Shown piece by piece: positions 1 to 54,061 of a stretch of DNA of 54,061 nucleotides (its first letter is position 1; the number at the start of each line of letters is the position of its first letter). The notes beneath the pieces are model-generated. The model was not told where the DNA came from, did not search any database, and saw nothing but the letters and a program-made list of their open reading frames with translations. The stretch is from Nitrospirota bacterium (GTDB taxonomy: Bacteria; Nitrospirota; Thermodesulfovibrionia; Thermodesulfovibrionales; Dissulfurispiraceae): assembly GCA_004321915.1 (NCBI GenBank), contig SCQE01000062.1, forward strand, positions 1-54,061, in the 5' to 3' direction. A program made the position numbers and the translations under genes.

Positions 1-119
1 GTTTCTTATTTTCAAAATGCCTTTGAAGGAGATAGTATAATCTGATTTGCCGCTTCTTTGGGTCAGCCTATTGTGATTAATTCTATGCTTTTCGGGGTAC
101 TATAATTCGGAAGTTAACA

Positions 120-144
120 GCTGGTTATGGTTGCTATGTTGCCG
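120..144 (-). pseudogene. Remnant of an RHS/YD-repeat coding segment
   Basis: These 25 bases are identical to positions 2655-2679 inside the large RHS gene. On the minus strand they encode the same YD-repeat residues (GNIATITS), followed almost at once by a stop codon. The fragment lies directly downstream of the candidate immunity gene. Rhs loci are known to keep displaced core fragments and orphan C-terminal modules at this position after toxin-module exchange. The rest of 1-151 shows no other recognisable gene. Confidence 0.5.
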
Positions 145-151
145 CAGCGAC

Positions 152-709
152 TCATTTATTTATTCTTGAATGATTTTTTTTCGTGCATATCTCAATCAAA
201 TCGAATATGCTGTCACCATTAGAAAAATAAATATTTTCAATATACGGATCATCTTGTGAAAATTGGAAAATTAACTTTTTGCCGCCAACCATAACGTTGA
301 ATTCTTTAAAATCATCTAAAATCTTGGGGGAGCGGTCAATTTTTAACTTATTACTTTTAGAAGACAAATCTGGATGGGATAGTTTAATGCACCGAAGAAA
401 TCTTGATGGATAATTTTGCGGCTTACTATAAACATTCTTAACATAATCTGATGCTTTCTTATTGTGAAACCAATTTCCTTTCCAATCAAGAGATGGGTAT
501 CTCTGGCGTAGTATCAACTCTAATTCTGACTCATCTTGTTTACCAAAAAGCATAAAATAATCATAAACTGTTGGAGATGTTTTTTTGAGAGTATCGCAAA
601 ACACCACTATAGCTGATTCTTGCTGCAAATATTTTTCGGCAGTACATATGCCCGAAAATAATACTATAACTAAACTTACTGATAGCACGATCATTTTAAA
701 TTTTGTCAT
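152..709 (-). CDS. Small exported protein, candidate immunity protein of the RHS toxin
   Basis: This 185-residue protein matches no family I recognise. The N-terminus is a clear Sec signal peptide: positively charged residues, a hydrophobic stretch at about 6-20, and a likely cleavage site after CTA near residue 24. The predicted mature protein has about 161 residues and carries three cysteines. The ATG lies 4 bp after the RHS stop codon, with a GGGGAG ribosome-binding site inside the end of the RHS gene, so the two are almost certainly co-transcribed and translationally coupled. A small gene directly behind an Rhs C-terminal toxin is the classic place of the cognate immunity gene. A periplasmic location fits a toxin that acts on peptidoglycan. 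Export and position are seen in the sequence; the immunity role is inferred. Confidence 0.75.
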   Translation of the reverse strand: MTKFKMIVLSVSLVIVLFSGICTAEKYLQQESAIVVFCDTLKKTSPTVYDYFMLFGKQDESELELILRQRYPSLDWKGNWFHNKKASDYVKNVYSKPQNYPSRFLRCIKLSHPDLSSKSNKLKIDRSPKILDDFKEFNVMVGGKKLIFQFSQDDPYIENIYFSNGDSIFDLIEICTKKNHSRINK

Positions 710-713
710 TTTA

Positions 714-1098
714 TTACTCCCCAGTATTAACTCTTAGGTTGTAGTTAACTATAACCTGGATTGAGGAGTTATTCTTCAAATAGTCTTTGAGATCGGTATG
801 AAGCTGTCTTGCATTTGCGCAACTAACTCCAATACAGCCTTCTGTGCCGATGGGAGGTTCATCAGGATGAATCCGAAGGTCATCTCTATCGGTATTAAAA
901 TCAGGATCTAGGTCAAGGCTCCATCCGCTATTGGGGCATTTCATTCCCTTTTTAGTCCTCTTACGAAGATTTTTGCCAGTATAAGTTCCTTCTGGCAGCT
1001 TGCCCTTACCAAACGGTCCTGATATAGATGGGTATTCTTTTGTCGGAACCCCCTGATTATTGAGCCAGTAGAGGCCTTTGCCATTAAAAAGTAAACTG
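714..1098 (-). other. Toxin module of the RHS protein (DUF2778/Tlde1-like)
   Basis: This is the region encoding the 127 residues after the DPLGL boundary of the RHS core. Features shared with the DUF2778/Tlde1 group are an FNGKGLYW start, SGPFGKGKLPEGTY in the middle, and a histidine codon at 867-869 followed by the cysteine codon at 834-836 in TEGCIG. The family is known to exchange or cleave D-amino acids on peptidoglycan tetrapeptides in the periplasm. Assignment rests on motif order only; overall identity may be low. Confidence 0.6.
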
Positions 1099-4000
1099 TC
1101 CAACCCCAAAGGATCAATCAAGTTCACGGGATCCGCTTCCACGTAATTGAATAGATTTATTCCACCCGCAAAATCTATCGGATCCTTCGCTGTCCATCTG
1201 CCGATTGAGGGATCGTAATCTCTTGCGCCGAAGCGGACGAGGTTTGTGTCTCTGTCGTGCAGGCTGCCTGCAAAGCCAAGCGGGACGGCAAACGACGGGT
1301 TGCTGTCGCTGGTGATATTGCCAAATGAGTCATAGTCGATGCGCTTGACAACATTGCCAGTTGTATCCGTCACCACACGGAGAGACCCCACCTGATCATA
1401 GGCAAAGTAGTAAGTTTGTCCGTTATGTGTCATCGAAACAGGCATCCTGTCATCGGCGTAGTTGAATCTGGTTTTCAGGTTGTCGTTGGCATCGAATATT
1501 GCAAGTAACGTTATGGCGTCAGCCCATAGGTATTTCTCGGTGATTGCGCCGTTGACTCGTTTTGCGACTCTTCTGCCTGTTGCATCGTGGTCATAAGATA
1601 CAGTTGTTCCGCCCGGCAGCAATGCGTCGAGCAGTTCGCCGTGTGTTGAGTAGTTGAATGTAGTTGTTCCTGTTGATGTTGTCTTGCTCATCAGGTAGCC
1701 GTCTGCGTTGTACTGGTAGCTGTCAGTTCCGGCCGTTATCAGATGGTCTTCGGCTGAATAGACGTATGAGCGCCTGCCGTCGGTCATTCTGTTTCCATCG
1801 GCATCGTAAGTATAGCTTTCGGTCGTGAGTCCGTTGTTTTTGACTGATATAAGCCGTCCCATTTGATCGTAGGCATAATCCCATGTGATTGTCGCGCCGC
1901 CTACTGTCTCGGTCTTCTGCGTTATCCTCCCTCCGTTGTCCCTACTGCTTACTTGATAAGCGAAAGGGGTACTGCCGTTCACCATGTACGCACTGCCGTC
2001 CAGTTCTCCATATCCGCTGAATGCTCTGGTGTTGGTCATTGCTCCGTCTGTTATTGATTCCGGCAATCCGTTCTGCTGATTCCTGTTGATTGTGAAGGTT
2101 CCGGCTGTTGTGAGAAGGCCATCATTGTCGTAGCTCAGTGTCTGTGTTATTCCGGCATAGCTCATCGTTGTAAGCCTGAAGTCATTGTTGTAAGCGTAGC
2201 TGATGGTCTGGTTTATGGTTCCTGTTCTTGAGTCTGTTTTTAAGAGTGTGCCGTCGTAGGTGAAGGTGTTCTTTTCCGTTCCTCTGGTTATTGCGGCTAT
2301 GTTGTCCCCGCAGTCGTAGGTGTAGGTTGTTGTTCCTTCAGGCGTTGTTGTGTTTGTCAGCAGGCCGTTGGTGTATGTGTTTGTGATTAGTCTGCCTGTT
2401 GGGAGTGTTACTGTTTTGAGTTTCCTTTCTTTGTCGTAGGTGTACTGATAGCTGCCGGATATCGGCGCTGTGTAAGCCTTTCTCTGGTCGTTGGCTGTGT
2501 ATCCGAAGGTGTGGTTTGTGTTCTGCGGGTTGGTCAGTATGGTCATGTTGCCGTTGGGGTCGTATGTGTAGGCTATGGCTGTACCGTCGGGTCTGATGGT
2601 TTGCCTTATTCTGCCCATGAGGTCGTAGCTGTAGGTTGTTGTCTTTCCGTCAGGGCTGGTTATGGTTGCTATGTTGCCGTTCTGGTCGTAAGCTATTGCG
2701 GTTGTCCTGCTGCCTGTTGTTACGGCTGTCAGTCTGCCCCTCAGGTCATGGGTGTAGGTTGTGGGGTTGAGGTTCGGGATGGTCTTTGTCTGGGTGAGCA
2801 GGGTCATGGGGTCGTATGTTTGTGTGGTTGTCCTGCCCAATGGGCTGGTGGTTGTGACCGTTCCTGTTATGGTGTCGTTGGTGTTGATCCAGTTTCTGTT
2901 GTTTATGGTTATTGTGTCTGTGATAATATCCGCTACTTTGTCGCTGTTGATGTCCTGATAGGTCTTTGCCGTCAGGCCTGTCTGTATAAGTCCCTGCGGG
3001 GTTACGGCTGTTGTCTGTTTGAGGTATCTCTGTTTGTACTGTGTGTCAAGGTCGTATTGCTTTGTCTGTTTGGTGCCGCAGGAGGGTTCTACTGTTTCCT
3101 GCATGTTGTCTGTTGAGCGTCTGATGAGTGTTATTCTGCCTGTGGGGTCTGTCTGTATGGATGCGTACCCGGTGCTTGTGTTGTTGTCTGTGTAGGCTGT
3201 GATATTGCCTTCGGCTGTGGTCTCGGTTGTGTGGATTGTTCCTGTGTTGTCCACTGTTCTGGCATAGCTCCAGCTTCCGCCTTCCGGGTCATAGACGTTG
3301 GTGATCCTTCCGCTGGCATCGTATGTGTGTCTGTATCTGTCGCCCCTTGGTTTGGTTTCGTCTGTCATCAGGCCGTCTGCTGTGTAGCTGAAGGCGTAGT
3401 TTGTTCCGTCCGGGTTGGTTACTTTGGTCAATTGGCCGTTTGTGTTGATGGTCAGTCCTGTTGTTATGCCGTCGGGTGATGTGATGTATGTCGGATTGCC
3501 GCTGCCGTCTCTTTGTATGGTTGTTGTGTTGCCGAACCGGTCGGTGACGGAGCTTAGCTTTCTGTTTGTGTCGTAGCCGAAGGTAAGTAGTGTCTTTCCG
3601 GTTGCAAGGTCAATCGTAGATTTGTGCAAGCCGACGCTGTCCATAATATATCCGAGACCATTTTCGTCGGAGAATGTAGTGTCTCCCGCTGATGTTAAAC
3701 CCTTAATAGCAGAAGGGTAAGAGACCTTTCTTATGCGCTTATTCCAGTAATCAACAATATAAATATTCCCTGCGCTGTCAACCACCACGCTCCTTGGAAA
3801 ATTAAGACTTGCCTGAGCAGCAGGTCCTCCATCGCCGCTAAAGCCCCATTGTCCATTGCCTGCTGCTGTTGTAATAATGCCGTTTGCATCTACCTTTCTT
3901 ATTCGTCCGCTTCCAGAATCTGCTATGTAAAGATTCCCTACACTGTCAACTGCCACGCTCCTTGGAGAACCAAGACTTGCCTGAGCAGCAGGTCCCCCAT

Positions 4001-7000
4001 CTCCGCTAAAGTCCCATTGTCCATTGCCTGCTGCTGTTGTAATAATGCCGTTTGCATCCACTTTTCTTATTCGGTGATTCCCGTAATCAGCAATATAGAT
4101 ATTCCCTGCGTTGTCCACTTCTAGTCCAATTGGATAATTAAGACTTGCCTGAGCAGCAGATCCTCCATCGCCGCTAAAGCCCGCTTGTCCATTGCCTGCT
4201 GCTGTTGTAATAATGCCGTTTGCATTTACCTTTCTTATGCGATTATTAGATGAATCAGCAATATAGATATTCCCTGCATTGTCCACTTCTAGTCCAACTG
4301 GATAATTAAGACTTGCCTGAGCAGCAGGTCCTCCATCGCCGCTAAAGCCCCATTGTCCATTGCCTGCTGCTGTTGTAATAATGCCGCTTGTATCCACCTT
4401 TCTTATGCGATTATTCCCGTAATCAGCAATATAAATATTCCCTGCGCTGTCTACCGCCACGCTCCTTGGAGAATCAAGACTTGCCTGAGCAGCAGGTCCT
4501 CCATCGCCGCTAAAATCTTCTTGTCCATTGCCTGCTACTGTGGTAATAATGCCGCTTGTATCCACCTTTCTTATGCGATTATTCCCGTAATCAGCAATAT
4601 AAATATTCCCTGCGCTGTCTGCTGCCACTCCATATGGACGACGAAGACTCGCCTGAGCAGCAGGTCCTCCATCGCCGCTAAAGCCCCATTGTCCATTGCC
4701 TGCTGCTGTTGTAATAACTAAGGCATTATTTTTGCTCTTAGCGCCATCTCCTTTATAGAGGGTGTTAGGATATGAAGGATTCAGGTAATGATGATTAGAG
4801 ATTGTCCAGCCATTGCCAAAGGCAGCAGCAATACCTTCCCCTCTCTCAACAATCAAGACGCTTCTTTTCCATGAGATCGCTTCCTGTCTTGCCTGAATTC
4901 TTGTAACGTCCGAGCCTGCCTGAGCAAAGGCCTGAGCAAAATTCCCTGCCGAATAATAAACTGCCTGATACACAAACCCTATGCTTATATTTGCATTCCT
5001 CGAACCGGAAACCAGATTTCCGAGATAATCGAGGCCATCCCATACAAATTCACCCTTTTGATTCGGCAAGGGATTCAGCGTTGTCTCAAATGTCCTGCCT
5101 GCAAGCTCCATTTTAACGATAATGCTCTTAAGGCTTGGGGGAACAGCTGCTCCGCTTGCTGGAATGGTTATGACTGTTTTATAGCCTTTAACTCTGTTAC
5201 TTGTATAATGAAGGGTCAAGTCCGTGCCCGTAATTGGAATGTCTTCATGAAATATTCTGCTTCTGTGTTCGACAAATGAATTGGTTTGTGTGCATTTGTC
5301 GCAGTCAGGCGGTAGCTGGCTGTCGCCGATCGGCTCGCTTGTAGGATTCGGCATTGTGGAATCGGGCGGCGGACCAAACGGCCAGTTAAAGTCCCAAGGT
5401 GTGAAATGGCTTATCTTTACGCGCATGTATGTTGCGCCGGGTATGTATTTGGTCGGGTCGTTCAGTCCGCTTGCTTCGTCGTTGTAAAGGCCGTTAGCGT
5501 TTAAGTCGTCGGGCAGTCCGTCTCCGTTTGAGTCGACGGCGTCTACTATGCCGTCTCCATTGGTATCCAGAAGCTTAACGATTACGCCGTCTTCTTCAGC
5601 CACCCATACCGCCCTCTCACGGTCGTAATAGCCTACAGGCACTTTCGTTCCGACGTTAAAGCCCAAGAAGTTGTCCACATAGGTTACTACGGGTTTGTCG
5701 AATCTTACGCTCTGTGTATTGTCGGCAGCAAACTCAGCGCAGTAGGTGTATGCAGATGTCGGAGGCAGTTTTGCGGGCATGGATTGCAGGGTGTCGAATT
5801 CGGTGACTCTGGTAGTGATAGTCGTTGCTAATGTCTCGTTGCCGTTTGCGTCTTTGATGTATGCCTTGTTGTCGCCGGTAAAGACCATCGTGGCAGAGCG
5901 GCTGCCGTATTGGTCAGAAGTTACCGAGCTTTTATGGGTGATTACTGTGGATGGGTTGCCGTCAAAGGTCACTGTGGTTGCAATCGGGTCTTCGGTCAGC
6001 ATTGTTACAGGTTCGGCTATGTCTATATTGTTCCATGAGGAGTTGACCTGTCTGTGGCTGGTGATGTATCCAACCTTCTTGTAAACGAATGTAAGCGCTC
6101 CGCCGCCTTCAACCGGTATCGAGAATCTGCCGTTGCCGTCTGTTGAGGCTGTTCCGTATTCGGGATGGCTGTGGACAGATACTGCTACGCCTGATAATGG
6201 GTTGTTGGTCCTGTCTGTAACCGTGCCGGTTACGATCGTAAATCTCTTCGGGTCGTAGGCTTTGATGGTTGCGTCTGCGGGTATGAGGTCTTCGTATTGT
6301 TTTCCAAAAGCGCCTTCGGGCAATGGTTCTACATTGCTCTTTTTGGTTACTGTGAAGCTTATTGGCGTCGATACGCCTCCGCCGGGCGCGGGGTTGGTTA
6401 TGCTTATCTGATAACTGCCTGCGGTTGTCATCATTGCAGCGGGGATTAAGGCTTCGAGTGTGCTGCTGTTGATATATCTTGCAGTGATTTGTTGGTTATT
6501 GGAGCTTATGGTCGAGGTTTTTACGAAATTACTACCTGTCAGTGTTACCGTTATATCAGCGCCTCCGGCTTTTACGGATGCCGGACTTATGGATGACAGT
6601 ATCGGTGCAGGATTGAAAACTGTGAGCGTTATGGGATTAGATGTTCCTCCGCCGGGCGCGGGGTTTGCCGCTGTTATCTGAAGGTAGCCGCCTGTTTCAA
6701 GATCGGTTGCCGTAAGTTCTATTTGAAGTTTGGTTGAATTGATGAGGGTGAAGGGTTTCTGTATTCCGTTTATATAAACCGTGGTGTCTTCAAAGAATCC
6801 GCTGCCGGTTGCCGTAAGTATAAGACCTGATCCGCCTGCTGTTGTTTCTGCAGGGTCTATGGATGTGATTTGAGGTACAGGGTTGACGACACTTAGTTCG
6901 ACGATGTTGGATGCGCCTCCTTCGGGTGAAGGGTTGATGACGGTTATTCTATAGATTCCTGTTTGTTTGAGGAGCGAGGCAGGAATGTCTGTTTCGAGTA

Positions 7001-8258
7001 TATGGTTGCTGAAAAAGGTTGTTGGGAGCGTGTACGATGCGCCTGATGTGGTTTGGAGTATGACGGTCGATGTCTTTATGAATTTCGAGCCGGTTATCCT
7101 TACTTTGGCTGTTTCGCTTCCTCTCGATAGGATTGCGGGGCTGACAGAACCTATGATAGGCGCGGGGTTGGGTAACTGGATGAGTTTGAGGCTTCTGGTT
7201 TGTTCGTCGGCTATTGCAGCGATATTGGTGTATGGGTTGATCGCTAAGGCTTCGGGTTCTTTGGTTAGGTCATAGGTTTGTACGATTGCGTTAGTGTCCA
7301 AGTCTACGAGCATGAGGCTTCTGTCTTCTTCGCATATGACTACGGCCCGGTTGTCGAGCGGGTTGATGGCTACCGCTTTAGGGTGTTTGCCGATTTGGAT
7401 GGTTTGAGTCTGTAAGGTGTTGAGGTTTATGACCGTGAGAGTTTTGTCTTCTTTGTTGGCGACTGCGGCTGTGTGCGTATCTGGGTTGATTGAGATAGAT
7501 TGAGCGCCCCTGCCGACAGGGATTGTTCCTGTGATCCTGTTTGTGTTTAGGTCGAGGACAAGGACAAAGCCTCCTTTGTCGTCTTTGTTTGTGTCTTTTG
7601 TGTTCTTGATGTCTTTATCCGAATGTCTCCGGTATTTAGTTCGGTCTTTATTCCTATCGTCGTCATCTTCTTTTTGTGCGGTCAGGAGCAAAGCTATGTT
7701 AAGCTGCGAATCTACGGCCATGCCTTTGATGCCTCTGCCTGTTGCAGCGGTACCGATAAGTTTGTAATTCGCAAGGTCTATTATCGATATTGTTCCATCT
7801 TTGCCGCTGCCGGCTATCAAGGCCGTGTGGTTGGTTTCGTTGATCGCTATGCTTTCGGGTTTCTTTCCGACCGGGATTGTTGCGGATACGGTGTTTGCGT
7901 TCAGGTCTACGAGCGAGACCGAACCCTTATGCTTATTTACGACCGCCGCTATGTTGAGGCCGCTGTCTATCGCAACGGCAACAGGCTCTTTGCCTGCCGC
8001 TATTGTCGCGATTACCGTCTGCGTGTTCAGGTTGATTATGGAGGCTGTGCCGCGCCCGTCTTCTTCTTCTTTGCCGCCTACGATTACCGCAACATTGGTT
8101 TCGGGGTTGAGCGCTACTGCTTCCGGCTCGAAGCTGAGGGGGATGCCGGTGTATAACCCGCTGACCTGAGAATGTCCCAAGCCCTGAAAGACTGCCGCGA
8201 TCAGACAAACTGCAAAAAAAGAAAATACTACGCCTTTGAATAATCTATTGCTCCTCAC
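714..8258 (-). CDS. Giant secreted RHS-repeat protein with C-terminal L,D-transpeptidase-like toxin domain
   Basis: About 2514 residues. I start it at the GTG at 8258, which has an AGGGGAGG ribosome-binding site and runs straight into a signal peptide (residues about 5-30); an upstream in-frame TTG has no such site. Domains in order, approximate residues: YVTN-type beta-propeller 41-354; three IPT/TIG domains 370-640; carboxypeptidase-regulatory-like domain 675-733; calcium-binding DxNGDG repeats 893-927; six 56-residue NHL repeats 1182-1515; YD/RHS repeats 1553-2303; RHS core with the ARDYDPSIGRW and DPLGL motifs 2340-2387; variable C-terminus 2388-2514. The C-terminus resembles DUF2778/Tlde1 L,D-transpeptidase effectors, with an RIHP histidine (residue 2464) followed by TEGCIGV (Cys 2475). 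RHS shells normally encapsulate a toxin and cleave it off after DPLGL. A Sec signal peptide and no T6SS signature suggest surface display or secretion. Confidence 0.9.
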   Translation of the reverse strand: MRSNRLFKGVVFSFFAVCLIAAVFQGLGHSQVSGLYTGIPLSFEPEAVALNPETNVAVIVGGKEEEDGRGTASIINLNTQTVIATIAAGKEPVAVAIDSGLNIAAVVNKHKGSVSLVDLNANTVSATIPVGKKPESIAINETNHTALIAGSGKDGTISIIDLANYKLIGTAATGRGIKGMAVDSQLNIALLLTAQKEDDDDRNKDRTKYRRHSDKDIKNTKDTNKDDKGGFVLVLDLNTNRITGTIPVGRGAQSISINPDTHTAAVANKEDKTLTVINLNTLQTQTIQIGKHPKAVAINPLDNRAVVICEEDRSLMLVDLDTNAIVQTYDLTKEPEALAINPYTNIAAIADEQTRSLKLIQLPNPAPIIGSVSPAILSRGSETAKVRITGSKFIKTSTVILQTTSGASYTLPTTFFSNHILETDIPASLLKQTGIYRITVINPSPEGGASNIVELSVVNPVPQITSIDPAETTAGGSGLILTATGSGFFEDTTVYINGIQKPFTLINSTKLQIELTATDLETGGYLQITAANPAPGGGTSNPITLTVFNPAPILSSISPASVKAGGADITVTLTGSNFVKTSTISSNNQQITARYINSSTLEALIPAAMMTTAGSYQISITNPAPGGGVSTPISFTVTKKSNVEPLPEGAFGKQYEDLIPADATIKAYDPKRFTIVTGTVTDRTNNPLSGVAVSVHSHPEYGTASTDGNGRFSIPVEGGGALTFVYKKVGYITSHRQVNSSWNNIDIAEPVTMLTEDPIATTVTFDGNPSTVITHKSSVTSDQYGSRSATMVFTGDNKAYIKDANGNETLATTITTRVTEFDTLQSMPAKLPPTSAYTYCAEFAADNTQSVRFDKPVVTYVDNFLGFNVGTKVPVGYYDRERAVWVAEEDGVIVKLLDTNGDGIVDAVDSNGDGLPDDLNANGLYNDEASGLNDPTKYIPGATYMRVKISHFTPWDFNWPFGPPPDSTMPNPTSEPIGDSQLPPDCDKCTQTNSFVEHRSRIFHEDIPITGTDLTLHYTSNRVKGYKTVITIPASGAAVPPSLKSIIVKMELAGRTFETTLNPLPNQKGEFVWDGLDYLGNLVSGSRNANISIGFVYQAVYYSAGNFAQAFAQAGSDVTRIQARQEAISWKRSVLIVERGEGIAAAFGNGWTISNHHYLNPSYPNTLYKGDGAKSKNNALVITTAAGNGQWGFSGDGGPAAQASLRRPYGVAADSAGNIYIADYGNNRIRKVDTSGIITTVAGNGQEDFSGDGGPAAQASLDSPRSVAVDSAGNIYIADYGNNRIRKVDTSGIITTAAGNGQWGFSGDGGPAAQASLNYPVGLEVDNAGNIYIADSSNNRIRKVNANGIITTAAGNGQAGFSGDGGSAAQASLNYPIGLEVDNAGNIYIADYGNHRIRKVDANGIITTAAGNGQWDFSGDGGPAAQASLGSPRSVAVDSVGNLYIADSGSGRIRKVDANGIITTAAGNGQWGFSGDGGPAAQASLNFPRSVVVDSAGNIYIVDYWNKRIRKVSYPSAIKGLTSAGDTTFSDENGLGYIMDSVGLHKSTIDLATGKTLLTFGYDTNRKLSSVTDRFGNTTTIQRDGSGNPTYITSPDGITTGLTINTNGQLTKVTNPDGTNYAFSYTADGLMTDETKPRGDRYRHTYDASGRITNVYDPEGGSWSYARTVDNTGTIHTTETTAEGNITAYTDNNTSTGYASIQTDPTGRITLIRRSTDNMQETVEPSCGTKQTKQYDLDTQYKQRYLKQTTAVTPQGLIQTGLTAKTYQDINSDKVADIITDTITINNRNWINTNDTITGTVTTTSPLGRTTTQTYDPMTLLTQTKTIPNLNPTTYTHDLRGRLTAVTTGSRTTAIAYDQNGNIATITSPDGKTTTYSYDLMGRIRQTIRPDGTAIAYTYDPNGNMTILTNPQNTNHTFGYTANDQRKAYTAPISGSYQYTYDKERKLKTVTLPTGRLITNTYTNGLLTNTTTPEGTTTYTYDCGDNIAAITRGTEKNTFTYDGTLLKTDSRTGTINQTISYAYNNDFRLTTMSYAGITQTLSYDNDGLLTTAGTFTINRNQQNGLPESITDGAMTNTRAFSGYGELDGSAYMVNGSTPFAYQVSSRDNGGRITQKTETVGGATITWDYAYDQMGRLISVKNNGLTTESYTYDADGNRMTDGRRSYVYSAEDHLITAGTDSYQYNADGYLMSKTTSTGTTTFNYSTHGELLDALLPGGTTVSYDHDATGRRVAKRVNGAITEKYLWADAITLLAIFDANDNLKTRFNYADDRMPVSMTHNGQTYYFAYDQVGSLRVVTDTTGNVVKRIDYDSFGNITSDSNPSFAVPLGFAGSLHDRDTNLVRFGARDYDPSIGRWTAKDPIDFAGGINLFNYVEADPVNLIDPLGLDSLLFNGKGLYWLNNQGVPTKEYPSISGPFGKGKLPEGTYTGKNLRKRTKKGMKCPNSGWSLDLDPDFNTDRDDLRIHPDEPPIGTEGCIGVSCANARQLHTDLKDYLKNNSSIQVIVNYNLRVNTGE
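3715..4716 (-). repeat. Six tandem 168-bp repeats encoding NHL propeller blades
   Basis: A block inside the RHS gene is repeated with an exact period of 168 bp (56 codons). The shared string GTCCATTGCC occurs at 3851, 4019, 4187, 4355, 4523 and 4691. Each unit encodes the pattern GNGQ..FSGDGG..AQASL followed by NIYIAD..NNRIRKV, an NHL blade. Six blades make one closed propeller. High identity between units points to recent duplication or gene conversion. Confidence 0.92.
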
Positions 8259-8371
8259 TTTGCCTCCCCTAAAAGTGCAGATGTATAGACCAATGAGGTT
8301 GAGATTACCTAAAGCCGTCCGGAAAATCAACCCTCAGTCCGTTTCTGCGGATTTGCTGTTCGTTTTATATA

Positions 8372-8387
8372 TCAAGATTTGTGCCAA
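8372..8387 (-). promoter_or_regulatory. Candidate sigma-54 (-24/-12) promoter for the RHS gene
   Basis: On the minus strand the sequence reads TTGGCAC, four bases, then TTGAT, with the GG and the -12 G exactly 12 bp apart. The -24 element is perfect; the -12 element has A where C is expected. It lies about 115 bp upstream of the GTG start. A long palindrome sits about 110 bp further upstream, the usual distance of an activator site. It is pattern-based and moderate in strength. Confidence 0.33.
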
Positions 8388-8470
8388 TTAAAGCAAAAAA
8401 CACTTTAGGCTTATTTTTCAAAAGGTTTATGCAAATATCAAAAATATGCAGTATATTTTAAGGACTGATG

Positions 8471-8513
8471 AGTTTGCCACTTTGGCACACGGCATGTGAC
8501 AAAGTGGCAAACT
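8471..8513. promoter_or_regulatory. Long palindrome (14-bp arms), candidate operator or terminator
   Basis: AGTTTGCCACTTTG at 8471-8484 is matched perfectly by its reverse complement at 8500-8513. Four more base pairs form inside after one mismatch (8486-8489 with 8495-8498). The left arm contains its own small palindrome, TGCCACTTTGGCA. No T-run follows on either strand, so an intrinsic terminator for the flippase gene is less likely than a protein-binding site. It lies between the flippase stop and the RHS start, both on the minus strand. Confidence 0.5.
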
Positions 8514-8549
8514 ATAAGGTAACTGCATCGTGGATTTTTGTGCGTTAGC

Positions 8550-9881
8550 CTATCGCTTTTTGAAGAGCGCCCTTTTTATGCCTTGCAGGTCTTCCTTTTT
8601 GATAATGAGCATCTCGCTCAGTCTGACCCCGGATAATGAAGTGAATTTCCAAAGGAGTATCCCTGCCGCAAGGGTGTACGCAATCGATGAACTCAGCGCC
8701 GCGCCGTTTATGCCCATTACCGGTATGAGCATAAAGTTTAAGCCTACATTGCAGGCCAGAGTCATTCCGGCCTCAAAAGAAACGAAGCCCGGATGTCCGT
8801 GTCCGTAAAGCTCCGACTTCAGCACCTCGTGGATGCTCCACATTACTATGCCGGGAAGGAGCCAAAGAAGCGGTGGAATGGCGGGCAGAAATTTCGATCC
8901 GAAAAGGATTTGGACCGCAAGACCGCTGAACAGCACGCTTAGAATGCAGAGCAAAAGCATGAAAAAAAAGAGCACACGTGTAACGACCGGCGTAACGGAT
9001 TTAGCCTCTTTCTTTTCGAGTCCGAGCCTGATAGGGAGGAAAGGAATGTTTACTGCATCGGGTACGGCCAAGATTATCTCGGCCATAGAAACGCTTATGG
9101 CGTAATATCCGAGAGGCTCTGCGCCGAGCATGGACGATACTATGAGAACATCTATCCTCTTTACGAATACGCCTGCCAAGGTGCTGCCCATAATTTTTAT
9201 GCCGTAGGAAAGCGTTTCTTTGAAATAGTCGAACGAAAGCCCCAAACGGTAATTGCAAAGCGCCGAGACCCTCAAGACCGCCCCCAAACCAAAAATAATC
9301 ACCGAGGAACCCCAAGCGTACATTGCGGATTGCAGGGCCTTTCCTGTGAGCAGATATAAAACTATCAGGGCCAGAATAGGAAATGTGGAAAACACCATCT
9401 TCATGGTGTTCAGAAATTTGATCTCCTGAACGGCGAGAAGCAGGTCTTCTCCGAACCTCTGCAGCAACACGAAAGGGACCATAAAAAGGACTATCGGGGC
9501 GAGGGCGCTTATAGTGGCCGCATCTCCTTTGAGTATGCCCTCGTATGAGAGAAGAACATAGCCGACCGCGACCATCACCGCACCGAGCAGCACCGAGGCC
9601 ATGATTGTATTGCCGATGAGTTTTCCGAGGTCGTACTTCTTTTTTGCGGCAAGATACATGGTACCCATTCCGAGCCCTAAGTCTCCCGAGCATACGATAA
9701 GGTCCGGAATGGTTGTAAGCAGTCCGAACACGCCCCTTTCGGCAGGACCGAGCAGCCGGGTGAATACGCTGTTTTTGATTATCCTGCTGCCGAACCGGAG
9801 GAGTGTGACGGTCATTGTAAGGACCGAAAATGAGGCGAGTTTTTTCAGTGAAGAGTCTGTCTTGCCGGGGTCTCCTTCCAT
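8550..9881 (-). CDS. Polysaccharide flippase (Wzx/MurJ-MATE superfamily)
   Basis: About 443 residues with some 12 or more hydrophobic segments, typical in size and layout of polysaccharide biosynthesis flippases that move lipid-linked oligosaccharide units across the inner membrane. The N-terminal LLGPAERGVFGLL segment is characteristic of the family. I prefer the ATG at 9881, which follows the glycosyltransferase stop after one base; a GTG at 9920 would add 13 residues with no better ribosome-binding site. It is the third gene of a tight minus-strand set: deacetylase, glycosyltransferase, flippase. The context says it exports the glycan assembled with these partners. The substrate cannot be read from the sequence. 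Confidence 0.85.
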   Translation of the reverse strand: MEGDPGKTDSSLKKLASFSVLTMTVTLLRFGSRIIKNSVFTRLLGPAERGVFGLLTTIPDLIVCSGDLGLGMGTMYLAAKKKYDLGKLIGNTIMASVLLGAVMVAVGYVLLSYEGILKGDAATISALAPIVLFMVPFVLLQRFGEDLLLAVQEIKFLNTMKMVFSTFPILALIVLYLLTGKALQSAMYAWGSSVIIFGLGAVLRVSALCNYRLGLSFDYFKETLSYGIKIMGSTLAGVFVKRIDVLIVSSMLGAEPLGYYAISVSMAEIILAVPDAVNIPFLPIRLGLEKKEAKSVTPVVTRVLFFFMLLLCILSVLFSGLAVQILFGSKFLPAIPPLLWLLPGIVMWSIHEVLKSELYGHGHPGFVSFEAGMTLACNVGLNFMLIPVMGINGAALSSSIAYTLAAGILLWKFTSLSGVRLSEMLIIKKEDLQGIKRALFKKR

Positions 9882-9882
9882 G

Positions 9883-10851
9883 CTATCTGACAAAGCCCCC
9901 CTTGCCCGAGATGATATCACGAATGCCGGTCAATAAGCCTTTGAGATGATCGAGAGTCTTTTGTTTGCCCGAAAACATGAAGCCTACGGCGTTTGACAGC
10001 ACTAACCCGATGACCGCATACCAGAAAAATATAGCGCTTAAAGGCCCTTTTTTAACATGCCTTGTGAAAAACAGGTAACAGAAATTTATATACATCAGCC
10101 CCATCTTGAAATTGTCCGGCTTCATAATCGGAGATTCCATATGAAGCAGCCGGGCTTTGGGGTTCAGCACCAATGTGCGGGTTTTCGACACTTGGTAGCT
10201 GAACTCTTTGTCCTCTCCGAGCGAGTAGTTTTGAAAGCGGCCCGCATCGAAGGAGAATCGGGCAAAGATCTCTTTTTTAAAAGAGCTGACCCCGGCAGGA
10301 AGAAAATCAACAACAGCTTCCTGAGTGTATGGCGTTCCGGTTGAACCGTAGTTCGTGGTAAAACCGGACGGCAATACCTTGCCTTCCTTGTTGCCTGATA
10401 TCAGGAATACCGCCTCAAGTGTGTGCCTCAGTTTTTTGTTTCTGCTCAACGGTTTGGTGTTTGCCACGATGCCGCCTACGCCGCCAATGTCCTCGTATCT
10501 GTTTTCAGTGTAAACGCGGAGTATCTCTTCGATGTAGTCAGGGTATAAAATCACATCGTCGTCGAGGAAGAGGACTATATCTCCGCCTGCAAGCCCTGCG
10601 CCTATGTTCTTTGATGCTGCGGAACCGCGCTCCCCCTGCTTCTTGAAATATACGCATTTGATTCCTGCATCTTCGCATTCTTTACGGAGCGGGACATCGG
10701 CGAGGTTGCCGTCGTCGACTACAATGATTTCATAAGGCCTGACCGTCTGTTTGAGTATGGACTCTATGCAATTCCTGAGGTCGTCGGGCCTGTTGTATGT
10801 CGGAATGACGATAGATGCTCTCAGCTTTTCTGTATTCTGACTGTCGGTCAT
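9883..10851 (-). CDS. GT2 family glycosyltransferase
   Basis: 322 residues. The N-terminal GT-A fold shows the typical start SIVIPTYNRPDDLRNCI, the nucleotide-binding VVDDG and the metal-binding DDD motif in LFLDDDVILYP at about residue 95-105. Two hydrophobic segments near the C-terminus (about 245-285) suggest membrane association. It should add a sugar from a nucleotide donor to a lipid-linked acceptor at the cytoplasmic face; donor and linkage are unknown. Its ATG lies 2 bp after the deacetylase stop, and its TAG is one base before the flippase start, so the three form an operon. Confidence 0.9.
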   Translation of the reverse strand: MTDSQNTEKLRASIVIPTYNRPDDLRNCIESILKQTVRPYEIIVVDDGNLADVPLRKECEDAGIKCVYFKKQGERGSAASKNIGAGLAGGDIVLFLDDDVILYPDYIEEILRVYTENRYEDIGGVGGIVANTKPLSRNKKLRHTLEAVFLISGNKEGKVLPSGFTTNYGSTGTPYTQEAVVDFLPAGVSSFKKEIFARFSFDAGRFQNYSLGEDKEFSYQVSKTRTLVLNPKARLLHMESPIMKPDNFKMGLMYINFCYLFFTRHVKKGPLSAIFFWYAVIGLVLSNAVGFMFSGKQKTLDHLKGLLTGIRDIISGKGGFVR

Positions 10852-10853
10852 TT

Positions 10854-11837
10854 TTAGCGTTTTCCGCTTACAAGTGGTTTCAGCTTTTTCAACAGCGGCA
10901 TGTTACCCGCGAAGGTCCTGTTTATGTAGAGCATTATACGGTCGGCGGTGAAATTGTGCAATGGAATGCGGGGGAACAGAAAATTTTGGCGCTGAGAATC
11001 TCCGGCGGTAAAATTGGCTATGGAAGTTGTATAGACGCTTTTATGTCCGGCGGCAAAAACCTGCCGCACAACATCTTCGGTATAGTGCTGTTTTTTTCCG
11101 AACGGAAAGGCAAAGTGCTTTATCTCCGTTCCAAACAGTCTCTCGAGATATGCCTTGTTCCCTGAAATCTGGCGTTCGGCTTCGGCCTGTTCGCAACGCG
11201 ACATCACATAGTGGTCGCAGGTATGGCTTCCCATCAACACCCCTTCTTCAGCAAGAAAATTCAAATCGTTTTCATCCATATAAAGCTTTTCACGGGGAGG
11301 ACCGGTCAAACAGACATCCCTGAACCCCTCGTCGAAAACAGAGTGGTCTCTCAATGAGGAAACGGGATCGGAAATGTAATGCCCGAAATCCACCTTGCCG
11401 GCAAGGGAGTATTCATATATTTTTTCCATATATTTCCTGTCGGTTTTATTAAGCTCGATATTCGAAACCCAGAGCTGGTTCAGCGTAACGGCCGTCTTGC
11501 TCGCAAAGACCGCAAAAGGCAGTTTTTCTTTTTTGAGCAAAGGGTAGGCGTTTTTCAGCACAGAGTAAAAGCCGTCGTCGAACGATATGCTTGCGCAAGG
11601 TCTTTTTCCGGGCATTTCGTTTTGGATCATAAGTTCGTCGAGCGGCAAGATCGTGAATTTTCGCTTTAACAGCAGGACCGCTTCTTCGAAATTTCGGGTC
11701 GAGGTGGAATAATGTTCCGAGTAATGCGTATCCCCGGGGTCTGATATGTCATGGAAAACGAAAATAAATCGTCTATTATTTGAGAACCGAAGGAAATAAT
11801 CTACCGATAAAAGACGTGAGACGATTTTTTTTATAAT
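10854..11837 (-). CDS. Polysaccharide deacetylase (NodB-like), apparent ATT or ATA start
   Basis: NodB-homology carbohydrate esterase expected to remove N-acetyl groups from an exported glycan. Motifs are SISFDDGF (catalytic and metal aspartates) and GSHTCDHYVMS (metal histidines). The shortest version with an accepted start codon is a TTG at 11648, but the same open frame continues upstream through a family-typical N-terminus (FVFHDISDPGDTHYSEHYS, then an FEEAVLLLKRKF helix) back to a stop near 11870. That segment contains no ATG, GTG or TTG. A very strong ribosome-binding site (GGGGGAGGGGG) ends just before ATT (11837-11835) and ATA (11834-11832), followed by KKIVSRLLS. I therefore place the start at ATT, giving about 327 residues, normal for the family. 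A mutated ATG (ATA) or sequencing error is the alternative. Confidence 0.72.
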   Translation of the reverse strand: MIKKIVSRLLSVDYFLRFSNNRRFIFVFHDISDPGDTHYSEHYSTSTRNFEEAVLLLKRKFTILPLDELMIQNEMPGKRPCASISFDDGFYSVLKNAYPLLKKEKLPFAVFASKTAVTLNQLWVSNIELNKTDRKYMEKIYEYSLAGKVDFGHYISDPVSSLRDHSVFDEGFRDVCLTGPPREKLYMDENDLNFLAEEGVLMGSHTCDHYVMSRCEQAEAERQISGNKAYLERLFGTEIKHFAFPFGKKQHYTEDVVRQVFAAGHKSVYTTSIANFTAGDSQRQNFLFPRIPLHNFTADRIMLYINRTFAGNMPLLKKLKPLVSGKR

Positions 11838-11938
11838 TCCCCCTCCCCCTCTTTCTTTGGGTGCGTTTTAAGCCTTAACTATTCTACTGCTAAGGGTTTT
11901 TCCGGTCAATCTGTTTTTCCGTTCTTCTTTTGTCTTCG

Positions 11939-11968
11939 TTGAGATTATAAAAAAAACTAAGTTAAAAT
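11939..11968 (+). promoter_or_regulatory. Candidate sigma-70 promoter for the binding-protein gene
   Basis: TTGAGA at 11939-11944 and TAAAAT at 11963-11968 are separated by 18 bp in an AT-rich stretch, about 40 bp upstream of the ATG at 12007, which has a GGGAGGGG ribosome-binding site. Each hexamer deviates from consensus by one or two bases. Confidence 0.42.
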
Positions 11969-12006
11969 AATGTGTTAATTAAAAAAATTAATCGCGGGAG
12001 GGGAAG

Positions 12007-13308
12007 ATGAAAAAGGCGTGGGGATTTTTTTCTTTTTTTCTGTCTGTTTTTTTGTTCGGATCGGTGGTCGGTTCTTTTGGGGCGGACGCGGGTATCGTAA
12101 AAATAGGGCTGAACCATCCGGAGACCGGGCCTTACGCAAAACAAGGCCTTGATCAGCGCCGTGCAGCCGATCTGGCGGTCGAAGAAATCAATGCTGCGGG
12201 CGGGATTCTGGGCAAGAAGGTACAGTTAGTATACCGCGACACTAAATCCAACGCCAAAGTAGCCAAAGAAAACGCCATAGAGCTTTATGACAAGGAAGGC
12301 GTTCCTATGATCTTCGGCGGTTCTTCGAGCGCGGTTGCCATAGCCACAGGCAAGGTGGCGCTGCAGAAGAACAAAATCTTTTTCGGTACTCTCACCTATT
12401 CCACAGAGACAACGGGAGAGGAAGGCCACAGGCATATTTTCAGGGAGTGCTACGACTCTTATATGGCAGCAAAAGTCGTATCGGATTATATAACCAAGAC
12501 TATGGCTGCGACACTTCAGGGCTTGGCCCCGAAGTTTTTTTATATTACGGCTGACTACACTTGGGGCTGGACCACAGAGGATTCTATCCGGAAGTTTACC
12601 GGCACAACCGATAAGAACGAACATAGGGGCGTTTTGACAAGGCTCGGCTCTGATGATTTTTCAAAGGTTTTGGGAATAGCGAAAGAGGCCAAGGCCGATG
12701 TGCTTGTGCTTGTGCTTTTCGGACGCGACATGGAGATAGCGGCAAAGCAGGCTTACGAGACGGGGCTGAAAAAAACAATGCAGCTAATAGTGCCGAACCT
12801 CACTCTCGATATGGCTGAAGGCGCCGGTCCCGAGGCCATGGAAGGCGTTATAGGAGCTATGCCTTGGACATGGCGTCTGCCTTTTGCCGACAACTACGGC
12901 AAGGGCATCGAATTTGTAAAAAAATTCGAGGAAAAACACAAGCGTTATCCTTCAACCTCCGGCGCATCTGCTTATGTTATCCTTCACCAATACAAAGAGG
13001 CGGTCGAACGGGCCAAGACCTTTGACACAAAGGCTGTGATAAAGACGTTGGAGGGCCATAAATATACCGGCCTGAAGGATGAACAGTACTGGCGCGCATG
13101 GGACCATCAGTCCGTACAGACGGTTTATGCGGTGAAATGCAAACCTGCGGCCGAAGTTAAAAAAGACAAGTATCAGCAGGACTATTTCGAGATAGTAAAC
13201 AGCATGAACGGCGAAACAGCCGCGATAAGCAGCAAGGAGTGGAGCGAAAACAGGACAAGGGTCGGAATGCCGACATCGCTGGAGGAGCATTTGGAAGCCG
13301 GGCAGTGA
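12007..13308 (+). CDS. Periplasmic substrate-binding protein (Peripla_BP_6, branched-chain amino acid/urea type)
   Basis: 433 residues. A Sec signal peptide spans about 1-26, with cleavage after FGA. The mature part starts with the family-typical IVKIGLNHPETGPYAKQG, then AADLAVEEINAAGGILGKKVQLVYRD and an FGGSSSAVAIATGKV ligand-binding loop. It is a class I periplasmic binding fold as in the amino-acid, amide and urea ABC systems. No permease or ATPase gene is nearby. The next gene, 49 bp downstream, is a chemoreceptor. This arrangement suggests a sensory role, presenting a ligand to the receptor, rather than transport. The ligand is not predictable. It is flanked by polysaccharide genes on both sides. 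Confidence 0.9.
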   Translation: MKKAWGFFSFFLSVFLFGSVVGSFGADAGIVKIGLNHPETGPYAKQGLDQRRAADLAVEEINAAGGILGKKVQLVYRDTKSNAKVAKENAIELYDKEGVPMIFGGSSSAVAIATGKVALQKNKIFFGTLTYSTETTGEEGHRHIFRECYDSYMAAKVVSDYITKTMAATLQGLAPKFFYITADYTWGWTTEDSIRKFTGTTDKNEHRGVLTRLGSDDFSKVLGIAKEAKADVLVLVLFGRDMEIAAKQAYETGLKKTMQLIVPNLTLDMAEGAGPEAMEGVIGAMPWTWRLPFADNYGKGIEFVKKFEEKHKRYPSTSGASAYVILHQYKEAVERAKTFDTKAVIKTLEGHKYTGLKDEQYWRAWDHQSVQTVYAVKCKPAAEVKKDKYQQDYFEIVNSMNGETAAISSKEWSENRTRVGMPTSLEEHLEAGQ

Positions 13309-13357
13309 TCAAGCATTGCTTTAAAAAAATAATCCGGGGACAAAAAGGGGAAGACTG

Positions 13358-15823
13358 ATGAATATAGGGAAAAAGCTCACTCTAAATGCGGGTGTGGCGC
13401 TGATGCTTATGATTTCCATCGGGGCGGCGGCGGTGCTCGGCATTATATATATTGAGCGGGGTGTAACTGAGTTAACACAAAAATCCACGCCTTATCAGAT
13501 AGCTGTTTTCAACCATCAGGGCGCTATGCAGACCCATGCGGCAAACCTTCTAAAGACAGCCTCTTCGGAGTCTATGGACGAATTCAAGAAGAATGCCGTC
13601 GAGGTGCTCGAATCCGAAAAGGAACAGGTAAGGGCCTCGCAGGAGGTCATGAATCTGGGCGGCAAGAAGGATGAAGGCGACGCGCAGATTGCAGAAATAA
13701 CCAAAAATCTGCTTGAGGCAACAGAAAAGAGGATTGCCCTGCAGAAGGCCATGTCCGCATCGATAGATTCGATGAGAAAGAAGCTGGGCGAGGCCTCCGG
13801 CAAATTGAAGATGCTTGACGATACGGTCCAGAGTCTTCAGCAGGGCGCAACAAAGAGCATGATCTCCAATATAGACAAGTCCGCAAGCACTAACGCCAAC
13901 TCCAACAATCTTGTTTTGGTAAGAGAAGGGTTCAAGGACCTGACGCTTTATGCTACAAGATTCCCATCGATAAACGACCGCAAGACGATTGTTGACACAA
14001 AGGAAATGTTCGAGGGTGTTGCGGCCAAGATTATGCAGGCGGTAAAGAGCATAAGCTGGCAGGAGAAGACGGCGGGTGATGAACTTTATCAGAGGATGAA
14101 GGACCTGTCCGGCAAAATGACCGGCGCTTTCAACCTTAAGCTGAAGTATTTGAAAGAAGAGGACGAAGCGCTCAGGACTAGGGCGGAGAGGATAGCCAAA
14201 GACACGGAATACGAGCTTACTTACCTGATGCCGGCTGTCCTGCAAGAGTTCCAGAAGGCCAATGCGCAGCAGAAGATGAGCGTAAGGGACATGTCAAAGA
14301 GCGTAGGCTCTTTTACCGGAACTAACGAGATTTTGCTTGCATCCTCTACTCTTATGACCATGACCTCTTCGATAGAATCGAACATAAGCTACAGTTTTTC
14401 ACTCAAAACCCTGAACGAGTTTGAAAGATCTGTTGGAATAATACAGAAGATGTTCGATGATGCCATGAAAACCCATAAGAAGCTGCACGCGGTCACCGCA
14501 AACTATTCGGACGCAAATAAATTATGCAGCGCGTCTTCCGAAACCCTCATGTCGGTGCAGAGAGAGTTTCTCGGCAAGGGCGGGACCGCCGAAAATATAA
14601 GGGCCTCTCTTAAAACTCTCGAGCTGGTTTCAGGTCTCAACCTAAAGATGAAAAACATAATAGCGCAGGAAATTCAGGAGACCGCAAAAGATATAACAGA
14701 AGCAAAGAAGAAGCAGGAAGTTTCGGTCGGAAACGTAAGATCTGCCGTTAGTATAACCATAAAAATCATAATTGGGGTGGCGGCAATAGCTCTGGTATGC
14801 TCTATTTTGTTCAGCAGGTGGATAGCGCTTTCGGTAGTGCTTCCGATCGGGGAGCTGGCCTGTTTGGCAGAGGGTTTTCGCCTAGGCAACTTCAACATGA
14901 AACTGAACGAACAGAGGAAGGACGAATTCGGCAGGCTCGCCGGACACTTTAATACTGCGGTGGGGAAAATACATGAGATAATCGGGAACCTCACAGGCAC
15001 AATAGAACGAATGTCCAACAGCGCTACGGAACTTGCCGACACTTCGGCAGAGCTTTACCGGGTGTCGCAGGAACAGACGGAACATACCGAACAGTCGGTG
15101 ACCGCTACGACACAGATAGAACAGACCGTCAGCAGCGTAGCGAAAAACGCCGACGATGCTTCCAGCGCATCCAAGGAGGCGTTGGACAGGGCGGCAAGCG
15201 GCAAGGAAATAGTTGCCAAGACCGTCAAGAAAATGGAGATAATAGCCGATTCTGTAAGGGACGCTGCTTCTAATATAACGAGACTGAGCGAAAGTTCGGA
15301 AAAGATAGGCCTGATCGTAAAGACCATTAACGAGATCGCGGACCAGACCAACCTTTTGGCGCTGAACGCCGCCATTGAAGCGGCGCGGGCGGGAGAGCAG
15401 GGCAGGGGTTTTGCGGTAGTCGCCGATGAGGTAAGAAAGCTCGCCGAACGCACGAGCGAATCCACAAAAGAGATCGGCGCGATCATAAACGAGATACATG
15501 AAGACACGAAGCGTTCGGTCAGCGCGATGGAGGGCAGCAAAGGCGATGTCGAAGAAGGGGTGAAGTTTGCGAGTGATGCAAGCCGTTCCCTTGAAGAGAT
15601 AGTGAGCGCCTCCACGCGCGGCGTCGATATGGCCCATATGATAGCTTCTGCAACAAGTCAGCAGGCCTCGGCAGCCGAGCATGTTTCGTTGAGCATGGAA
15701 AACATAAGGACAATAACCAAAAAGCTCGAGTCTGCGACCAAGACGATAGCAAAGGAGTCCAAGGACCTGTCTTCGCTTGCGGCCTTTCTAAAGGAGACAT
15801 CCTCATGGTTCAAGCTTAAATGA
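13358..15823 (+). CDS. Methyl-accepting chemotaxis protein with a large periplasmic sensor
   Basis: 821 residues: TM1 at about 9-32, an unusually long mostly helical periplasmic region 33-464, TM2 465-487, HAMP 489-541, and a cytoplasmic signalling coiled coil to the end. The hairpin tip with [23 protein letters not shown] (in two parts around residues 658-680) and the following [15 protein letters not shown] is the conserved CheA/CheW contact region. The start has an AAAAAGGGGAAG ribosome-binding site. No CheA, CheW or CheR/B gene is in the window, so it must signal to a system encoded elsewhere, possibly one controlling polysaccharide production given its neighbours. Confidence 0.95.
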
Positions 15824-15824
15824 C

Positions 15825-16868
15825 GTGAAACCCGAAGAAGCGATTCTGGCCCATATACGCGAAAAATGCGGGGACTATTTCCCGGACGAAGATTTTTCCA
15901 AAGCAGAAGCGGACCTTGTCCCCGCGCCTTTTCGCACCACAAATCCTGTCTATGTGGTTGAGGTACGTTCCGCATCGGGCCGCGCCCCGAAAAAAATCAT
16001 AGCCAAAGTCACTCCTGACGATGAGGCAACGCACGGCGGCCGGCCCGAATATGAGATGCTAAAACTTCTGTACGGCCATCCGCTTATGACCTCAAAAGGC
16101 TTTCATGTCCCTAAACCGATAGATTTTCTGCCCTCCCAGAAAACGCTTCTCTTGGAAATAATCGAAGGCGAAAAACTGGGCGCAATGATTAAAAGACAAA
16201 ACAGCATCACAGCTTCCACCGAAAACATACAGCGACTTGGGTCGCTTCTTAGGCGGTGCGGCGAATGTTTGCGTGCCATACATGATATCACGGCAAACGG
16301 TACGGCTAAGGGCGTCCCTGATGATTTACGGATCAAGGTGCGGGCATCGGTTGTTAAACTGACCTCCGACGGACTGCTGAGCGACAGCAGTTCCGCGGAA
16401 ATCCACTCGCTTACAGACCGGGCTTTGGAGCTTACGAAGGACAAAGAATTCAGGATTTCAAAACAGCACGGAGATTTTCACCCCGGCAATGTGATAGTCC
16501 AAAAGGACGGCATAGCTGTGATAGATTTCACCTTTGCAGAAGAGAATGTCATCTATAACGACATCGGACAGTTTCTGCTCAGCCTTGAAACCATAATCCC
16601 GTATCCCCGGAACTTTCTTTTCGCTTTCGGACGCTTGAAGGTTTTGCAAAGGCGTTTCCTTGAAGGGTATTTCGGGGAGTCCGCTTCTCCCGGAGAAGAT
16701 GAATGGCTGCTGCTCCACCTGTTCAAACTCAGAAACGCCTTGATACGCCTGAATGTCCGCCGCCACACTTATAAAAACCCGCAGCGGTCGGTATTCATTT
16801 TTATGATGAAGAGAAGTATCCAAAAAGAAATCGACCGCATTAAACAGTTAATAGGTCAATATGCCTGA
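15825..16868 (+). CDS. Phosphotransferase of the aminoglycoside/choline kinase family
   Basis: 347 residues with a protein-kinase-like fold. The catalytic loop KQHGDFHPGNVIV (about residue 213-225) and the metal-binding VIDFTFAEE are the Brenner motif and DFG-like site of APH-type small-molecule kinases. The GTG start at 15825 lies one base after the chemoreceptor TGA, so it is coupled to that gene; no strong ribosome-binding site is visible. The substrate is unknown. A sugar, choline-like or lipid-linked head group would fit the polysaccharide surroundings. Its 3' end overlaps the convergent deacetylase by 13 bp. Confidence 0.85.
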   Translation: MKPEEAILAHIREKCGDYFPDEDFSKAEADLVPAPFRTTNPVYVVEVRSASGRAPKKIIAKVTPDDEATHGGRPEYEMLKLLYGHPLMTSKGFHVPKPIDFLPSQKTLLLEIIEGEKLGAMIKRQNSITASTENIQRLGSLLRRCGECLRAIHDITANGTAKGVPDDLRIKVRASVVKLTSDGLLSDSSSAEIHSLTDRALELTKDKEFRISKQHGDFHPGNVIVQKDGIAVIDFTFAEENVIYNDIGQFLLSLETIIPYPRNFLFAFGRLKVLQRRFLEGYFGESASPGEDEWLLLHLFKLRNALIRLNVRRHTYKNPQRSVFIFMMKRSIQKEIDRIKQLIGQYA

Positions 16869-17845
16869 TTCCTTTGACGGAAGATACGATGCCATATTTT
16901 GGGGCAGGAACGGTCGGTTTCATAAAGCGCTATCCGATGAAGAAACCGGGCTGAAGGATTTACGTTGACAACCGGAAAAGACGAAAATATTTTTTTTGCC
17001 CCGTTTGCAAAAAGTATATCCATCTCTCTTTCATTAAAACAGGCGCCCGGCTGACCGAACGGAAACGCAAACAGCGGACGTGTGTTCGAATACGCGGCCA
17101 ACGCCTCCTCATTTTTCCGAAAAGACTCTATGAGCTCGCTGTCGCTCAACAGCAGCGCATTGTCGTGATTGTACAGGTGATTGCCGAAATAAATATTTTT
17201 AATTCCGGACGCGGCCTTAAGATCGTCTTCCGCCGCAAAGGGACCTATGAATGCGGAGACTTCCTCATCAAAAGAACGGCCTGAGGCATTCAAATAGGAA
17301 TGCACTATTTCACGCGAGCATGAAAGAAAAGGCGCTTTTTCGTTGAACCCGTTACCTGCCCGTTCTTTGAGGTAAGGGACAAAATCGTCTCTTTTTTCGC
17401 AAAGATAAGTTATCAGACCCGACCAGAAGACTTCACCTTTCACAGGGGCCATGTTCATGAAGATGATTACGGGCAGTTCGTGCTTTTCGAGCAACGGCAC
17501 TGCGTAAGTAAAAAAACCTTTAAGCCCGTCGTCGAATGTTATGAGCGCCGCCTTTGGCGGGACCTTTCCAGAAAGCAACTCATCCGGGCCTATTACATTG
17601 AACCTCTTTTTTATGAATTCCAGCTGGAATTCAAACACGCTTGGAGGGACATTAAGGCTGTAACGCCTGCTGGACTCTGCGGGTGAAGGCGAAACATCGT
17701 GATATACGAAAACAGTCAGTCCGGACCGCAAGCTGCCGCTCTTGATTATTCCGAGCGCAGCCCCGAGAATTGTGGTCTTGGCGCTTTTAAGGGCCTTCTT
17801 AAGCCTCGGATATTTTGATATATGCTGTTTAAGCCCCGCTATCAT
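16856..17845 (-). CDS. Polysaccharide deacetylase (NodB-like)
   Basis: About 329 residues. The start at ATG 17845 is chosen because GGAAGG lies 8 bases upstream; longer in-frame starts add 17 unlikely residues. The NodB-domain motifs are VFVYHDVS, LITFDDGLKGF (catalytic and metal Asp), FGNHLYNHDN (metal His) and FAFPFGQPG. It is expected to deacetylate an N-acetylated exported glycan, as PgaB- or IcaB-like enzymes do. This is the second deacetylase of the region, unlike the first in sequence apart from the shared motifs, and lies on the strand opposite its neighbours. Confidence 0.88.
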   Translation of the reverse strand: MIAGLKQHISKYPRLKKALKSAKTTILGAALGIIKSGSLRSGLTVFVYHDVSPSPAESSRRYSLNVPPSVFEFQLEFIKKRFNVIGPDELLSGKVPPKAALITFDDGLKGFFTYAVPLLEKHELPVIIFMNMAPVKGEVFWSGLITYLCEKRDDFVPYLKERAGNGFNEKAPFLSCSREIVHSYLNASGRSFDEEVSAFIGPFAAEDDLKAASGIKNIYFGNHLYNHDNALLLSDSELIESFRKNEEALAAYSNTRPLFAFPFGQPGACFNEREMDILFANGAKKIFSSFPVVNVNPSARFLHRIALYETDRSCPKIWHRIFRQRNQAY

Positions 17846-17981
17846 TATCGCTACCTTCCACCACGAATTATTGCAAATACGGACAAAGCAACGCAAATTT
17901 TATTCAGGAAAAGTTTTCCCGGACGGCAAAACTTTCCTAAAGCATATTCTCATTAATGATATCCCCTTTCCGCTACAACAT

Positions 17982-18150
17982 CCGACCTGTCCTGTTTGGG
18001 GACAATACGGATTCAAATGCGGTTTTTGTTACATACCTATAGCATAATATTGAATAATAATGAAAAAAATCAATCAGAACCTCTTTTCAGTCCTCAAAAA
18101 GGCCACGTGAAGTTTTACGACCCGAAGTGTCCTTTTTGGGGACATTCCGG
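17982..18150. repeat. Three copies of a TGTCC-N7-GGACA dyad, candidate activator sites
   Basis: Copies at 17988-18004 and 18128-18144 differ at one base of 17 (TGTCCTGTTTGGGGACA and TGTCCTTTTTGGGGACA). Both are framed by CCGA on the left and CGG on the right, giving 29-bp sites at 17982-18010 and 18122-18150 exactly 140 bp apart. A third, inverted copy at 18089-18105 matches 14 of 17 bases. They lie about 50 to 210 bp upstream of the -24/-12 promoter, the normal place for sigma-54 enhancer-binding protein sites. Confidence 0.55.
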
Positions 18151-18196
18151 GTGCCTTTTTATCAATAAAACCTGTTGAAATCTAAAAACAAAAACT

Positions 18197-18212
18197 TGGC
18201 ATGGTTCTTGTA
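18197..18212 (+). promoter_or_regulatory. Candidate sigma-54 (-24/-12) promoter of the exopolysaccharide operon
   Basis: TGGCATG, four bases, TTGTA: the GG at 18198-18199 and the G at 18210 are 12 bp apart as required. It matches TGGCACG-N4-TTGCW except for T instead of C at two places. It is about 195 bp upstream of the first gene, with a repeated dyad cluster further upstream. Confidence 0.45.
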
Positions 18213-18407
18213 TGATAATAAAAGGATCGCTTGCAAAGAAATAATAAGTGAGGGCAAAACAATACTTAAAAACATACCAATAAAACACCGTAAATACAAT
18301 TGGATAGAGAATTGCCAAAATGGAATGGTGCGTCAAAAAAAGGCCCGTTATTCTACATTTTTAAATTTTATACGTCAATACCTTGACGATATAACGGAAC
18401 CCGCTTG

Positions 18408-19088
18408 ATGGAAAAACTGAATATTACAGAAGGGGTCGTTTCGGAAAAGACAAGAGAGATAATCACCAAAAACCGGCGTGAGCTTTCCGAAGTCGAAGGC
18501 AATATCCTCAGTCTTGCGGGCAAAGATAAAGATGTCAGGACAATCCTCGTAACAAGCTGTAATAATTCCGAAGGCAAGACTATTTCAGCAATAAGCCTTG
18601 CATATGCGCTGTGTAACGAAACGAACCTCAATGTTCTTCTGGTGGACGGCAATCTTCAGCGTCCGAAAATGCATGAACTCTTTAATGTCGCGGAATCTCC
18701 GGGGCTTTCGGATTTCATACTTAACGGCGCCGTTAATGTGTTCAAGGAAACCGAATTCGAGCGTTTGATGGTAATGCCCGCCGGAACAAAGACCTCCAAT
18801 ACCCTCGATGTTTTCAGGGCCACCGATTTTGGGGACAAGCTGGCCATGCTTAGGGACAAATTCGATTATGTTATTTTCGACAGCAGCTCCATTTTGGGCT
18901 CTTCGGACACCTCTGTGGCAGCGCAGAAATTCGACGGTGTTGTTTTCGTTCTCGAATGCGAAAAAACCAAGTGGGAGGTGCTCCAGATGGCTGTAGATAA
19001 GGTCATCAAGCTCAGGGGGCATGTGATGGGCGTGATAATGAACAAAAGAAAATATTATATACCGAGATTCCTTTATGGGAAAATTTAG
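18408..19088 (+). CDS. BY-kinase-like P-loop ATPase of exopolysaccharide synthesis (CpsD/CapB family)
   Basis: 226 residues. The ParA/MinD-like kinase core has Walker A at about 46-54 (SCNNSEGKT), Walker A-prime LLVDGNLQRP and Walker B DYVIFDSSS, ordered as in tyrosine autokinases that regulate polysaccharide polymerisation. The usual DxPP after Walker B is replaced by DSSS. The C-terminus is short and has only YY and Y residues in KYYIPRFLYG, not a long tyrosine cluster, so autokinase activity is uncertain. It overlaps the exporter gene by 14 bp. In Gram-negatives this domain is often fused to Wzz; here it is separate. The ATG at 18408 has a weak ribosome-binding site. Confidence 0.85.
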   Translation: MEKLNITEGVVSEKTREIITKNRRELSEVEGNILSLAGKDKDVRTILVTSCNNSEGKTISAISLAYALCNETNLNVLLVDGNLQRPKMHELFNVAESPGLSDFILNGAVNVFKETEFERLMVMPAGTKTSNTLDVFRATDFGDKLAMLRDKFDYVIFDSSSILGSSDTSVAAQKFDGVVFVLECEKTKWEVLQMAVDKVIKLRGHVMGVIMNKRKYYIPRFLYGKI

Positions 19089-20298
19089 ATTGAATTTCAG
19101 ACTATCTGGGCTTTTCGTTATGCTCTTGTTTTGGTGCGTACTCATTACTGCGGGTTGCGGCACTCACATCGAATCGCTGAAAAAGGGCGAAGAGGTCCGG
19201 CTTGACGTCACCACCTTTTCATTCGATCAGGTGGAACAGCCTTATGAAAAGTGGCCTGATTACAGGATATCTCCGGGAGACGTTCTCGATGTGCTCTTCC
19301 AGATACGGACATGGGAAAAGAAGGAGGATTTTCAGATCGGCATAGACTATAACGTTAACGTCAGGTTTGTACATGCTCCGGAACTGAACATCGATGAAAA
19401 GGTGAGGCCCGACGGAACTATTTCGCTGCCGTATATCGGGAAATATTCTATTATCGGCAAAACTATCGATACTGTGACCAAAGAGTTGAGAACGCGTTAT
19501 GACAACATCCTCCAGAACCCGGACCTTTACGTTTCGGTCCCGGACTATCGCGCCTCGATAAAAGAACTCAAGGCAGACCTTCACACCGCACCGAGGGGTT
19601 TGAGCAGGCTTACTACGGTTAGGCCGGACGGATATGTTACTCTTCCTATGATCGGGGACGTAAAGGCTGGAGGAAGGACCGTCCCTGACGTACAGAAAGA
19701 GTTATCGCTAAAATACCCCGCAATACTTCCGGACCTTCATGTTGATCTGTTCCTCGAAAGACACAGCGGTTCGAAAATTTACGTGCTTGGACAGGTTATG
19801 CGCGCCGGGGTGTACGAGATCCCCAAACCGCTTACGGTTGAGCAGGCCTTGGCCATGGCAGGAAGCTTTCTGCCCGGCGCCCAACTCGACAATATTATCG
19901 TTGTAAGAAGGCACAGGGACCAGAGAGATAAGATGGTAGCTACACGGATCAATCTGATGGGCAGGTCTTTCGGTATCGGTTCTAAAAACACAGCAGACGG
20001 AAACTTCAAGCGATCGGAGCAGGAATACACAAAACTCTGCCACAACGATTGGTGCGGCGACGGGGCTGCGGATGTTAACGTCGGCGATAAATCCAAGACA
20101 GGTCCCGAATACAGCCAAAGGTTCTTTTTCCTTATGGCCGACGATATAGTCTATGTGCCGAAGACACGGCTTTGGAGTGCGGCGGAAATCATGCGCGAGA
20201 TCGGCGACGTCCTGCTGTTCAAAGGATGGGGGTTAAGCTTTGATTGGAACCTGCATACCGAGCCGCAAGGCAAGGATTCGAGGCCGTTCAAAGAGTGA
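19075..20298 (+). CDS. Polysaccharide export outer-membrane protein (Wza-like)
   Basis: 407 residues. The N-terminal hydrophobic signal ends in ITAGC, a lipobox-like site with Cys28. The poly_export domain starts at DYRISPGDVLDVLF (about 62-75). Two VRPDG-[TY]-[IV]-[ST]-LP segments (about 121 and 183) and the SLBB-like segment with YVLGQVMRAGVYEI follow. Such proteins form the octameric outer-membrane channel for capsule or exopolysaccharide, docking to the Wzz-type protein encoded next. It overlaps the ATPase gene upstream and lies 9 bp before the co-polymerase. Confidence 0.92.
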   Translation: MGKFRLNFRLSGLFVMLLFWCVLITAGCGTHIESLKKGEEVRLDVTTFSFDQVEQPYEKWPDYRISPGDVLDVLFQIRTWEKKEDFQIGIDYNVNVRFVHAPELNIDEKVRPDGTISLPYIGKYSIIGKTIDTVTKELRTRYDNILQNPDLYVSVPDYRASIKELKADLHTAPRGLSRLTTVRPDGYVTLPMIGDVKAGGRTVPDVQKELSLKYPAILPDLHVDLFLERHSGSKIYVLGQVMRAGVYEIPKPLTVEQALAMAGSFLPGAQLDNIIVVRRHRDQRDKMVATRINLMGRSFGIGSKNTADGNFKRSEQEYTKLCHNDWCGDGAADVNVGDKSKTGPEYSQRFFFLMADDIVYVPKTRLWSAAEIMREIGDVLLFKGWGLSFDWNLHTEPQGKDSRPFKE

Positions 20299-20307
20299 GG
20301 AGGTTTC

Positions 20308-22077
20308 GTGAAATCCGAAGATTATAAAAAAGAACTGCTTACGATATTCTTTGCAAAAAGAAAAATGATAACAGAGGTCACGCTTTTTGTGTTCATCTGC
20401 GCCGTACTCATTGCGTTTTTCTGGCCCCCCACCTACGGCGCTTACGGTTCTGTGTTGGTCAAGGTCAAGAAGCCGGCCAAAAGCCCCGAGTCCGTCGAAG
20501 AAACCTCGACCCGCCATGAATCGATAACCAAGGAAGACCTTGCGTCCGAAATGACTATGCTGGTGTCCCCGGATGTCATACAGAAGACAATAAACTACCT
20601 GAAGGAACAGGGCAAATATGAAGCTAAAAAAGAGCGCGTGCCGGTCATTGACGATATCAAGGAGTCGCTGGACTTCATAAAATCAAAACTGTCCCAAGCG
20701 CTTTCCGGCGGCAAGGAGAAGCTTAACAAAGAAGTTTACAGGATGAAAGAGAGCATTAAGACCGAGATGGTCCCCGCCTCGAATGTCATAGAGGTCACCT
20801 TTCTTCATAGCGATGAAAAATTCGCGGTCAGGTTTCTGGACGCCTTGTTCAAGCAATATATAACTTACCGGATGGAAATTTACTACCCTGAAGACGCAAA
20901 GAAATTTTTTACGGACCAGAAAGGGGATTTGGGCGGCGAGCTCGAGGACAAACGCAAAGACTGGATCGATGTCGTCGAAAAACACAAGATAGCGGACCCA
21001 CTGAAAGAGATAGAGAACAACCTTCTTGTCAAAAAGGAACTCGAAACCCAGTTAAACAACCTGAGCACTGTTGCTATCGAAAAAAAGCACTATATCGAGT
21101 ATCTGGACAAGGCCCTTGCAAACAAGGACCTGCAGTTTTTTTCGTTTATAGACAAGCTGTCGATAAACAACCTCAGCGCTTCGCTTCAGCAGGTATATAT
21201 CGAATACGGTAAAGTCCTCAGAAGCTACAAACCCGCAAGCGACAAGGCCAAGCCGGTCGAGAAGCATCTGAGCGAAGCGCTCTCGCTGCTGCGGGCCGAA
21301 GTGCAGTCTTACAGGGACAGTCTTTACAAGGATTTTGAGGCGACCAACAAAAAAATAGCTTACATCAAGAACACTATTAACGAGATCAACGACAGGAATG
21401 TGGAACTCCAAAAACAGAACATAAATACGCAGAAGATATCCATAGAGATGAACCTGCTTAAGCATACTTACGAAACTTTTTCAAAGAGGAAAGACGAGGC
21501 TGTGCATGGAGCATTGTCACCTACGGATTCCTATCTCAACATCCTGAGAAGGCCGTTCCCGTCCGACGGTCCTATTTTCCCCAAGAAAAGGATCGTCATC
21601 CCCTTGGGTCTTATAATAGGGTTCATCATGGGATGCAGCTTGGCGTTTATGATGGAGTATCTGGACCACACCTTCAAGAAGATAAGCGACGTCGAAAGGA
21701 TGATGGGCTTGAGTGTTATTTTCTCGATACCGGATTTTCAAGAGCCTGCAAAGAAGAAAAAAACCTCGATAGCAACGGTAGGGGCCACGGTCTTGGCTCT
21801 TTCATCCATTTGTTTATTGGCGGGTTCGTTTATCTATTACGAACCCGATGTGAGTCTTTTAAGAATAGAAGCGGAAAAAACCGTAAGCTTGATTACGGCA
21901 GAGGCCAAGAAATATTTCTATTCCCGGAATGTCGAGGAGCCGCTGGTTGTTCGTGAAAAAGAGCCTACACCTCAGGCGCCTAATGCTCAGACCGAAAACA
22001 GCATTCCGACATATTCTTCATTGATCGGCGCAAGCGGACAGCAACAACCTGATGATCCAGATCTAAAAAATCAGTAG
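20308..22077 (+). CDS. Polysaccharide co-polymerase / chain-length determinant (Wzz/GumC-like)
   Basis: 589 residues, GTG start with a GAGGAGG ribosome-binding site. An N-terminal TM at about 21-39 precedes a long coiled-coil periplasmic region (about 150-410). A second TM at about 427-447 is followed by the short cytoplasmic MMEYLDHTFKKISDVE typical of Wzz/BY-kinase adaptors. Unusually, a third hydrophobic segment at about 485-511 and a further 75-residue tail follow. It should set chain length and link the cytoplasmic ATPase to the outer-membrane exporter. It is the last gene of this three-gene operon; the polymerase and most glycosyltransferases are not in the window. Confidence 0.9.
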   Translation: MKSEDYKKELLTIFFAKRKMITEVTLFVFICAVLIAFFWPPTYGAYGSVLVKVKKPAKSPESVEETSTRHESITKEDLASEMTMLVSPDVIQKTINYLKEQGKYEAKKERVPVIDDIKESLDFIKSKLSQALSGGKEKLNKEVYRMKESIKTEMVPASNVIEVTFLHSDEKFAVRFLDALFKQYITYRMEIYYPEDAKKFFTDQKGDLGGELEDKRKDWIDVVEKHKIADPLKEIENNLLVKKELETQLNNLSTVAIEKKHYIEYLDKALANKDLQFFSFIDKLSINNLSASLQQVYIEYGKVLRSYKPASDKAKPVEKHLSEALSLLRAEVQSYRDSLYKDFEATNKKIAYIKNTINEINDRNVELQKQNINTQKISIEMNLLKHTYETFSKRKDEAVHGALSPTDSYLNILRRPFPSDGPIFPKKRIVIPLGLIIGFIMGCSLAFMMEYLDHTFKKISDVERMMGLSVIFSIPDFQEPAKKKKTSIATVGATVLALSSICLLAGSFIYYEPDVSLLRIEAEKTVSLITAEAKKYFYSRNVEEPLVVREKEPTPQAPNAQTENSIPTYSSLIGASGQQQPDDPDLKNQ

Positions 22078-22165
22078 CATAGCCTCCCTACTGTAAAAAA
22101 GCGAGAAAAAATACAAAAAACGCCGGAAAATACACTTATACTCGGTTATTCCTAATTATTTTGCC

Positions 22166-22195
22166 TTGTTATTAACCTGATTTTTGCGATATATT
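22166..22195 (+). promoter_or_regulatory. Candidate groESL promoter
   Basis: TTGTTA at 22166-22171 and TATATT at 22190-22195 are separated by 18 bp. The -10 element touches the CIRCE operator, so bound HrcA would block transcription. Confidence 0.55.
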
Positions 22196-22220
22196 AGCAC
22201 TCAACGGCAGCGAGTGCTAA
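22194..22220. promoter_or_regulatory. CIRCE operator (HrcA binding site)
   Basis: A perfect TTAGCACTC-N9-GAGTGCTAA inverted repeat lies 81 bp upstream of groES. CIRCE is the site of the heat-shock repressor HrcA, whose activity depends on GroEL. hrcA itself is not in the window. Confidence 0.97.
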
Positions 22221-22301
22221 TAGACTGCTAAGAACAGGCCGGACAAAAACCTGTTAAGGGTTTCCGGCCAAAAAACAATAAAACCCAAAAGGAGGTTAGG
22301 T

Positions 22302-22592
22302 ATGAAGATTAGACCACTCAAGGACAGAGTAGTCGTAAAGTACTCTGAAGAGGAACTGGAAAAGACCGCAGGCGGCATCTATGTTCCGGATGTAGCAAAG
22401 GAGAAGCCGCAGAAGGGCACGGTCATCGCTGTAGGATCAGGCAGAACAACTGATGACGGCAAGAAGCAGCCGATGGAAGTAAAGGTCGGCGATACCGTTC
22501 TGTTCGACAAGTATTCCGGCTCCAAGATCAAACTCGACAACGTCGAGCATCTTATCTTAAAAGAAGAAGACATACTCGGCATCATCGAGTAA
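22302..22592 (+). CDS. groES: Co-chaperonin GroES
   Basis: 96 residues, full length. The N-terminus [14 protein letters not shown], the mobile-loop region around [20 protein letters not shown] (in part) and the C-terminal [13 protein letters not shown] are canonical. It forms the seven-membered lid of the GroEL folding chamber in the cytoplasm. It is preceded by an AAGGAGG ribosome-binding site, lies 21 bp before groEL and is under CIRCE control. Confidence 0.98.
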
Positions 22593-22613
22593 TCTATACA
22601 AAGGAGGAAAACA

Positions 22614-24248
22614 ATGGCCGCAAAGCAGATATTGTATAACGAAGCAGCAAGACAGTCCATGTTCAGAGGCATATCCGCCCTTACCGACGCTGTCAAGGCG
22701 ACACTCGGACCGAGAGGCAGAAACGTAATTATCGACAGGAAATTCGGCGCTCCGAATATAACCAAAGACGGCGTGACCGTCGCAAAAGAGATAGAGCTCA
22801 AAGACCCTTATGAAAATATGGGCGCACAGCTCCTGAGAGAAGTCGCATCAAAGACTTCCGACATCGCAGGCGACGGAACAACCACGGCAACGGTCCTCGC
22901 ATACGCAATCTACAAAGAGGGCATGAAGCATGTTACCGCAGGCGCCAATTCGATAGACCTTAAGAGGGGCATAGACAAGGCTGTCGAGGTTGTCGTAGGC
23001 GAGATCAAGAAAATGTCCAAAACAGTGGCCGACAAGAAAGAGATAGCCCAAGTCGGCACCATATCGGCCAATAACGACCCGTCCATCGGCGAGCTTATCG
23101 CAGAGGCGATGGATAAAGTCGGCAAAGACGGGGTCATCACTGTCGAAGAGGCAAAGAGCATGGCGACTACCCTTGATGTGGTAGAGGGCATGCAGTTTGA
23201 CAGGGGGTATGTATCCCCTTACTTCATAACCGATGCGGACAGGATGGAGTGCGTTCTCGACAATCCGTTCATACTCATCCACGACAAGAAGATATCGAGC
23301 ATGAAGGACATCCTTCCTGTGCTCGAACAGATAGCCAAGATGGGCAAGCCGCTTCTCATAATCTCCGAAGACCTTGAAGGCGAGGCGCTCGCAACTCTCG
23401 TGGTCAACAAACTGCGTGGGACCCTCCACATCTGCGCTGTCAAGGCCCCGGGCTTCGGCGACAGAAGAAAGGCCATGCTCGAGGATATCGCTATCCTCAC
23501 CGGCGGCACCGTTATCTCTGAAGATATAGGACTCAAGCTCGAGAATGTAAAGATCAACGATCTCGGCAAGGCAAGAAAGATTACGGTCGAGAAGGAAAAT
23601 ACGACCATAGTCGAAGGCGCCGGAGACAATAACGGCATTCAGGGCAGGATCAAACAGCTTAAGGCGCAGATAGACGAAACCACCTCCGACTACGACAGGG
23701 AGAAGCTGCAGGAAAGGCTCGCCAAACTTGCGGGCGGCGTTGCAGTGATCCATGTAGGTGCGGCAACTGAAGCCGAGATGAAGGAGAAAAAGGCAAGGGT
23801 CGAGGACGCTCTCCACGCAACGAGGGCGGCTGTCGAGGAAGGCATTGTTCCGGGCGGAGGCGTTGCGTTGCTCAGGTGCATCAAGGCGATCGACAAGCTC
23901 AAGTTCGAGCACGATCAGCAGCTCGGCGTTGCTATCGTTAAGAAGGCCCTTGAAGAGCCGATCAAGCAGATAATCCAGAACGCCGGTATCGAGAGCGCCA
24001 TCATCGTAGAAAAGGTGAAAGGCTCCAAAGAGCAGAGCTATGGCTACGATGCATACAACGAAGAGTATGTCGACATGATTCAGGCCGGAATCATCGACCC
24101 GACAAAGGTCACCCGTTCTGCGCTCCAGAACGCTTCATCCGTGGCAGGGCTCATGCTCACCACAGAGGTGATGATAACCGAACTGCCTGAGGAAGATAAA
24201 AAAATGCCACCGATGCCTCACGGCGGCGGCATGGAAGGCATGTACTAG
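22614..24248 (+). CDS. groL: Chaperonin GroEL
   Basis: 544 residues, the usual length. The conserved [15 protein letters not shown] nucleotide-binding segment (about 85-100), the [20 protein letters not shown] hinge region and the [17 protein letters not shown] signature (about 402-420) are all present. The tail GGGMEGMY is a short version of the Gly-Gly-Met tail. ATP-driven folding of cytoplasmic proteins with GroES. An AAGGAGG ribosome-binding site precedes the ATG. Confidence 0.98.
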
Positions 24249-24278
24249 AAAACGGCCCGACCGTTTAATGGTTTTTAC

Positions 24279-24320
24279 GAGAGGGGCGAGCCCGAGAGGG
24301 TCGCCCCTCTCTCGTTTTCA
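24279..24320 (+). terminator. Intrinsic terminator after groEL
   Basis: GAGAGGGGCGA at 24279-24289 pairs perfectly with TCGCCCCTCTC at 24301-24311, followed within three bases by TTTT. A smaller hairpin, AAACGG with CCGTTT, lies just before it. Confidence 0.85.
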
Positions 24321-24396
24321 TACAACGGCAAATGTGTTATAGTTTGGTAATGAAAAGGGGGCAGGAAATTCGGGTGCTGAATGTTAAAGCATAATT

Positions 24397-24816
24397 ATGA
24401 AATACTGCATTACTAAAATTGATGCTGCTGTAAACCAGTTAGACTGGGCGATTAAACTTTTTTTGGATCATAAGGCATACGTACCAGCAATAACTTTGGC
24501 GGGAGCTGCTGAGGAACTGATTGGGGAAATACTGAATAATGAAGCTGCATTCAGAGAACTTCAGAGCTTACTCTCAAGTAAATACAATCTCGACCCGAAG
24601 ATTGTATCACAGGAATACCTGAACAAAGCAAAAAATTGGTTGAAACACTGGAAAAACTGCAAAGATAATGACTGTATCGAACTTGAATTAGAGACCGAAG
24701 CAATGCAGTATATTATTCGTGCCATAAGTAATCTGTTTTCCCATAACTGCTCACTTACCAGCGAATCGCCCAGATTTCTGAAATGGCTATATGAAAACAG
24801 AAAGGATATATTTTAA
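24397..24816 (+). CDS. Hypothetical protein, possible HEPN-like helical protein
   Basis: 139 residues, no family recognised with certainty. The first half, AAVNQLDWAIKLFLDHKAY followed by AGAAEELIGEIL, reads as two amphipathic helices. This resembles a widespread family of short proteobacterial proteins with the same two-helix start, and in general look HEPN domains; a clear RX4-6H motif is not evident. Codon use is AT-richer than in the groEL and mltG neighbours, so the gene belongs to the accessory island. The ribosome-binding site is weak. Confidence 0.6.
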   Translation: MKYCITKIDAAVNQLDWAIKLFLDHKAYVPAITLAGAAEELIGEILNNEAAFRELQSLLSSKYNLDPKIVSQEYLNKAKNWLKHWKNCKDNDCIELELETEAMQYIIRAISNLFSHNCSLTSESPRFLKWLYENRKDIF

Positions 24817-24857
24817 TTTAATAATTGGGTCGACTCAAAAAGAAGGAGGCGTAACTT

Positions 24858-25139
24858 ATGCTAAAAGAATACGGTGGACTATTGGGATATATTGCGGGAT
24901 TTTTTGGTGATAAACAGATCAAGGATATATTAGATGAAATTCGTGTGGCTGAACGAAGTCACGTAAACAATTATGACAAGAAACTTGTGAACCAGTCAAT
25001 TGTACATACCCGAGAAGATATGGCAGGCGTATTTTTGCATATCAGCGCTCTTAATCGGCAGATATGGGTGATTAGACGGTCGCTTCTTTTTACAAATATT
25101 CTACTTGCTTTGATTTTGATTAAATTATGGTGGAACTAA
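24858..25139 (+). CDS. Hypothetical small membrane protein
   Basis: 93 residues. The ATG is preceded by AAGGAGG, so translation is well supported. The first 70 residues are charged and helical; the last 20 (SLLFTNILLALILIKLW) form one C-terminal transmembrane segment, giving a tail-anchored layout. No known family recognised. It follows the preceding hypothetical gene after 41 bp and may be co-transcribed. Confidence 0.6.
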   Translation: MLKEYGGLLGYIAGFFGDKQIKDILDEIRVAERSHVNNYDKKLVNQSIVHTREDMAGVFLHISALNRQIWVIRRSLLFTNILLALILIKLWWN

Positions 25140-25219
25140 GTCGTTTTGCTGAAACAATTGCAGAAGAAATGGGTGTTATGCTTTACAAAGCGGTAAGAAA
25201 AATTTGTAGCAATAAGTGA
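25127..25219 (+). CDS. Very short possible ORF (30 residues) before the PIN gene
   Basis: An ATG inside the end of the preceding gene opens a 30-codon frame (begins MVELSRFAETIAEEMG) that ends 6 bp before the PIN-domain gene. It is amphipathic and in the place where a VapB-type antitoxin would be, but has no ribosome-binding site and is far shorter than known antitoxins. It could be an antitoxin remnant or chance. Confidence 0.22.
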   Translation: MVELSRFAETIAEEMGVMLYKAVRKICSNK

Positions 25220-25225
25220 AAATAA

Positions 25226-25726
25226 ATGGAAAACTCAAAAAATACAGCGGCTCGCGCAAATTGCTTCGATGCTTCAGCACTGGTTAAGCTTCATGTTGAC
25301 GAAATCGGTAGCGATGTTATCCGTCAGTACGCAGATACAGAGCCTACTAAATATACAACCCCATTTTGTTTTTTTGAAGCCCTTAATGTTCTCAAGGTGA
25401 AGTGGCTCTACAGAAAAGAAATATCCAAGGAAGAATATCATGACGCTTCACTCAAGTTAACCTCCTGGTTTTCACTCATTTCAAAACGTATACGTGATTT
25501 AGATTTCATCGATCCTATAGTTTTTGTGGAAGTCAAGAAAATAGCAGAACAGCATTCACTCGACCTCTCAGATGCATTTCAAATAGTAAGCGTAAAAAAA
25601 GGTTTTTTCTCTTCATTAGCACACGAATCAAAAACAATTCTCGTGACTGCAGATGAGGAACTTGCTAACGCAGCGAGAAGCGAAGGGATTAAAGTGTGGT
25701 ATTTCTTAACTGAACCGAGGCCATGA
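25226..25726 (+). CDS. PIN-domain ribonuclease, VapC-like toxin
   Basis: 166 residues. The four acidic positions of a PIN nuclease are visible: Asp in CFDASALVKLH (about 16), Glu in FFEALNVL (about 51), Asp in DLSDAFQI (about 113) and Asp in ILVTADEELANAARSEGIKVW (in parts, about 140). VapC toxins use this magnesium-dependent site to cut tRNA or rRNA. A normal VapB antitoxin gene is not found directly upstream or downstream; the 93-residue membrane protein upstream is not a typical antitoxin. The gene is in the AT-rich island. Confidence 0.75.
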   Translation: MENSKNTAARANCFDASALVKLHVDEIGSDVIRQYADTEPTKYTTPFCFFEALNVLKVKWLYRKEISKEEYHDASLKLTSWFSLISKRIRDLDFIDPIVFVEVKKIAEQHSLDLSDAFQIVSVKKGFFSSLAHESKTILVTADEELANAARSEGIKVWYFLTEPRP

Positions 25727-25805
25727 TTAACAAGTCAGTCGAGCCATCCGGCTTGCCTTAGCAGTATGCCTATGAAAAACAATGTAAAAACGGATAAAAT
25801 GAGAC

Positions 25806-26036
25806 ATGTATTTCAAAACAATAGGCGCTATACGGGAAATTGAAATCATTGCGACCGGGCATGGGATAAAAAATTTAACCCGATTAAACAAGATGTACGG
25901 AAAGGCGAACTGGAGAAAGATTAAGGGTGTTTGCCGTGTGGAATTGGAAGACGGAACCGTGCTTGATGTCGAAATTCACTGGTACGAGGGACACGGAATC
26001 GGCAAGAAAGAAATGAAAATTAAACGATATTTATGA
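25806..26036 (+). CDS. Hypothetical protein with conserved HWYEGHGIGKKEMKIKR motif
   Basis: 76 residues, full length for a family of small uncharacterised bacterial proteins I recognise only by pattern: an N-terminal IEIIATGHGIK, a central YGKANWRKIKGVCRVEL and a C-terminal HWYEGHGIGKKEMKIK. The strand-rich, basic protein might be a small RNA- or DNA-associated factor, but no function is known to me. It is followed after 10 bp by another small conserved gene, likely one transcript. Confidence 0.7.
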   Translation: MYFKTIGAIREIEIIATGHGIKNLTRLNKMYGKANWRKIKGVCRVELEDGTVLDVEIHWYEGHGIGKKEMKIKRYL

Positions 26037-26046
26037 GGAGAAGAAA

Positions 26047-26268
26047 ATGAAAAGACATTTTATGATATGTGTAGATAATCACGGCTATGAAGCGTCATTG
26101 GAAAAAAGAAAGCTGTATGAAGTTCTGTCTGACAAAACAGCGGAAAAACATCATCAGTTCAGGGTTGTCGATGAGTCCGGAGAAGATTATTTATATCCCG
26201 ACAAGTTTTTTGCCCCGGTACGCCTGCCAAATGTCACAAAAGAAAAACTGGAATTAGTGCCGGCATAA
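26047..26268 (+). CDS. Hypothetical small protein
   Basis: 73 residues with a GAGGAG ribosome-binding site. The pattern YEASLEKRKLYEVL, then VVDESGEDYLYPDKFF, is conserved in short proteins of many bacteria, function unknown. It looks like a small beta-rich SH3-like fold, but this is only an impression. It is coupled to the preceding small gene. Confidence 0.7.
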   Translation: MKRHFMICVDNHGYEASLEKRKLYEVLSDKTAEKHHQFRVVDESGEDYLYPDKFFAPVRLPNVTKEKLELVPA

Positions 26269-26283
26269 CGAATCCCGGGATTG

Positions 26284-26326
26284 GCAGGGAACGGCCTGTC
26301 TTCATCTGGCTTCAGACGTTCCCTGC
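26284..26326. promoter_or_regulatory. Hairpin with 10-bp perfect arms upstream of the antitoxin gene
   Basis: GCAGGGAACG at 26284-26293 is the exact complement of CGTTCCCTGC at 26317-26326 with a 23-base loop. No T-run follows. It lies 40 bp upstream of the Phd-type antitoxin gene and could be its operator or a weak terminator of the small-gene pair upstream. Confidence 0.4.
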
Positions 26327-26365
26327 AACAACTTTGCTCACACAATAAATAGTACTGCGTGATAT

Positions 26366-26629
26366 ATGAAAAGATTAAAAGTCAACGAAGATATCAGGCC
26401 GATGTCCGAATTCAGGACTGGCATTGCTATACGTGATACGAAACGCTCTCTTATTATGCAGCATGGGAAAGGCGTGGCCGTTTTGCTCGATGCCGACGAA
26501 TTCGAGGCAATGCAGGAACGGATAGAACTACTTCAGGACATTCAAACATCTATCGGTCAGATCGAAAACGGTCAAGGAATCAAACACAGCGAAGCTAAAG
26601 CGGCGGTGCTTGGCAGGATCAAAAAATGA
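26366..26629 (+). CDS. Phd/YefM-type antitoxin
   Basis: 87 residues. The sequence VNEDIRPMSEFRTGIA, then LIMQHGKGVAVLLDADEFEAM, is the typical Phd/YefM fold that binds operator DNA with its N-terminus and neutralises a RelE/ParE/Doc toxin with its C-terminus. The TGA overlaps the ATG of the toxin remnant (ATGA), the standard coupling of such pairs. The antitoxin appears intact, though its partner is broken. Confidence 0.85.
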   Translation: MKRLKVNEDIRPMSEFRTGIAIRDTKRSLIMQHGKGVAVLLDADEFEAMQERIELLQDIQTSIGQIENGQGIKHSEAKAAVLGRIKK

Positions 26630-26724
26630 AGGTCGTTTGGTCCCCTTCTGCTGTGGAAAGAAATTATAGGTTTACGATACGGCACGGGAAACAAATCTTG
26701 CCGACAGATGAAGTCATGGCATAA
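26626..26724 (+). pseudogene. Internally deleted RelE/ParE-type toxin gene
   Basis: A 32-codon frame starts in ATGA overlap with the antitoxin. Its first 12 residues (MKVVWSPSAVER) match the beginning of ParE/RelE toxins and its last 20 (NYRFTIRHGKQILPTDEVMA) match their C-terminus, which normally ends in VRHGRQLLP-like sequence. The 55 to 60 residues between are missing, with the frame kept. A functional toxin fold is impossible at this length, so this is a degraded toxin. Confidence 0.75.
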
Positions 26725-26755
26725 CGAATAGCTTTTGTAAAAACTTTCAAACCGT

Positions 26756-27790
26756 ATGTCCATTTGTTATTCTAATAAGATGCATCTCAATCCCAAAATA
26801 CTCGCGTTAGGCACCGGGGCGCTCTTTATTCTCTATGTCCTTATTCAGCTGTTCGTGCCCTCCGACATAGGAAGCACGCAGGTCGAGGTGCAAGTGCCTG
26901 AAGGCTCGACCTTTAAACAGGCGCTCAATGTGCTCTATGAAAACTCGCTCATAAGGGACAAGAACCTTTTTTTACTGATCGGTAAGCTCAGCGGGCAGGA
27001 CAGGAGGATACGGGCCGGCTACTACGCTTTTTGGGGACATATGAGCCCTCTAGACGTCTATCTCCGGCTTTTAAGCGGTAAAATCATAGAGTATGATTTT
27101 ACCGTCATAGAAGGCGACAGCCTGCCTGAGATAGGCAAAAAGCTGGCTGCAAGCAAGATAATGACCGCCGAGAAATTCGAGAAGCTTACGACCGATAAAA
27201 ATTTTATGGGGTCCTTAAAAATAGAGGCGCCGAGCCTTGAAGGGTATCTCTATCCGCAGACATATAAATTTCCAAAAGGCGCTCAGCCCGAGGCGGTGAT
27301 CAAACTTATGGTCAACAAACTGCGTGAAGAGTTCAGCGACGACCTCCAGAAGAAAGCGAAAAAGATGGGGTGGTCGGAAAACGAAGTGCTTACCCTTGCA
27401 TCCATTATCGAAAGGGAGGCGGTTACGGAAGGCGAAAGGACGCTGATCTCGGCCGTTTACCACAACAGGATAAAAAAGGGAATGCCTCTTCAGGCAGATC
27501 CCACTGCGGTTTACGGCGTGAAGAGTTACAGAAAAAAAATAACGAGGGACGACCTCAAGAAAAAAACAAGATACAACACCTATGTCATTAAAGGACTGCC
27601 GCCGGGGCCTATAGCGTCTCCGGGCATCAGGTCCATAATAGCGGCGCTCCACCCGGCCGATGTGGGCTACCTTTACTTCGTCGCGCAAGGCGACGGCTCG
27701 CACTATTTTTCAAAGACCATGGCCGAACACGTTTCCGCGACAAGAAAGCTGAGAGTTAAGCAGGCCGCTGCAAGAAAGGAAGAAGGCTGA
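26756..27790 (+). CDS. mltG: Endolytic murein transglycosylase MltG (YceG-like)
   Basis: 344 residues. An N-terminal TM at about 13-31 is followed by the LysM-like region (VQVPEGSTFKQALNVLYE) and the YceG catalytic domain. The catalytic glutamate is in LTLASIIEREAV (about 214-225), followed by the AVYHNRIKKGMPLQADPTAVYG signature (in parts) and the ending TRYNTYVIKGLPPGPIASPG. It cuts nascent glycan strands at the inner membrane and is thought to terminate chain elongation. A second ATG 24 bases downstream is possible; neither has a strong ribosome-binding site. The stop overlaps the ispG start. Confidence 0.93.
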   Translation: MSICYSNKMHLNPKILALGTGALFILYVLIQLFVPSDIGSTQVEVQVPEGSTFKQALNVLYENSLIRDKNLFLLIGKLSGQDRRIRAGYYAFWGHMSPLDVYLRLLSGKIIEYDFTVIEGDSLPEIGKKLAASKIMTAEKFEKLTTDKNFMGSLKIEAPSLEGYLYPQTYKFPKGAQPEAVIKLMVNKLREEFSDDLQKKAKKMGWSENEVLTLASIIEREAVTEGERTLISAVYHNRIKKGMPLQADPTAVYGVKSYRKKITRDDLKKKTRYNTYVIKGLPPGPIASPGIRSIIAALHPADVGYLYFVAQGDGSHYFSKTMAEHVSATRKLRVKQAAARKEEG

Positions 27791-28854
27791 TGATTACAAG
27801 AAAGAAAACAAAGCTTATACATGTGGGCGCAATTGCTGTCGGAGATAACAGTCCCGTATCGGTGCAGACCATGACCAAGACCGACACGCGGGATGTTGCG
27901 GCAACCTCGGCGCAAATAAAGGCTTTGGCAGAAGCAGGCTGCGAAATTATAAGGCTTGCCGTTCCTGACATGGACGCCGCCGTTGCGCTCGGAGCGATAA
28001 AAAAAGAATCGCCTGTCCCTATGATAGCCGATATTCATTTCGATTGGAGGCTTGCGCTCGAAGCTATAAAACAGGGTGTTGACGGCCTGCGGCTGAATCC
28101 GGGGAATATCGGGGCCGAATGGAAGGTCAAGGAAGTCGTGACCGCTGCAAAAGAACGTGGTTTGCCTATAAGGATAGGCGTAAACGCAGGCTCCCTCGAT
28201 AAAAGTTTGCTCGAAAAATACGGCCATCCCACGCCCGAAGCCCTTGTGGAGAGCGCTGAGCAGCATATAAAAATCCTCGAAGACATGGATTTCTTCGACA
28301 TCAAGGTGTCGCTTAAAGCATCCAATGTAATGAGAACTGTCGATGCGTACAGGCTCTTCTCCGAAAAGCATGAATACCCCTTGCACATAGGCATTTCCGA
28401 AGCAGGCCCTTCATTCAGCGGCACGATAAAAAGTTCGGTCGGGTTGGGAATCCTCCTTGCAGAGGGCATCGGCGATACCATGCGCGTTTCCCTTACTGCC
28501 GGGCCTGAAGAAGAAATCAGGGTCGCTTACGAGATACTTAAGGCCCTCGGCATAAGAAGGAGGGGCGCCGAAATAATTTCCTGCCCGACCTGCGGAAGAT
28601 GCCAGATTGACCTGAAACCCCTTGCGCAGCAGGTTTCCGACGCGATCAGAGATATAAAAGCCCCGATAAGCGTTGCTGTTATGGGTTGCGTGGTGAACGG
28701 CCCCGGAGAGGCCCGCGAGGCGGACTTCGGCATCGCGGGCGGAAAAGGCATGGGCCTTGTTTTCAAAAAAGGCGAAGTGGTCAAAACCGTAAAAGAGGAC
28801 GAACTGATGCCTGCCCTGATGGAGATGATAAAAGAGGCCGAAAGTCGACTGTAA
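27790..28854 (+). CDS. ispG: 4-hydroxy-3-methylbut-2-enyl-diphosphate synthase IspG
   Basis: 354 residues, the short bacterial form. It converts MEcPP to HMBPP in the methylerythritol phosphate route to isoprenoids, which also supplies undecaprenyl phosphate for cell-wall and polysaccharide synthesis. The TIM-barrel start is SVQTMTKTDTRDV and the C-terminal domain holds the 4Fe-4S ligands CPTCGRC and the GCVVNGPGEAREAD segment with the third cysteine and the glutamate ligand. The ATG overlaps the mltG stop (TGATG). Confidence 0.96.
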   Translation: MITRKKTKLIHVGAIAVGDNSPVSVQTMTKTDTRDVAATSAQIKALAEAGCEIIRLAVPDMDAAVALGAIKKESPVPMIADIHFDWRLALEAIKQGVDGLRLNPGNIGAEWKVKEVVTAAKERGLPIRIGVNAGSLDKSLLEKYGHPTPEALVESAEQHIKILEDMDFFDIKVSLKASNVMRTVDAYRLFSEKHEYPLHIGISEAGPSFSGTIKSSVGLGILLAEGIGDTMRVSLTAGPEEEIRVAYEILKALGIRRRGAEIISCPTCGRCQIDLKPLAQQVSDAIRDIKAPISVAVMGCVVNGPGEAREADFGIAGGKGMGLVFKKGEVVKTVKEDELMPALMEMIKEAESRL

Positions 28855-28904
28855 AATACAGGACAAACTTGGAGAAAGAAAGCAGGGCGAACTCATTCGA
28901 AATC

Positions 28905-28913
28905 TGTTATAAT
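28905..28913 (+). promoter_or_regulatory. Candidate extended -10 promoter for rsfS
   Basis: TGTTATAAT contains a perfect TATAAT (28908-28913) with the TGN extension. No good -35 hexamer is seen, which extended -10 promoters tolerate. It would place the start site near 28920, giving a leader of about 25 bases that includes the ribosome-binding site. Confidence 0.45.
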
Positions 28914-28945
28914 AAATTTTAAAACCCGAAAGGAGACCAACCCAA

Positions 28946-29320
28946 ATTAACAGTAAAAAATCGGCCGTAGAGGCCGCAAGGATTTGCGGCGACAAAAAGG
29001 CAAATAATATACTCGTCCTAGAGCTCAAAGACCTCACCGTAATCGCCGATTATTTCGTAATATGTTCGGGTGACAGCACCACTCAGGTCAAAGCTATTGC
29101 TCAACACGTAGAGAGGAAACTCAGAGACGAAGGCGTTCGTCCGCTGCGTACGGAAGGCGCACAAAACGCGCAATGGGTCTTGATAGATTACGGAGATGTG
29201 ATAGTGCACATTTTTGAAGAACAGACGCGGGCCTATTACGAACTAGAAAAATTCTGGCTTGACGCGCCGAGGATACAGGTTGATGATAAAAATACGCCTG
29301 CTCTGGGTAGGAAAGAATAA
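28946..29320 (+). CDS. rsfS: Ribosome silencing factor RsfS, apparent ATT start
   Basis: 124 residues. The protein is clearly RsfS (Iojap): an N-terminal helix, then NILVLELKDLTVIADYFVIC, GDSTTQVKAIAQHVE and WVLIDYGDVIVHIFEEQTRAYYELEKFW (in parts). It binds ribosomal protein L14 and blocks subunit joining when nutrients are short. The open frame begins after a stop at 28913 and contains no ATG, GTG or TTG before the conserved region. AAAGGAG at 28929-28935 is followed 10 bases later by ATT AAC AGT AAA, which matches the usual family start MNSK. I take ATT as the initiation codon. The 3' end overlaps rlmH by 38 bp. Confidence 0.85.
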   Translation: MNSKKSAVEAARICGDKKANNILVLELKDLTVIADYFVICSGDSTTQVKAIAQHVERKLRDEGVRPLRTEGAQNAQWVLIDYGDVIVHIFEEQTRAYYELEKFWLDAPRIQVDDKNTPALGRKE

Positions 29321-29723
29321 AGAATCCTACCTTAATGACGGGATCGCACATTACCTAAAACTTTTGAAACCTATGGCCCACGTATCTATTGTCGAGATAA
29401 AGGAAGAGAAGAACAAAACAGGCCGTGCGGCGCTCGCACTCGAAGCCAAGCGCATCTTCGACAAAACACAATCTTATATACTGCTCGATGAAAAGGGAAA
29501 AGAGCATACTTCCGTCGGCCTTGCCGGTTTTATAAAAGACAAAGCCGCCTTGGATTTTGTGATCGGCGGCCCGTTCGGCGTGGATGAAGAGGTGAAGACA
29601 AAAGCTTCGCTTACGCTGGCCTTATCAAAAATGACGCTTACGCACGAAATGTCGCGGCTCATACTCCTTGAACAGCTTTACCGCGCAATGTCGATAACAA
29701 AAGGCAGGGGGTATCACCACTGA
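29283..29723 (+). CDS. rlmH: 23S rRNA (pseudouridine1915-N3)-methyltransferase RlmH
   Basis: 146 residues of the SPOUT fold. The start at ATG 29283 gives the family-typical MIKIRLLWVGKNKE; upstream TTG codons would add residues the family lacks. The SAM-binding knot shows YILLDEKGKEHTS and FVIGGPFGVDEEV, and the C-terminus is LLEQLYRAMSITKGRGYHH, as in RlmH. It methylates pseudouridine 1915 in helix 69 of 23S rRNA. It is coupled to rsfS upstream (overlap) and to the next gene by TGATG. Confidence 0.95.
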   Translation: MIKIRLLWVGKNKESYLNDGIAHYLKLLKPMAHVSIVEIKEEKNKTGRAALALEAKRIFDKTQSYILLDEKGKEHTSVGLAGFIKDKAALDFVIGGPFGVDEEVKTKASLTLALSKMTLTHEMSRLILLEQLYRAMSITKGRGYHH

Positions 29724-31039
29724 TGGGCAAGATTGCGATACTTGTGTTCCTTATTTTTCTGGGGGTCCTCGGCTTCTTCGCGGTTGAGAACAAGGACATA
29801 GTGACGCTAAAAGTGCCTTTCGGCGATGTTTACGAAATCCCAAAAATCGCCCTGATACTGCTTTCCTCAACCTTAGGGGCCCTCGCGATCCTTCTCGTTT
29901 TTTTCGTCAGAGACACAAAGCGCGTTATCGACAATATGCAGTACAGCAAAAGGCAGAAACGCGAAGAGAAGGTGCGCGAATATTACTCAAAGGCGCTCAA
30001 CGCTATCTTGGGCGACAAAGAGGAAGACGCGATCGGATCTCTGAACGACATTTTAAAAGAAGACCCCGAGCATTTGGACGCGCTGCTGCGATTGGGAGAC
30101 ATTGCTATGAGCAACGGCGATTACAGAACAGCGCAGGAACATTATAAAAAAGCGTACTCCATCAACCCCAAGGGGCTGCAGGCATTGCTGTCGCTCGAAT
30201 CCCTGATGGAAAAAATGGACAGACATGAGGATGCCCTAAGATATATCGACGACATTCTCGACATCGACTCCGAAAACCTCACTGCGCTATATAGAAAGCG
30301 CAGGCTGCTCGAAAAGAGAGAGCAGTGGGACGCGCTGCTGTCTCTCCAGAAATCCATTTTAAAACTGGAGCATAATGAAAACGATAAAAACCGCGAAGAA
30401 AAGAAACTGCGCGGCTACACTTACGAATACGGACGGGCAAGCCTCGAAAACGGCGAGATGGAAAAGGCCGAAAAGGCCTTCAGGCACGTGATAAAGATGG
30501 ATGAGGGCTTTGTGCCTGCATATTTAGGGGTTGCCGAAGTGCTGCACAACAAAGGAGAAACCGAAGACGCCATCAACTTCCTAGAAAAAATATTCGAACA
30601 GCTCAATTCGGTCATAATTCTGGCGCGACTTGAAGACCTGCTTATAAGCGTCGGAGAGCCGGGACGCCTTATACGTTTTTACAAGAGCGCGATTTCTAAA
30701 AAACCGAACGACGCGGGACTGAAATTCCTTTTAGGCAAACTTTTCTTCAGGCTGGAAATGGTCGAAGATGCGCTGAACACTCTGAACGAAATCGATACCA
30801 GCCTGCTCTCGACAACCGAGTTCTACAACCTGCGCGGAGAGCTTTATCTGAAGAGGAACCAGATCCCCAAAGCCATAGAAGATTTCAGAAAGGCCTGTGA
30901 GTTCAAAAAGACCCTTATCATACCTTACTGCTGTTCAAGCTGCGGGTTCCACTCTGTTGACTGGACAGGAAGGTGCCCTAAATGCCTTAACTGGAACACG
31001 TACAAACTCGATATCTACAACACCTGCAAACTCAAATAG
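29723..31039 (+). CDS. LapA-LapB fusion: membrane-anchored TPR protein with zinc ribbon
   Basis: 438 residues. Two TM segments (about 4-20 and 41-62) around VENKDIVTLKVPFG correspond to LapA (DUF1049). About eight TPR-like helical repeats follow (about 85-400). The C-terminus has a rubredoxin-like zinc site, CCSSCGF then CPKCLNW (about 405-426), as in LapB/YciM. In E. coli LapA and LapB are separate neighbours; LapB steers FtsH to LpxC and so sets lipopolysaccharide synthesis. Here both appear as one protein. It starts in the rlmH stop codon. Confidence 0.85.
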   Translation: MGKIAILVFLIFLGVLGFFAVENKDIVTLKVPFGDVYEIPKIALILLSSTLGALAILLVFFVRDTKRVIDNMQYSKRQKREEKVREYYSKALNAILGDKEEDAIGSLNDILKEDPEHLDALLRLGDIAMSNGDYRTAQEHYKKAYSINPKGLQALLSLESLMEKMDRHEDALRYIDDILDIDSENLTALYRKRRLLEKREQWDALLSLQKSILKLEHNENDKNREEKKLRGYTYEYGRASLENGEMEKAEKAFRHVIKMDEGFVPAYLGVAEVLHNKGETEDAINFLEKIFEQLNSVIILARLEDLLISVGEPGRLIRFYKSAISKKPNDAGLKFLLGKLFFRLEMVEDALNTLNEIDTSLLSTTEFYNLRGELYLKRNQIPKAIEDFRKACEFKKTLIIPYCCSSCGFHSVDWTGRCPKCLNWNTYKLDIYNTCKLK

Positions 31040-31042
31040 AAA

Positions 31043-31720
31043 ATGACCGCACCCATTAATTACCCTTCCGCGCCTAAAAAAGTGGTGCTCGATACAAGCC
31101 TGTTCGTCAACCCCGATGTCAGGACCAACCTTGGAAGAACGCCTACGGAAGCTCTCGCAACCTTTCTCTCGCTCGCATCCAGGATAAAGCTCCTCGAATT
31201 TTATATGCCGCCGTCCATATTCGAGGAGCTCTTGAATTTCGTTGATAAAGAAAAGATCCCGGGTGAGATGCTTCTTGCGCTTAATCAGAAACCGCCCAAG
31301 AAACATGAATTAAAATTTCCCGGGATAGTGCTTTACGAACTTATCGAAGAGATGAGAGAACGCGTAAACAAAGGCTTGAGGGCCGCTGAAAAAGCGGTCA
31401 GGAGCGCTGCAGGAAAAGAGCCCGACGAAATCATACAAGACCTGAGAAAAAAATACAGGGAGGCGCTGCGCGAAGGAATAATAGACAGCAAAGAGGACGT
31501 TGACCTGCTGCTTCTCGCCCTCGAACTCGACGCAATACTGATCAGCGCGGACCAAGGGCTTATCCGGTGGGCCGAAAAAATGGGCATCCAATGGGTCATT
31601 CCGGAACGCTTCAGGGATTATCTTATAGCTGCTGAAAAAATGTCACTTGCCGATGCAAAAGTCGCTGAAAATCCTATTAAGAATATCGTCGCTGGTGACC
31701 GCCCCGACAATCTCGCCTAA
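31043..31720 (+). CDS. HARP-type protein-only RNase P (formerly RNA ligase partner family)
   Basis: 225 residues. The conserved blocks are VVLDTSLFVNPDVR (Asp17), YMPPSIFEELLNF, KPPKKHELKFPGIVLYELIEE (in part), KGLRAAEKAVR, LRKKYREALREGIIDSKEDV (Asp148, Asp152) and LISADQGLIRWAEKMGI (Asp170). This is the PIN-like fold of the Homologs of Aquifex RNase P, which trim the 5' leader of pre-tRNAs without RNA. The protein matches the whole family length. It lies 3 bp after the LapAB gene, and its last 78 bp overlap the 3' end of mnmE on the other strand. Confidence 0.9.
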   Translation: MTAPINYPSAPKKVVLDTSLFVNPDVRTNLGRTPTEALATFLSLASRIKLLEFYMPPSIFEELLNFVDKEKIPGEMLLALNQKPPKKHELKFPGIVLYELIEEMRERVNKGLRAAEKAVRSAAGKEPDEIIQDLRKKYREALREGIIDSKEDVDLLLLALELDAILISADQGLIRWAEKMGIQWVIPERFRDYLIAAEKMSLADAKVAENPIKNIVAGDRPDNLA

Positions 31721-33028
31721 ACAGTCGAGCGACTCGCGCGCGCTTACCGCTACAAAATCGAGATGCAGATCGCTTTGAAGCCCTGTCTTTGTTTCTTCAA
31801 GCGCATTAACAGCCTTATCGATCGCCTGTTTGTGGCGCAAATTCGTTATCAGCAGTTCTTCCGAAGCAACGCCTTCCGTCCCTGAATTCGCGAGACAAAC
31901 GGAATAGATATCTTCCTTCAGCCGTTCTATCCCCTCGCCTGTCTTGGCAGAGACCCTGACAAGCGGCGACAGTTGCCGAGACGCATGAATATCTGCGACC
32001 GCATTATCAATCTTGTTCAATAGATATATGGCCCTCTTTTGCCGGACTTTTTCGAGCAGTTCTTCGTCAGCTCCGTCCATAGGTTTGCTCGCATCCAGCA
32101 CAGCGATAATGATATCGGCGCCGTCTATGGCTTTAAGGCTTCTCCTCACCCCTTCGATCTCTGCAAGGTCGTGCGAGTCCCTTATACCCGCGGTGTCCAT
32201 TATCCTTACAGGAAGACCGTTTATATTCAGGCTGTCTTCAATTATGTCCCTCGTAGTTCCGGGAATTTCGGTCACTATCGCCCTGTCCTTTTCCAGAAGC
32301 GCGTTAAGCAGTGAAGACTTGCCTACATTGGGTTTGCCTACTATAGCCACAGATATGCCCTCACGGAAAAGTCTTCCCTGCTCATAGCTCGATGACAGTA
32401 TTTTCAACTCGCCCTTGACCGAATCGATCGTTGCAGTCATCCCGGATTTGTCCATGGTTTCGGGTCCGTCCTCAGGAAAGTCTATGTGCGCCTCTATGTG
32501 CGCGCACAACTCTGTAAGCCGCTCCCGCAAAGCGGATATCTTTACAGAAAGCCTCCCTTCAAGCTGGCTTAATGCAAGGGTTTCGGCCCGGTCGCTTTTT
32601 GCGCGTATTATGTCTATGACCGCTTCTGCTTGGGAAAGGTCTATCCTGCCGTTCAAGAATGCCCTCTTGGTGAATTCACCCGGCTCGGCAATACGCGCGC
32701 CTTCTTTCAAAACCAGCAGCATGACCGCCTTTACGGCATTCATGCCGCCGTGACAGTTTATCTCGACAACATCTTCCCTCGTATATGTGCGGGGCGCCCG
32801 CATTACGGTCACAAGAGCCTCGTCTATACGCTTGTTCGAAAGATTGTCCCGGACAAATCCGTGCGTAAGGCTGTGAGACTTAAGTTCCGCAAGACGCTTG
32901 TTTCGGGATGATACAAAAACCTTGTCGGCTATCAAGACGGCGTTACTGCCGCTAAGACGCACAATCCCTATGCCCCCTTCGCCCGGAGGGGTAGAGATCG
33001 CCGCGATTGTATCATTGATATGATTCAT
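31643..33028 (-). CDS. mnmE: tRNA modification GTPase MnmE
   Basis: About 461 residues. The start at ATG 33028 gives the canonical MNHINDTIAAISTPPGEGGIGIVRLSG (in part); a GTG at 33049 is less likely. Domains: formyl-THF-binding N-terminus, helical domain, and a GTPase inserted at about 210-370 with GKPNVGKSSLLN, DTAGIRD and NKID. The C-terminus ends in the invariant CIGK, whose cysteine is needed for 5-carboxymethylaminomethyl modification of wobble uridines together with MnmG. MnmG is not in the window. Transcribed in the dcw direction directly after ftsZ with a 40-bp gap, so it may be read from the same transcript. Confidence 0.96.
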   Translation of the reverse strand: MNHINDTIAAISTPPGEGGIGIVRLSGSNAVLIADKVFVSSRNKRLAELKSHSLTHGFVRDNLSNKRIDEALVTVMRAPRTYTREDVVEINCHGGMNAVKAVMLLVLKEGARIAEPGEFTKRAFLNGRIDLSQAEAVIDIIRAKSDRAETLALSQLEGRLSVKISALRERLTELCAHIEAHIDFPEDGPETMDKSGMTATIDSVKGELKILSSSYEQGRLFREGISVAIVGKPNVGKSSLLNALLEKDRAIVTEIPGTTRDIIEDSLNINGLPVRIMDTAGIRDSHDLAEIEGVRRSLKAIDGADIIIAVLDASKPMDGADEELLEKVRQKRAIYLLNKIDNAVADIHASRQLSPLVRVSAKTGEGIERLKEDIYSVCLANSGTEGVASEELLITNLRHKQAIDKAVNALEETKTGLQSDLHLDFVAVSARESLDCLGEIVGAVTSDDILNRIFSDFCIGK

Positions 33029-33068
33029 GACAGCCGTAAATACGGGCACTGATAAGGGCTTGCTGCTA

Positions 33069-34337
33069 TTAATGCTTCCTCAGGAATGTCGGTATATCGT
33101 ATATATCCTCAGCCTGCTGCTGGGGCCGTTGCTCAACCGGCCGCTCGGCCTGAAAGAACGTTTCGTTAGTCTCGATGGAACGGTCTTCCTCCGCTTGTGC
33201 CTGTCGCGCATCCTGCGGGTCTTGTTCTCTCGAAGTCTCATTCGTAGAGAGAGTGCTTAGGCCTGAACCGATACTTTTAGATAAAAAGCCGCCTGACCCC
33301 TTAAGGTTCACCTGCGGCACAGGTTTGCCGGCCGGTTTCCATGTACCGCCCACTTTAAGTCCCTCTTTTGCGGAAAGGGTCTTCTCTTCAAGCCCTGTAG
33401 CTATTACGGTGACCCTTACCTCGTCTTCCATATCGGTGTCTATTACAGTGCCTGTTATTATATTGGCTTCGGGATGCGCTGAGTCGGCTATAAATGAGCC
33501 TGCCGCATCAACTGCATCGAGAGGCATATTGAGACCTCCCGTTATATTTATCAATATCCCCTTTGCTCCCTGTATGGAAGACTCTTCCAGAAGCTCATTG
33601 GATATGGCCCTTTTGGCCGCTTCGAGTGCGCCGCCCTCGCCTTTGCCCTCGCCTATTCCGATAACAGCCCTGCCGGAATTCAGCATGACCGCCTTGACAT
33701 CGGCAAAATCGAGGTTGATAAGTCCCGGTTTCAGTATTATGTCCGAAATGCCCTGCACCGCCTGCCTCAGCACGTCGTTAGCGACCGAAAACGCCTTTAG
33801 CATCGGGGTGCCTTTATCGACAACACGCAGAATTTTATCGTTAGGTATGACTATCAATGCATCAACATGCTCCTTAAGCGCCTTTATACCGTTAAACGCG
33901 TTGATCCCGCGCTTGCTTCCTTCGAAATGAAACGGCTTGGTCACCACACCCACGGTGAGTATCCCGAGTTCCCTCGCAAGGGCGGCAACCACAGGAGCGG
34001 CGCCGGTGCCTGTCCCTCCGCCCATACCCGCCGTTATGAATATCATGTCGGCGCCCTCTATAACGCCTATAAGAGAATCCCTGTCCTCCTCGGCCGCGGA
34101 CCTCGCTATATCCGGATTCGAGCCTGCACCCAGCCCTCTTGTGAGGTTAGTGCCTATCTGGACCTTTGAGGCGGCCAGTGATGCGTCAAGGTGCTGGATG
34201 TCCGTATTTACCGCGATGAACTCTACCCCGAAAAGATTGGCGTTTATCATATTATTGACCGCATTGCCGCCGCCGCCGCCCACACCTATGACCTTAATGG
34301 TAGCTACAAGACTGCCTACGCTTTCGATCTCGAACAT
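33069..34337 (-). CDS. ftsZ: Cell division GTPase FtsZ
   Basis: 422 residues. GTP-binding elements: [13 protein letters not shown] (about 18-30), GGGTGTGA tubulin signature (106-113) and the [11 protein letters not shown]7 loop that completes the active site of the next subunit. A variable linker (about 320-405) leads to the conserved C-terminal peptide [10 protein letters not shown] that binds FtsA and other partners. An AGAGGAGG ribosome-binding site lies in the end of ftsA, so translation is strong. It polymerises into the Z ring at mid-cell. Confidence 0.98.
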
Positions 34338-34348
34338 GTTATCCTCCT

Positions 34349-35593
34349 CTATCTCGATACTATCTTTTTAAACCATCCGGTCATCGTGTCCATGACCTTG
34401 TTGAATACATCGGCCGAAAAAACCCCGCTGTCGGGAGGCAGCATGGAATCGGCAGCAAAGAGCACAAGCCCTACCCCGGTAGCGTAAATGGGGCTGTTGC
34501 ATTCCCCGCCCAAGCCCGACACATGCCCTAAACTGCCGAGCCGCACAGGCATGGAAAACACAGACTCTGCGGTCCTGTCCAGTCCTGACAGTAAAGAGGC
34601 ACCGCCTGTCAACACCACTTCGGATATTCCGATGCCGCTGTTCTGCGGCACCTCTAATTCCTGCCTGACCAGATCGAGAAGCTCATCACACCTCGGCTGG
34701 ATTATCTCGGCAAGGTATTTTCTCGGCATCTCCCTTATCTGTCCGTCGGCCCCGATCACGCTCATTTCGGTCCCGTCATTGGCTTCGTAAGGAAGCACCG
34801 TGCCGTATTGTTTCTTTATCCTCTCTGCCTCGGCAAAAGGAAGCCGCAAGCCTATCGAAATATCATTCGTAAAGTGATTGCCGCCTATTCCTATAACGGC
34901 GGTATGCCTAAGCCAACCGTCCTTATAAACTGCTATGTCCGTTGTGCCTCCGCCTATATCTACGAGGGCAACGCCCATGTCCCGTTCGTCCGCGGTAAGC
35001 GTCGCTTCCGCCGACGCAAGCGGCTGAAGAACAATATCCACCACATCGAGTCCGGCCCGCTCACAGCATTTGATAAGGTTCTGGACCGAACTTACGGCCC
35101 CTGTGACTATATGCACCTTCGCCTCGAGCCTAACGCCGGCCATGCCGACAGGGTCCTTTATCCCCTCCTGTCCGTCGAGTATAAAGTCGGTCGGGATCAC
35201 ATGGAGCATCTCCCTGTCTAAGGGCACGTATACGGCGCTCGCCGAATCTATCACCCTTTCGACATCCTCATGGGAAACTTCCTTGCCTTTTATGCCTACT
35301 GCCCCGTAACTGCTGATACTCTTTATATGGCTTCCAGCTATGCCTACATAAACCTCGGCGACATTCATTCCCGCGCCGCCCGAAACCCCTTCGACCGCCT
35401 TGCGTATCGAATTCGCGGTCGCGTCTATATCTATTACAACGCCTTTTCTAAGTCCGGTGGAAGGATGGGAGCTCACGGTAAGGATATTGACCCCATCCTC
35501 CGCAATCTCTCCCGCAATTGCGCAGATCTTTGTCGTGCCTACATCCAGCCCGACAATCACTCCGCCGCCGCGTTTTTTCCGCTCGAACGCCAT
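34349..35593 (-). CDS. ftsA: Cell division protein FtsA
   Basis: 414 residues, actin-like. The nucleotide-binding motifs are [17 protein letters not shown] (phosphate 1), [19 protein letters not shown] (phosphate 2) and [13 protein letters not shown] (adenosine). The 1C domain follows the first block. The C-terminus [19 protein letters not shown] is an amphipathic helix for membrane binding. It tethers FtsZ filaments to the inner membrane and recruits later division proteins. It starts 2 bp after ftsQ. Confidence 0.97.
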
Positions 35594-35595
35594 TC

Positions 35596-36366
35596 TTATC
35601 CCTGCCTGCTCACAACCGCATCCCCGTTGACCGGTTTGACTATGACCTTGTTGCTGAACCTGAGGTCTATATAATCCACATTCATGTTGCGTTTCTCGAT
35701 CTCGTCTCTTACAAACTTAAGCCGTTCGAGCTTTTTCTCGAAATCTCCCGCGCCGATCCTGATTCTGATATTGTCAAAAGTCAACGTGATCTCTTCAGGC
35801 CGCTGACCCGCAATCTCTATCGATCCCTTATACGATATAGCGCCTTTCGTGTGGAGCGTTTTTACCAGATCCACGGCCGTTTTGAACGCATCCTTGTTTT
35901 TTGCAGGATCGATGTCCTTTATAACGGGAAGAAAGATGGCGCTGTCGGAAATCCTTTCGAGCACGACCCCGTCTTCGGATACGAGATAATCGCTCTCGTA
36001 AAGTTTTAATATAGAGCCCGGAACAGCCTCGTTGACTTTTACCGAGACCCTTCCCGAAAGGTCCCGGCGTATTGCGGCATCCTTTATCCAAGTGGACCGC
36101 TTCAACCTGCGATAGATATCGCTGCCGCTGCTCCCGAACAACTCCTCCCCCTTGCCTGTCCGCATCAGCGCAGTAAGCTCCTCTCCCTTCAGGTGCTGCA
36201 GACCCGAAAAAGACATTTCAGTGACTTTCATAAAATGCTTTACGAACATAAATATTCCGGCTGCGGTCACTATGCAAAGCACGCACAATACGATCGCAAA
36301 CGACACCTTCTTCCTTTCCTTCTTCCGCTGAAGAGATCTTAGGTTGCGTTTGTTCAAGACCGTCAT
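35596..36366 (-). CDS. ftsQ: Cell division protein FtsQ (DivIB family)
   Basis: About 256 residues. I start at ATG 36366, whose first bases overlap the ddl TGA (ATGA); an upstream GTG would add six residues. A basic cytoplasmic stretch ([16 protein letters not shown]) precedes one TM (about 21-42), then a POTRA domain ([18 protein letters not shown]) and the FtsQ beta domain. It links early and late division proteins via the FtsQBL complex in the periplasm. Confidence 0.93.
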
Positions 36367-37301
36367 CGAGGCATCACGCTCCACTCCGAAACAGCAAGAC
36401 GGAGCATCTCCTCCACGAGTTGAGGGAACTCTATCCCTGCAAGTTTGGCTATCTTAGGAAGCAGGCTCGTCTCCGTCATTCCGGGCAGTGTATTGATCTC
36501 AAGTATATACCCGATGCCATCCCCGTCCAGTATGAAATCGACCCTCGAAAAACCCTTGCATCCGAGGGCCCTGTGAGCTTCGAGCGCGGACGAACATAGC
36601 TTTTCATAATCCGCTTTATCGATCTCAGGGGGCAGTATGTATTGGGTCATGCCCGGAGTATACTTTGCTTCGTAACTGTAAAACTCCTTTGACGGCCTAA
36701 CCTCGACGCCGCCGAGGGCCCTGTCACCCAATATCCCTATCTGTATTTCTTTTCCCTTTACGTATTTCTCTATTATGACCGTTTCTCCGTATGCGAATGC
36801 ATCTTTCAGTGCGCCTTCAAGTTCCGCCACGGTCTTTACTATGCTTACACCGATGCTGGACCCTTCGGCCGAAGGCTTGACCACCCACGGCATACCGAAA
36901 GGCATCGTCTTAACAATCGAGTCCGCTGAACAATCCTGTTTGTTTATAACGCTGAAGGGGGTTACAGGAACACCGTGGTAAAGAAAAATCTTCTTTGACG
37001 CTATCTTGTCCATTGCAACCGCAGAGGCCAGAATCCCCGAACCCGTATAAGGAATTCCGGTTACTTCGAGCAGTCCCTGCACCGCGCCGTTTTCACCGTG
37101 CCCGCCATGCAGTGCCAGAAAAGCCATCTCGATCCCGTTTGTCCTTAAGGCTTCGCAAAGGTTTTCCGAGGCGTCAATAAATACGGCATCGTAACCCAGT
37201 TCCTGTAACGCCTTTAAAATAGCGTTCCCGCTTTTTAAAGACACCTCCCTCTCTGCCGATGTCCCCCCTGCCAGAACGCCTATTTTTTTCGCTGTCACCA
37301 T
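36363..37301 (-). CDS. ddl: D-alanine--D-alanine ligase
   Basis: 312 residues with an ATP-grasp fold. Motifs: [49 protein letters not shown] and the metal-binding [12 protein letters not shown] followed by [18 protein letters not shown]. It makes the D-Ala-D-Ala end of the peptidoglycan precursor for MurF. A GAGGT ribosome-binding site lies 8 bases upstream. It follows murC after 22 bp; in many dcw clusters murB lies between these two genes, but there is no room for it here. Confidence 0.97.
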
Positions 37302-37323
37302 CAGCTGTTACCTCTATAAATGT

Positions 37324-38694
37324 TTATTTTAACCTTTCGAGCACAGCTTCTCCAAACCTGTAAACATTGCCCGCTCCGAGCGTTACAAGCACATCGCCGC
37401 ACTTAAGTTCTGCAGCGACCTTTTCGGTCACGGCCGAGGCATCTTCAAGGTATACGACATTTTTGAGGCCGGCTTTATCCATCTTTTTCAGCAATGCTCC
37501 GGAACTTACACCTTCGAGCGGTTTTTCGCCTGCCGGATAAATATCGAGAAGAAATATCATGTCGGCGCCCTCAAAGCAACATGTGAATTCATCCATCAGG
37601 TCCCTCGTCCTCGTGTAACGGTGCGGCTGAAAAAGTACGACCACGCGGTTTTCGGGAAAGCATTCCTTAGCCGCCTTAACGGTAGCGCTTATCTCTGAAG
37701 GATGATGCCCGTAGTCGTCGAAAACCTTTGTCCCGTTGACCTCCCCCTTGAATTCGAACCTCCGGTGGATGCCGCCGAAAGAGCTCAGGGCCTTTGCTAT
37801 TTCTAAGACCGGTATGTCGAGTTCCATAGCCACTGCTATAGCCGCGGTGCTGTTTAAAACATTATGCAGCCCCGGAATCGGAATGGTGAAAACACCTAAA
37901 GACCTCTTCTTGTACACAGCTTCAAAAGACATCTGCACGCCGTTGCGTTTAATGTCCCTGGCGTAAATATCCGCGGCGTCGGTCAGCCCGTAAGTAAGCA
38001 CCCTGCGGCCTATGCAGGGAAGCAACTCCCTGATATAAGGGTTCTCCAGACATACCACGGCTATGCCGTAAAAAGGCACCTTGTTTATGAATGAAAGAAA
38101 CGCATGCTTCAGTATTTCGAGGTCCTCGAAAAAATCCATATGCTCTTTGTCTATGTTGGTTATAACGGCAATGGTCGGGCTTAGTTTTAAAAATGACCCG
38201 TCGCTCTCGTCCGCCTCCGCGACCAAAAAGTCCCCCTGCCCCAGCTTGGCATTCGTTCCCATGGAATTCAGCCTGCCGCCTATGACAACTGTGGGATCAA
38301 CGCCAGCGTCGCCGAGTATCGTGGCCACGAGAGATGTGGTGGTAGTCTTTCCGTGCGCTCCGGCAACGAGAATTCCGTACTTAAGGCGTCCAAGCTCGGC
38401 AAGCATTTCAGCGCGTGGGATCACGGGTATGCCCCTGCTTTTGGCCGCGACAACTTCGGGATTCTCCGGCGACACGGCCGATGAGATCACCACAACGTGG
38501 GCATCGGCCACGTTTGACGCGTTATGCCCTATGAACACCTTTATGCCTATTTTTTTAAGCCTGACCGCGGTCTCGGACTCTTTCAGGTCCGATCCGGTTA
38601 TTGTATATCCCAAGTTATGGAGGACTTCGGCTATGCCGCTCATACCGACCCCTCCGATACCTACAAAATGCAAAAGCCTGTATTTGGTAAACAT
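37324..38694 (-). CDS. murC: UDP-N-acetylmuramate--L-alanine ligase MurC
   Basis: 456 residues. The Rossmann N-domain starts HFVGIGGVGMSGIAEVL; the ATP site is VAGAHGKTTTTSLVATIL (about 110-127); the Mur central domain shows DESDGSFL and ITNIDKEHMDFF. The C-domain contains DDYGHHPSEI. It attaches the first amino acid of the stem peptide in the cytoplasm. A GAGGTAGG ribosome-binding site precedes the ATG; it lies 4 bp after murG. Confidence 0.98.
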   Translation of the reverse strand: MFTKYRLLHFVGIGGVGMSGIAEVLHNLGYTITGSDLKESETAVRLKKIGIKVFIGHNASNVADAHVVVISSAVSPENPEVVAAKSRGIPVIPRAEMLAELGRLKYGILVAGAHGKTTTTSLVATILGDAGVDPTVVIGGRLNSMGTNAKLGQGDFLVAEADESDGSFLKLSPTIAVITNIDKEHMDFFEDLEILKHAFLSFINKVPFYGIAVVCLENPYIRELLPCIGRRVLTYGLTDAADIYARDIKRNGVQMSFEAVYKKRSLGVFTIPIPGLHNVLNSTAAIAVAMELDIPVLEIAKALSSFGGIHRRFEFKGEVNGTKVFDDYGHHPSEISATVKAAKECFPENRVVVLFQPHRYTRTRDLMDEFTCCFEGADMIFLLDIYPAGEKPLEGVSSGALLKKMDKAGLKNVVYLEDASAVTEKVAAELKCGDVLVTLGAGNVYRFGEAVLERLK

Positions 38695-38698
38695 ATTC

Positions 38699-39817
38699 CT
38701 ACCTCTTTCTGGTAATACTGAATGCTATATTTATAATCTTGTCCGCCGCATCCGTTTTTCCGAAAGCGGTTGCGGCCTTCTGCATATCCCTGCGCTTCGA
38801 ATCGTTGGCATACAGTTCGCGTATCGAGGCCGCAAGCAACTCGCCATTAAGCTCCCTGTCCCTTATCATCTTGGCCGCGCCCATATCTTCGAGCTTTCTC
38901 GCGTTGTACTCCTGATGGTTAGACGCTGCATGAGGATAAGGCACCAGTATAGCGGGCTTTCCCACTGCAGTAACCTCGGAAAGAGTCGTGGCCCCCGCCC
39001 TGCACAGGACCATGTCTGCAATAGAGTATGCCTCCGCCATCTGATAGACAAAAGGGACCACCACCCCTTTGAAACCCGCCTTTCTATAATGGTCCTTTAC
39101 AAGTTCAAAATCGCGCTCGCCGGTCTGGTGTAAAAACTGGAGCCTGTCCCTTAGATCCAACAAGTGAGGCACAGCCTCTATCATAGCGTTGTTTATGCTC
39201 CTTGCACCCAGACTTCCACCGAATACAAAAACGGTAAACTTGTCCTTCTCGATCGGGAAGAAGGAATATGCATTTTCTTTTTCGGTCTCGAAGATCTTTC
39301 GTCTGACCGGATTGCCGGTCAGAAAGGTTTTATCCTTCGAGAAAAATCCGATGCTCTCCTGATAAGTCACGGCCACGGCATCCGCAAACATTCCCAAAAA
39401 CCTGTTAGCAAAGCCCGGCACCGAATTCTGTTCCATTATGAGCGTAGGTATTCCCTTCATGAAAGCGGCCGTCACCATTCCGGCGGAAGCGTAACCCCCT
39501 ACGCCTATGACTATGTCCGGCTTCTTCACCTTCAATATCCGTAAAGAATCGCTTATGGAAAGAACAAAAGTGAAAAGCGCCTTGAGCATTTCCACGAAGG
39601 ATTTGCCCACAACACCTCTCGCCCTTATGAATTTAATCCTGTACCCTTCGCGCGGGATCGCTTTCGCCTCTATGCCGTGCACCGTGCCCACAAATAGTAT
39701 GTCCTCTTTCAGTGTCTCTTCTTCTGTCCCCTTCGTCTTGACCTGAAACTCCTCGGCCAAGGCGATACCCGGAAACAGGTGTCCCCCTGTCCCGCCCCCG
39801 GCGATTATCGGCTTCAC
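38699..39817 (-). CDS. murG: UDP-N-acetylglucosamine transferase MurG
   Basis: 372 residues, GT28. The GTG start at 39817 gives the canonical MKPIIAGGGTGGHLFPGIAL and overlaps the ftsW TGA (GTGA), with AGGGGA upstream. The second glycine-rich loop is VFGGSLGARSINNAM, and the UDP-GlcNAc site is LCRAGATTLSEVTAVGKPAI with YPHAASNHQEYNA. It converts lipid I to lipid II on the inner face of the membrane, supplying the substrate for FtsW/FtsI. Confidence 0.97.
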   Translation of the reverse strand: MKPIIAGGGTGGHLFPGIALAEEFQVKTKGTEEETLKEDILFVGTVHGIEAKAIPREGYRIKFIRARGVVGKSFVEMLKALFTFVLSISDSLRILKVKKPDIVIGVGGYASAGMVTAAFMKGIPTLIMEQNSVPGFANRFLGMFADAVAVTYQESIGFFSKDKTFLTGNPVRRKIFETEKENAYSFFPIEKDKFTVFVFGGSLGARSINNAMIEAVPHLLDLRDRLQFLHQTGERDFELVKDHYRKAGFKGVVVPFVYQMAEAYSIADMVLCRAGATTLSEVTAVGKPAILVPYPHAASNHQEYNARKLEDMGAAKMIRDRELNGELLAASIRELYANDSKRRDMQKAATAFGKTDAADKIINIAFSITRKR

Positions 39818-41046
39818 CGTACGTTCCCCTGATTCATGTGTCTGTAACTGAAACCTTTATGCCTTCTCATGGCCGACCTTTGCAGCGGGACACGCGCAAC
39901 AGGCGCCGTCTTTGGTTGCAACTCGTCAAGCTGCTTGGCAGAATTCCCTGCGGCCGACACGTTAAGCAGCAGTCCGACCGCAATCATGTTGATAATGAGC
40001 GCGGACCCTCCGTAGCTGACAAACGGCAGCGGCAGGCCTTTTGTCGGCACCATCCCGGTCACGACAAAAAAATTAATTACGGCCTGCACCCCGATCATTA
40101 TCGATATGCCGTAAGCCAGATACTGGGAAAAGGGGTCCCCGGTTTTGCGCGCAATAGACAGCCCCCTGAGAAATAGCGTCAGAAACAAAGCGACCACAAA
40201 AATCGCCCCGATAAAACCGAGCTCTTCGCCTATCAGAGAAAAAATAAAGTCCGTATGGATCTCAGGAAGATATGACAGCTTCTGCCGGCCTTCTCCCAGT
40301 CCAACCCCTCTCAACCCCCCGCTCCCAAGCGCGATAAAAGACTGCACGAGCTGAAACCCGCTGCCTTTCGCATCGCTCCACGGATCGAGAAAAGCTATGA
40401 CCCTCTTCCACCGGTAAGGCTCTTTTATAAGTTTTATTACCACAGGCACAGCCAACACTGCGAACAAGGAAAGATACCGCAGTCTAACGCCTGACAGAAA
40501 CAGAAGAGAAACCGTCAGCAAGGCAAGACTCATTACCGCCCCGAAATCCGGTTGCTTCAGGAATACGACCTGAAACAACGCCATTATTGCGATAGGAATT
40601 ATAAAGGTCTTGAAGTTGTTCTGCTTGTAAAATCTGGTGCTCATGTACCACGACATAAAAATGACCATAGCAAGTTTGACGAATTCCGAAGGCTGAAAAG
40701 AGGACGGCCAGACCCTTATCCACCTTCTGGCCCCGTTAACGGTTACACCTAAAGGGGTGAATACCAGCAAAAGGCATAAGAGCGAAAAAACGAGCAGAGG
40801 GATCGAAATCTTCTTAAGGTAATCCAAGGGGACCTTGAAGGCTATCAGCATCAAGACCGAGCCCAAGCAGAGGGTAAAAAGCTGCTTTTTCAAATAGCCG
40901 AACTGGTTTATATCTATCTCCTTTTTCTTGAACTTCTCTACAACGTCCGGAGAGGTCACCGAGGTCGCGCTGTAAACCGCGGTAAGACCTATGACTATAA
41001 GGAGAAGTACGACCAGAAAAAGCCATTTATCATAACTCTTGATCAT
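39814..41046 (-). CDS. ftsW: Septal peptidoglycan glycosyltransferase FtsW (SEDS family)
   Basis: 410 residues with about ten TM segments. The conserved SEDS elements NGARRWIRVWPSSFQPSEFVKLAM (in parts), KQPDFGAVM and PEIHTDFIFSLIGEELGFIG are present; the aspartate in the last block is typical of the active site. The C-terminus ends in a basic cytoplasmic tail. It polymerises lipid II at the septum together with FtsI. It overlaps murD by 4 bp upstream and murG by 4 bp downstream. Confidence 0.97.
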   Translation of the reverse strand: MIKSYDKWLFLVVLLLIVIGLTAVYSATSVTSPDVVEKFKKKEIDINQFGYLKKQLFTLCLGSVLMLIAFKVPLDYLKKISIPLLVFSLLCLLLVFTPLGVTVNGARRWIRVWPSSFQPSEFVKLAMVIFMSWYMSTRFYKQNNFKTFIIPIAIMALFQVVFLKQPDFGAVMSLALLTVSLLFLSGVRLRYLSLFAVLAVPVVIKLIKEPYRWKRVIAFLDPWSDAKGSGFQLVQSFIALGSGGLRGVGLGEGRQKLSYLPEIHTDFIFSLIGEELGFIGAIFVVALFLTLFLRGLSIARKTGDPFSQYLAYGISIMIGVQAVINFFVVTGMVPTKGLPLPFVSYGGSALIINMIAVGLLLNVSAAGNSAKQLDELQPKTAPVARVPLQRSAMRRHKGFSYRHMNQGNVR

Positions 41047-42452
41047 AACGCGGCAACCGCCTCCTTAAACTGCCTGCCCCTGTCTTCGAAATCCCTGAAC
41101 ATATCAAAACTCGCGCATGCCGGAGAAAGCAGGACCGCATCGCCTTTCGAAGCAATGGAAAAGGCCTTGGCCACAGCCGATGAAAGGCTTTCCTCACGAA
41201 ACATATCTGCGGCTCCAGCCAAGGCCTTCTCGATCTTTCCGGCAGCCTCGCCTATCAGTATCATCGCCTTGACCTTTTCACGCACCGGACCTCTAAGCGC
41301 AGAAAAATCCCCGTCCTTGTCCCTTCCGCCGGCTATGAGTATCACCGGCTCCGCAAAACCTTCGAGAGATTTTATTACAGCCCCGACATTCGTCCCTTTT
41401 GAGTCGTTTATGAACTTGACCCCGCCGATTTCCCTCACAAATTCGAGCCTATGATCGAGTCCGGAAAACTCCGCAAGGGTTTTTGTCGCAATATCAGGGG
41501 AACAGCCGCATAAAAGCCCGAGCAGTGAGGCGGCCATCGCATTCTCTATGTTATGCACACCTTTGATCCTGAATTTCGAAGGGTCCATATCGAAATTTAC
41601 TCCCAGCATATCCATATTAAAATTTATTCTCGTACCGTCATAGTATGCTCCGTCTACCCTCTTTTTACGGCTGAAATACAACAATTGCGGCATCCCGCCT
41701 TGTTTAGCTTTAAGGCGTGCCGCCACCTTTTCAAAATTTTCATCATCCGCATTCAGCACCAGAAAATCGTCTTTGTCCTGATTCATCGCCACATTGCATT
41801 TTGCTTCGATATATTCCTCCATGCCCGGGTATCTGTCCATATGGTCAGGAGTTATGTTGAGAATTGCGGCCGCCTTGGGACGGAAGTCCTGCATCGCCTC
41901 AAGCTGAAAGCTCGACAGTTCGGCAACCACGAAGTCGATTTTCCTCTCCCCTTGCGCCGCAGCCATTATCTCTTCCGTCATGGCTATGCCGATATTGCCG
42001 CCGAGCAGGGTACCGAAACCTGCGTTTTTCATAATTTCATAAGCAAGCATTGTTGTCGTGGATTTGCCGTTGGTACCGGTAATCGCTATAAACCCTGACG
42101 CGGCGGTATTTTCCTGCATACGGCTTATAATGTATGCAAGTTCCAGCTCTCCTATTACAGGTACGCCCTTTTTCCTTGCATCGCTCAAAGGCCCGATCGA
42201 AAGCGGCACCCCCGGACTTACCACTATAAGGTCCGCTTCCGCAAACAGACTTCCGGGATGAGAGCCGAACACCGTAGATACGGAGGGAACAAGAGTTTCG
42301 ATAAAGGGGGTCAGCAGAGCAGCGTCTTTCTTGTCGTTTACGGTCACCTTTGCGCCCGAGGCGGCAAGAAAATTCGCGGATGCGGTACCGCTCCTCGCAA
42401 GGCCCACCACCAAAACCTTTCTGTCCTTCAGGTCTGCCGTTGACCTAAACAC
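41043..42452 (-). CDS. murD: UDP-N-acetylmuramoyl-L-alanine--D-glutamate ligase MurD
   Basis: 469 residues, GTG start overlapping the carboxypeptidase TAG by one base. N-domain VLVVGLARSGTASANFLA, ATP loop ITGTNGKSTTTMLAYEI (about 124-140), then ELSSFQLEAM and LNITPDHMDRYPGMEEY, and C-domain FINDSKGTNVGAVIKSLEGF (in parts). It adds D-glutamate to UDP-MurNAc-L-Ala. Typical length. Confidence 0.97.
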   Translation of the reverse strand: MFRSTADLKDRKVLVVGLARSGTASANFLAASGAKVTVNDKKDAALLTPFIETLVPSVSTVFGSHPGSLFAEADLIVVSPGVPLSIGPLSDARKKGVPVIGELELAYIISRMQENTAASGFIAITGTNGKSTTTMLAYEIMKNAGFGTLLGGNIGIAMTEEIMAAAQGERKIDFVVAELSSFQLEAMQDFRPKAAAILNITPDHMDRYPGMEEYIEAKCNVAMNQDKDDFLVLNADDENFEKVAARLKAKQGGMPQLLYFSRKKRVDGAYYDGTRINFNMDMLGVNFDMDPSKFRIKGVHNIENAMAASLLGLLCGCSPDIATKTLAEFSGLDHRLEFVREIGGVKFINDSKGTNVGAVIKSLEGFAEPVILIAGGRDKDGDFSALRGPVREKVKAMILIGEAAGKIEKALAGAADMFREESLSSAVAKAFSIASKGDAVLLSPACASFDMFRDFEDRGRQFKEAVAAL

Positions 42453-43531
42453 TATGACCTTCTGGACTGCTCCTGATGGTTTTCTACAGAAAGATTGGAA
42501 CGCTTTTTCTTGGCCTTCTTATACGCGGCCGCGGAAGCTCCGTGAGATTTTCCGTGTTTAGCGCGGGCCAGCTTGGCCCCCTTATTCTTTCCGTTTTTAT
42601 TGTGGGCGGTTTTCTTTTTGAGTTTGTTCTTTGAGGGCTTCGCGTATGAAGCGAAGACTATAGGCCCGGTGTCTTCGGTGCTGAGATAGATCATCGGTTC
42701 CGCCTTTTTATTCAGCACGTCAAAGCCCTTTGCAAGCAGCGTCTTTGAGTCCTCCCAAAGATTGTCCCTCACCCTCTCTCCCAGAACTACACTTATAAGG
42801 GTGGACTCACCCCTCTTGGCTGCGCACACGAAACAATGTCTGGCCTCGCGGGTGTATCCTGTCTTCCCGCCTATAAGATCGTCCTCGGACCAGAGCAGCT
42901 GGTTCGTGTTTTTCAGAAAAAGATGTCTTCCGTTGAGACTGTAAACCACAGCCGTCCTTGTATTTATTATCTCCTTTAACAAGGGATAATCCAGCGAGGC
43001 CTTCATGACCTTTGCCAGATCGTAGGCCGTAACATGCTGGCCGGGTCCCGGAAGTCCTGAGGCATTGATAAAAACGCTGTTCTCGGCGCCTATCTTGGCC
43101 GCCTTCTCGTTCATCAACCTTACAAACCCCTCTTCAGAGCCTGCGACAGCCTCCGCAAGCGCGACAGTCGCCCCGTTTATCGACCTCATAAGTGCGAGAG
43201 AAAGAAGGTCCCGAACAGCGAAACGATCTCCCTTTCTCAGCCTGGGGGAAACAGACGGCACGGATGCCGCGTTTTCGCTTACGGTTATTATCGCATCGGG
43301 GTTCATCATATCGAGCACGACCATAGAAGTAAGAAGTTTGGTGGTGCTGGCCGGAGGGACCTTCAGGTTTGGATTTTTGGCATAAAGAATCCTGTCGGCC
43401 GTAGCGTCAAAAGCAACCGCGGCCTTGGCGCCTATATCGTCCGCGCAAACTACAGCCGCGTTTAAAGCGAACAGCAACGCCGCCAATACCGCCCCAAAAG
43501 TCTTGTTAATCGCTCTTTTTTCCATTTTCAT
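42452..43531 (-). CDS. D-alanyl-D-alanine carboxypeptidase (DacA-like, peptidase S11) with a lysine-rich tail
   Basis: 359 residues. Signal peptide 1-30, then the S11 penicillin-binding fold: SxxK is Ser62-Thr-Thr-Lys65 (PPASTTKLL), SxN is in RSINGATVALAE and KTG in LIGGKTGYTREARH. It trims the terminal D-Ala of periplasmic stem peptides. Instead of the PBP5 C-terminal beta domain and amphipathic anchor, it ends in about 60 residues very rich in Lys, Ala, Gly and Asn (about 300-359), which could bind teichoic-like, LPS or glycan polyanions. It sits inside the dcw cluster between mraY (1 bp away) and murD, an unusual place. Confidence 0.9.
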   Translation of the reverse strand: MKMEKRAINKTFGAVLAALLFALNAAVVCADDIGAKAAVAFDATADRILYAKNPNLKVPPASTTKLLTSMVVLDMMNPDAIITVSENAASVPSVSPRLRKGDRFAVRDLLSLALMRSINGATVALAEAVAGSEEGFVRLMNEKAAKIGAENSVFINASGLPGPGQHVTAYDLAKVMKASLDYPLLKEIINTRTAVVYSLNGRHLFLKNTNQLLWSEDDLIGGKTGYTREARHCFVCAAKRGESTLISVVLGERVRDNLWEDSKTLLAKGFDVLNKKAEPMIYLSTEDTGPIVFASYAKPSKNKLKKKTAHNKNGKNKGAKLARAKHGKSHGASAAAYKKAKKKRSNLSVENHQEQSRRS

Positions 43532-43532
43532 A

Positions 43533-44615
43533 TCACCTCAATTTTAATGTTGCAAGACTGAAAAGTGCAAGGATAATCCCTGCGATCCAGAAACGCATAA
43601 TGACTTTAGGTTCAGGCCACCCCTTCAGTTCGAAATGGTGATGGATAGGGGCCATCCTGAAGACCCGCCTGCCCGTAAGTTTAAAAGAAGCCACCTGCAG
43701 CACCACAGAAATGGTTTCTATCACGAATATGCCGCCTACGACCGCCAATACGATTTCATGTTTGGTTATGACCGCAAGAGTGCCCAACGCTCCGCCCAGA
43801 CTTAGAGAGCCTACGTCTCCCATAAACACCTCGGCCGGATATGAGTTATACCAGAGAAACCCCAAGGCTGCACCGAAAAGCGCGCCGCAAAACACCGTAA
43901 GCTCGCCTGTTCCCGGCAGGTACAGTAACTGCAGATACTTCGCGAACTGGGCATGGCCCGAAAGATAGGTCAGCGCTCCGTTGGCGAAGATCGCAATAGC
44001 GACAAGCCCTATCGCCAGCCCGTCTATTCCGTCGGTAAGGTTGACCGCGTTCGAAGAGCCTACAATGACAAAGACCGAAAAAGGGATATAGAAAAATCCG
44101 AGGTCAAAAAGCCATTTCTTAAAAAAAGGCACACTGAGTATGGTGCTGTAAGGATCGTTCGGGTTCGAATAAAGGAAAATGCTCAGTAACGTCGCAAACA
44201 AAAATTGGAAACCGAGCTTATATCCGACCTTCAGCCCCTCGGAATTTTTCTTAACGGCCTTCAAATAGTCGTCCCAGAACCCTATGCCGCCGAAGCCTAC
44301 CAGAGAAATCAGAATAATCCATACGTACACGTTCCTGAAATTGCCCCAGAATACCATAGAGATCAGGATCGCTATTATGATTATAACGCCGCCCATAGTA
44401 GGCGTCCCTGCCTTCGAATAATGGGTCTTGGGCCCGTCGTCCCGTATCTGCTGCGTCATGCTTATTTTTTTCAACCACGCTATGATCTTAGGGGCTATGA
44501 TAAATGTGACGGCGAGCGCGGTGAGCGCGGCAAAGGCGCTCCTGAACGTTATATACCTGAAAACATTCAGGGGAGAAAAATATGAATAAAGCCAGTAATA
44601 AACCTCAAACAGCAT
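43533..44615 (-). CDS. mraY: Phospho-N-acetylmuramoyl-pentapeptide transferase MraY
   Basis: 360 residues with about ten TM segments. Signature blocks: KTHYSKAGTPTMGGVIIIIA (in part), FWDDYLKAVKKNSEGL, SNAVNLTDGIDGLAIG and FMGDVGSLSLGG, plus MAPIHHHFELKGWPE. It transfers phospho-MurNAc-pentapeptide to undecaprenyl phosphate to give lipid I. It overlaps murF by 11 bp. Confidence 0.98.
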   Translation of the reverse strand: MLFEVYYWLYSYFSPLNVFRYITFRSAFAALTALAVTFIIAPKIIAWLKKISMTQQIRDDGPKTHYSKAGTPTMGGVIIIIAILISMVFWGNFRNVYVWIILISLVGFGGIGFWDDYLKAVKKNSEGLKVGYKLGFQFLFATLLSIFLYSNPNDPYSTILSVPFFKKWLFDLGFFYIPFSVFVIVGSSNAVNLTDGIDGLAIGLVAIAIFANGALTYLSGHAQFAKYLQLLYLPGTGELTVFCGALFGAALGFLWYNSYPAEVFMGDVGSLSLGGALGTLAVITKHEIVLAVVGGIFVIETISVVLQVASFKLTGRRVFRMAPIHHHFELKGWPEPKVIMRFWIAGIILALFSLATLKLR

Positions 44616-46014
44616 TTACCGTCCCTCCCCGGCCCGCGTTTTCGAGGACCTTCTCCATACGCATTCCTCTGGACCCTTTTATCAGCACAATGTCGCCTTC
44701 CCTTGCAACTTCCGCAAGCATCGCAGCACCCTCGTCCGAACTATTCACGCAGACCGCCCCGCTGCCGAATTCCGCAGCGGCATGAATCATCAACGGTCCC
44801 ACGGCAATCAGCATATCTACACGCATGGCCAGCAGTTTTCGGCCGATCTCTTTGTGCGCTTCGGTCCCGAATCCTCCGAGTTCCAGCATGTCTCCGAGAA
44901 CAGCTATGGCCCTGCCCTTTTTGCGTGAAGCCATAAGTCGCGACATTTCGGTCAGAGAGGCCTCCATCGAGGAGGGATTGGCGTTATACACATCGTTTAG
45001 AAAAACAACTCCGTCTATTGTTTGGACCTTGAACCGGAGAGACACTCCTTCAAAAGCCTCAAGACCGGTCCTTATATCCGCCATATCCAAACCCAAAACA
45101 GTCCCGGCAGCTGCGGCCGCAAGTGAGTTGTAAATATTAAAAAGCCCCGGGAGCCTAGATTCAACAGGCAAACAACCGCCCTTTGTGCAGAGCGTGAATG
45201 CAGCGCCGGCATCCGTATATATGATGTCTTCGGCAAAAACATCGGCCCCGCTTTTCCGGCCGATACCGAACGATATTATCTCTCCATTAAAACGCGCCTT
45301 AACGCCGTCCATAAGAAAACCGTCATCCGCATTCACAATGGCCCTTTTAGCGCAGCACAAAACTTCCAGTTCCGACTCCCTGACCTTTTCTATCGAGCCG
45401 AAACCTTCCAGATGTTCATACCCTATATTCGTTATAACGGCGGTGTCAGGGGCCGCAATCGAACACAATTCGGCGACGTCGCCCGGCCTGTTGGTGCCCA
45501 TCTCGAGCACCATAGAGTCAATGTCCGGGCCTAAATTCGTCATACAGAGCGGCATGCCGATATGATTGTTCAAATTCCCCTCGGTCTTGAGGACCTTCAT
45601 CTTCATACCGAGCACCGAAACGGTGAGCTCTTTCGTGGTAGTCTTGCCGTTGCTCCCTACAACCCCTATAACAGGGCCTTCAAACCGCTTCCTGAGAAAC
45701 CGCGCCAGCGCATGAAGCGCATGCAAAGTATCGGAGACCAGAATCAAAGTTTTCGGGAATTCGCAATCCGCAATACGCAGCCCTGATATGCTGCCGTCCG
45801 CGCACAGCGCATCACGATTCACTATAGCTCCGCTGCATTTTTTAAGCGCCTGAGGAACAAAGTCATGCCCGTCATGATTCTCTCCCTTAAGGGCAAGAAA
45901 TATGGACCCCTCTTTTGAGGTCCGGGAATCTATCGAAATCCCTGAAAAACCAGAAACCCCTGCAAAAGCGGCCGAACCTCCGGTCGCCTCTAAAATGGTT
46001 TCGATACTTAACAC
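44605..46014 (-). CDS. murF: UDP-MurNAc-tripeptide--D-alanyl-D-alanine ligase MurF
   Basis: 469 residues, GTG start overlapping the murE stop by 7 bp. Substrate-binding N-domain (GISIDSRTSKEGSIFLALKG), ATP loop VVGSNGKTTTKELTV (about 139-153), the MVLEMGTNRPGDVAEL block and NDVYNANPSSMEASL. It adds the D-Ala-D-Ala made by Ddl to the tripeptide precursor, completing the pentapeptide used by MraY. Confidence 0.97.
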   Translation of the reverse strand: MLSIETILEATGGSAAFAGVSGFSGISIDSRTSKEGSIFLALKGENHDGHDFVPQALKKCSGAIVNRDALCADGSISGLRIADCEFPKTLILVSDTLHALHALARFLRKRFEGPVIGVVGSNGKTTTKELTVSVLGMKMKVLKTEGNLNNHIGMPLCMTNLGPDIDSMVLEMGTNRPGDVAELCSIAAPDTAVITNIGYEHLEGFGSIEKVRESELEVLCCAKRAIVNADDGFLMDGVKARFNGEIISFGIGRKSGADVFAEDIIYTDAGAAFTLCTKGGCLPVESRLPGLFNIYNSLAAAAAGTVLGLDMADIRTGLEAFEGVSLRFKVQTIDGVVFLNDVYNANPSSMEASLTEMSRLMASRKKGRAIAVLGDMLELGGFGTEAHKEIGRKLLAMRVDMLIAVGPLMIHAAAEFGSGAVCVNSSDEGAAMLAEVAREGDIVLIKGSRGMRMEKVLENAGRGGTVNAV

Positions 46015-47642
46015 CTTGCTGCCTCTGCCCCCCTGAAATTAATTCCGCCGCCGAAGGCAGGCCTGCTTATGGTCCTGCGTATCGAACTCTCCAGAGCGAC
46101 CCTGTCGCTGAAGGCATGGCGGATCCCGTTGATCTCCTGATACTCCTCATGCCCCTTGCCGGCTACAAGCACGATATCGCCCGGCGACGCCAATTCTACA
46201 GCCATGCTTATTGCTGTGTTCCGGTCTTGAATTACTATATAATTGTCGCCCTGTATGCCTTTCTCTATCTCCCTTATTATTCTCTTGGGGTCCTCGCTCC
46301 TCGGATTGTCCGAAGTCACTATCACAAAGTCGCTCAACTTGGCGGCGATCTCTCCCATTTTGGAGCGTTTGCCCTTGTCCCTGTTGCCCCCGCATCCGAA
46401 CACGACTATTATCTTGCCTTTCCGATGTTCGGCGCTCTGTTCGGGCACCGAAAAATCGCGCCTCTTTACCTTAAGCATCCTTTCGGTCTTTGCTGCTACA
46501 TGATACGCTTCGAGCAACTGCCTCGCGGTCAAAAGCAACCTCTCGAGAGCGTCCTCCGTGTGGGCATAATCGACAACGGCCAGAAACTCCTGTCCCACAT
46601 CCACTTTCTCAAACCTTCCCCTGATCAAAGAAGCCATACCAATTCCCTCCTTTATGTTTTTAATAGGTATATCCAATGCCAAAGCTGCGGCTACCGCAGA
46701 TAAAATGTTATAGACATTCGTAATGCCGACAAGCGGCGAGCTTAATGTTTCCGAAATCCCGTATCGTTCCGCAGCAATAGTGAATACCGTACCGTCGAAT
46801 GCGCTTCTAATTTCCCCCGCCCTTACGTCGGCGTCACCGCTTTCAAGGCCGTAAGTAAGCACACTCCTGCCGGATTTCCTGAGTTTGGACGACAGAGAAC
46901 GTCCGCGCTCATCGTCTATATTCACTACAGCGGTCCCGTCCTTAGAGAGAATGTCCGTAAAAAGCTTCTCTTTTGCCTTATAGTAATCTTCCATAGTTTT
47001 ATGGAAATCGAGATGGTCCCTTGTGAGGTTTGTAAAAAGCGCCACCTTGAATTTCGTGTAGTCGACCCTCTTCTGCATAAGCGCATGCGAAGAGACTTCG
47101 GTAACAACATGCGTGCATCCATGTTCGGCCATATCGCGCAGCAAGCGCTGAAAATCGCAGGCCTCCGGCGTAGTGTGCGGGGCGTCATACGACTTGTCCT
47201 TTATAAGATAATTTATAGTCCCTATCAAGCCTACGCCGTGACCGCAGCTTTCGAGTATCGCTTTAATAAGATACGTTGTGGTCGTTTTACCGTTAGTGCC
47301 GGTAACTCCTATAACATCAAGCTTCTCGGACGCCTTGCCGTAAAAAAGTTCCGACATGTAAGCCATAGCCTCTCTGGAATCGTCAACATTTATCCATGCT
47401 TTATCGCCATGCCCTGCTATCAAATCGTTTATCGTCTTGCCGCGCTCCTCATATACAACGGCGCCGGCGCCGTTGTTCAGCGCCCTTTCTATAAAATCAT
47501 GACCGTTGAATTTATCGCCCTTGACAGCTATGAACAGATCTCCTTCATGCACCTGTCTCGAATCGTATGCGACCCCGGCTATACCGGCGTCCGGATTCCC
47601 TTCTACCCTGTAATCCTTTTTCAATAAATCTACCGCCTTCAT
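46008..47642 (-). CDS. murE: UDP-MurNAc-L-Ala-D-Glu--meso-diaminopimelate ligase MurE
   Basis: About 544 residues from ATG 47642, 4 bp after the ftsI stop; longer frames run back inside ftsI. N-domain GVAYDSRQVHEGDLFIAVKG, ATP loop VTGTNGKTTTTYLIKAIL, TTPEACDFQRLL, TNLTRDHLDFHKTMEDYY (in part). The C-domain motif TSDNPRSEDP carries the DNPR signature of meso-DAP-adding enzymes. An insertion of about 30 residues (AAKTERMLKVKRRDFSVPEQ and onward) lies just before the C-terminal domain start IIVVFGCGGNRDKGKR, making the protein longer than the usual 490-510. Confidence 0.96.
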   Translation of the reverse strand: MKAVDLLKKDYRVEGNPDAGIAGVAYDSRQVHEGDLFIAVKGDKFNGHDFIERALNNGAGAVVYEERGKTINDLIAGHGDKAWINVDDSREAMAYMSELFYGKASEKLDVIGVTGTNGKTTTTYLIKAILESCGHGVGLIGTINYLIKDKSYDAPHTTPEACDFQRLLRDMAEHGCTHVVTEVSSHALMQKRVDYTKFKVALFTNLTRDHLDFHKTMEDYYKAKEKLFTDILSKDGTAVVNIDDERGRSLSSKLRKSGRSVLTYGLESGDADVRAGEIRSAFDGTVFTIAAERYGISETLSSPLVGITNVYNILSAVAAALALDIPIKNIKEGIGMASLIRGRFEKVDVGQEFLAVVDYAHTEDALERLLLTARQLLEAYHVAAKTERMLKVKRRDFSVPEQSAEHRKGKIIVVFGCGGNRDKGKRSKMGEIAAKLSDFVIVTSDNPRSEDPKRIIREIEKGIQGDNYIVIQDRNTAISMAVELASPGDIVLVAGKGHEEYQEINGIRHAFSDRVALESSIRRTISRPAFGGGINFRGAEAARC

Positions 47643-47646
47643 GCCT

Positions 47647-49350
47647 TCAGTTGGAAACCACAAGCCGCTTTTCCTTAGCGTCGTCCCGCAATACGCTAAG
47701 ATGTGAAAGCGACTCCCCCGCGATCTTTCTAAAAACAGGCCCTGCCACCACTCCGCCGTAAATCGCGCCCCTAGGCTCATAAACTACGACAATCATGGCT
47801 ATCTTAGGCTTGTCCGCAGGCACAAACCCCACAAAAGAACTTATGAACCTGTCCTTCGAATACCGTTTCGTCCTCGGATCTATAAGCTGCGCCGTGCCTG
47901 TCTTGCCGGCCACCAGATTGCCGTCCACCGCGGCCGTTGTGGCGGTCCCGCCTTCCTCTGTCACGGTTTTTAGTATGTCCCTGAAGGTTTCAACGTTATG
48001 CTCCGAAAGGATCCGCTCGGCCTTGGCTTCAGCCTTGTAGACCTGCACCCCTTCCGAAGACACTACCTGAGAAACAAGATGCGGCCTCACAAGATAACCG
48101 CCGTTCGCTATTGCGGAGTACGCCCTAAGCACCTGCAAGGGGGTGACGGCAACCTCTTGGCCTATAGCTATGGCCCCGATAGACATGCCGGACCAGCGTG
48201 AAGGTTTTTTTATCCAGCCCGAAACTTCTCCGGCAAGATCGATGCCGCTCTTTTCGCCGAATCCGAAACGTTTTATATAGTCATAGACCCTCTGGCGTCC
48301 GAGTTTCAGCGCTATCTGGATGGTCCCGACATTCGATGACTTCTGGATCACTTCCTTAAAAGCAAGCACGCCGTGCTTATGCGCATCCTTTATCCTTCCT
48401 CCGCCTATTTCTATCGATCCTGCGCTGCAGTCGAACTTGGTGTTAGGAGTTACTATCCCCTCCTCAAGGGCTGCGGTGCCCACTATGACCTTAAATGTGG
48501 AGCCGGGCTCGTAACAGTCGGTTATTCCCCTGTTTCTCCTTTGCCCCGCTTTAACATCGGCAGGATTGTTCGGGTCGTATGTGGGCCTGCTGGTCATGGC
48601 AAGTATTTCACCCGTCTTAGGGTCCATCATAATTCCCACAGCCCCTGCGGCGCTATACTTAGAGACCACTTCGTCTATATTCTTTTCCATGATATGCTGA
48701 AGCACCTCATCAACGGTCAGAACGATATTGCTGCCCTTTATCTCCTTGCGCTGACCTTCGGACAACATGTTCCCTCTGGCGTCCCTCACTACCTTGAGAT
48801 TTTCCCCGCGCGTTGTAAGGTGGCGGTGATAGAACATCTCTATGCCTTCAAGTCCGTTGTTGTCTATGTCCACGTAACCTATCACGTGGGATGCCAGCCT
48901 GCCTCGGGGATAAAACCTCTTCATCTCCGGAAAAAAACCTACACCCTCCAGTCTGTTGTCCTTTACTATTGCCTTGATCCTGTTCGTGTCTTCAGTATCG
49001 AGTTTGCGTTCGATCCAGTTGAACTTCTTGTCCTCGGAAAGTTTTGCAAGGATTATGTCGGGGTTCTTTTTAATGCCTTTTGACAGAGAGTCGGCGACCC
49101 TTTCAGGAGACGGGATTTCGGAAGGATTGGCAAAAACGGACTCTGTGTCCAAGTTCACCGCAAGTTCCCTGCCCGCTCTGTCGAGTATCAGCCCCCGCTT
49201 TACAGGCACCGCCTCTTTTTTTATCTGCTGGCCCTTGGCCTTTGCCGTAAACAGGGCATGATCTACAAGCATTATCTGGGAAAGTCTGGCGGCAACAGCG
49301 ATATACCCGATAGTGACCAAGACACCAAGTATAATCGCCCTCTTATTCAT
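47647..49350 (-). CDS. ftsI: Septal peptidoglycan transpeptidase FtsI (PBP3, class B)
   Basis: 567 residues. One N-terminal TM (about 4-24), the pedestal domain with RGLILDRAGRELAVN, and the transpeptidase: SxxK in EPGSTFKVIVG (about residue 285), SxN in IQKSSNVGTIQIA and KTG in VAGKTGTAQLID. No PASTA domains. It crosslinks septal peptidoglycan with FtsW. It follows ftsL after 8 bp. Confidence 0.96.
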   Translation of the reverse strand: MNKRAIILGVLVTIGYIAVAARLSQIMLVDHALFTAKAKGQQIKKEAVPVKRGLILDRAGRELAVNLDTESVFANPSEIPSPERVADSLSKGIKKNPDIILAKLSEDKKFNWIERKLDTEDTNRIKAIVKDNRLEGVGFFPEMKRFYPRGRLASHVIGYVDIDNNGLEGIEMFYHRHLTTRGENLKVVRDARGNMLSEGQRKEIKGSNIVLTVDEVLQHIMEKNIDEVVSKYSAAGAVGIMMDPKTGEILAMTSRPTYDPNNPADVKAGQRRNRGITDCYEPGSTFKVIVGTAALEEGIVTPNTKFDCSAGSIEIGGGRIKDAHKHGVLAFKEVIQKSSNVGTIQIALKLGRQRVYDYIKRFGFGEKSGIDLAGEVSGWIKKPSRWSGMSIGAIAIGQEVAVTPLQVLRAYSAIANGGYLVRPHLVSQVVSSEGVQVYKAEAKAERILSEHNVETFRDILKTVTEEGGTATTAAVDGNLVAGKTGTAQLIDPRTKRYSKDRFISSFVGFVPADKPKIAMIVVVYEPRGAIYGGVVAGPVFRKIAGESLSHLSVLRDDAKEKRLVVSN

Positions 49351-49358
49351 TCCTGCTC

Positions 49359-49727
49359 CTAATCCATGATCTTCTTAATCATCCTGCGGGGAGAAAACAC
49401 CCCTTCCTCAACCGAAAGAGCGACCTTCTGCGGCTCTTTCATCCCCGCCTGTTTCACCTGAACGACCTTTACCCTGTCGGGTATTACAAAACTATTGGAC
49501 GCGACCTTTTCGAGTTTTTCTATCGAGAGCAGATTGGCCTTTTCGGCCGCAAGCATCTTGCTCTCTCTCAACGCCTGCATCTTCTTCTTCTCGAGGCTGT
49601 TTATGGAATATTCGAGAGACACGACCGTAGATCTTATCCATACTATGGTGAAGGCGGAAAGCACCACCATAAAAACGAGAAGCGGTCTTGCTATCATGGA
49701 GAAAAAACTTTTCTTTACCCTTCTCAT
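49359..49727 (-). CDS. ftsL: Cell division protein FtsL
   Basis: 122 residues. Short basic cytoplasmic start, one TM (about 13-31) and a periplasmic coiled coil (about 32-75: VVSLEYSINSLEKKKMQALR), the FtsL layout; sequence conservation in this family is low, so the name rests on layout and position between rsmH and ftsI. It acts in the FtsQBL complex. The ATG overlaps the rsmH TGA. Confidence 0.88.
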   Translation of the reverse strand: MRRVKKSFFSMIARPLLVFMVVLSAFTIVWIRSTVVSLEYSINSLEKKKMQALRESKMLAAEKANLLSIEKLEKVASNSFVIPDRVKVVQVKQAGMKEPQKVALSVEEGVFSPRRMIKKIMD

Positions 49728-50596
49728 ATTTTTTCCGCCCCTCTAAGTTTCGCGCTCCTCGATGCAGGGTTCTTCTTTATTTCTTCCAATCGGGGCGTAA
49801 GCGGTTTCTTTGTCAGGTTCCGCAGCACACCTGACTTGGCCCCGTCACGGATGAAGTTTTTCACTATCCTGTCTTCTAGCGAGTGGTAGGATATTACGCA
49901 GACCCTGCCGCCGTTCCTCAATCCCGACGCAGCAGCCGAAAGCCCTTTTCCGAGTTCGTCGAGTTCCCTGTTCACCTCTATCCTCAACGCCTGAAAGGTC
50001 CTTGTCGCAGGATGTATTTTGCCCCTGTATCCGTAAACGGCCGAAACGGTCTCCGCAAGTTCGGCGCATGTGTCTATGGCCGCCTGTTTACGTTTGGACA
50101 CAACAGCCTTCGCAATTTTAAGCGCAAGCCTTTCTTCGCCGTACTCTCTCAGGATTTTTTCGAGGGCCTTTTCCTGATAACGGTTGACCACGTCCCACGC
50201 GGAAAGGGACTGCTCTTGGTCCATCCGCATATCGAGCCTCTCTGTAGAATTAAAGCTGAAGCCCCGGCCCAAATCTTTGAGCTGCATCATCGAGAGCCCG
50301 AGATCGAAAACAACGCCGTCAAACTCCATAACGCCGAAGGAGGCAAGTATACGGTCCATCGACGAGAAGCTGCCTTTTGCCAGATGGACCCTCTTGTTGC
50401 CGAGACGCTCGAAGGCTATTTTAAGGGCATTGTCGTCCCTGTCCATACCAACTATCCGGCCGTCCCCGCCGAGACGGGAGAGTATCCCATAGGCATGCCC
50501 GCCCAGACCTACAGTAGCGTCAACGTAAGTCCCATTCTGCTTAACGTTCAGCATTCCGAGGGTCTCCTCGATCATTACCGGCTGATGGAACATCAT
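49724..50596 (-). CDS. rsmH: 16S rRNA (cytosine1402-N4)-methyltransferase RsmH (MraW)
   Basis: About 290 residues from ATG 50596, which overlaps the mraZ TGA (ATGA); a longer frame would lie inside mraZ. Start MMFHQPVMIEETL, SAM-binding YVDATVGLGGHAYGIL (about 26-41), FDLGLSMMQLKDLGRGFSF (DLG with GRGFSF), HPATRTFQALRIEVNREL and ISYHSLEDRIVKNF are canonical. It methylates C1402 in the ribosomal P site region. Confidence 0.97.
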   Translation of the reverse strand: MMFHQPVMIEETLGMLNVKQNGTYVDATVGLGGHAYGILSRLGGDGRIVGMDRDDNALKIAFERLGNKRVHLAKGSFSSMDRILASFGVMEFDGVVFDLGLSMMQLKDLGRGFSFNSTERLDMRMDQEQSLSAWDVVNRYQEKALEKILREYGEERLALKIAKAVVSKRKQAAIDTCAELAETVSAVYGYRGKIHPATRTFQALRIEVNRELDELGKGLSAAASGLRNGGRVCVISYHSLEDRIVKNFIRDGAKSGVLRNLTKKPLTPRLEEIKKNPASRSAKLRGAEKI

Positions 50597-51048
50597 ATCC
50601 CGAAAGACGCCAGCCTCGGCTCCAAAACTTTCCTGTCGACCCGGGCCGGATCGATCGTCTCTTTCCATCTTGCCTTGTCCCATATTTCGAGCCTGTCAAC
50701 AAGCCCGGCTATTACGATTTCACTGCTGCTGATCGCGTTTTCCCGGAGCTCGTAAGGGACCATTATCCTGCCCTGCTTATCGAGTTCGCATTCCACTGCA
50801 GCGGCAATTACACGCCTCATGAAAAACTGGACCGCTTCGTCCGACTTGGGCGCAGCCCTGAGCTTTTCCTCGAGCAGGTCCCATTCGCCGACCGGATAAG
50901 CATGCAGACACTTGTCAAACGGGGCATTCGTGATATATAGTTTTGAATTGTTATACTTGGTGAAAAATACTTCGCGCAAAGGAGCAGGGATCATGATTCT
51001 GCCTTTAGGGTCTAGAGAGTAGTAGTATGTACCTTTAAATGTCGCCAT
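50593..51048 (-). CDS. mraZ: Transcriptional regulator MraZ
   Basis: 151 residues with two AbrB-like half-domains: FKGTYYYSLDPKGRIMIPAP at the start and AVECELDKQGRIMVPYELRE in the middle; each has the DxxGR motif. MraZ forms ring-shaped oligomers that bind repeats in front of its own gene and control the dcw cluster. Three matching repeats lie 9-33 bases upstream of its ATG. First gene of the cluster. Confidence 0.97.
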   Translation of the reverse strand: MATFKGTYYYSLDPKGRIMIPAPLREVFFTKYNNSKLYITNAPFDKCLHAYPVGEWDLLEEKLRAAPKSDEAVQFFMRRVIAAAVECELDKQGRIMVPYELRENAISSSEIVIAGLVDRLEIWDKARWKETIDPARVDRKVLEPRLASFGI

Positions 51049-51056
51049 ATTTATTT

Positions 51057-51081
51057 ACCACTTTTCACCACTTTTTACCAC
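51057..51081 (-). promoter_or_regulatory. MraZ box: three GTGGT repeats at 10-bp spacing
   Basis: On the minus strand GTGGT occurs three times (51081-51077, 51071-51067, 51061-51057), each separated by 5 bases (AAAAA, GAAAA). The pattern equals the TGGGN-N5 direct repeats known for MraZ, with TGGT cores. The repeats span the predicted transcription start and leader of the dcw operon, suiting repression. Confidence 0.8.
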
Positions 51082-51087
51082 AAGGAT

Positions 51088-51117
51088 AGAATATGGTCAA
51101 ACCTCATTGTATGTCAA
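51088..51117 (-). promoter_or_regulatory. Promoter of the dcw cluster
   Basis: On the minus strand a perfect TTGACA (51117-51112) and TATTCT (51093-51088) are 18 bp apart. The predicted start near 51081 coincides with the first MraZ repeat. Confidence 0.7.
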
Positions 51118-51122
51118 TAGAA

Positions 51123-51181
51123 AAAATACATTTTTATATACAGTTATGTATTTTGTGGTCTCGGACTTTAACCGACCACAA
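51123..51181. promoter_or_regulatory. Two palindromes between mraZ and bioF, candidate operator sites
   Basis: AAAATACAT (51123-51131) pairs with ATGTATTTT (51146-51154). TTGTGGTC (51153-51160) pairs perfectly with GACCACAA (51174-51181), 13 bases between. The second palindrome ends 23 bp before the bioF ATG. Its TTGT...ACAA ends recall BirA biotin operators, but the inner bases and spacing differ. Confidence 0.45.
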
Positions 51182-51204
51182 TATATAGGGCCTATCTCAA
51201 GCCA

Positions 51205-52365
51205 ATGAGCATGTTCGACAAAAATTTGGAAGGGCTCCGGCAGAAAAATCTTTTGCGTAAAATCTGCGACAGGGGGGCTATCCCGTCCGGCAAAGACCCG
51301 TCAAAAATTCTGATCTCCGGCATCGAATACGTCAATTTTGCGTCAAACGACTATCTTGGCCTTGCAGGCAGAATAGAGCTTGCCGAGGCCGCAAAAAAAG
51401 CCATAGACACTTACGGAGCTGGTGCAGGCGCGTCACGGCTGCTTGCGGGCGGAACAGAGATCCACAACGAGCTTGAACGCTCAATTGCGGAATTCAAAGC
51501 AACCGAAGCGGCGCTGCTCTTTAATTCCGGATATACCGCAAATATAAGCGCGATACCTGCGCTTGCAGGGGAAGACTGCACCATATTCAGCGACGAACTG
51601 AACCACGCCAGCATCGTCGACGGATGCAGGCTCAGCCGCGCAAAAAAGATCATATACCGCCACACTGACACCGAACATCTGTCCGGACTGCTTGAGCAAA
51701 GCAAAGGGGAAAAAATCGTGATCACCGAAACCGTGTTCAGCATGGACGGCGACATCGCCCCGATCGCAGATCTGCTCCGGCTCTGCAAGGACCACAAGGC
51801 GCTCCTTTACCTTGACGATGCGCACGGAACGGGTGTGCTTGGAGAAGGCCGCGGAACATTAAAACATTTTGGCATCGAACCCGATTCCTCGATAATACAG
51901 ATGGGCACTTTTTCGAAGGCGCTCGGTTCACTCGGCGCCTTTATCGCAGGAGACAAAGCGGTCATCGACTGGCTTGTAAATACCGCACGGGGCTTCATAT
52001 TTTCGACTGCGCTGCCCGCCTCGGTTGTTGCGGCATCGCTTGCGGCCATCGGACTCATCCGTAGCGACAAACGGCTTATAGAAAGGCTCCGGACAAATAG
52101 AGCCTGCCTTTTTGACGGGCTGAAACAGCTCGGGTTCGATACGATGAAAAGCGAGACTCCTATTATCCCTTTGAACACGGGTTCTATAGAAAATTCGCTC
52201 AGCCTCTCGCAGCAACTATCGGACCAAGGGATATATGCGCCTGCCATAAGGCCTCCCACAGTCCCCACACCTAGGCTCAGGCTGACGGTAACGGCAGCGC
52301 ATACCGGTAGCGACATGGAAAAGCTTCTCTCTGCCCTTAAAGAGTGGCAATCAGCAAAAAAATAA
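51205..52365 (+). CDS. bioF: 8-amino-7-oxononanoate synthase (BioF-like, PLP-dependent)
   Basis: 386 residues of the alpha-oxoamine synthase family. Blocks: YVNFASNDYLGLAG, GAGASRLLAGGTEIHNELER (in part), FSDELNHASIVDGCRLS, YLDDAHGTGVLGEGRGT and the PLP lysine in MGTFSKALGSLGAF. It condenses pimeloyl-thioester with L-alanine in biotin synthesis; the related glycine C-acetyltransferase (KBL) is the alternative, but the GTGVLGEGRGT loop fits BioF. No other bio genes are adjacent. Divergent from mraZ. Confidence 0.88.
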   Translation: MSMFDKNLEGLRQKNLLRKICDRGAIPSGKDPSKILISGIEYVNFASNDYLGLAGRIELAEAAKKAIDTYGAGAGASRLLAGGTEIHNELERSIAEFKATEAALLFNSGYTANISAIPALAGEDCTIFSDELNHASIVDGCRLSRAKKIIYRHTDTEHLSGLLEQSKGEKIVITETVFSMDGDIAPIADLLRLCKDHKALLYLDDAHGTGVLGEGRGTLKHFGIEPDSSIIQMGTFSKALGSLGAFIAGDKAVIDWLVNTARGFIFSTALPASVVAASLAAIGLIRSDKRLIERLRTNRACLFDGLKQLGFDTMKSETPIIPLNTGSIENSLSLSQQLSDQGIYAPAIRPPTVPTPRLRLTVTAAHTGSDMEKLLSALKEWQSAKK

Positions 52366-52375
52366 GGAGGAATTT

Positions 52376-52945
52376 ATGGAAATACGGACAACCTATTTTG
52401 ACAAAACAGGGAGGACCAATACTGAGGCATGTCTTGAGATAGTTGATAAGGCCATACACGAACGCGGTTTCAAACACCTTGTAGTCGCCACAACCGAGGG
52501 AGACACCGCCCTTCTCTTCGCCGAAAGGCTTAAAACAACCGGTACAAACATAGCGGCAGTAACCCACTGCGCGAACTTCAAAGGGCCGAATGTGCTCGAA
52601 CTCGCCGAAGACCGAAGAAAAGCCATCGAATCCTTAGGAGCAAAAATCCACACGGGCACTATGGTCACGCACAGCATAGAAACGGCCTTCGCAGCCAAAT
52701 TTCAGGGGCTTTATCCAACGCTTATTTTTGCAAACACGCTAAGAATATTCGGTCAGGGGACCAAGGTGGCCGTAGAAATAGTTATGATGGCTGCGGATGC
52801 TGGGCTCATTCCGGAATGCGAAGAGGTCCTTGCAGTGGCAGGCACAGCGCGCGGGGCAGATACAGTGCTCGTCATAAAATCTGCCGCATCAAAGCGTGCC
52901 CTTGATTTGAGGGTTTTAGAGGTGCTTGCAAAGCCGAGGGAGTAA
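52376..52945 (+). CDS. Stand-alone pyruvate kinase alpha/beta domain protein
   Basis: 189 residues equal to only the C-terminal (PK_C) domain of pyruvate kinase: TYFDKTGRTNTEACLEIVDK, HLVVATTEGDTALLFAERL and the final AVAGTARGADTVLVIKSA. No catalytic barrel is present, so it cannot make pyruvate. Free PK_C proteins of this size are common in archaea and some anaerobic bacteria; their role is unknown, possibly ligand sensing. A GGAGG ribosome-binding site lies before the ATG and the gene follows bioF after 10 bp, so they are likely co-transcribed. Confidence 0.85.
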   Translation: MEIRTTYFDKTGRTNTEACLEIVDKAIHERGFKHLVVATTEGDTALLFAERLKTTGTNIAAVTHCANFKGPNVLELAEDRRKAIESLGAKIHTGTMVTHSIETAFAAKFQGLYPTLIFANTLRIFGQGTKVAVEIVMMAADAGLIPECEEVLAVAGTARGADTVLVIKSAASKRALDLRVLEVLAKPRE

Positions 52946-52992
52946 AGCTAATCTTACGTTCAATTTTGTTTTCTGACCGGAATGACTTTCAT

Positions 52993-54061
52993 CTATTTCA
53001 ATATTTGAAAAAGGCTGCTGTAGTCGTCGGTCCAGAGCCGAACATCAGTTTTTGTCCGCAGTTTTTCTGTAAATTGTTTTATCTCTGGCCTCTCGAACAA
53101 GAGATTGTCAGACGCCATAAACACCCAATCTGTCTCATATATTTTTCGTCCGGCATCTTCCGGTGTTCTAATGAGAACGGCTTCTTTGCCTAAGGCCTTG
53201 CCGATCCTTTCGATAACGAACTGAAAATCGAGGTTTCTGTTTGAGACATGCAGTGCCAGTATCCCTTCGGGTTTCAGGTGTTTAAAATAAAGTTTGATCG
53301 CTTCAAGGGTGAGCAGGTGCACAGGCACTGAGTCCCCTGAAAAGGCATCGGCGATAAGCAGGTCATAATCCTGTTTGGGCTCATGTTCGAGCGATAATCG
53401 TCCGTCGCCCTCTATTATCTCTATCTTTGCCCGGGAATCCGACAGGAAAGAGAATTCCGTTTTGGCGATACGTGTTATCTGAGGGTCAATCTCATAAAAA
53501 CGGTACAAATCGCCTGTTCTTCCATATGAGGACAGGGTTCCTGCTCCCAACCCTATGATCCCTACTCGTCGGTCTTTTCCCGGCAATGTTTTTAAAAGCA
53601 TTCCTATGCCCGAGGATGGCGAGTAGTATCCGTTTTTTTCCTGTCGTCTTTCATGTGCCCTGAACTGCACCCCATGAGTGATGGTGCCGTGTACCAGAGT
53701 GCGGTGTTCATCATTGGATCCTTTATTGTATTCGGTAACCCTGTGTGCGCCGTAAAAACTGCGCAGTGTCAATGTTGTATTTTCGGAATACGAATACATA
53801 TAGATGAATATTGCGGCGACCAAACGGATTATGACTGCAAAACAGACAATGTCCGCAATTCGCCATTTTCGGTAATTGACCGAAAAAAGGAGTACTCCGC
53901 ATACGGTAAGCATTATGGGGAACTCGAAATAATAAGAGAAGATATTCGGTGCAAGCAGCCCCACAAATATTCCGCCGAGCGCACCGCCTGCAGAAACCAT
54001 CAGGTAAAAAGATGTCAGGTATATCGGGGCAGGTTTGCGTGCAGCCAACTCTCCATGGCAG
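52993..54061 (-). CDS. Membrane-fused spermidine synthase-like protein, 5' end cut by window
   Basis: At least 355 residues visible; the frame runs off the window edge with CHGELAARKPAPIYLTSFYL, a block found inside fused TM-spermidine synthase proteins, so the true start lies outside. About three TM segments (within the first 90 residues) precede a Rossmann methyltransferase-like domain: VGIIGLGAGTLSSYG, YEIDPQI, IIEGDGRLSLE and LLIADAFSGDSVPVHLLT. Aminopropyl transfer is possible, but many such fusions have unknown substrates. Converges with the PK_C gene; 47 bp between contain no obvious terminator. Confidence 0.82.
   Translation of the reverse strand, partial: CHGELAARKPAPIYLTSFYLMVSAGGALGGIFVGLLAPNIFSYYFEFPIMLTVCGVLLFSVNYRKWRIADIVCFAVIIRLVAAIFIYMYSYSENTTLTLRSFYGAHRVTEYNKGSNDEHRTLVHGTITHGVQFRAHERRQEKNGYYSPSSGIGMLLKTLPGKDRRVGIIGLGAGTLSSYGRTGDLYRFYEIDPQITRIAKTEFSFLSDSRAKIEIIEGDGRLSLEHEPKQDYDLLIADAFSGDSVPVHLLTLEAIKLYFKHLKPEGILALHVSNRNLDFQFVIERIGKALGKEAVLIRTPEDAGRKIYETDWVFMASDNLLFERPEIKQFTEKLRTKTDVRLWTDDYSSLFQILK

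What the first reader, a model, noticed from the sequence alone, without database searches (positions are those of the whole stretch)
714..1098. RHS protein ends in a predicted peptidoglycan-targeting L,D-transpeptidase toxin
The 127 residues after the DPLGL cleavage boundary carry the motif order of DUF2778/Tlde1 effectors, including RIHP and TEGCIGV with the catalytic His and Cys. Tlde1 proteins are known as T6SS-delivered enzymes. Here the domain ends a 2.5-kb-residue Sec-exported shell with YVTN, TIG and NHL domains and no VgrG/PAAR part, so the delivery route appears different.
Basis: partly seen in the sequence, partly recalled or inferred. Interest (0 to 1): 0.72.

Follow-up and report, generated by a model that had tools for sequence, protein, structure and literature searches.

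The report
Teneurin-like toxin with peptidoglycan-enzyme tip
A Nitrospirota bacterium encodes a giant exported protein, a bacterial relative of the animal brain receptor teneurin, that appears to carry a cell-wall-attacking enzyme in its shell, with a matching exported protector gene next door; the kind of toxin is known, but this pairing of shell, enzyme and phylum extends it.

Summary
The last 129 residues (window 717-1103, minus strand) of a 2514-aa Rhs protein form an L,D-transpeptidase (YkuD) fold. Pfam YkuD is above its cut-off, the AlphaFold2 model has pLDDT 91, and the best Foldseek PDB match is the T6SS effector Tlde1a. His2464 and Cys2475 are kept in 16 of 16 relatives. Formal Tlde1/DUF2778 membership is not met (16 bits against a cut-off of 30). 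It is a bacterial teneurin-like protein (TLP): residues 671-2385 align end to end with the solved Bacillus TLP at 1108 bits, and both self-cleavage sites are kept. TLPs were described in 2026 as polymorphic toxins with immunity genes, in six phyla that do not include Nitrospirota. The gene 4 nt downstream (152-709) is exported and tracks the tip. Relatives of the tip have unrelated downstream genes, all starting with an export-type hydrophobic segment, which points to action in the periplasm. The near-complete genome has no T6SS sheath gene. Rhs-linked L,D-peptidase toxins were predicted in 2012, so this is a new member of a known kind. Toxicity, enzymatic activity and delivery are untested.

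The parts
714..8258 (-). Teneurin-like Rhs polymorphic toxin, 2514 aa, GTG start with strong ribosome-binding site
8169..8258 (-). N-terminal Sec-type signal segment (residues 1-30), no lipobox
   Evidence: sequence; hydropathy
7170..8138 (-). YVTN/YncE-like beta-propeller repeats (about residues 41-363)
   Evidence: NCBIfam (TIGR02276, TIGR03866)
6348..7169 (-). three IPT/TIG-like repeats (NF058597 CoaZ_rpt_PGGG)
   Evidence: NCBIfam
6000..6254 (-). teneurin TTR-like domain
   Evidence: Pfam PF25020, 62.9 bits, cut-off 27
5304..5999 (-). TIP-like insertion between TTR and FN-plug, by position
   Evidence: aligned to BiTLP over this stretch; domain named in PMC13018210
4779..5303 (-). FN-plug with Cys989 and Ser994, aligned with BiTLP C719 and S724 (disulfide partner and plug cleavage site)
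   Evidence: alignment; PF24329 weak, below its cut-off; Ser kept in the five related shells where the motif was found
3708..4724 (-). teneurin NHL propeller
   Evidence: PF25021 181 bits and PF01436
1104..3707 (-). YD-shell ending in the Rhs autocleavage module (R2346, D2359, D2382, DPLG)
   Evidence: PF25023 145 bits, TIGR03696 77.9 bits; positions
714..1103 (-). C-terminal toxin: L,D-transpeptidase fold, His2464, Cys2475, probable disulfide Cys2441-Cys2480; includes stop codon
152..709 (-). cognate immunity candidate, 185 aa, exported; starts 4 nt after the toxin stop codon

Best explanation
The gene pair 714-8258 / 152-709 is an antibacterial polymorphic toxin and its immunity gene. The long protein is a bacterial teneurin-like protein. 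It is exported by Sec, folds into a YD-shell sealed by an FN-plug, and cuts itself after DPLG and probably in the plug, leaving a 129-aa tip enclosed in the shell. The tip is an L,D-transpeptidase-fold cysteine enzyme. Released into a target cell's periplasm or wall, it probably removes or exchanges the D-Ala4 of peptidoglycan stem peptides (L,D-carboxypeptidase/exchange chemistry, as in Tlde1a) and so weakens the wall. The exported downstream protein guards the producer's own periplasm by binding the tip. Shown by computation: fold, conserved catalytic pair, TLP shell identity, conserved cleavage residues, linked exported immunity candidate, absence of T6SS sheath genes. Inferred: toxicity, exact reaction, binding by the immunity protein, release. 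Unknown: how it crosses the outer membranes.
For: Tip: Pfam YkuD above cut-off; AF2 pLDDT 91.4, pTM 0.85; Foldseek top hit Tlde1a 7uma E 5.6e-4 with other LDTs next; VIA Z 13.5 to Bd1075, 13.4 to YkuD, 13.1 to Csd6, 12.2 to Tlde1a; His/Cys in 16/16, spacing 11-12. Shell: phmmer best PDB hits are the Bacillus teneurin-like protein (9ifo, 9pt5), 1108 bits, chain 398-2143 against query 6-1720. Polymorphism: same shell at 65-82% identity with other tips in relatives, and the same tip on other Rhs shells. Immunity: P0003 family adjacent to the tip in 4 loci; within 176 genomes its only strong hits lie beside the tip. Thirteen of 13 downstream proteins start with a hydrophobic segment against 9 of 37 neighbour genes, in at least three families with no detectable similarity. 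Delivery: no VipB and no phage sheath gene in the genome. Literature: TLPs are toxin-immunity pairs (PMC13018210); Rhs-linked L,D-peptidase toxins predicted (PMC3482391).
Against: No toxicity or enzyme assay exists for this tip. The second motif histidine of [S/T]HGC is replaced by variable residues (E/Q/L/A/N), which could alter activity. The tip (129 aa) is shorter than Tlde1a (172 aa), so the capping subdomain may be missing. No outer-membrane translocation route was identified. L,D-transpeptidase folds also serve ordinary wall remodelling. The immunity protein has no recognised fold or family.
Confidence: 0.78

Rival explanations
1. The tip is a housekeeping wall-remodelling or self-anchoring L,D-transpeptidase that attaches the giant protein to the producer's own peptidoglycan, not a toxin.
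For: Most YkuD domains are housekeeping enzymes (PMC3482391 section 18); the host protein is exported and large.
Against: The tip sits after an Rhs autocleavage module that should free it from the shell. Other genomes carry the same shell with unrelated tips. A linked exported gene follows, in several unrelated families. The tip occurs as displaced orphan modules with an immunity-like gene (L014, L015).
Confidence: 0.08
2. The tip is catalytically degenerate and acts, if at all, by binding peptidoglycan or precursors.
For: Loss of the [S/T]HGC histidine; short domain.
Against: His and Cys are invariant in 16/16 relatives across several phyla, with Arg2458 and the LRIHPD stretch.
Confidence: 0.06
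3. The protein is a T6SS or contractile-injection cargo like classical PAAR-Rhs/Tlde1 effectors.
For: Best solved fold match is a T6SS effector; tip relatives without a signal peptide exist in Myxococcota, fused to PG_binding_1.
Against: No VipB or phage sheath gene in the 99.58% complete genome; no PAAR/VgrG match; Sec-type N-terminus.
Confidence: 0.03
4. The main role is adhesion or signalling at the cell surface, as proposed as an alternative for TLPs, with the toxin secondary or lost.
For: Adhesion-type N-terminus (YVTN, TIG); PMC13018210 discussion leaves this open; the gene lies beside exopolysaccharide genes.
Against: Conserved active site and linked immunity candidate imply selection for toxin function.
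Confidence: 0.05

Closest known systems
Bacterial teneurin-like proteins (TLPs; Nat Commun 2026, PMC13018210), BiTLP 9ifo/9pt5
   Same: TTR, TIP-like insertion, FN-plug, NHL and YD-shell order; Rhs autocleavage; plug Cys and Ser; polymorphic C-terminal domain; downstream immunity gene; no obvious delivery machine
   Different: Nitrospirota, a phylum not among the six listed there; tip is an L,D-transpeptidase fold (the paper lists 'peptidases' without giving that fold in the main text); N-terminus lacks a lipobox
Tlde1a (T6SS effector, PMC9638812; Pfam PF10908)
   Same: L,D-transpeptidase fold used as toxin; short His-Cys spacing (11 here, 10 in Tlde1a); an Arg six residues before the His; periplasmic target
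   Different: below PF10908 cut-off; 129 versus 172 aa; no His two before the Cys; carried on a Sec-exported TLP, not T6SS
[quoted passage not shown] 2012, PMC3482391)
   Same: same kind: Rhs protein, L,D-peptidase tip, linked immunity gene
   Different: the section read gives no teneurin-type shell, no solved structure and no export pattern of the immunity proteins
Housekeeping L,D-carboxypeptidases and transpeptidases Bd1075, Csd6, Pgp2 and YkuD
   Same: fold (VIA Z 13 and above)
   Different: those are stand-alone remodelling enzymes with other domains

Membership tests
Bacterial teneurin-like protein (TLP) | FN-plug, NHL and YD-shell adjacent, in frame and in order | tested here: met
   phmmer against PDB: query 6-1720 to BiTLP 398-2143, 1108 bits; PF25021 and PF25023 above cut-off, PF24329 weak
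Bacterial teneurin-like protein (TLP) | Rhs autocleavage: PxxxxDPxG, two Asp, Arg 13 before the first Asp | tested here: met
   PVNLIDPLG; D2359, D2382, R2346, against BiTLP D2116, D2140, R2103
Bacterial teneurin-like protein (TLP) | TIP insertion between TTR and FN-plug | tested here: met
   about 230 residues at that place align with BiTLP
Bacterial teneurin-like protein (TLP) | small polymorphic C-terminal toxin with downstream immunity gene | tested here: met
   same shell with other tips in relatives; P0003. Toxicity itself not testable here
YkuD / L,D-transpeptidase fold | Pfam PF03734 above gathering score and fold match | tested here: met
   28.8 bits against 23.4; Foldseek and VIA
YkuD / L,D-transpeptidase fold | catalytic His and Cys conserved | tested here: met
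   16/16 relatives
YkuD / L,D-transpeptidase fold | full motif HXX14-17[S/T]HGC | tested here: not met
   spacing 11 and no His before GC; Tlde1a also has short spacing
Tlde1 / DUF2778 (PF10908) | Pfam gathering score | tested here: not met
   16.2 against 30.1 bits; best relative 22.8
Tlde1 / DUF2778 (PF10908) | T6SS delivery | tested here: not met
   no VipB in own genome
Tlde1 / DUF2778 (PF10908) | L,D-carboxypeptidase and D-amino-acid exchange activity | not testable with these tools
   needs enzyme assay
Rhs L,D-peptidase polymorphic toxin (2012) | Rhs repeats plus L,D-peptidase tip plus linked immunity gene | tested here: met
   definition

The most novel reading that the evidence does not exclude
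A Sec-exported teneurin-like shell, without any contractile injector, delivers a peptidoglycan enzyme from cell surface to neighbouring cell wall. Because its substrate lies outside the cytoplasm, it would need to cross at most outer membranes. The same tip on Sec-exported Rhs proteins in Pseudomonadota and Bacteroidota would make this a general surface-to-wall toxin route.
Probability: 0.35. Interest if true: 0.65.

Novelty: new member of a known kind. Interest (0 to 1): 0.45.

Why it matters
It extends teneurin-like toxins, the bacterial relatives of an animal neuronal receptor, to Nitrospirota, and gives one of them a predicted target: the wall. Where a TLP toxin acts and how it gets there is stated as open in the 2026 paper. 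A tip that needs only reach the periplasm, with immunity proteins that all appear exported, makes the question testable in the periplasm of laboratory E. coli.

Tried and rejected
Direct sequence search of the tip in PDB: only chance hits (designed trefoils with LRINPDG repeats). Foldseek for the immunity model: no match below E 0.07, so its fold is unassigned; no inference is drawn. P0003 in Pfam, NCBIfam and PADLOC: none. Plasmid records: no relative of the tip. Weak P0003 hit in G117 rejected: it lies inside a helicase-like ORF. Own genome: no second copy of the tip. TssC/VipB and phage sheath searched and absent; secretins present but not linked to this protein. Supplementary tables of the TLP paper could not be read, so whether its 'peptidase' tips include this fold is unknown.

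Full report
Observation. The long minus-strand ORF at 714-8330 is an Rhs protein. The window is a whole contig (C113) of a 3.63-Mb, 145-contig genome rated 99.58% complete.

The tip. Residues 2386-2514 match Pfam YkuD above its gathering score (28.8 against 23.4 bits) and Tlde1_dom below it (16.2 against 30.1). An alignment of 16 natural sequences gave an AlphaFold2 model with mean pLDDT 91.4 and pTM 0.85. Foldseek places Tlde1a from Salmonella (7uma) first in the PDB (E 5.6e-4, probability 1.00); the other nine confident hits are L,D-transpeptidases. VIA-align gives Z 13.5 for Bd1075, 13.4 for YkuD, 13.1 for Csd6 and Pgp2 and 12.2 for Tlde1a; differences of about 1 are near ties. His and Cys are present in all 16 sequences, 11-12 residues apart. 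Tlde1a has H121 and C131, 10 apart, whereas the classical motif quoted there has 14-17 residues between. Arg2458, six before the His, is invariant and corresponds in spacing to Tlde1a R115. The [S/T]HGC histidine is not kept (E, Q, L, A or N). Two further cysteines (2441, 2480) occur together in eight of the nine sequences that have either in this place, which suggests a disulfide; this was not measured.

The shell. Pfam finds teneurin TTR, NHL and YD-shell models above cut-off and FN-plug weakly. Compared by sequence with all PDB chains, residues 671-2385 hit the Bacillus teneurin-like protein (9ifo, 9pt5) with 1108 bits over its residues 398-2143, about three times the score of animal teneurins. 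In that alignment Cys989 and Ser994 stand opposite C719 and S724. In the paper (PMC13018210) these are the plug cysteine that is disulfide-bonded to the toxin and the residue at the plug self-cleavage site. The Ser is kept in the five related shells in which the motif was located. The DPxG cleavage module is present with D2359, D2382 and R2346 at nearly the BiTLP spacing (23 against 24 between the Asp; 13 from Arg to the first Asp). Before the TTR lie a Sec-type N-terminus without lipobox, YVTN-type propeller repeats and three TIG-like repeats. PMC13018210 reports TLPs in six phyla, Nitrospirota not among them. Here 10 of 176 genomes of the order carry the TTR-to-plug region at E <= 1e-20.

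Modularity. Close shells (82, 69 and 65% identical over TTR to plug) end in different tips (L041, L042, L045). The tip occurs on unrelated Rhs shells and as displaced orphan modules (L014, L015, L017, L020). In the Nitrospinota locus L014 the preceding Rhs gene ends in a true Tlde1_dom (45.2 bits), and the following module carries the tip studied here. In the loci with complete-looking hosts in Pseudomonadota (L016, L018) and Bacteroidota (L021), the host ORF begins with a hydrophobic export-type segment and has only Rhs or DUF6443 matches, no PAAR. In L016 and L018 this host is the second of two overlapping Rhs genes.

Immunity. The ORF at 152-709 starts 4 nt after the toxin stop (TAATAAAATG), has a signal-peptide-like start and no known family. 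Its relatives directly follow the tip in L013, L015 and L017 at 29-40% identity. Within the order its only strong hits are beside the tip. Other tips are followed by two further families (A5, A6) and one singleton. Profile comparison finds no similarity between the families. All 13 downstream proteins start with a hydrophobic segment, against 9 of 37 other genes of the window. Members of a family are not independent, so the fair count is about four of four families. The immunity model is confident (pLDDT 85) but matches no solved fold.

Mechanism. Shown by computation: fold, conserved catalytic pair, shell identity, cleavage residues, linked export of the partner, no T6SS or phage sheath gene in the genome. 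Inferred: the tip is released and attacks D-Ala4 of stem peptides like Tlde1a (activity described in PMC9638812), and the partner binds it in the producer's periplasm. A protein that folds in the periplasm after Sec export needs its guard there, which explains the exported immunity without any injector. Unknown: passage across the outer membranes. Three secretin genes exist, but nothing ties them to this protein.

Prior knowledge. Zhang et al. 2012 stated that L,D-peptidase domains occur in Rhs polymorphic toxins with linked immunity genes. Raoelijaona et al. 2026 established bacterial TLPs as toxin-immunity pairs with many tip folds, including unspecified peptidases, and no known delivery. 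The present case joins the two and adds a phylum. It is therefore a new member of a known kind, with a real open question about delivery.

Noticed in passing
L014 3-2243 (+): A Nitrospinota Rhs protein ends in a genuine Tlde1_dom (45.2 bits, above cut-off) with its own small exported neighbour, directly upstream of an orphan module with the tip of this report.
   Followed up: partly
L016 3928-8384 and L018 5104-8384 (+): In Roseateles and Rhizobacter the Rhs protein with this tip is split into two overlapping genes (ATGA), the second starting with its own export-type signal segment.
   Followed up: no
L024 1678-2340, L027 7722-8396 (+): Archangium proteins of about 220 aa fuse PG_binding_1 to a relative of the tip, without signal peptide and without a clear immunity gene.
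   Followed up: no
G000 contigs C20 and C62 (L005, L007, L008): The own genome holds further Rhs core fragments with different short tips, apparently displaced modules on short contigs.
   Followed up: partly
L042 and L045, C-terminal ends: Related TLP shells end in a glycine-rich tip (L042) and a cysteine-rich tip (L045), neither with a Pfam match.
   Followed up: partly
window 8550-22077: The TLP gene lies next to exopolysaccharide-type genes (flippase, glycosyltransferase, polysaccharide deacetylases, tyrosine kinase, Wza- and Wzc-like proteins, named by eye); a link to surface display is possible but untested.
   Followed up: no
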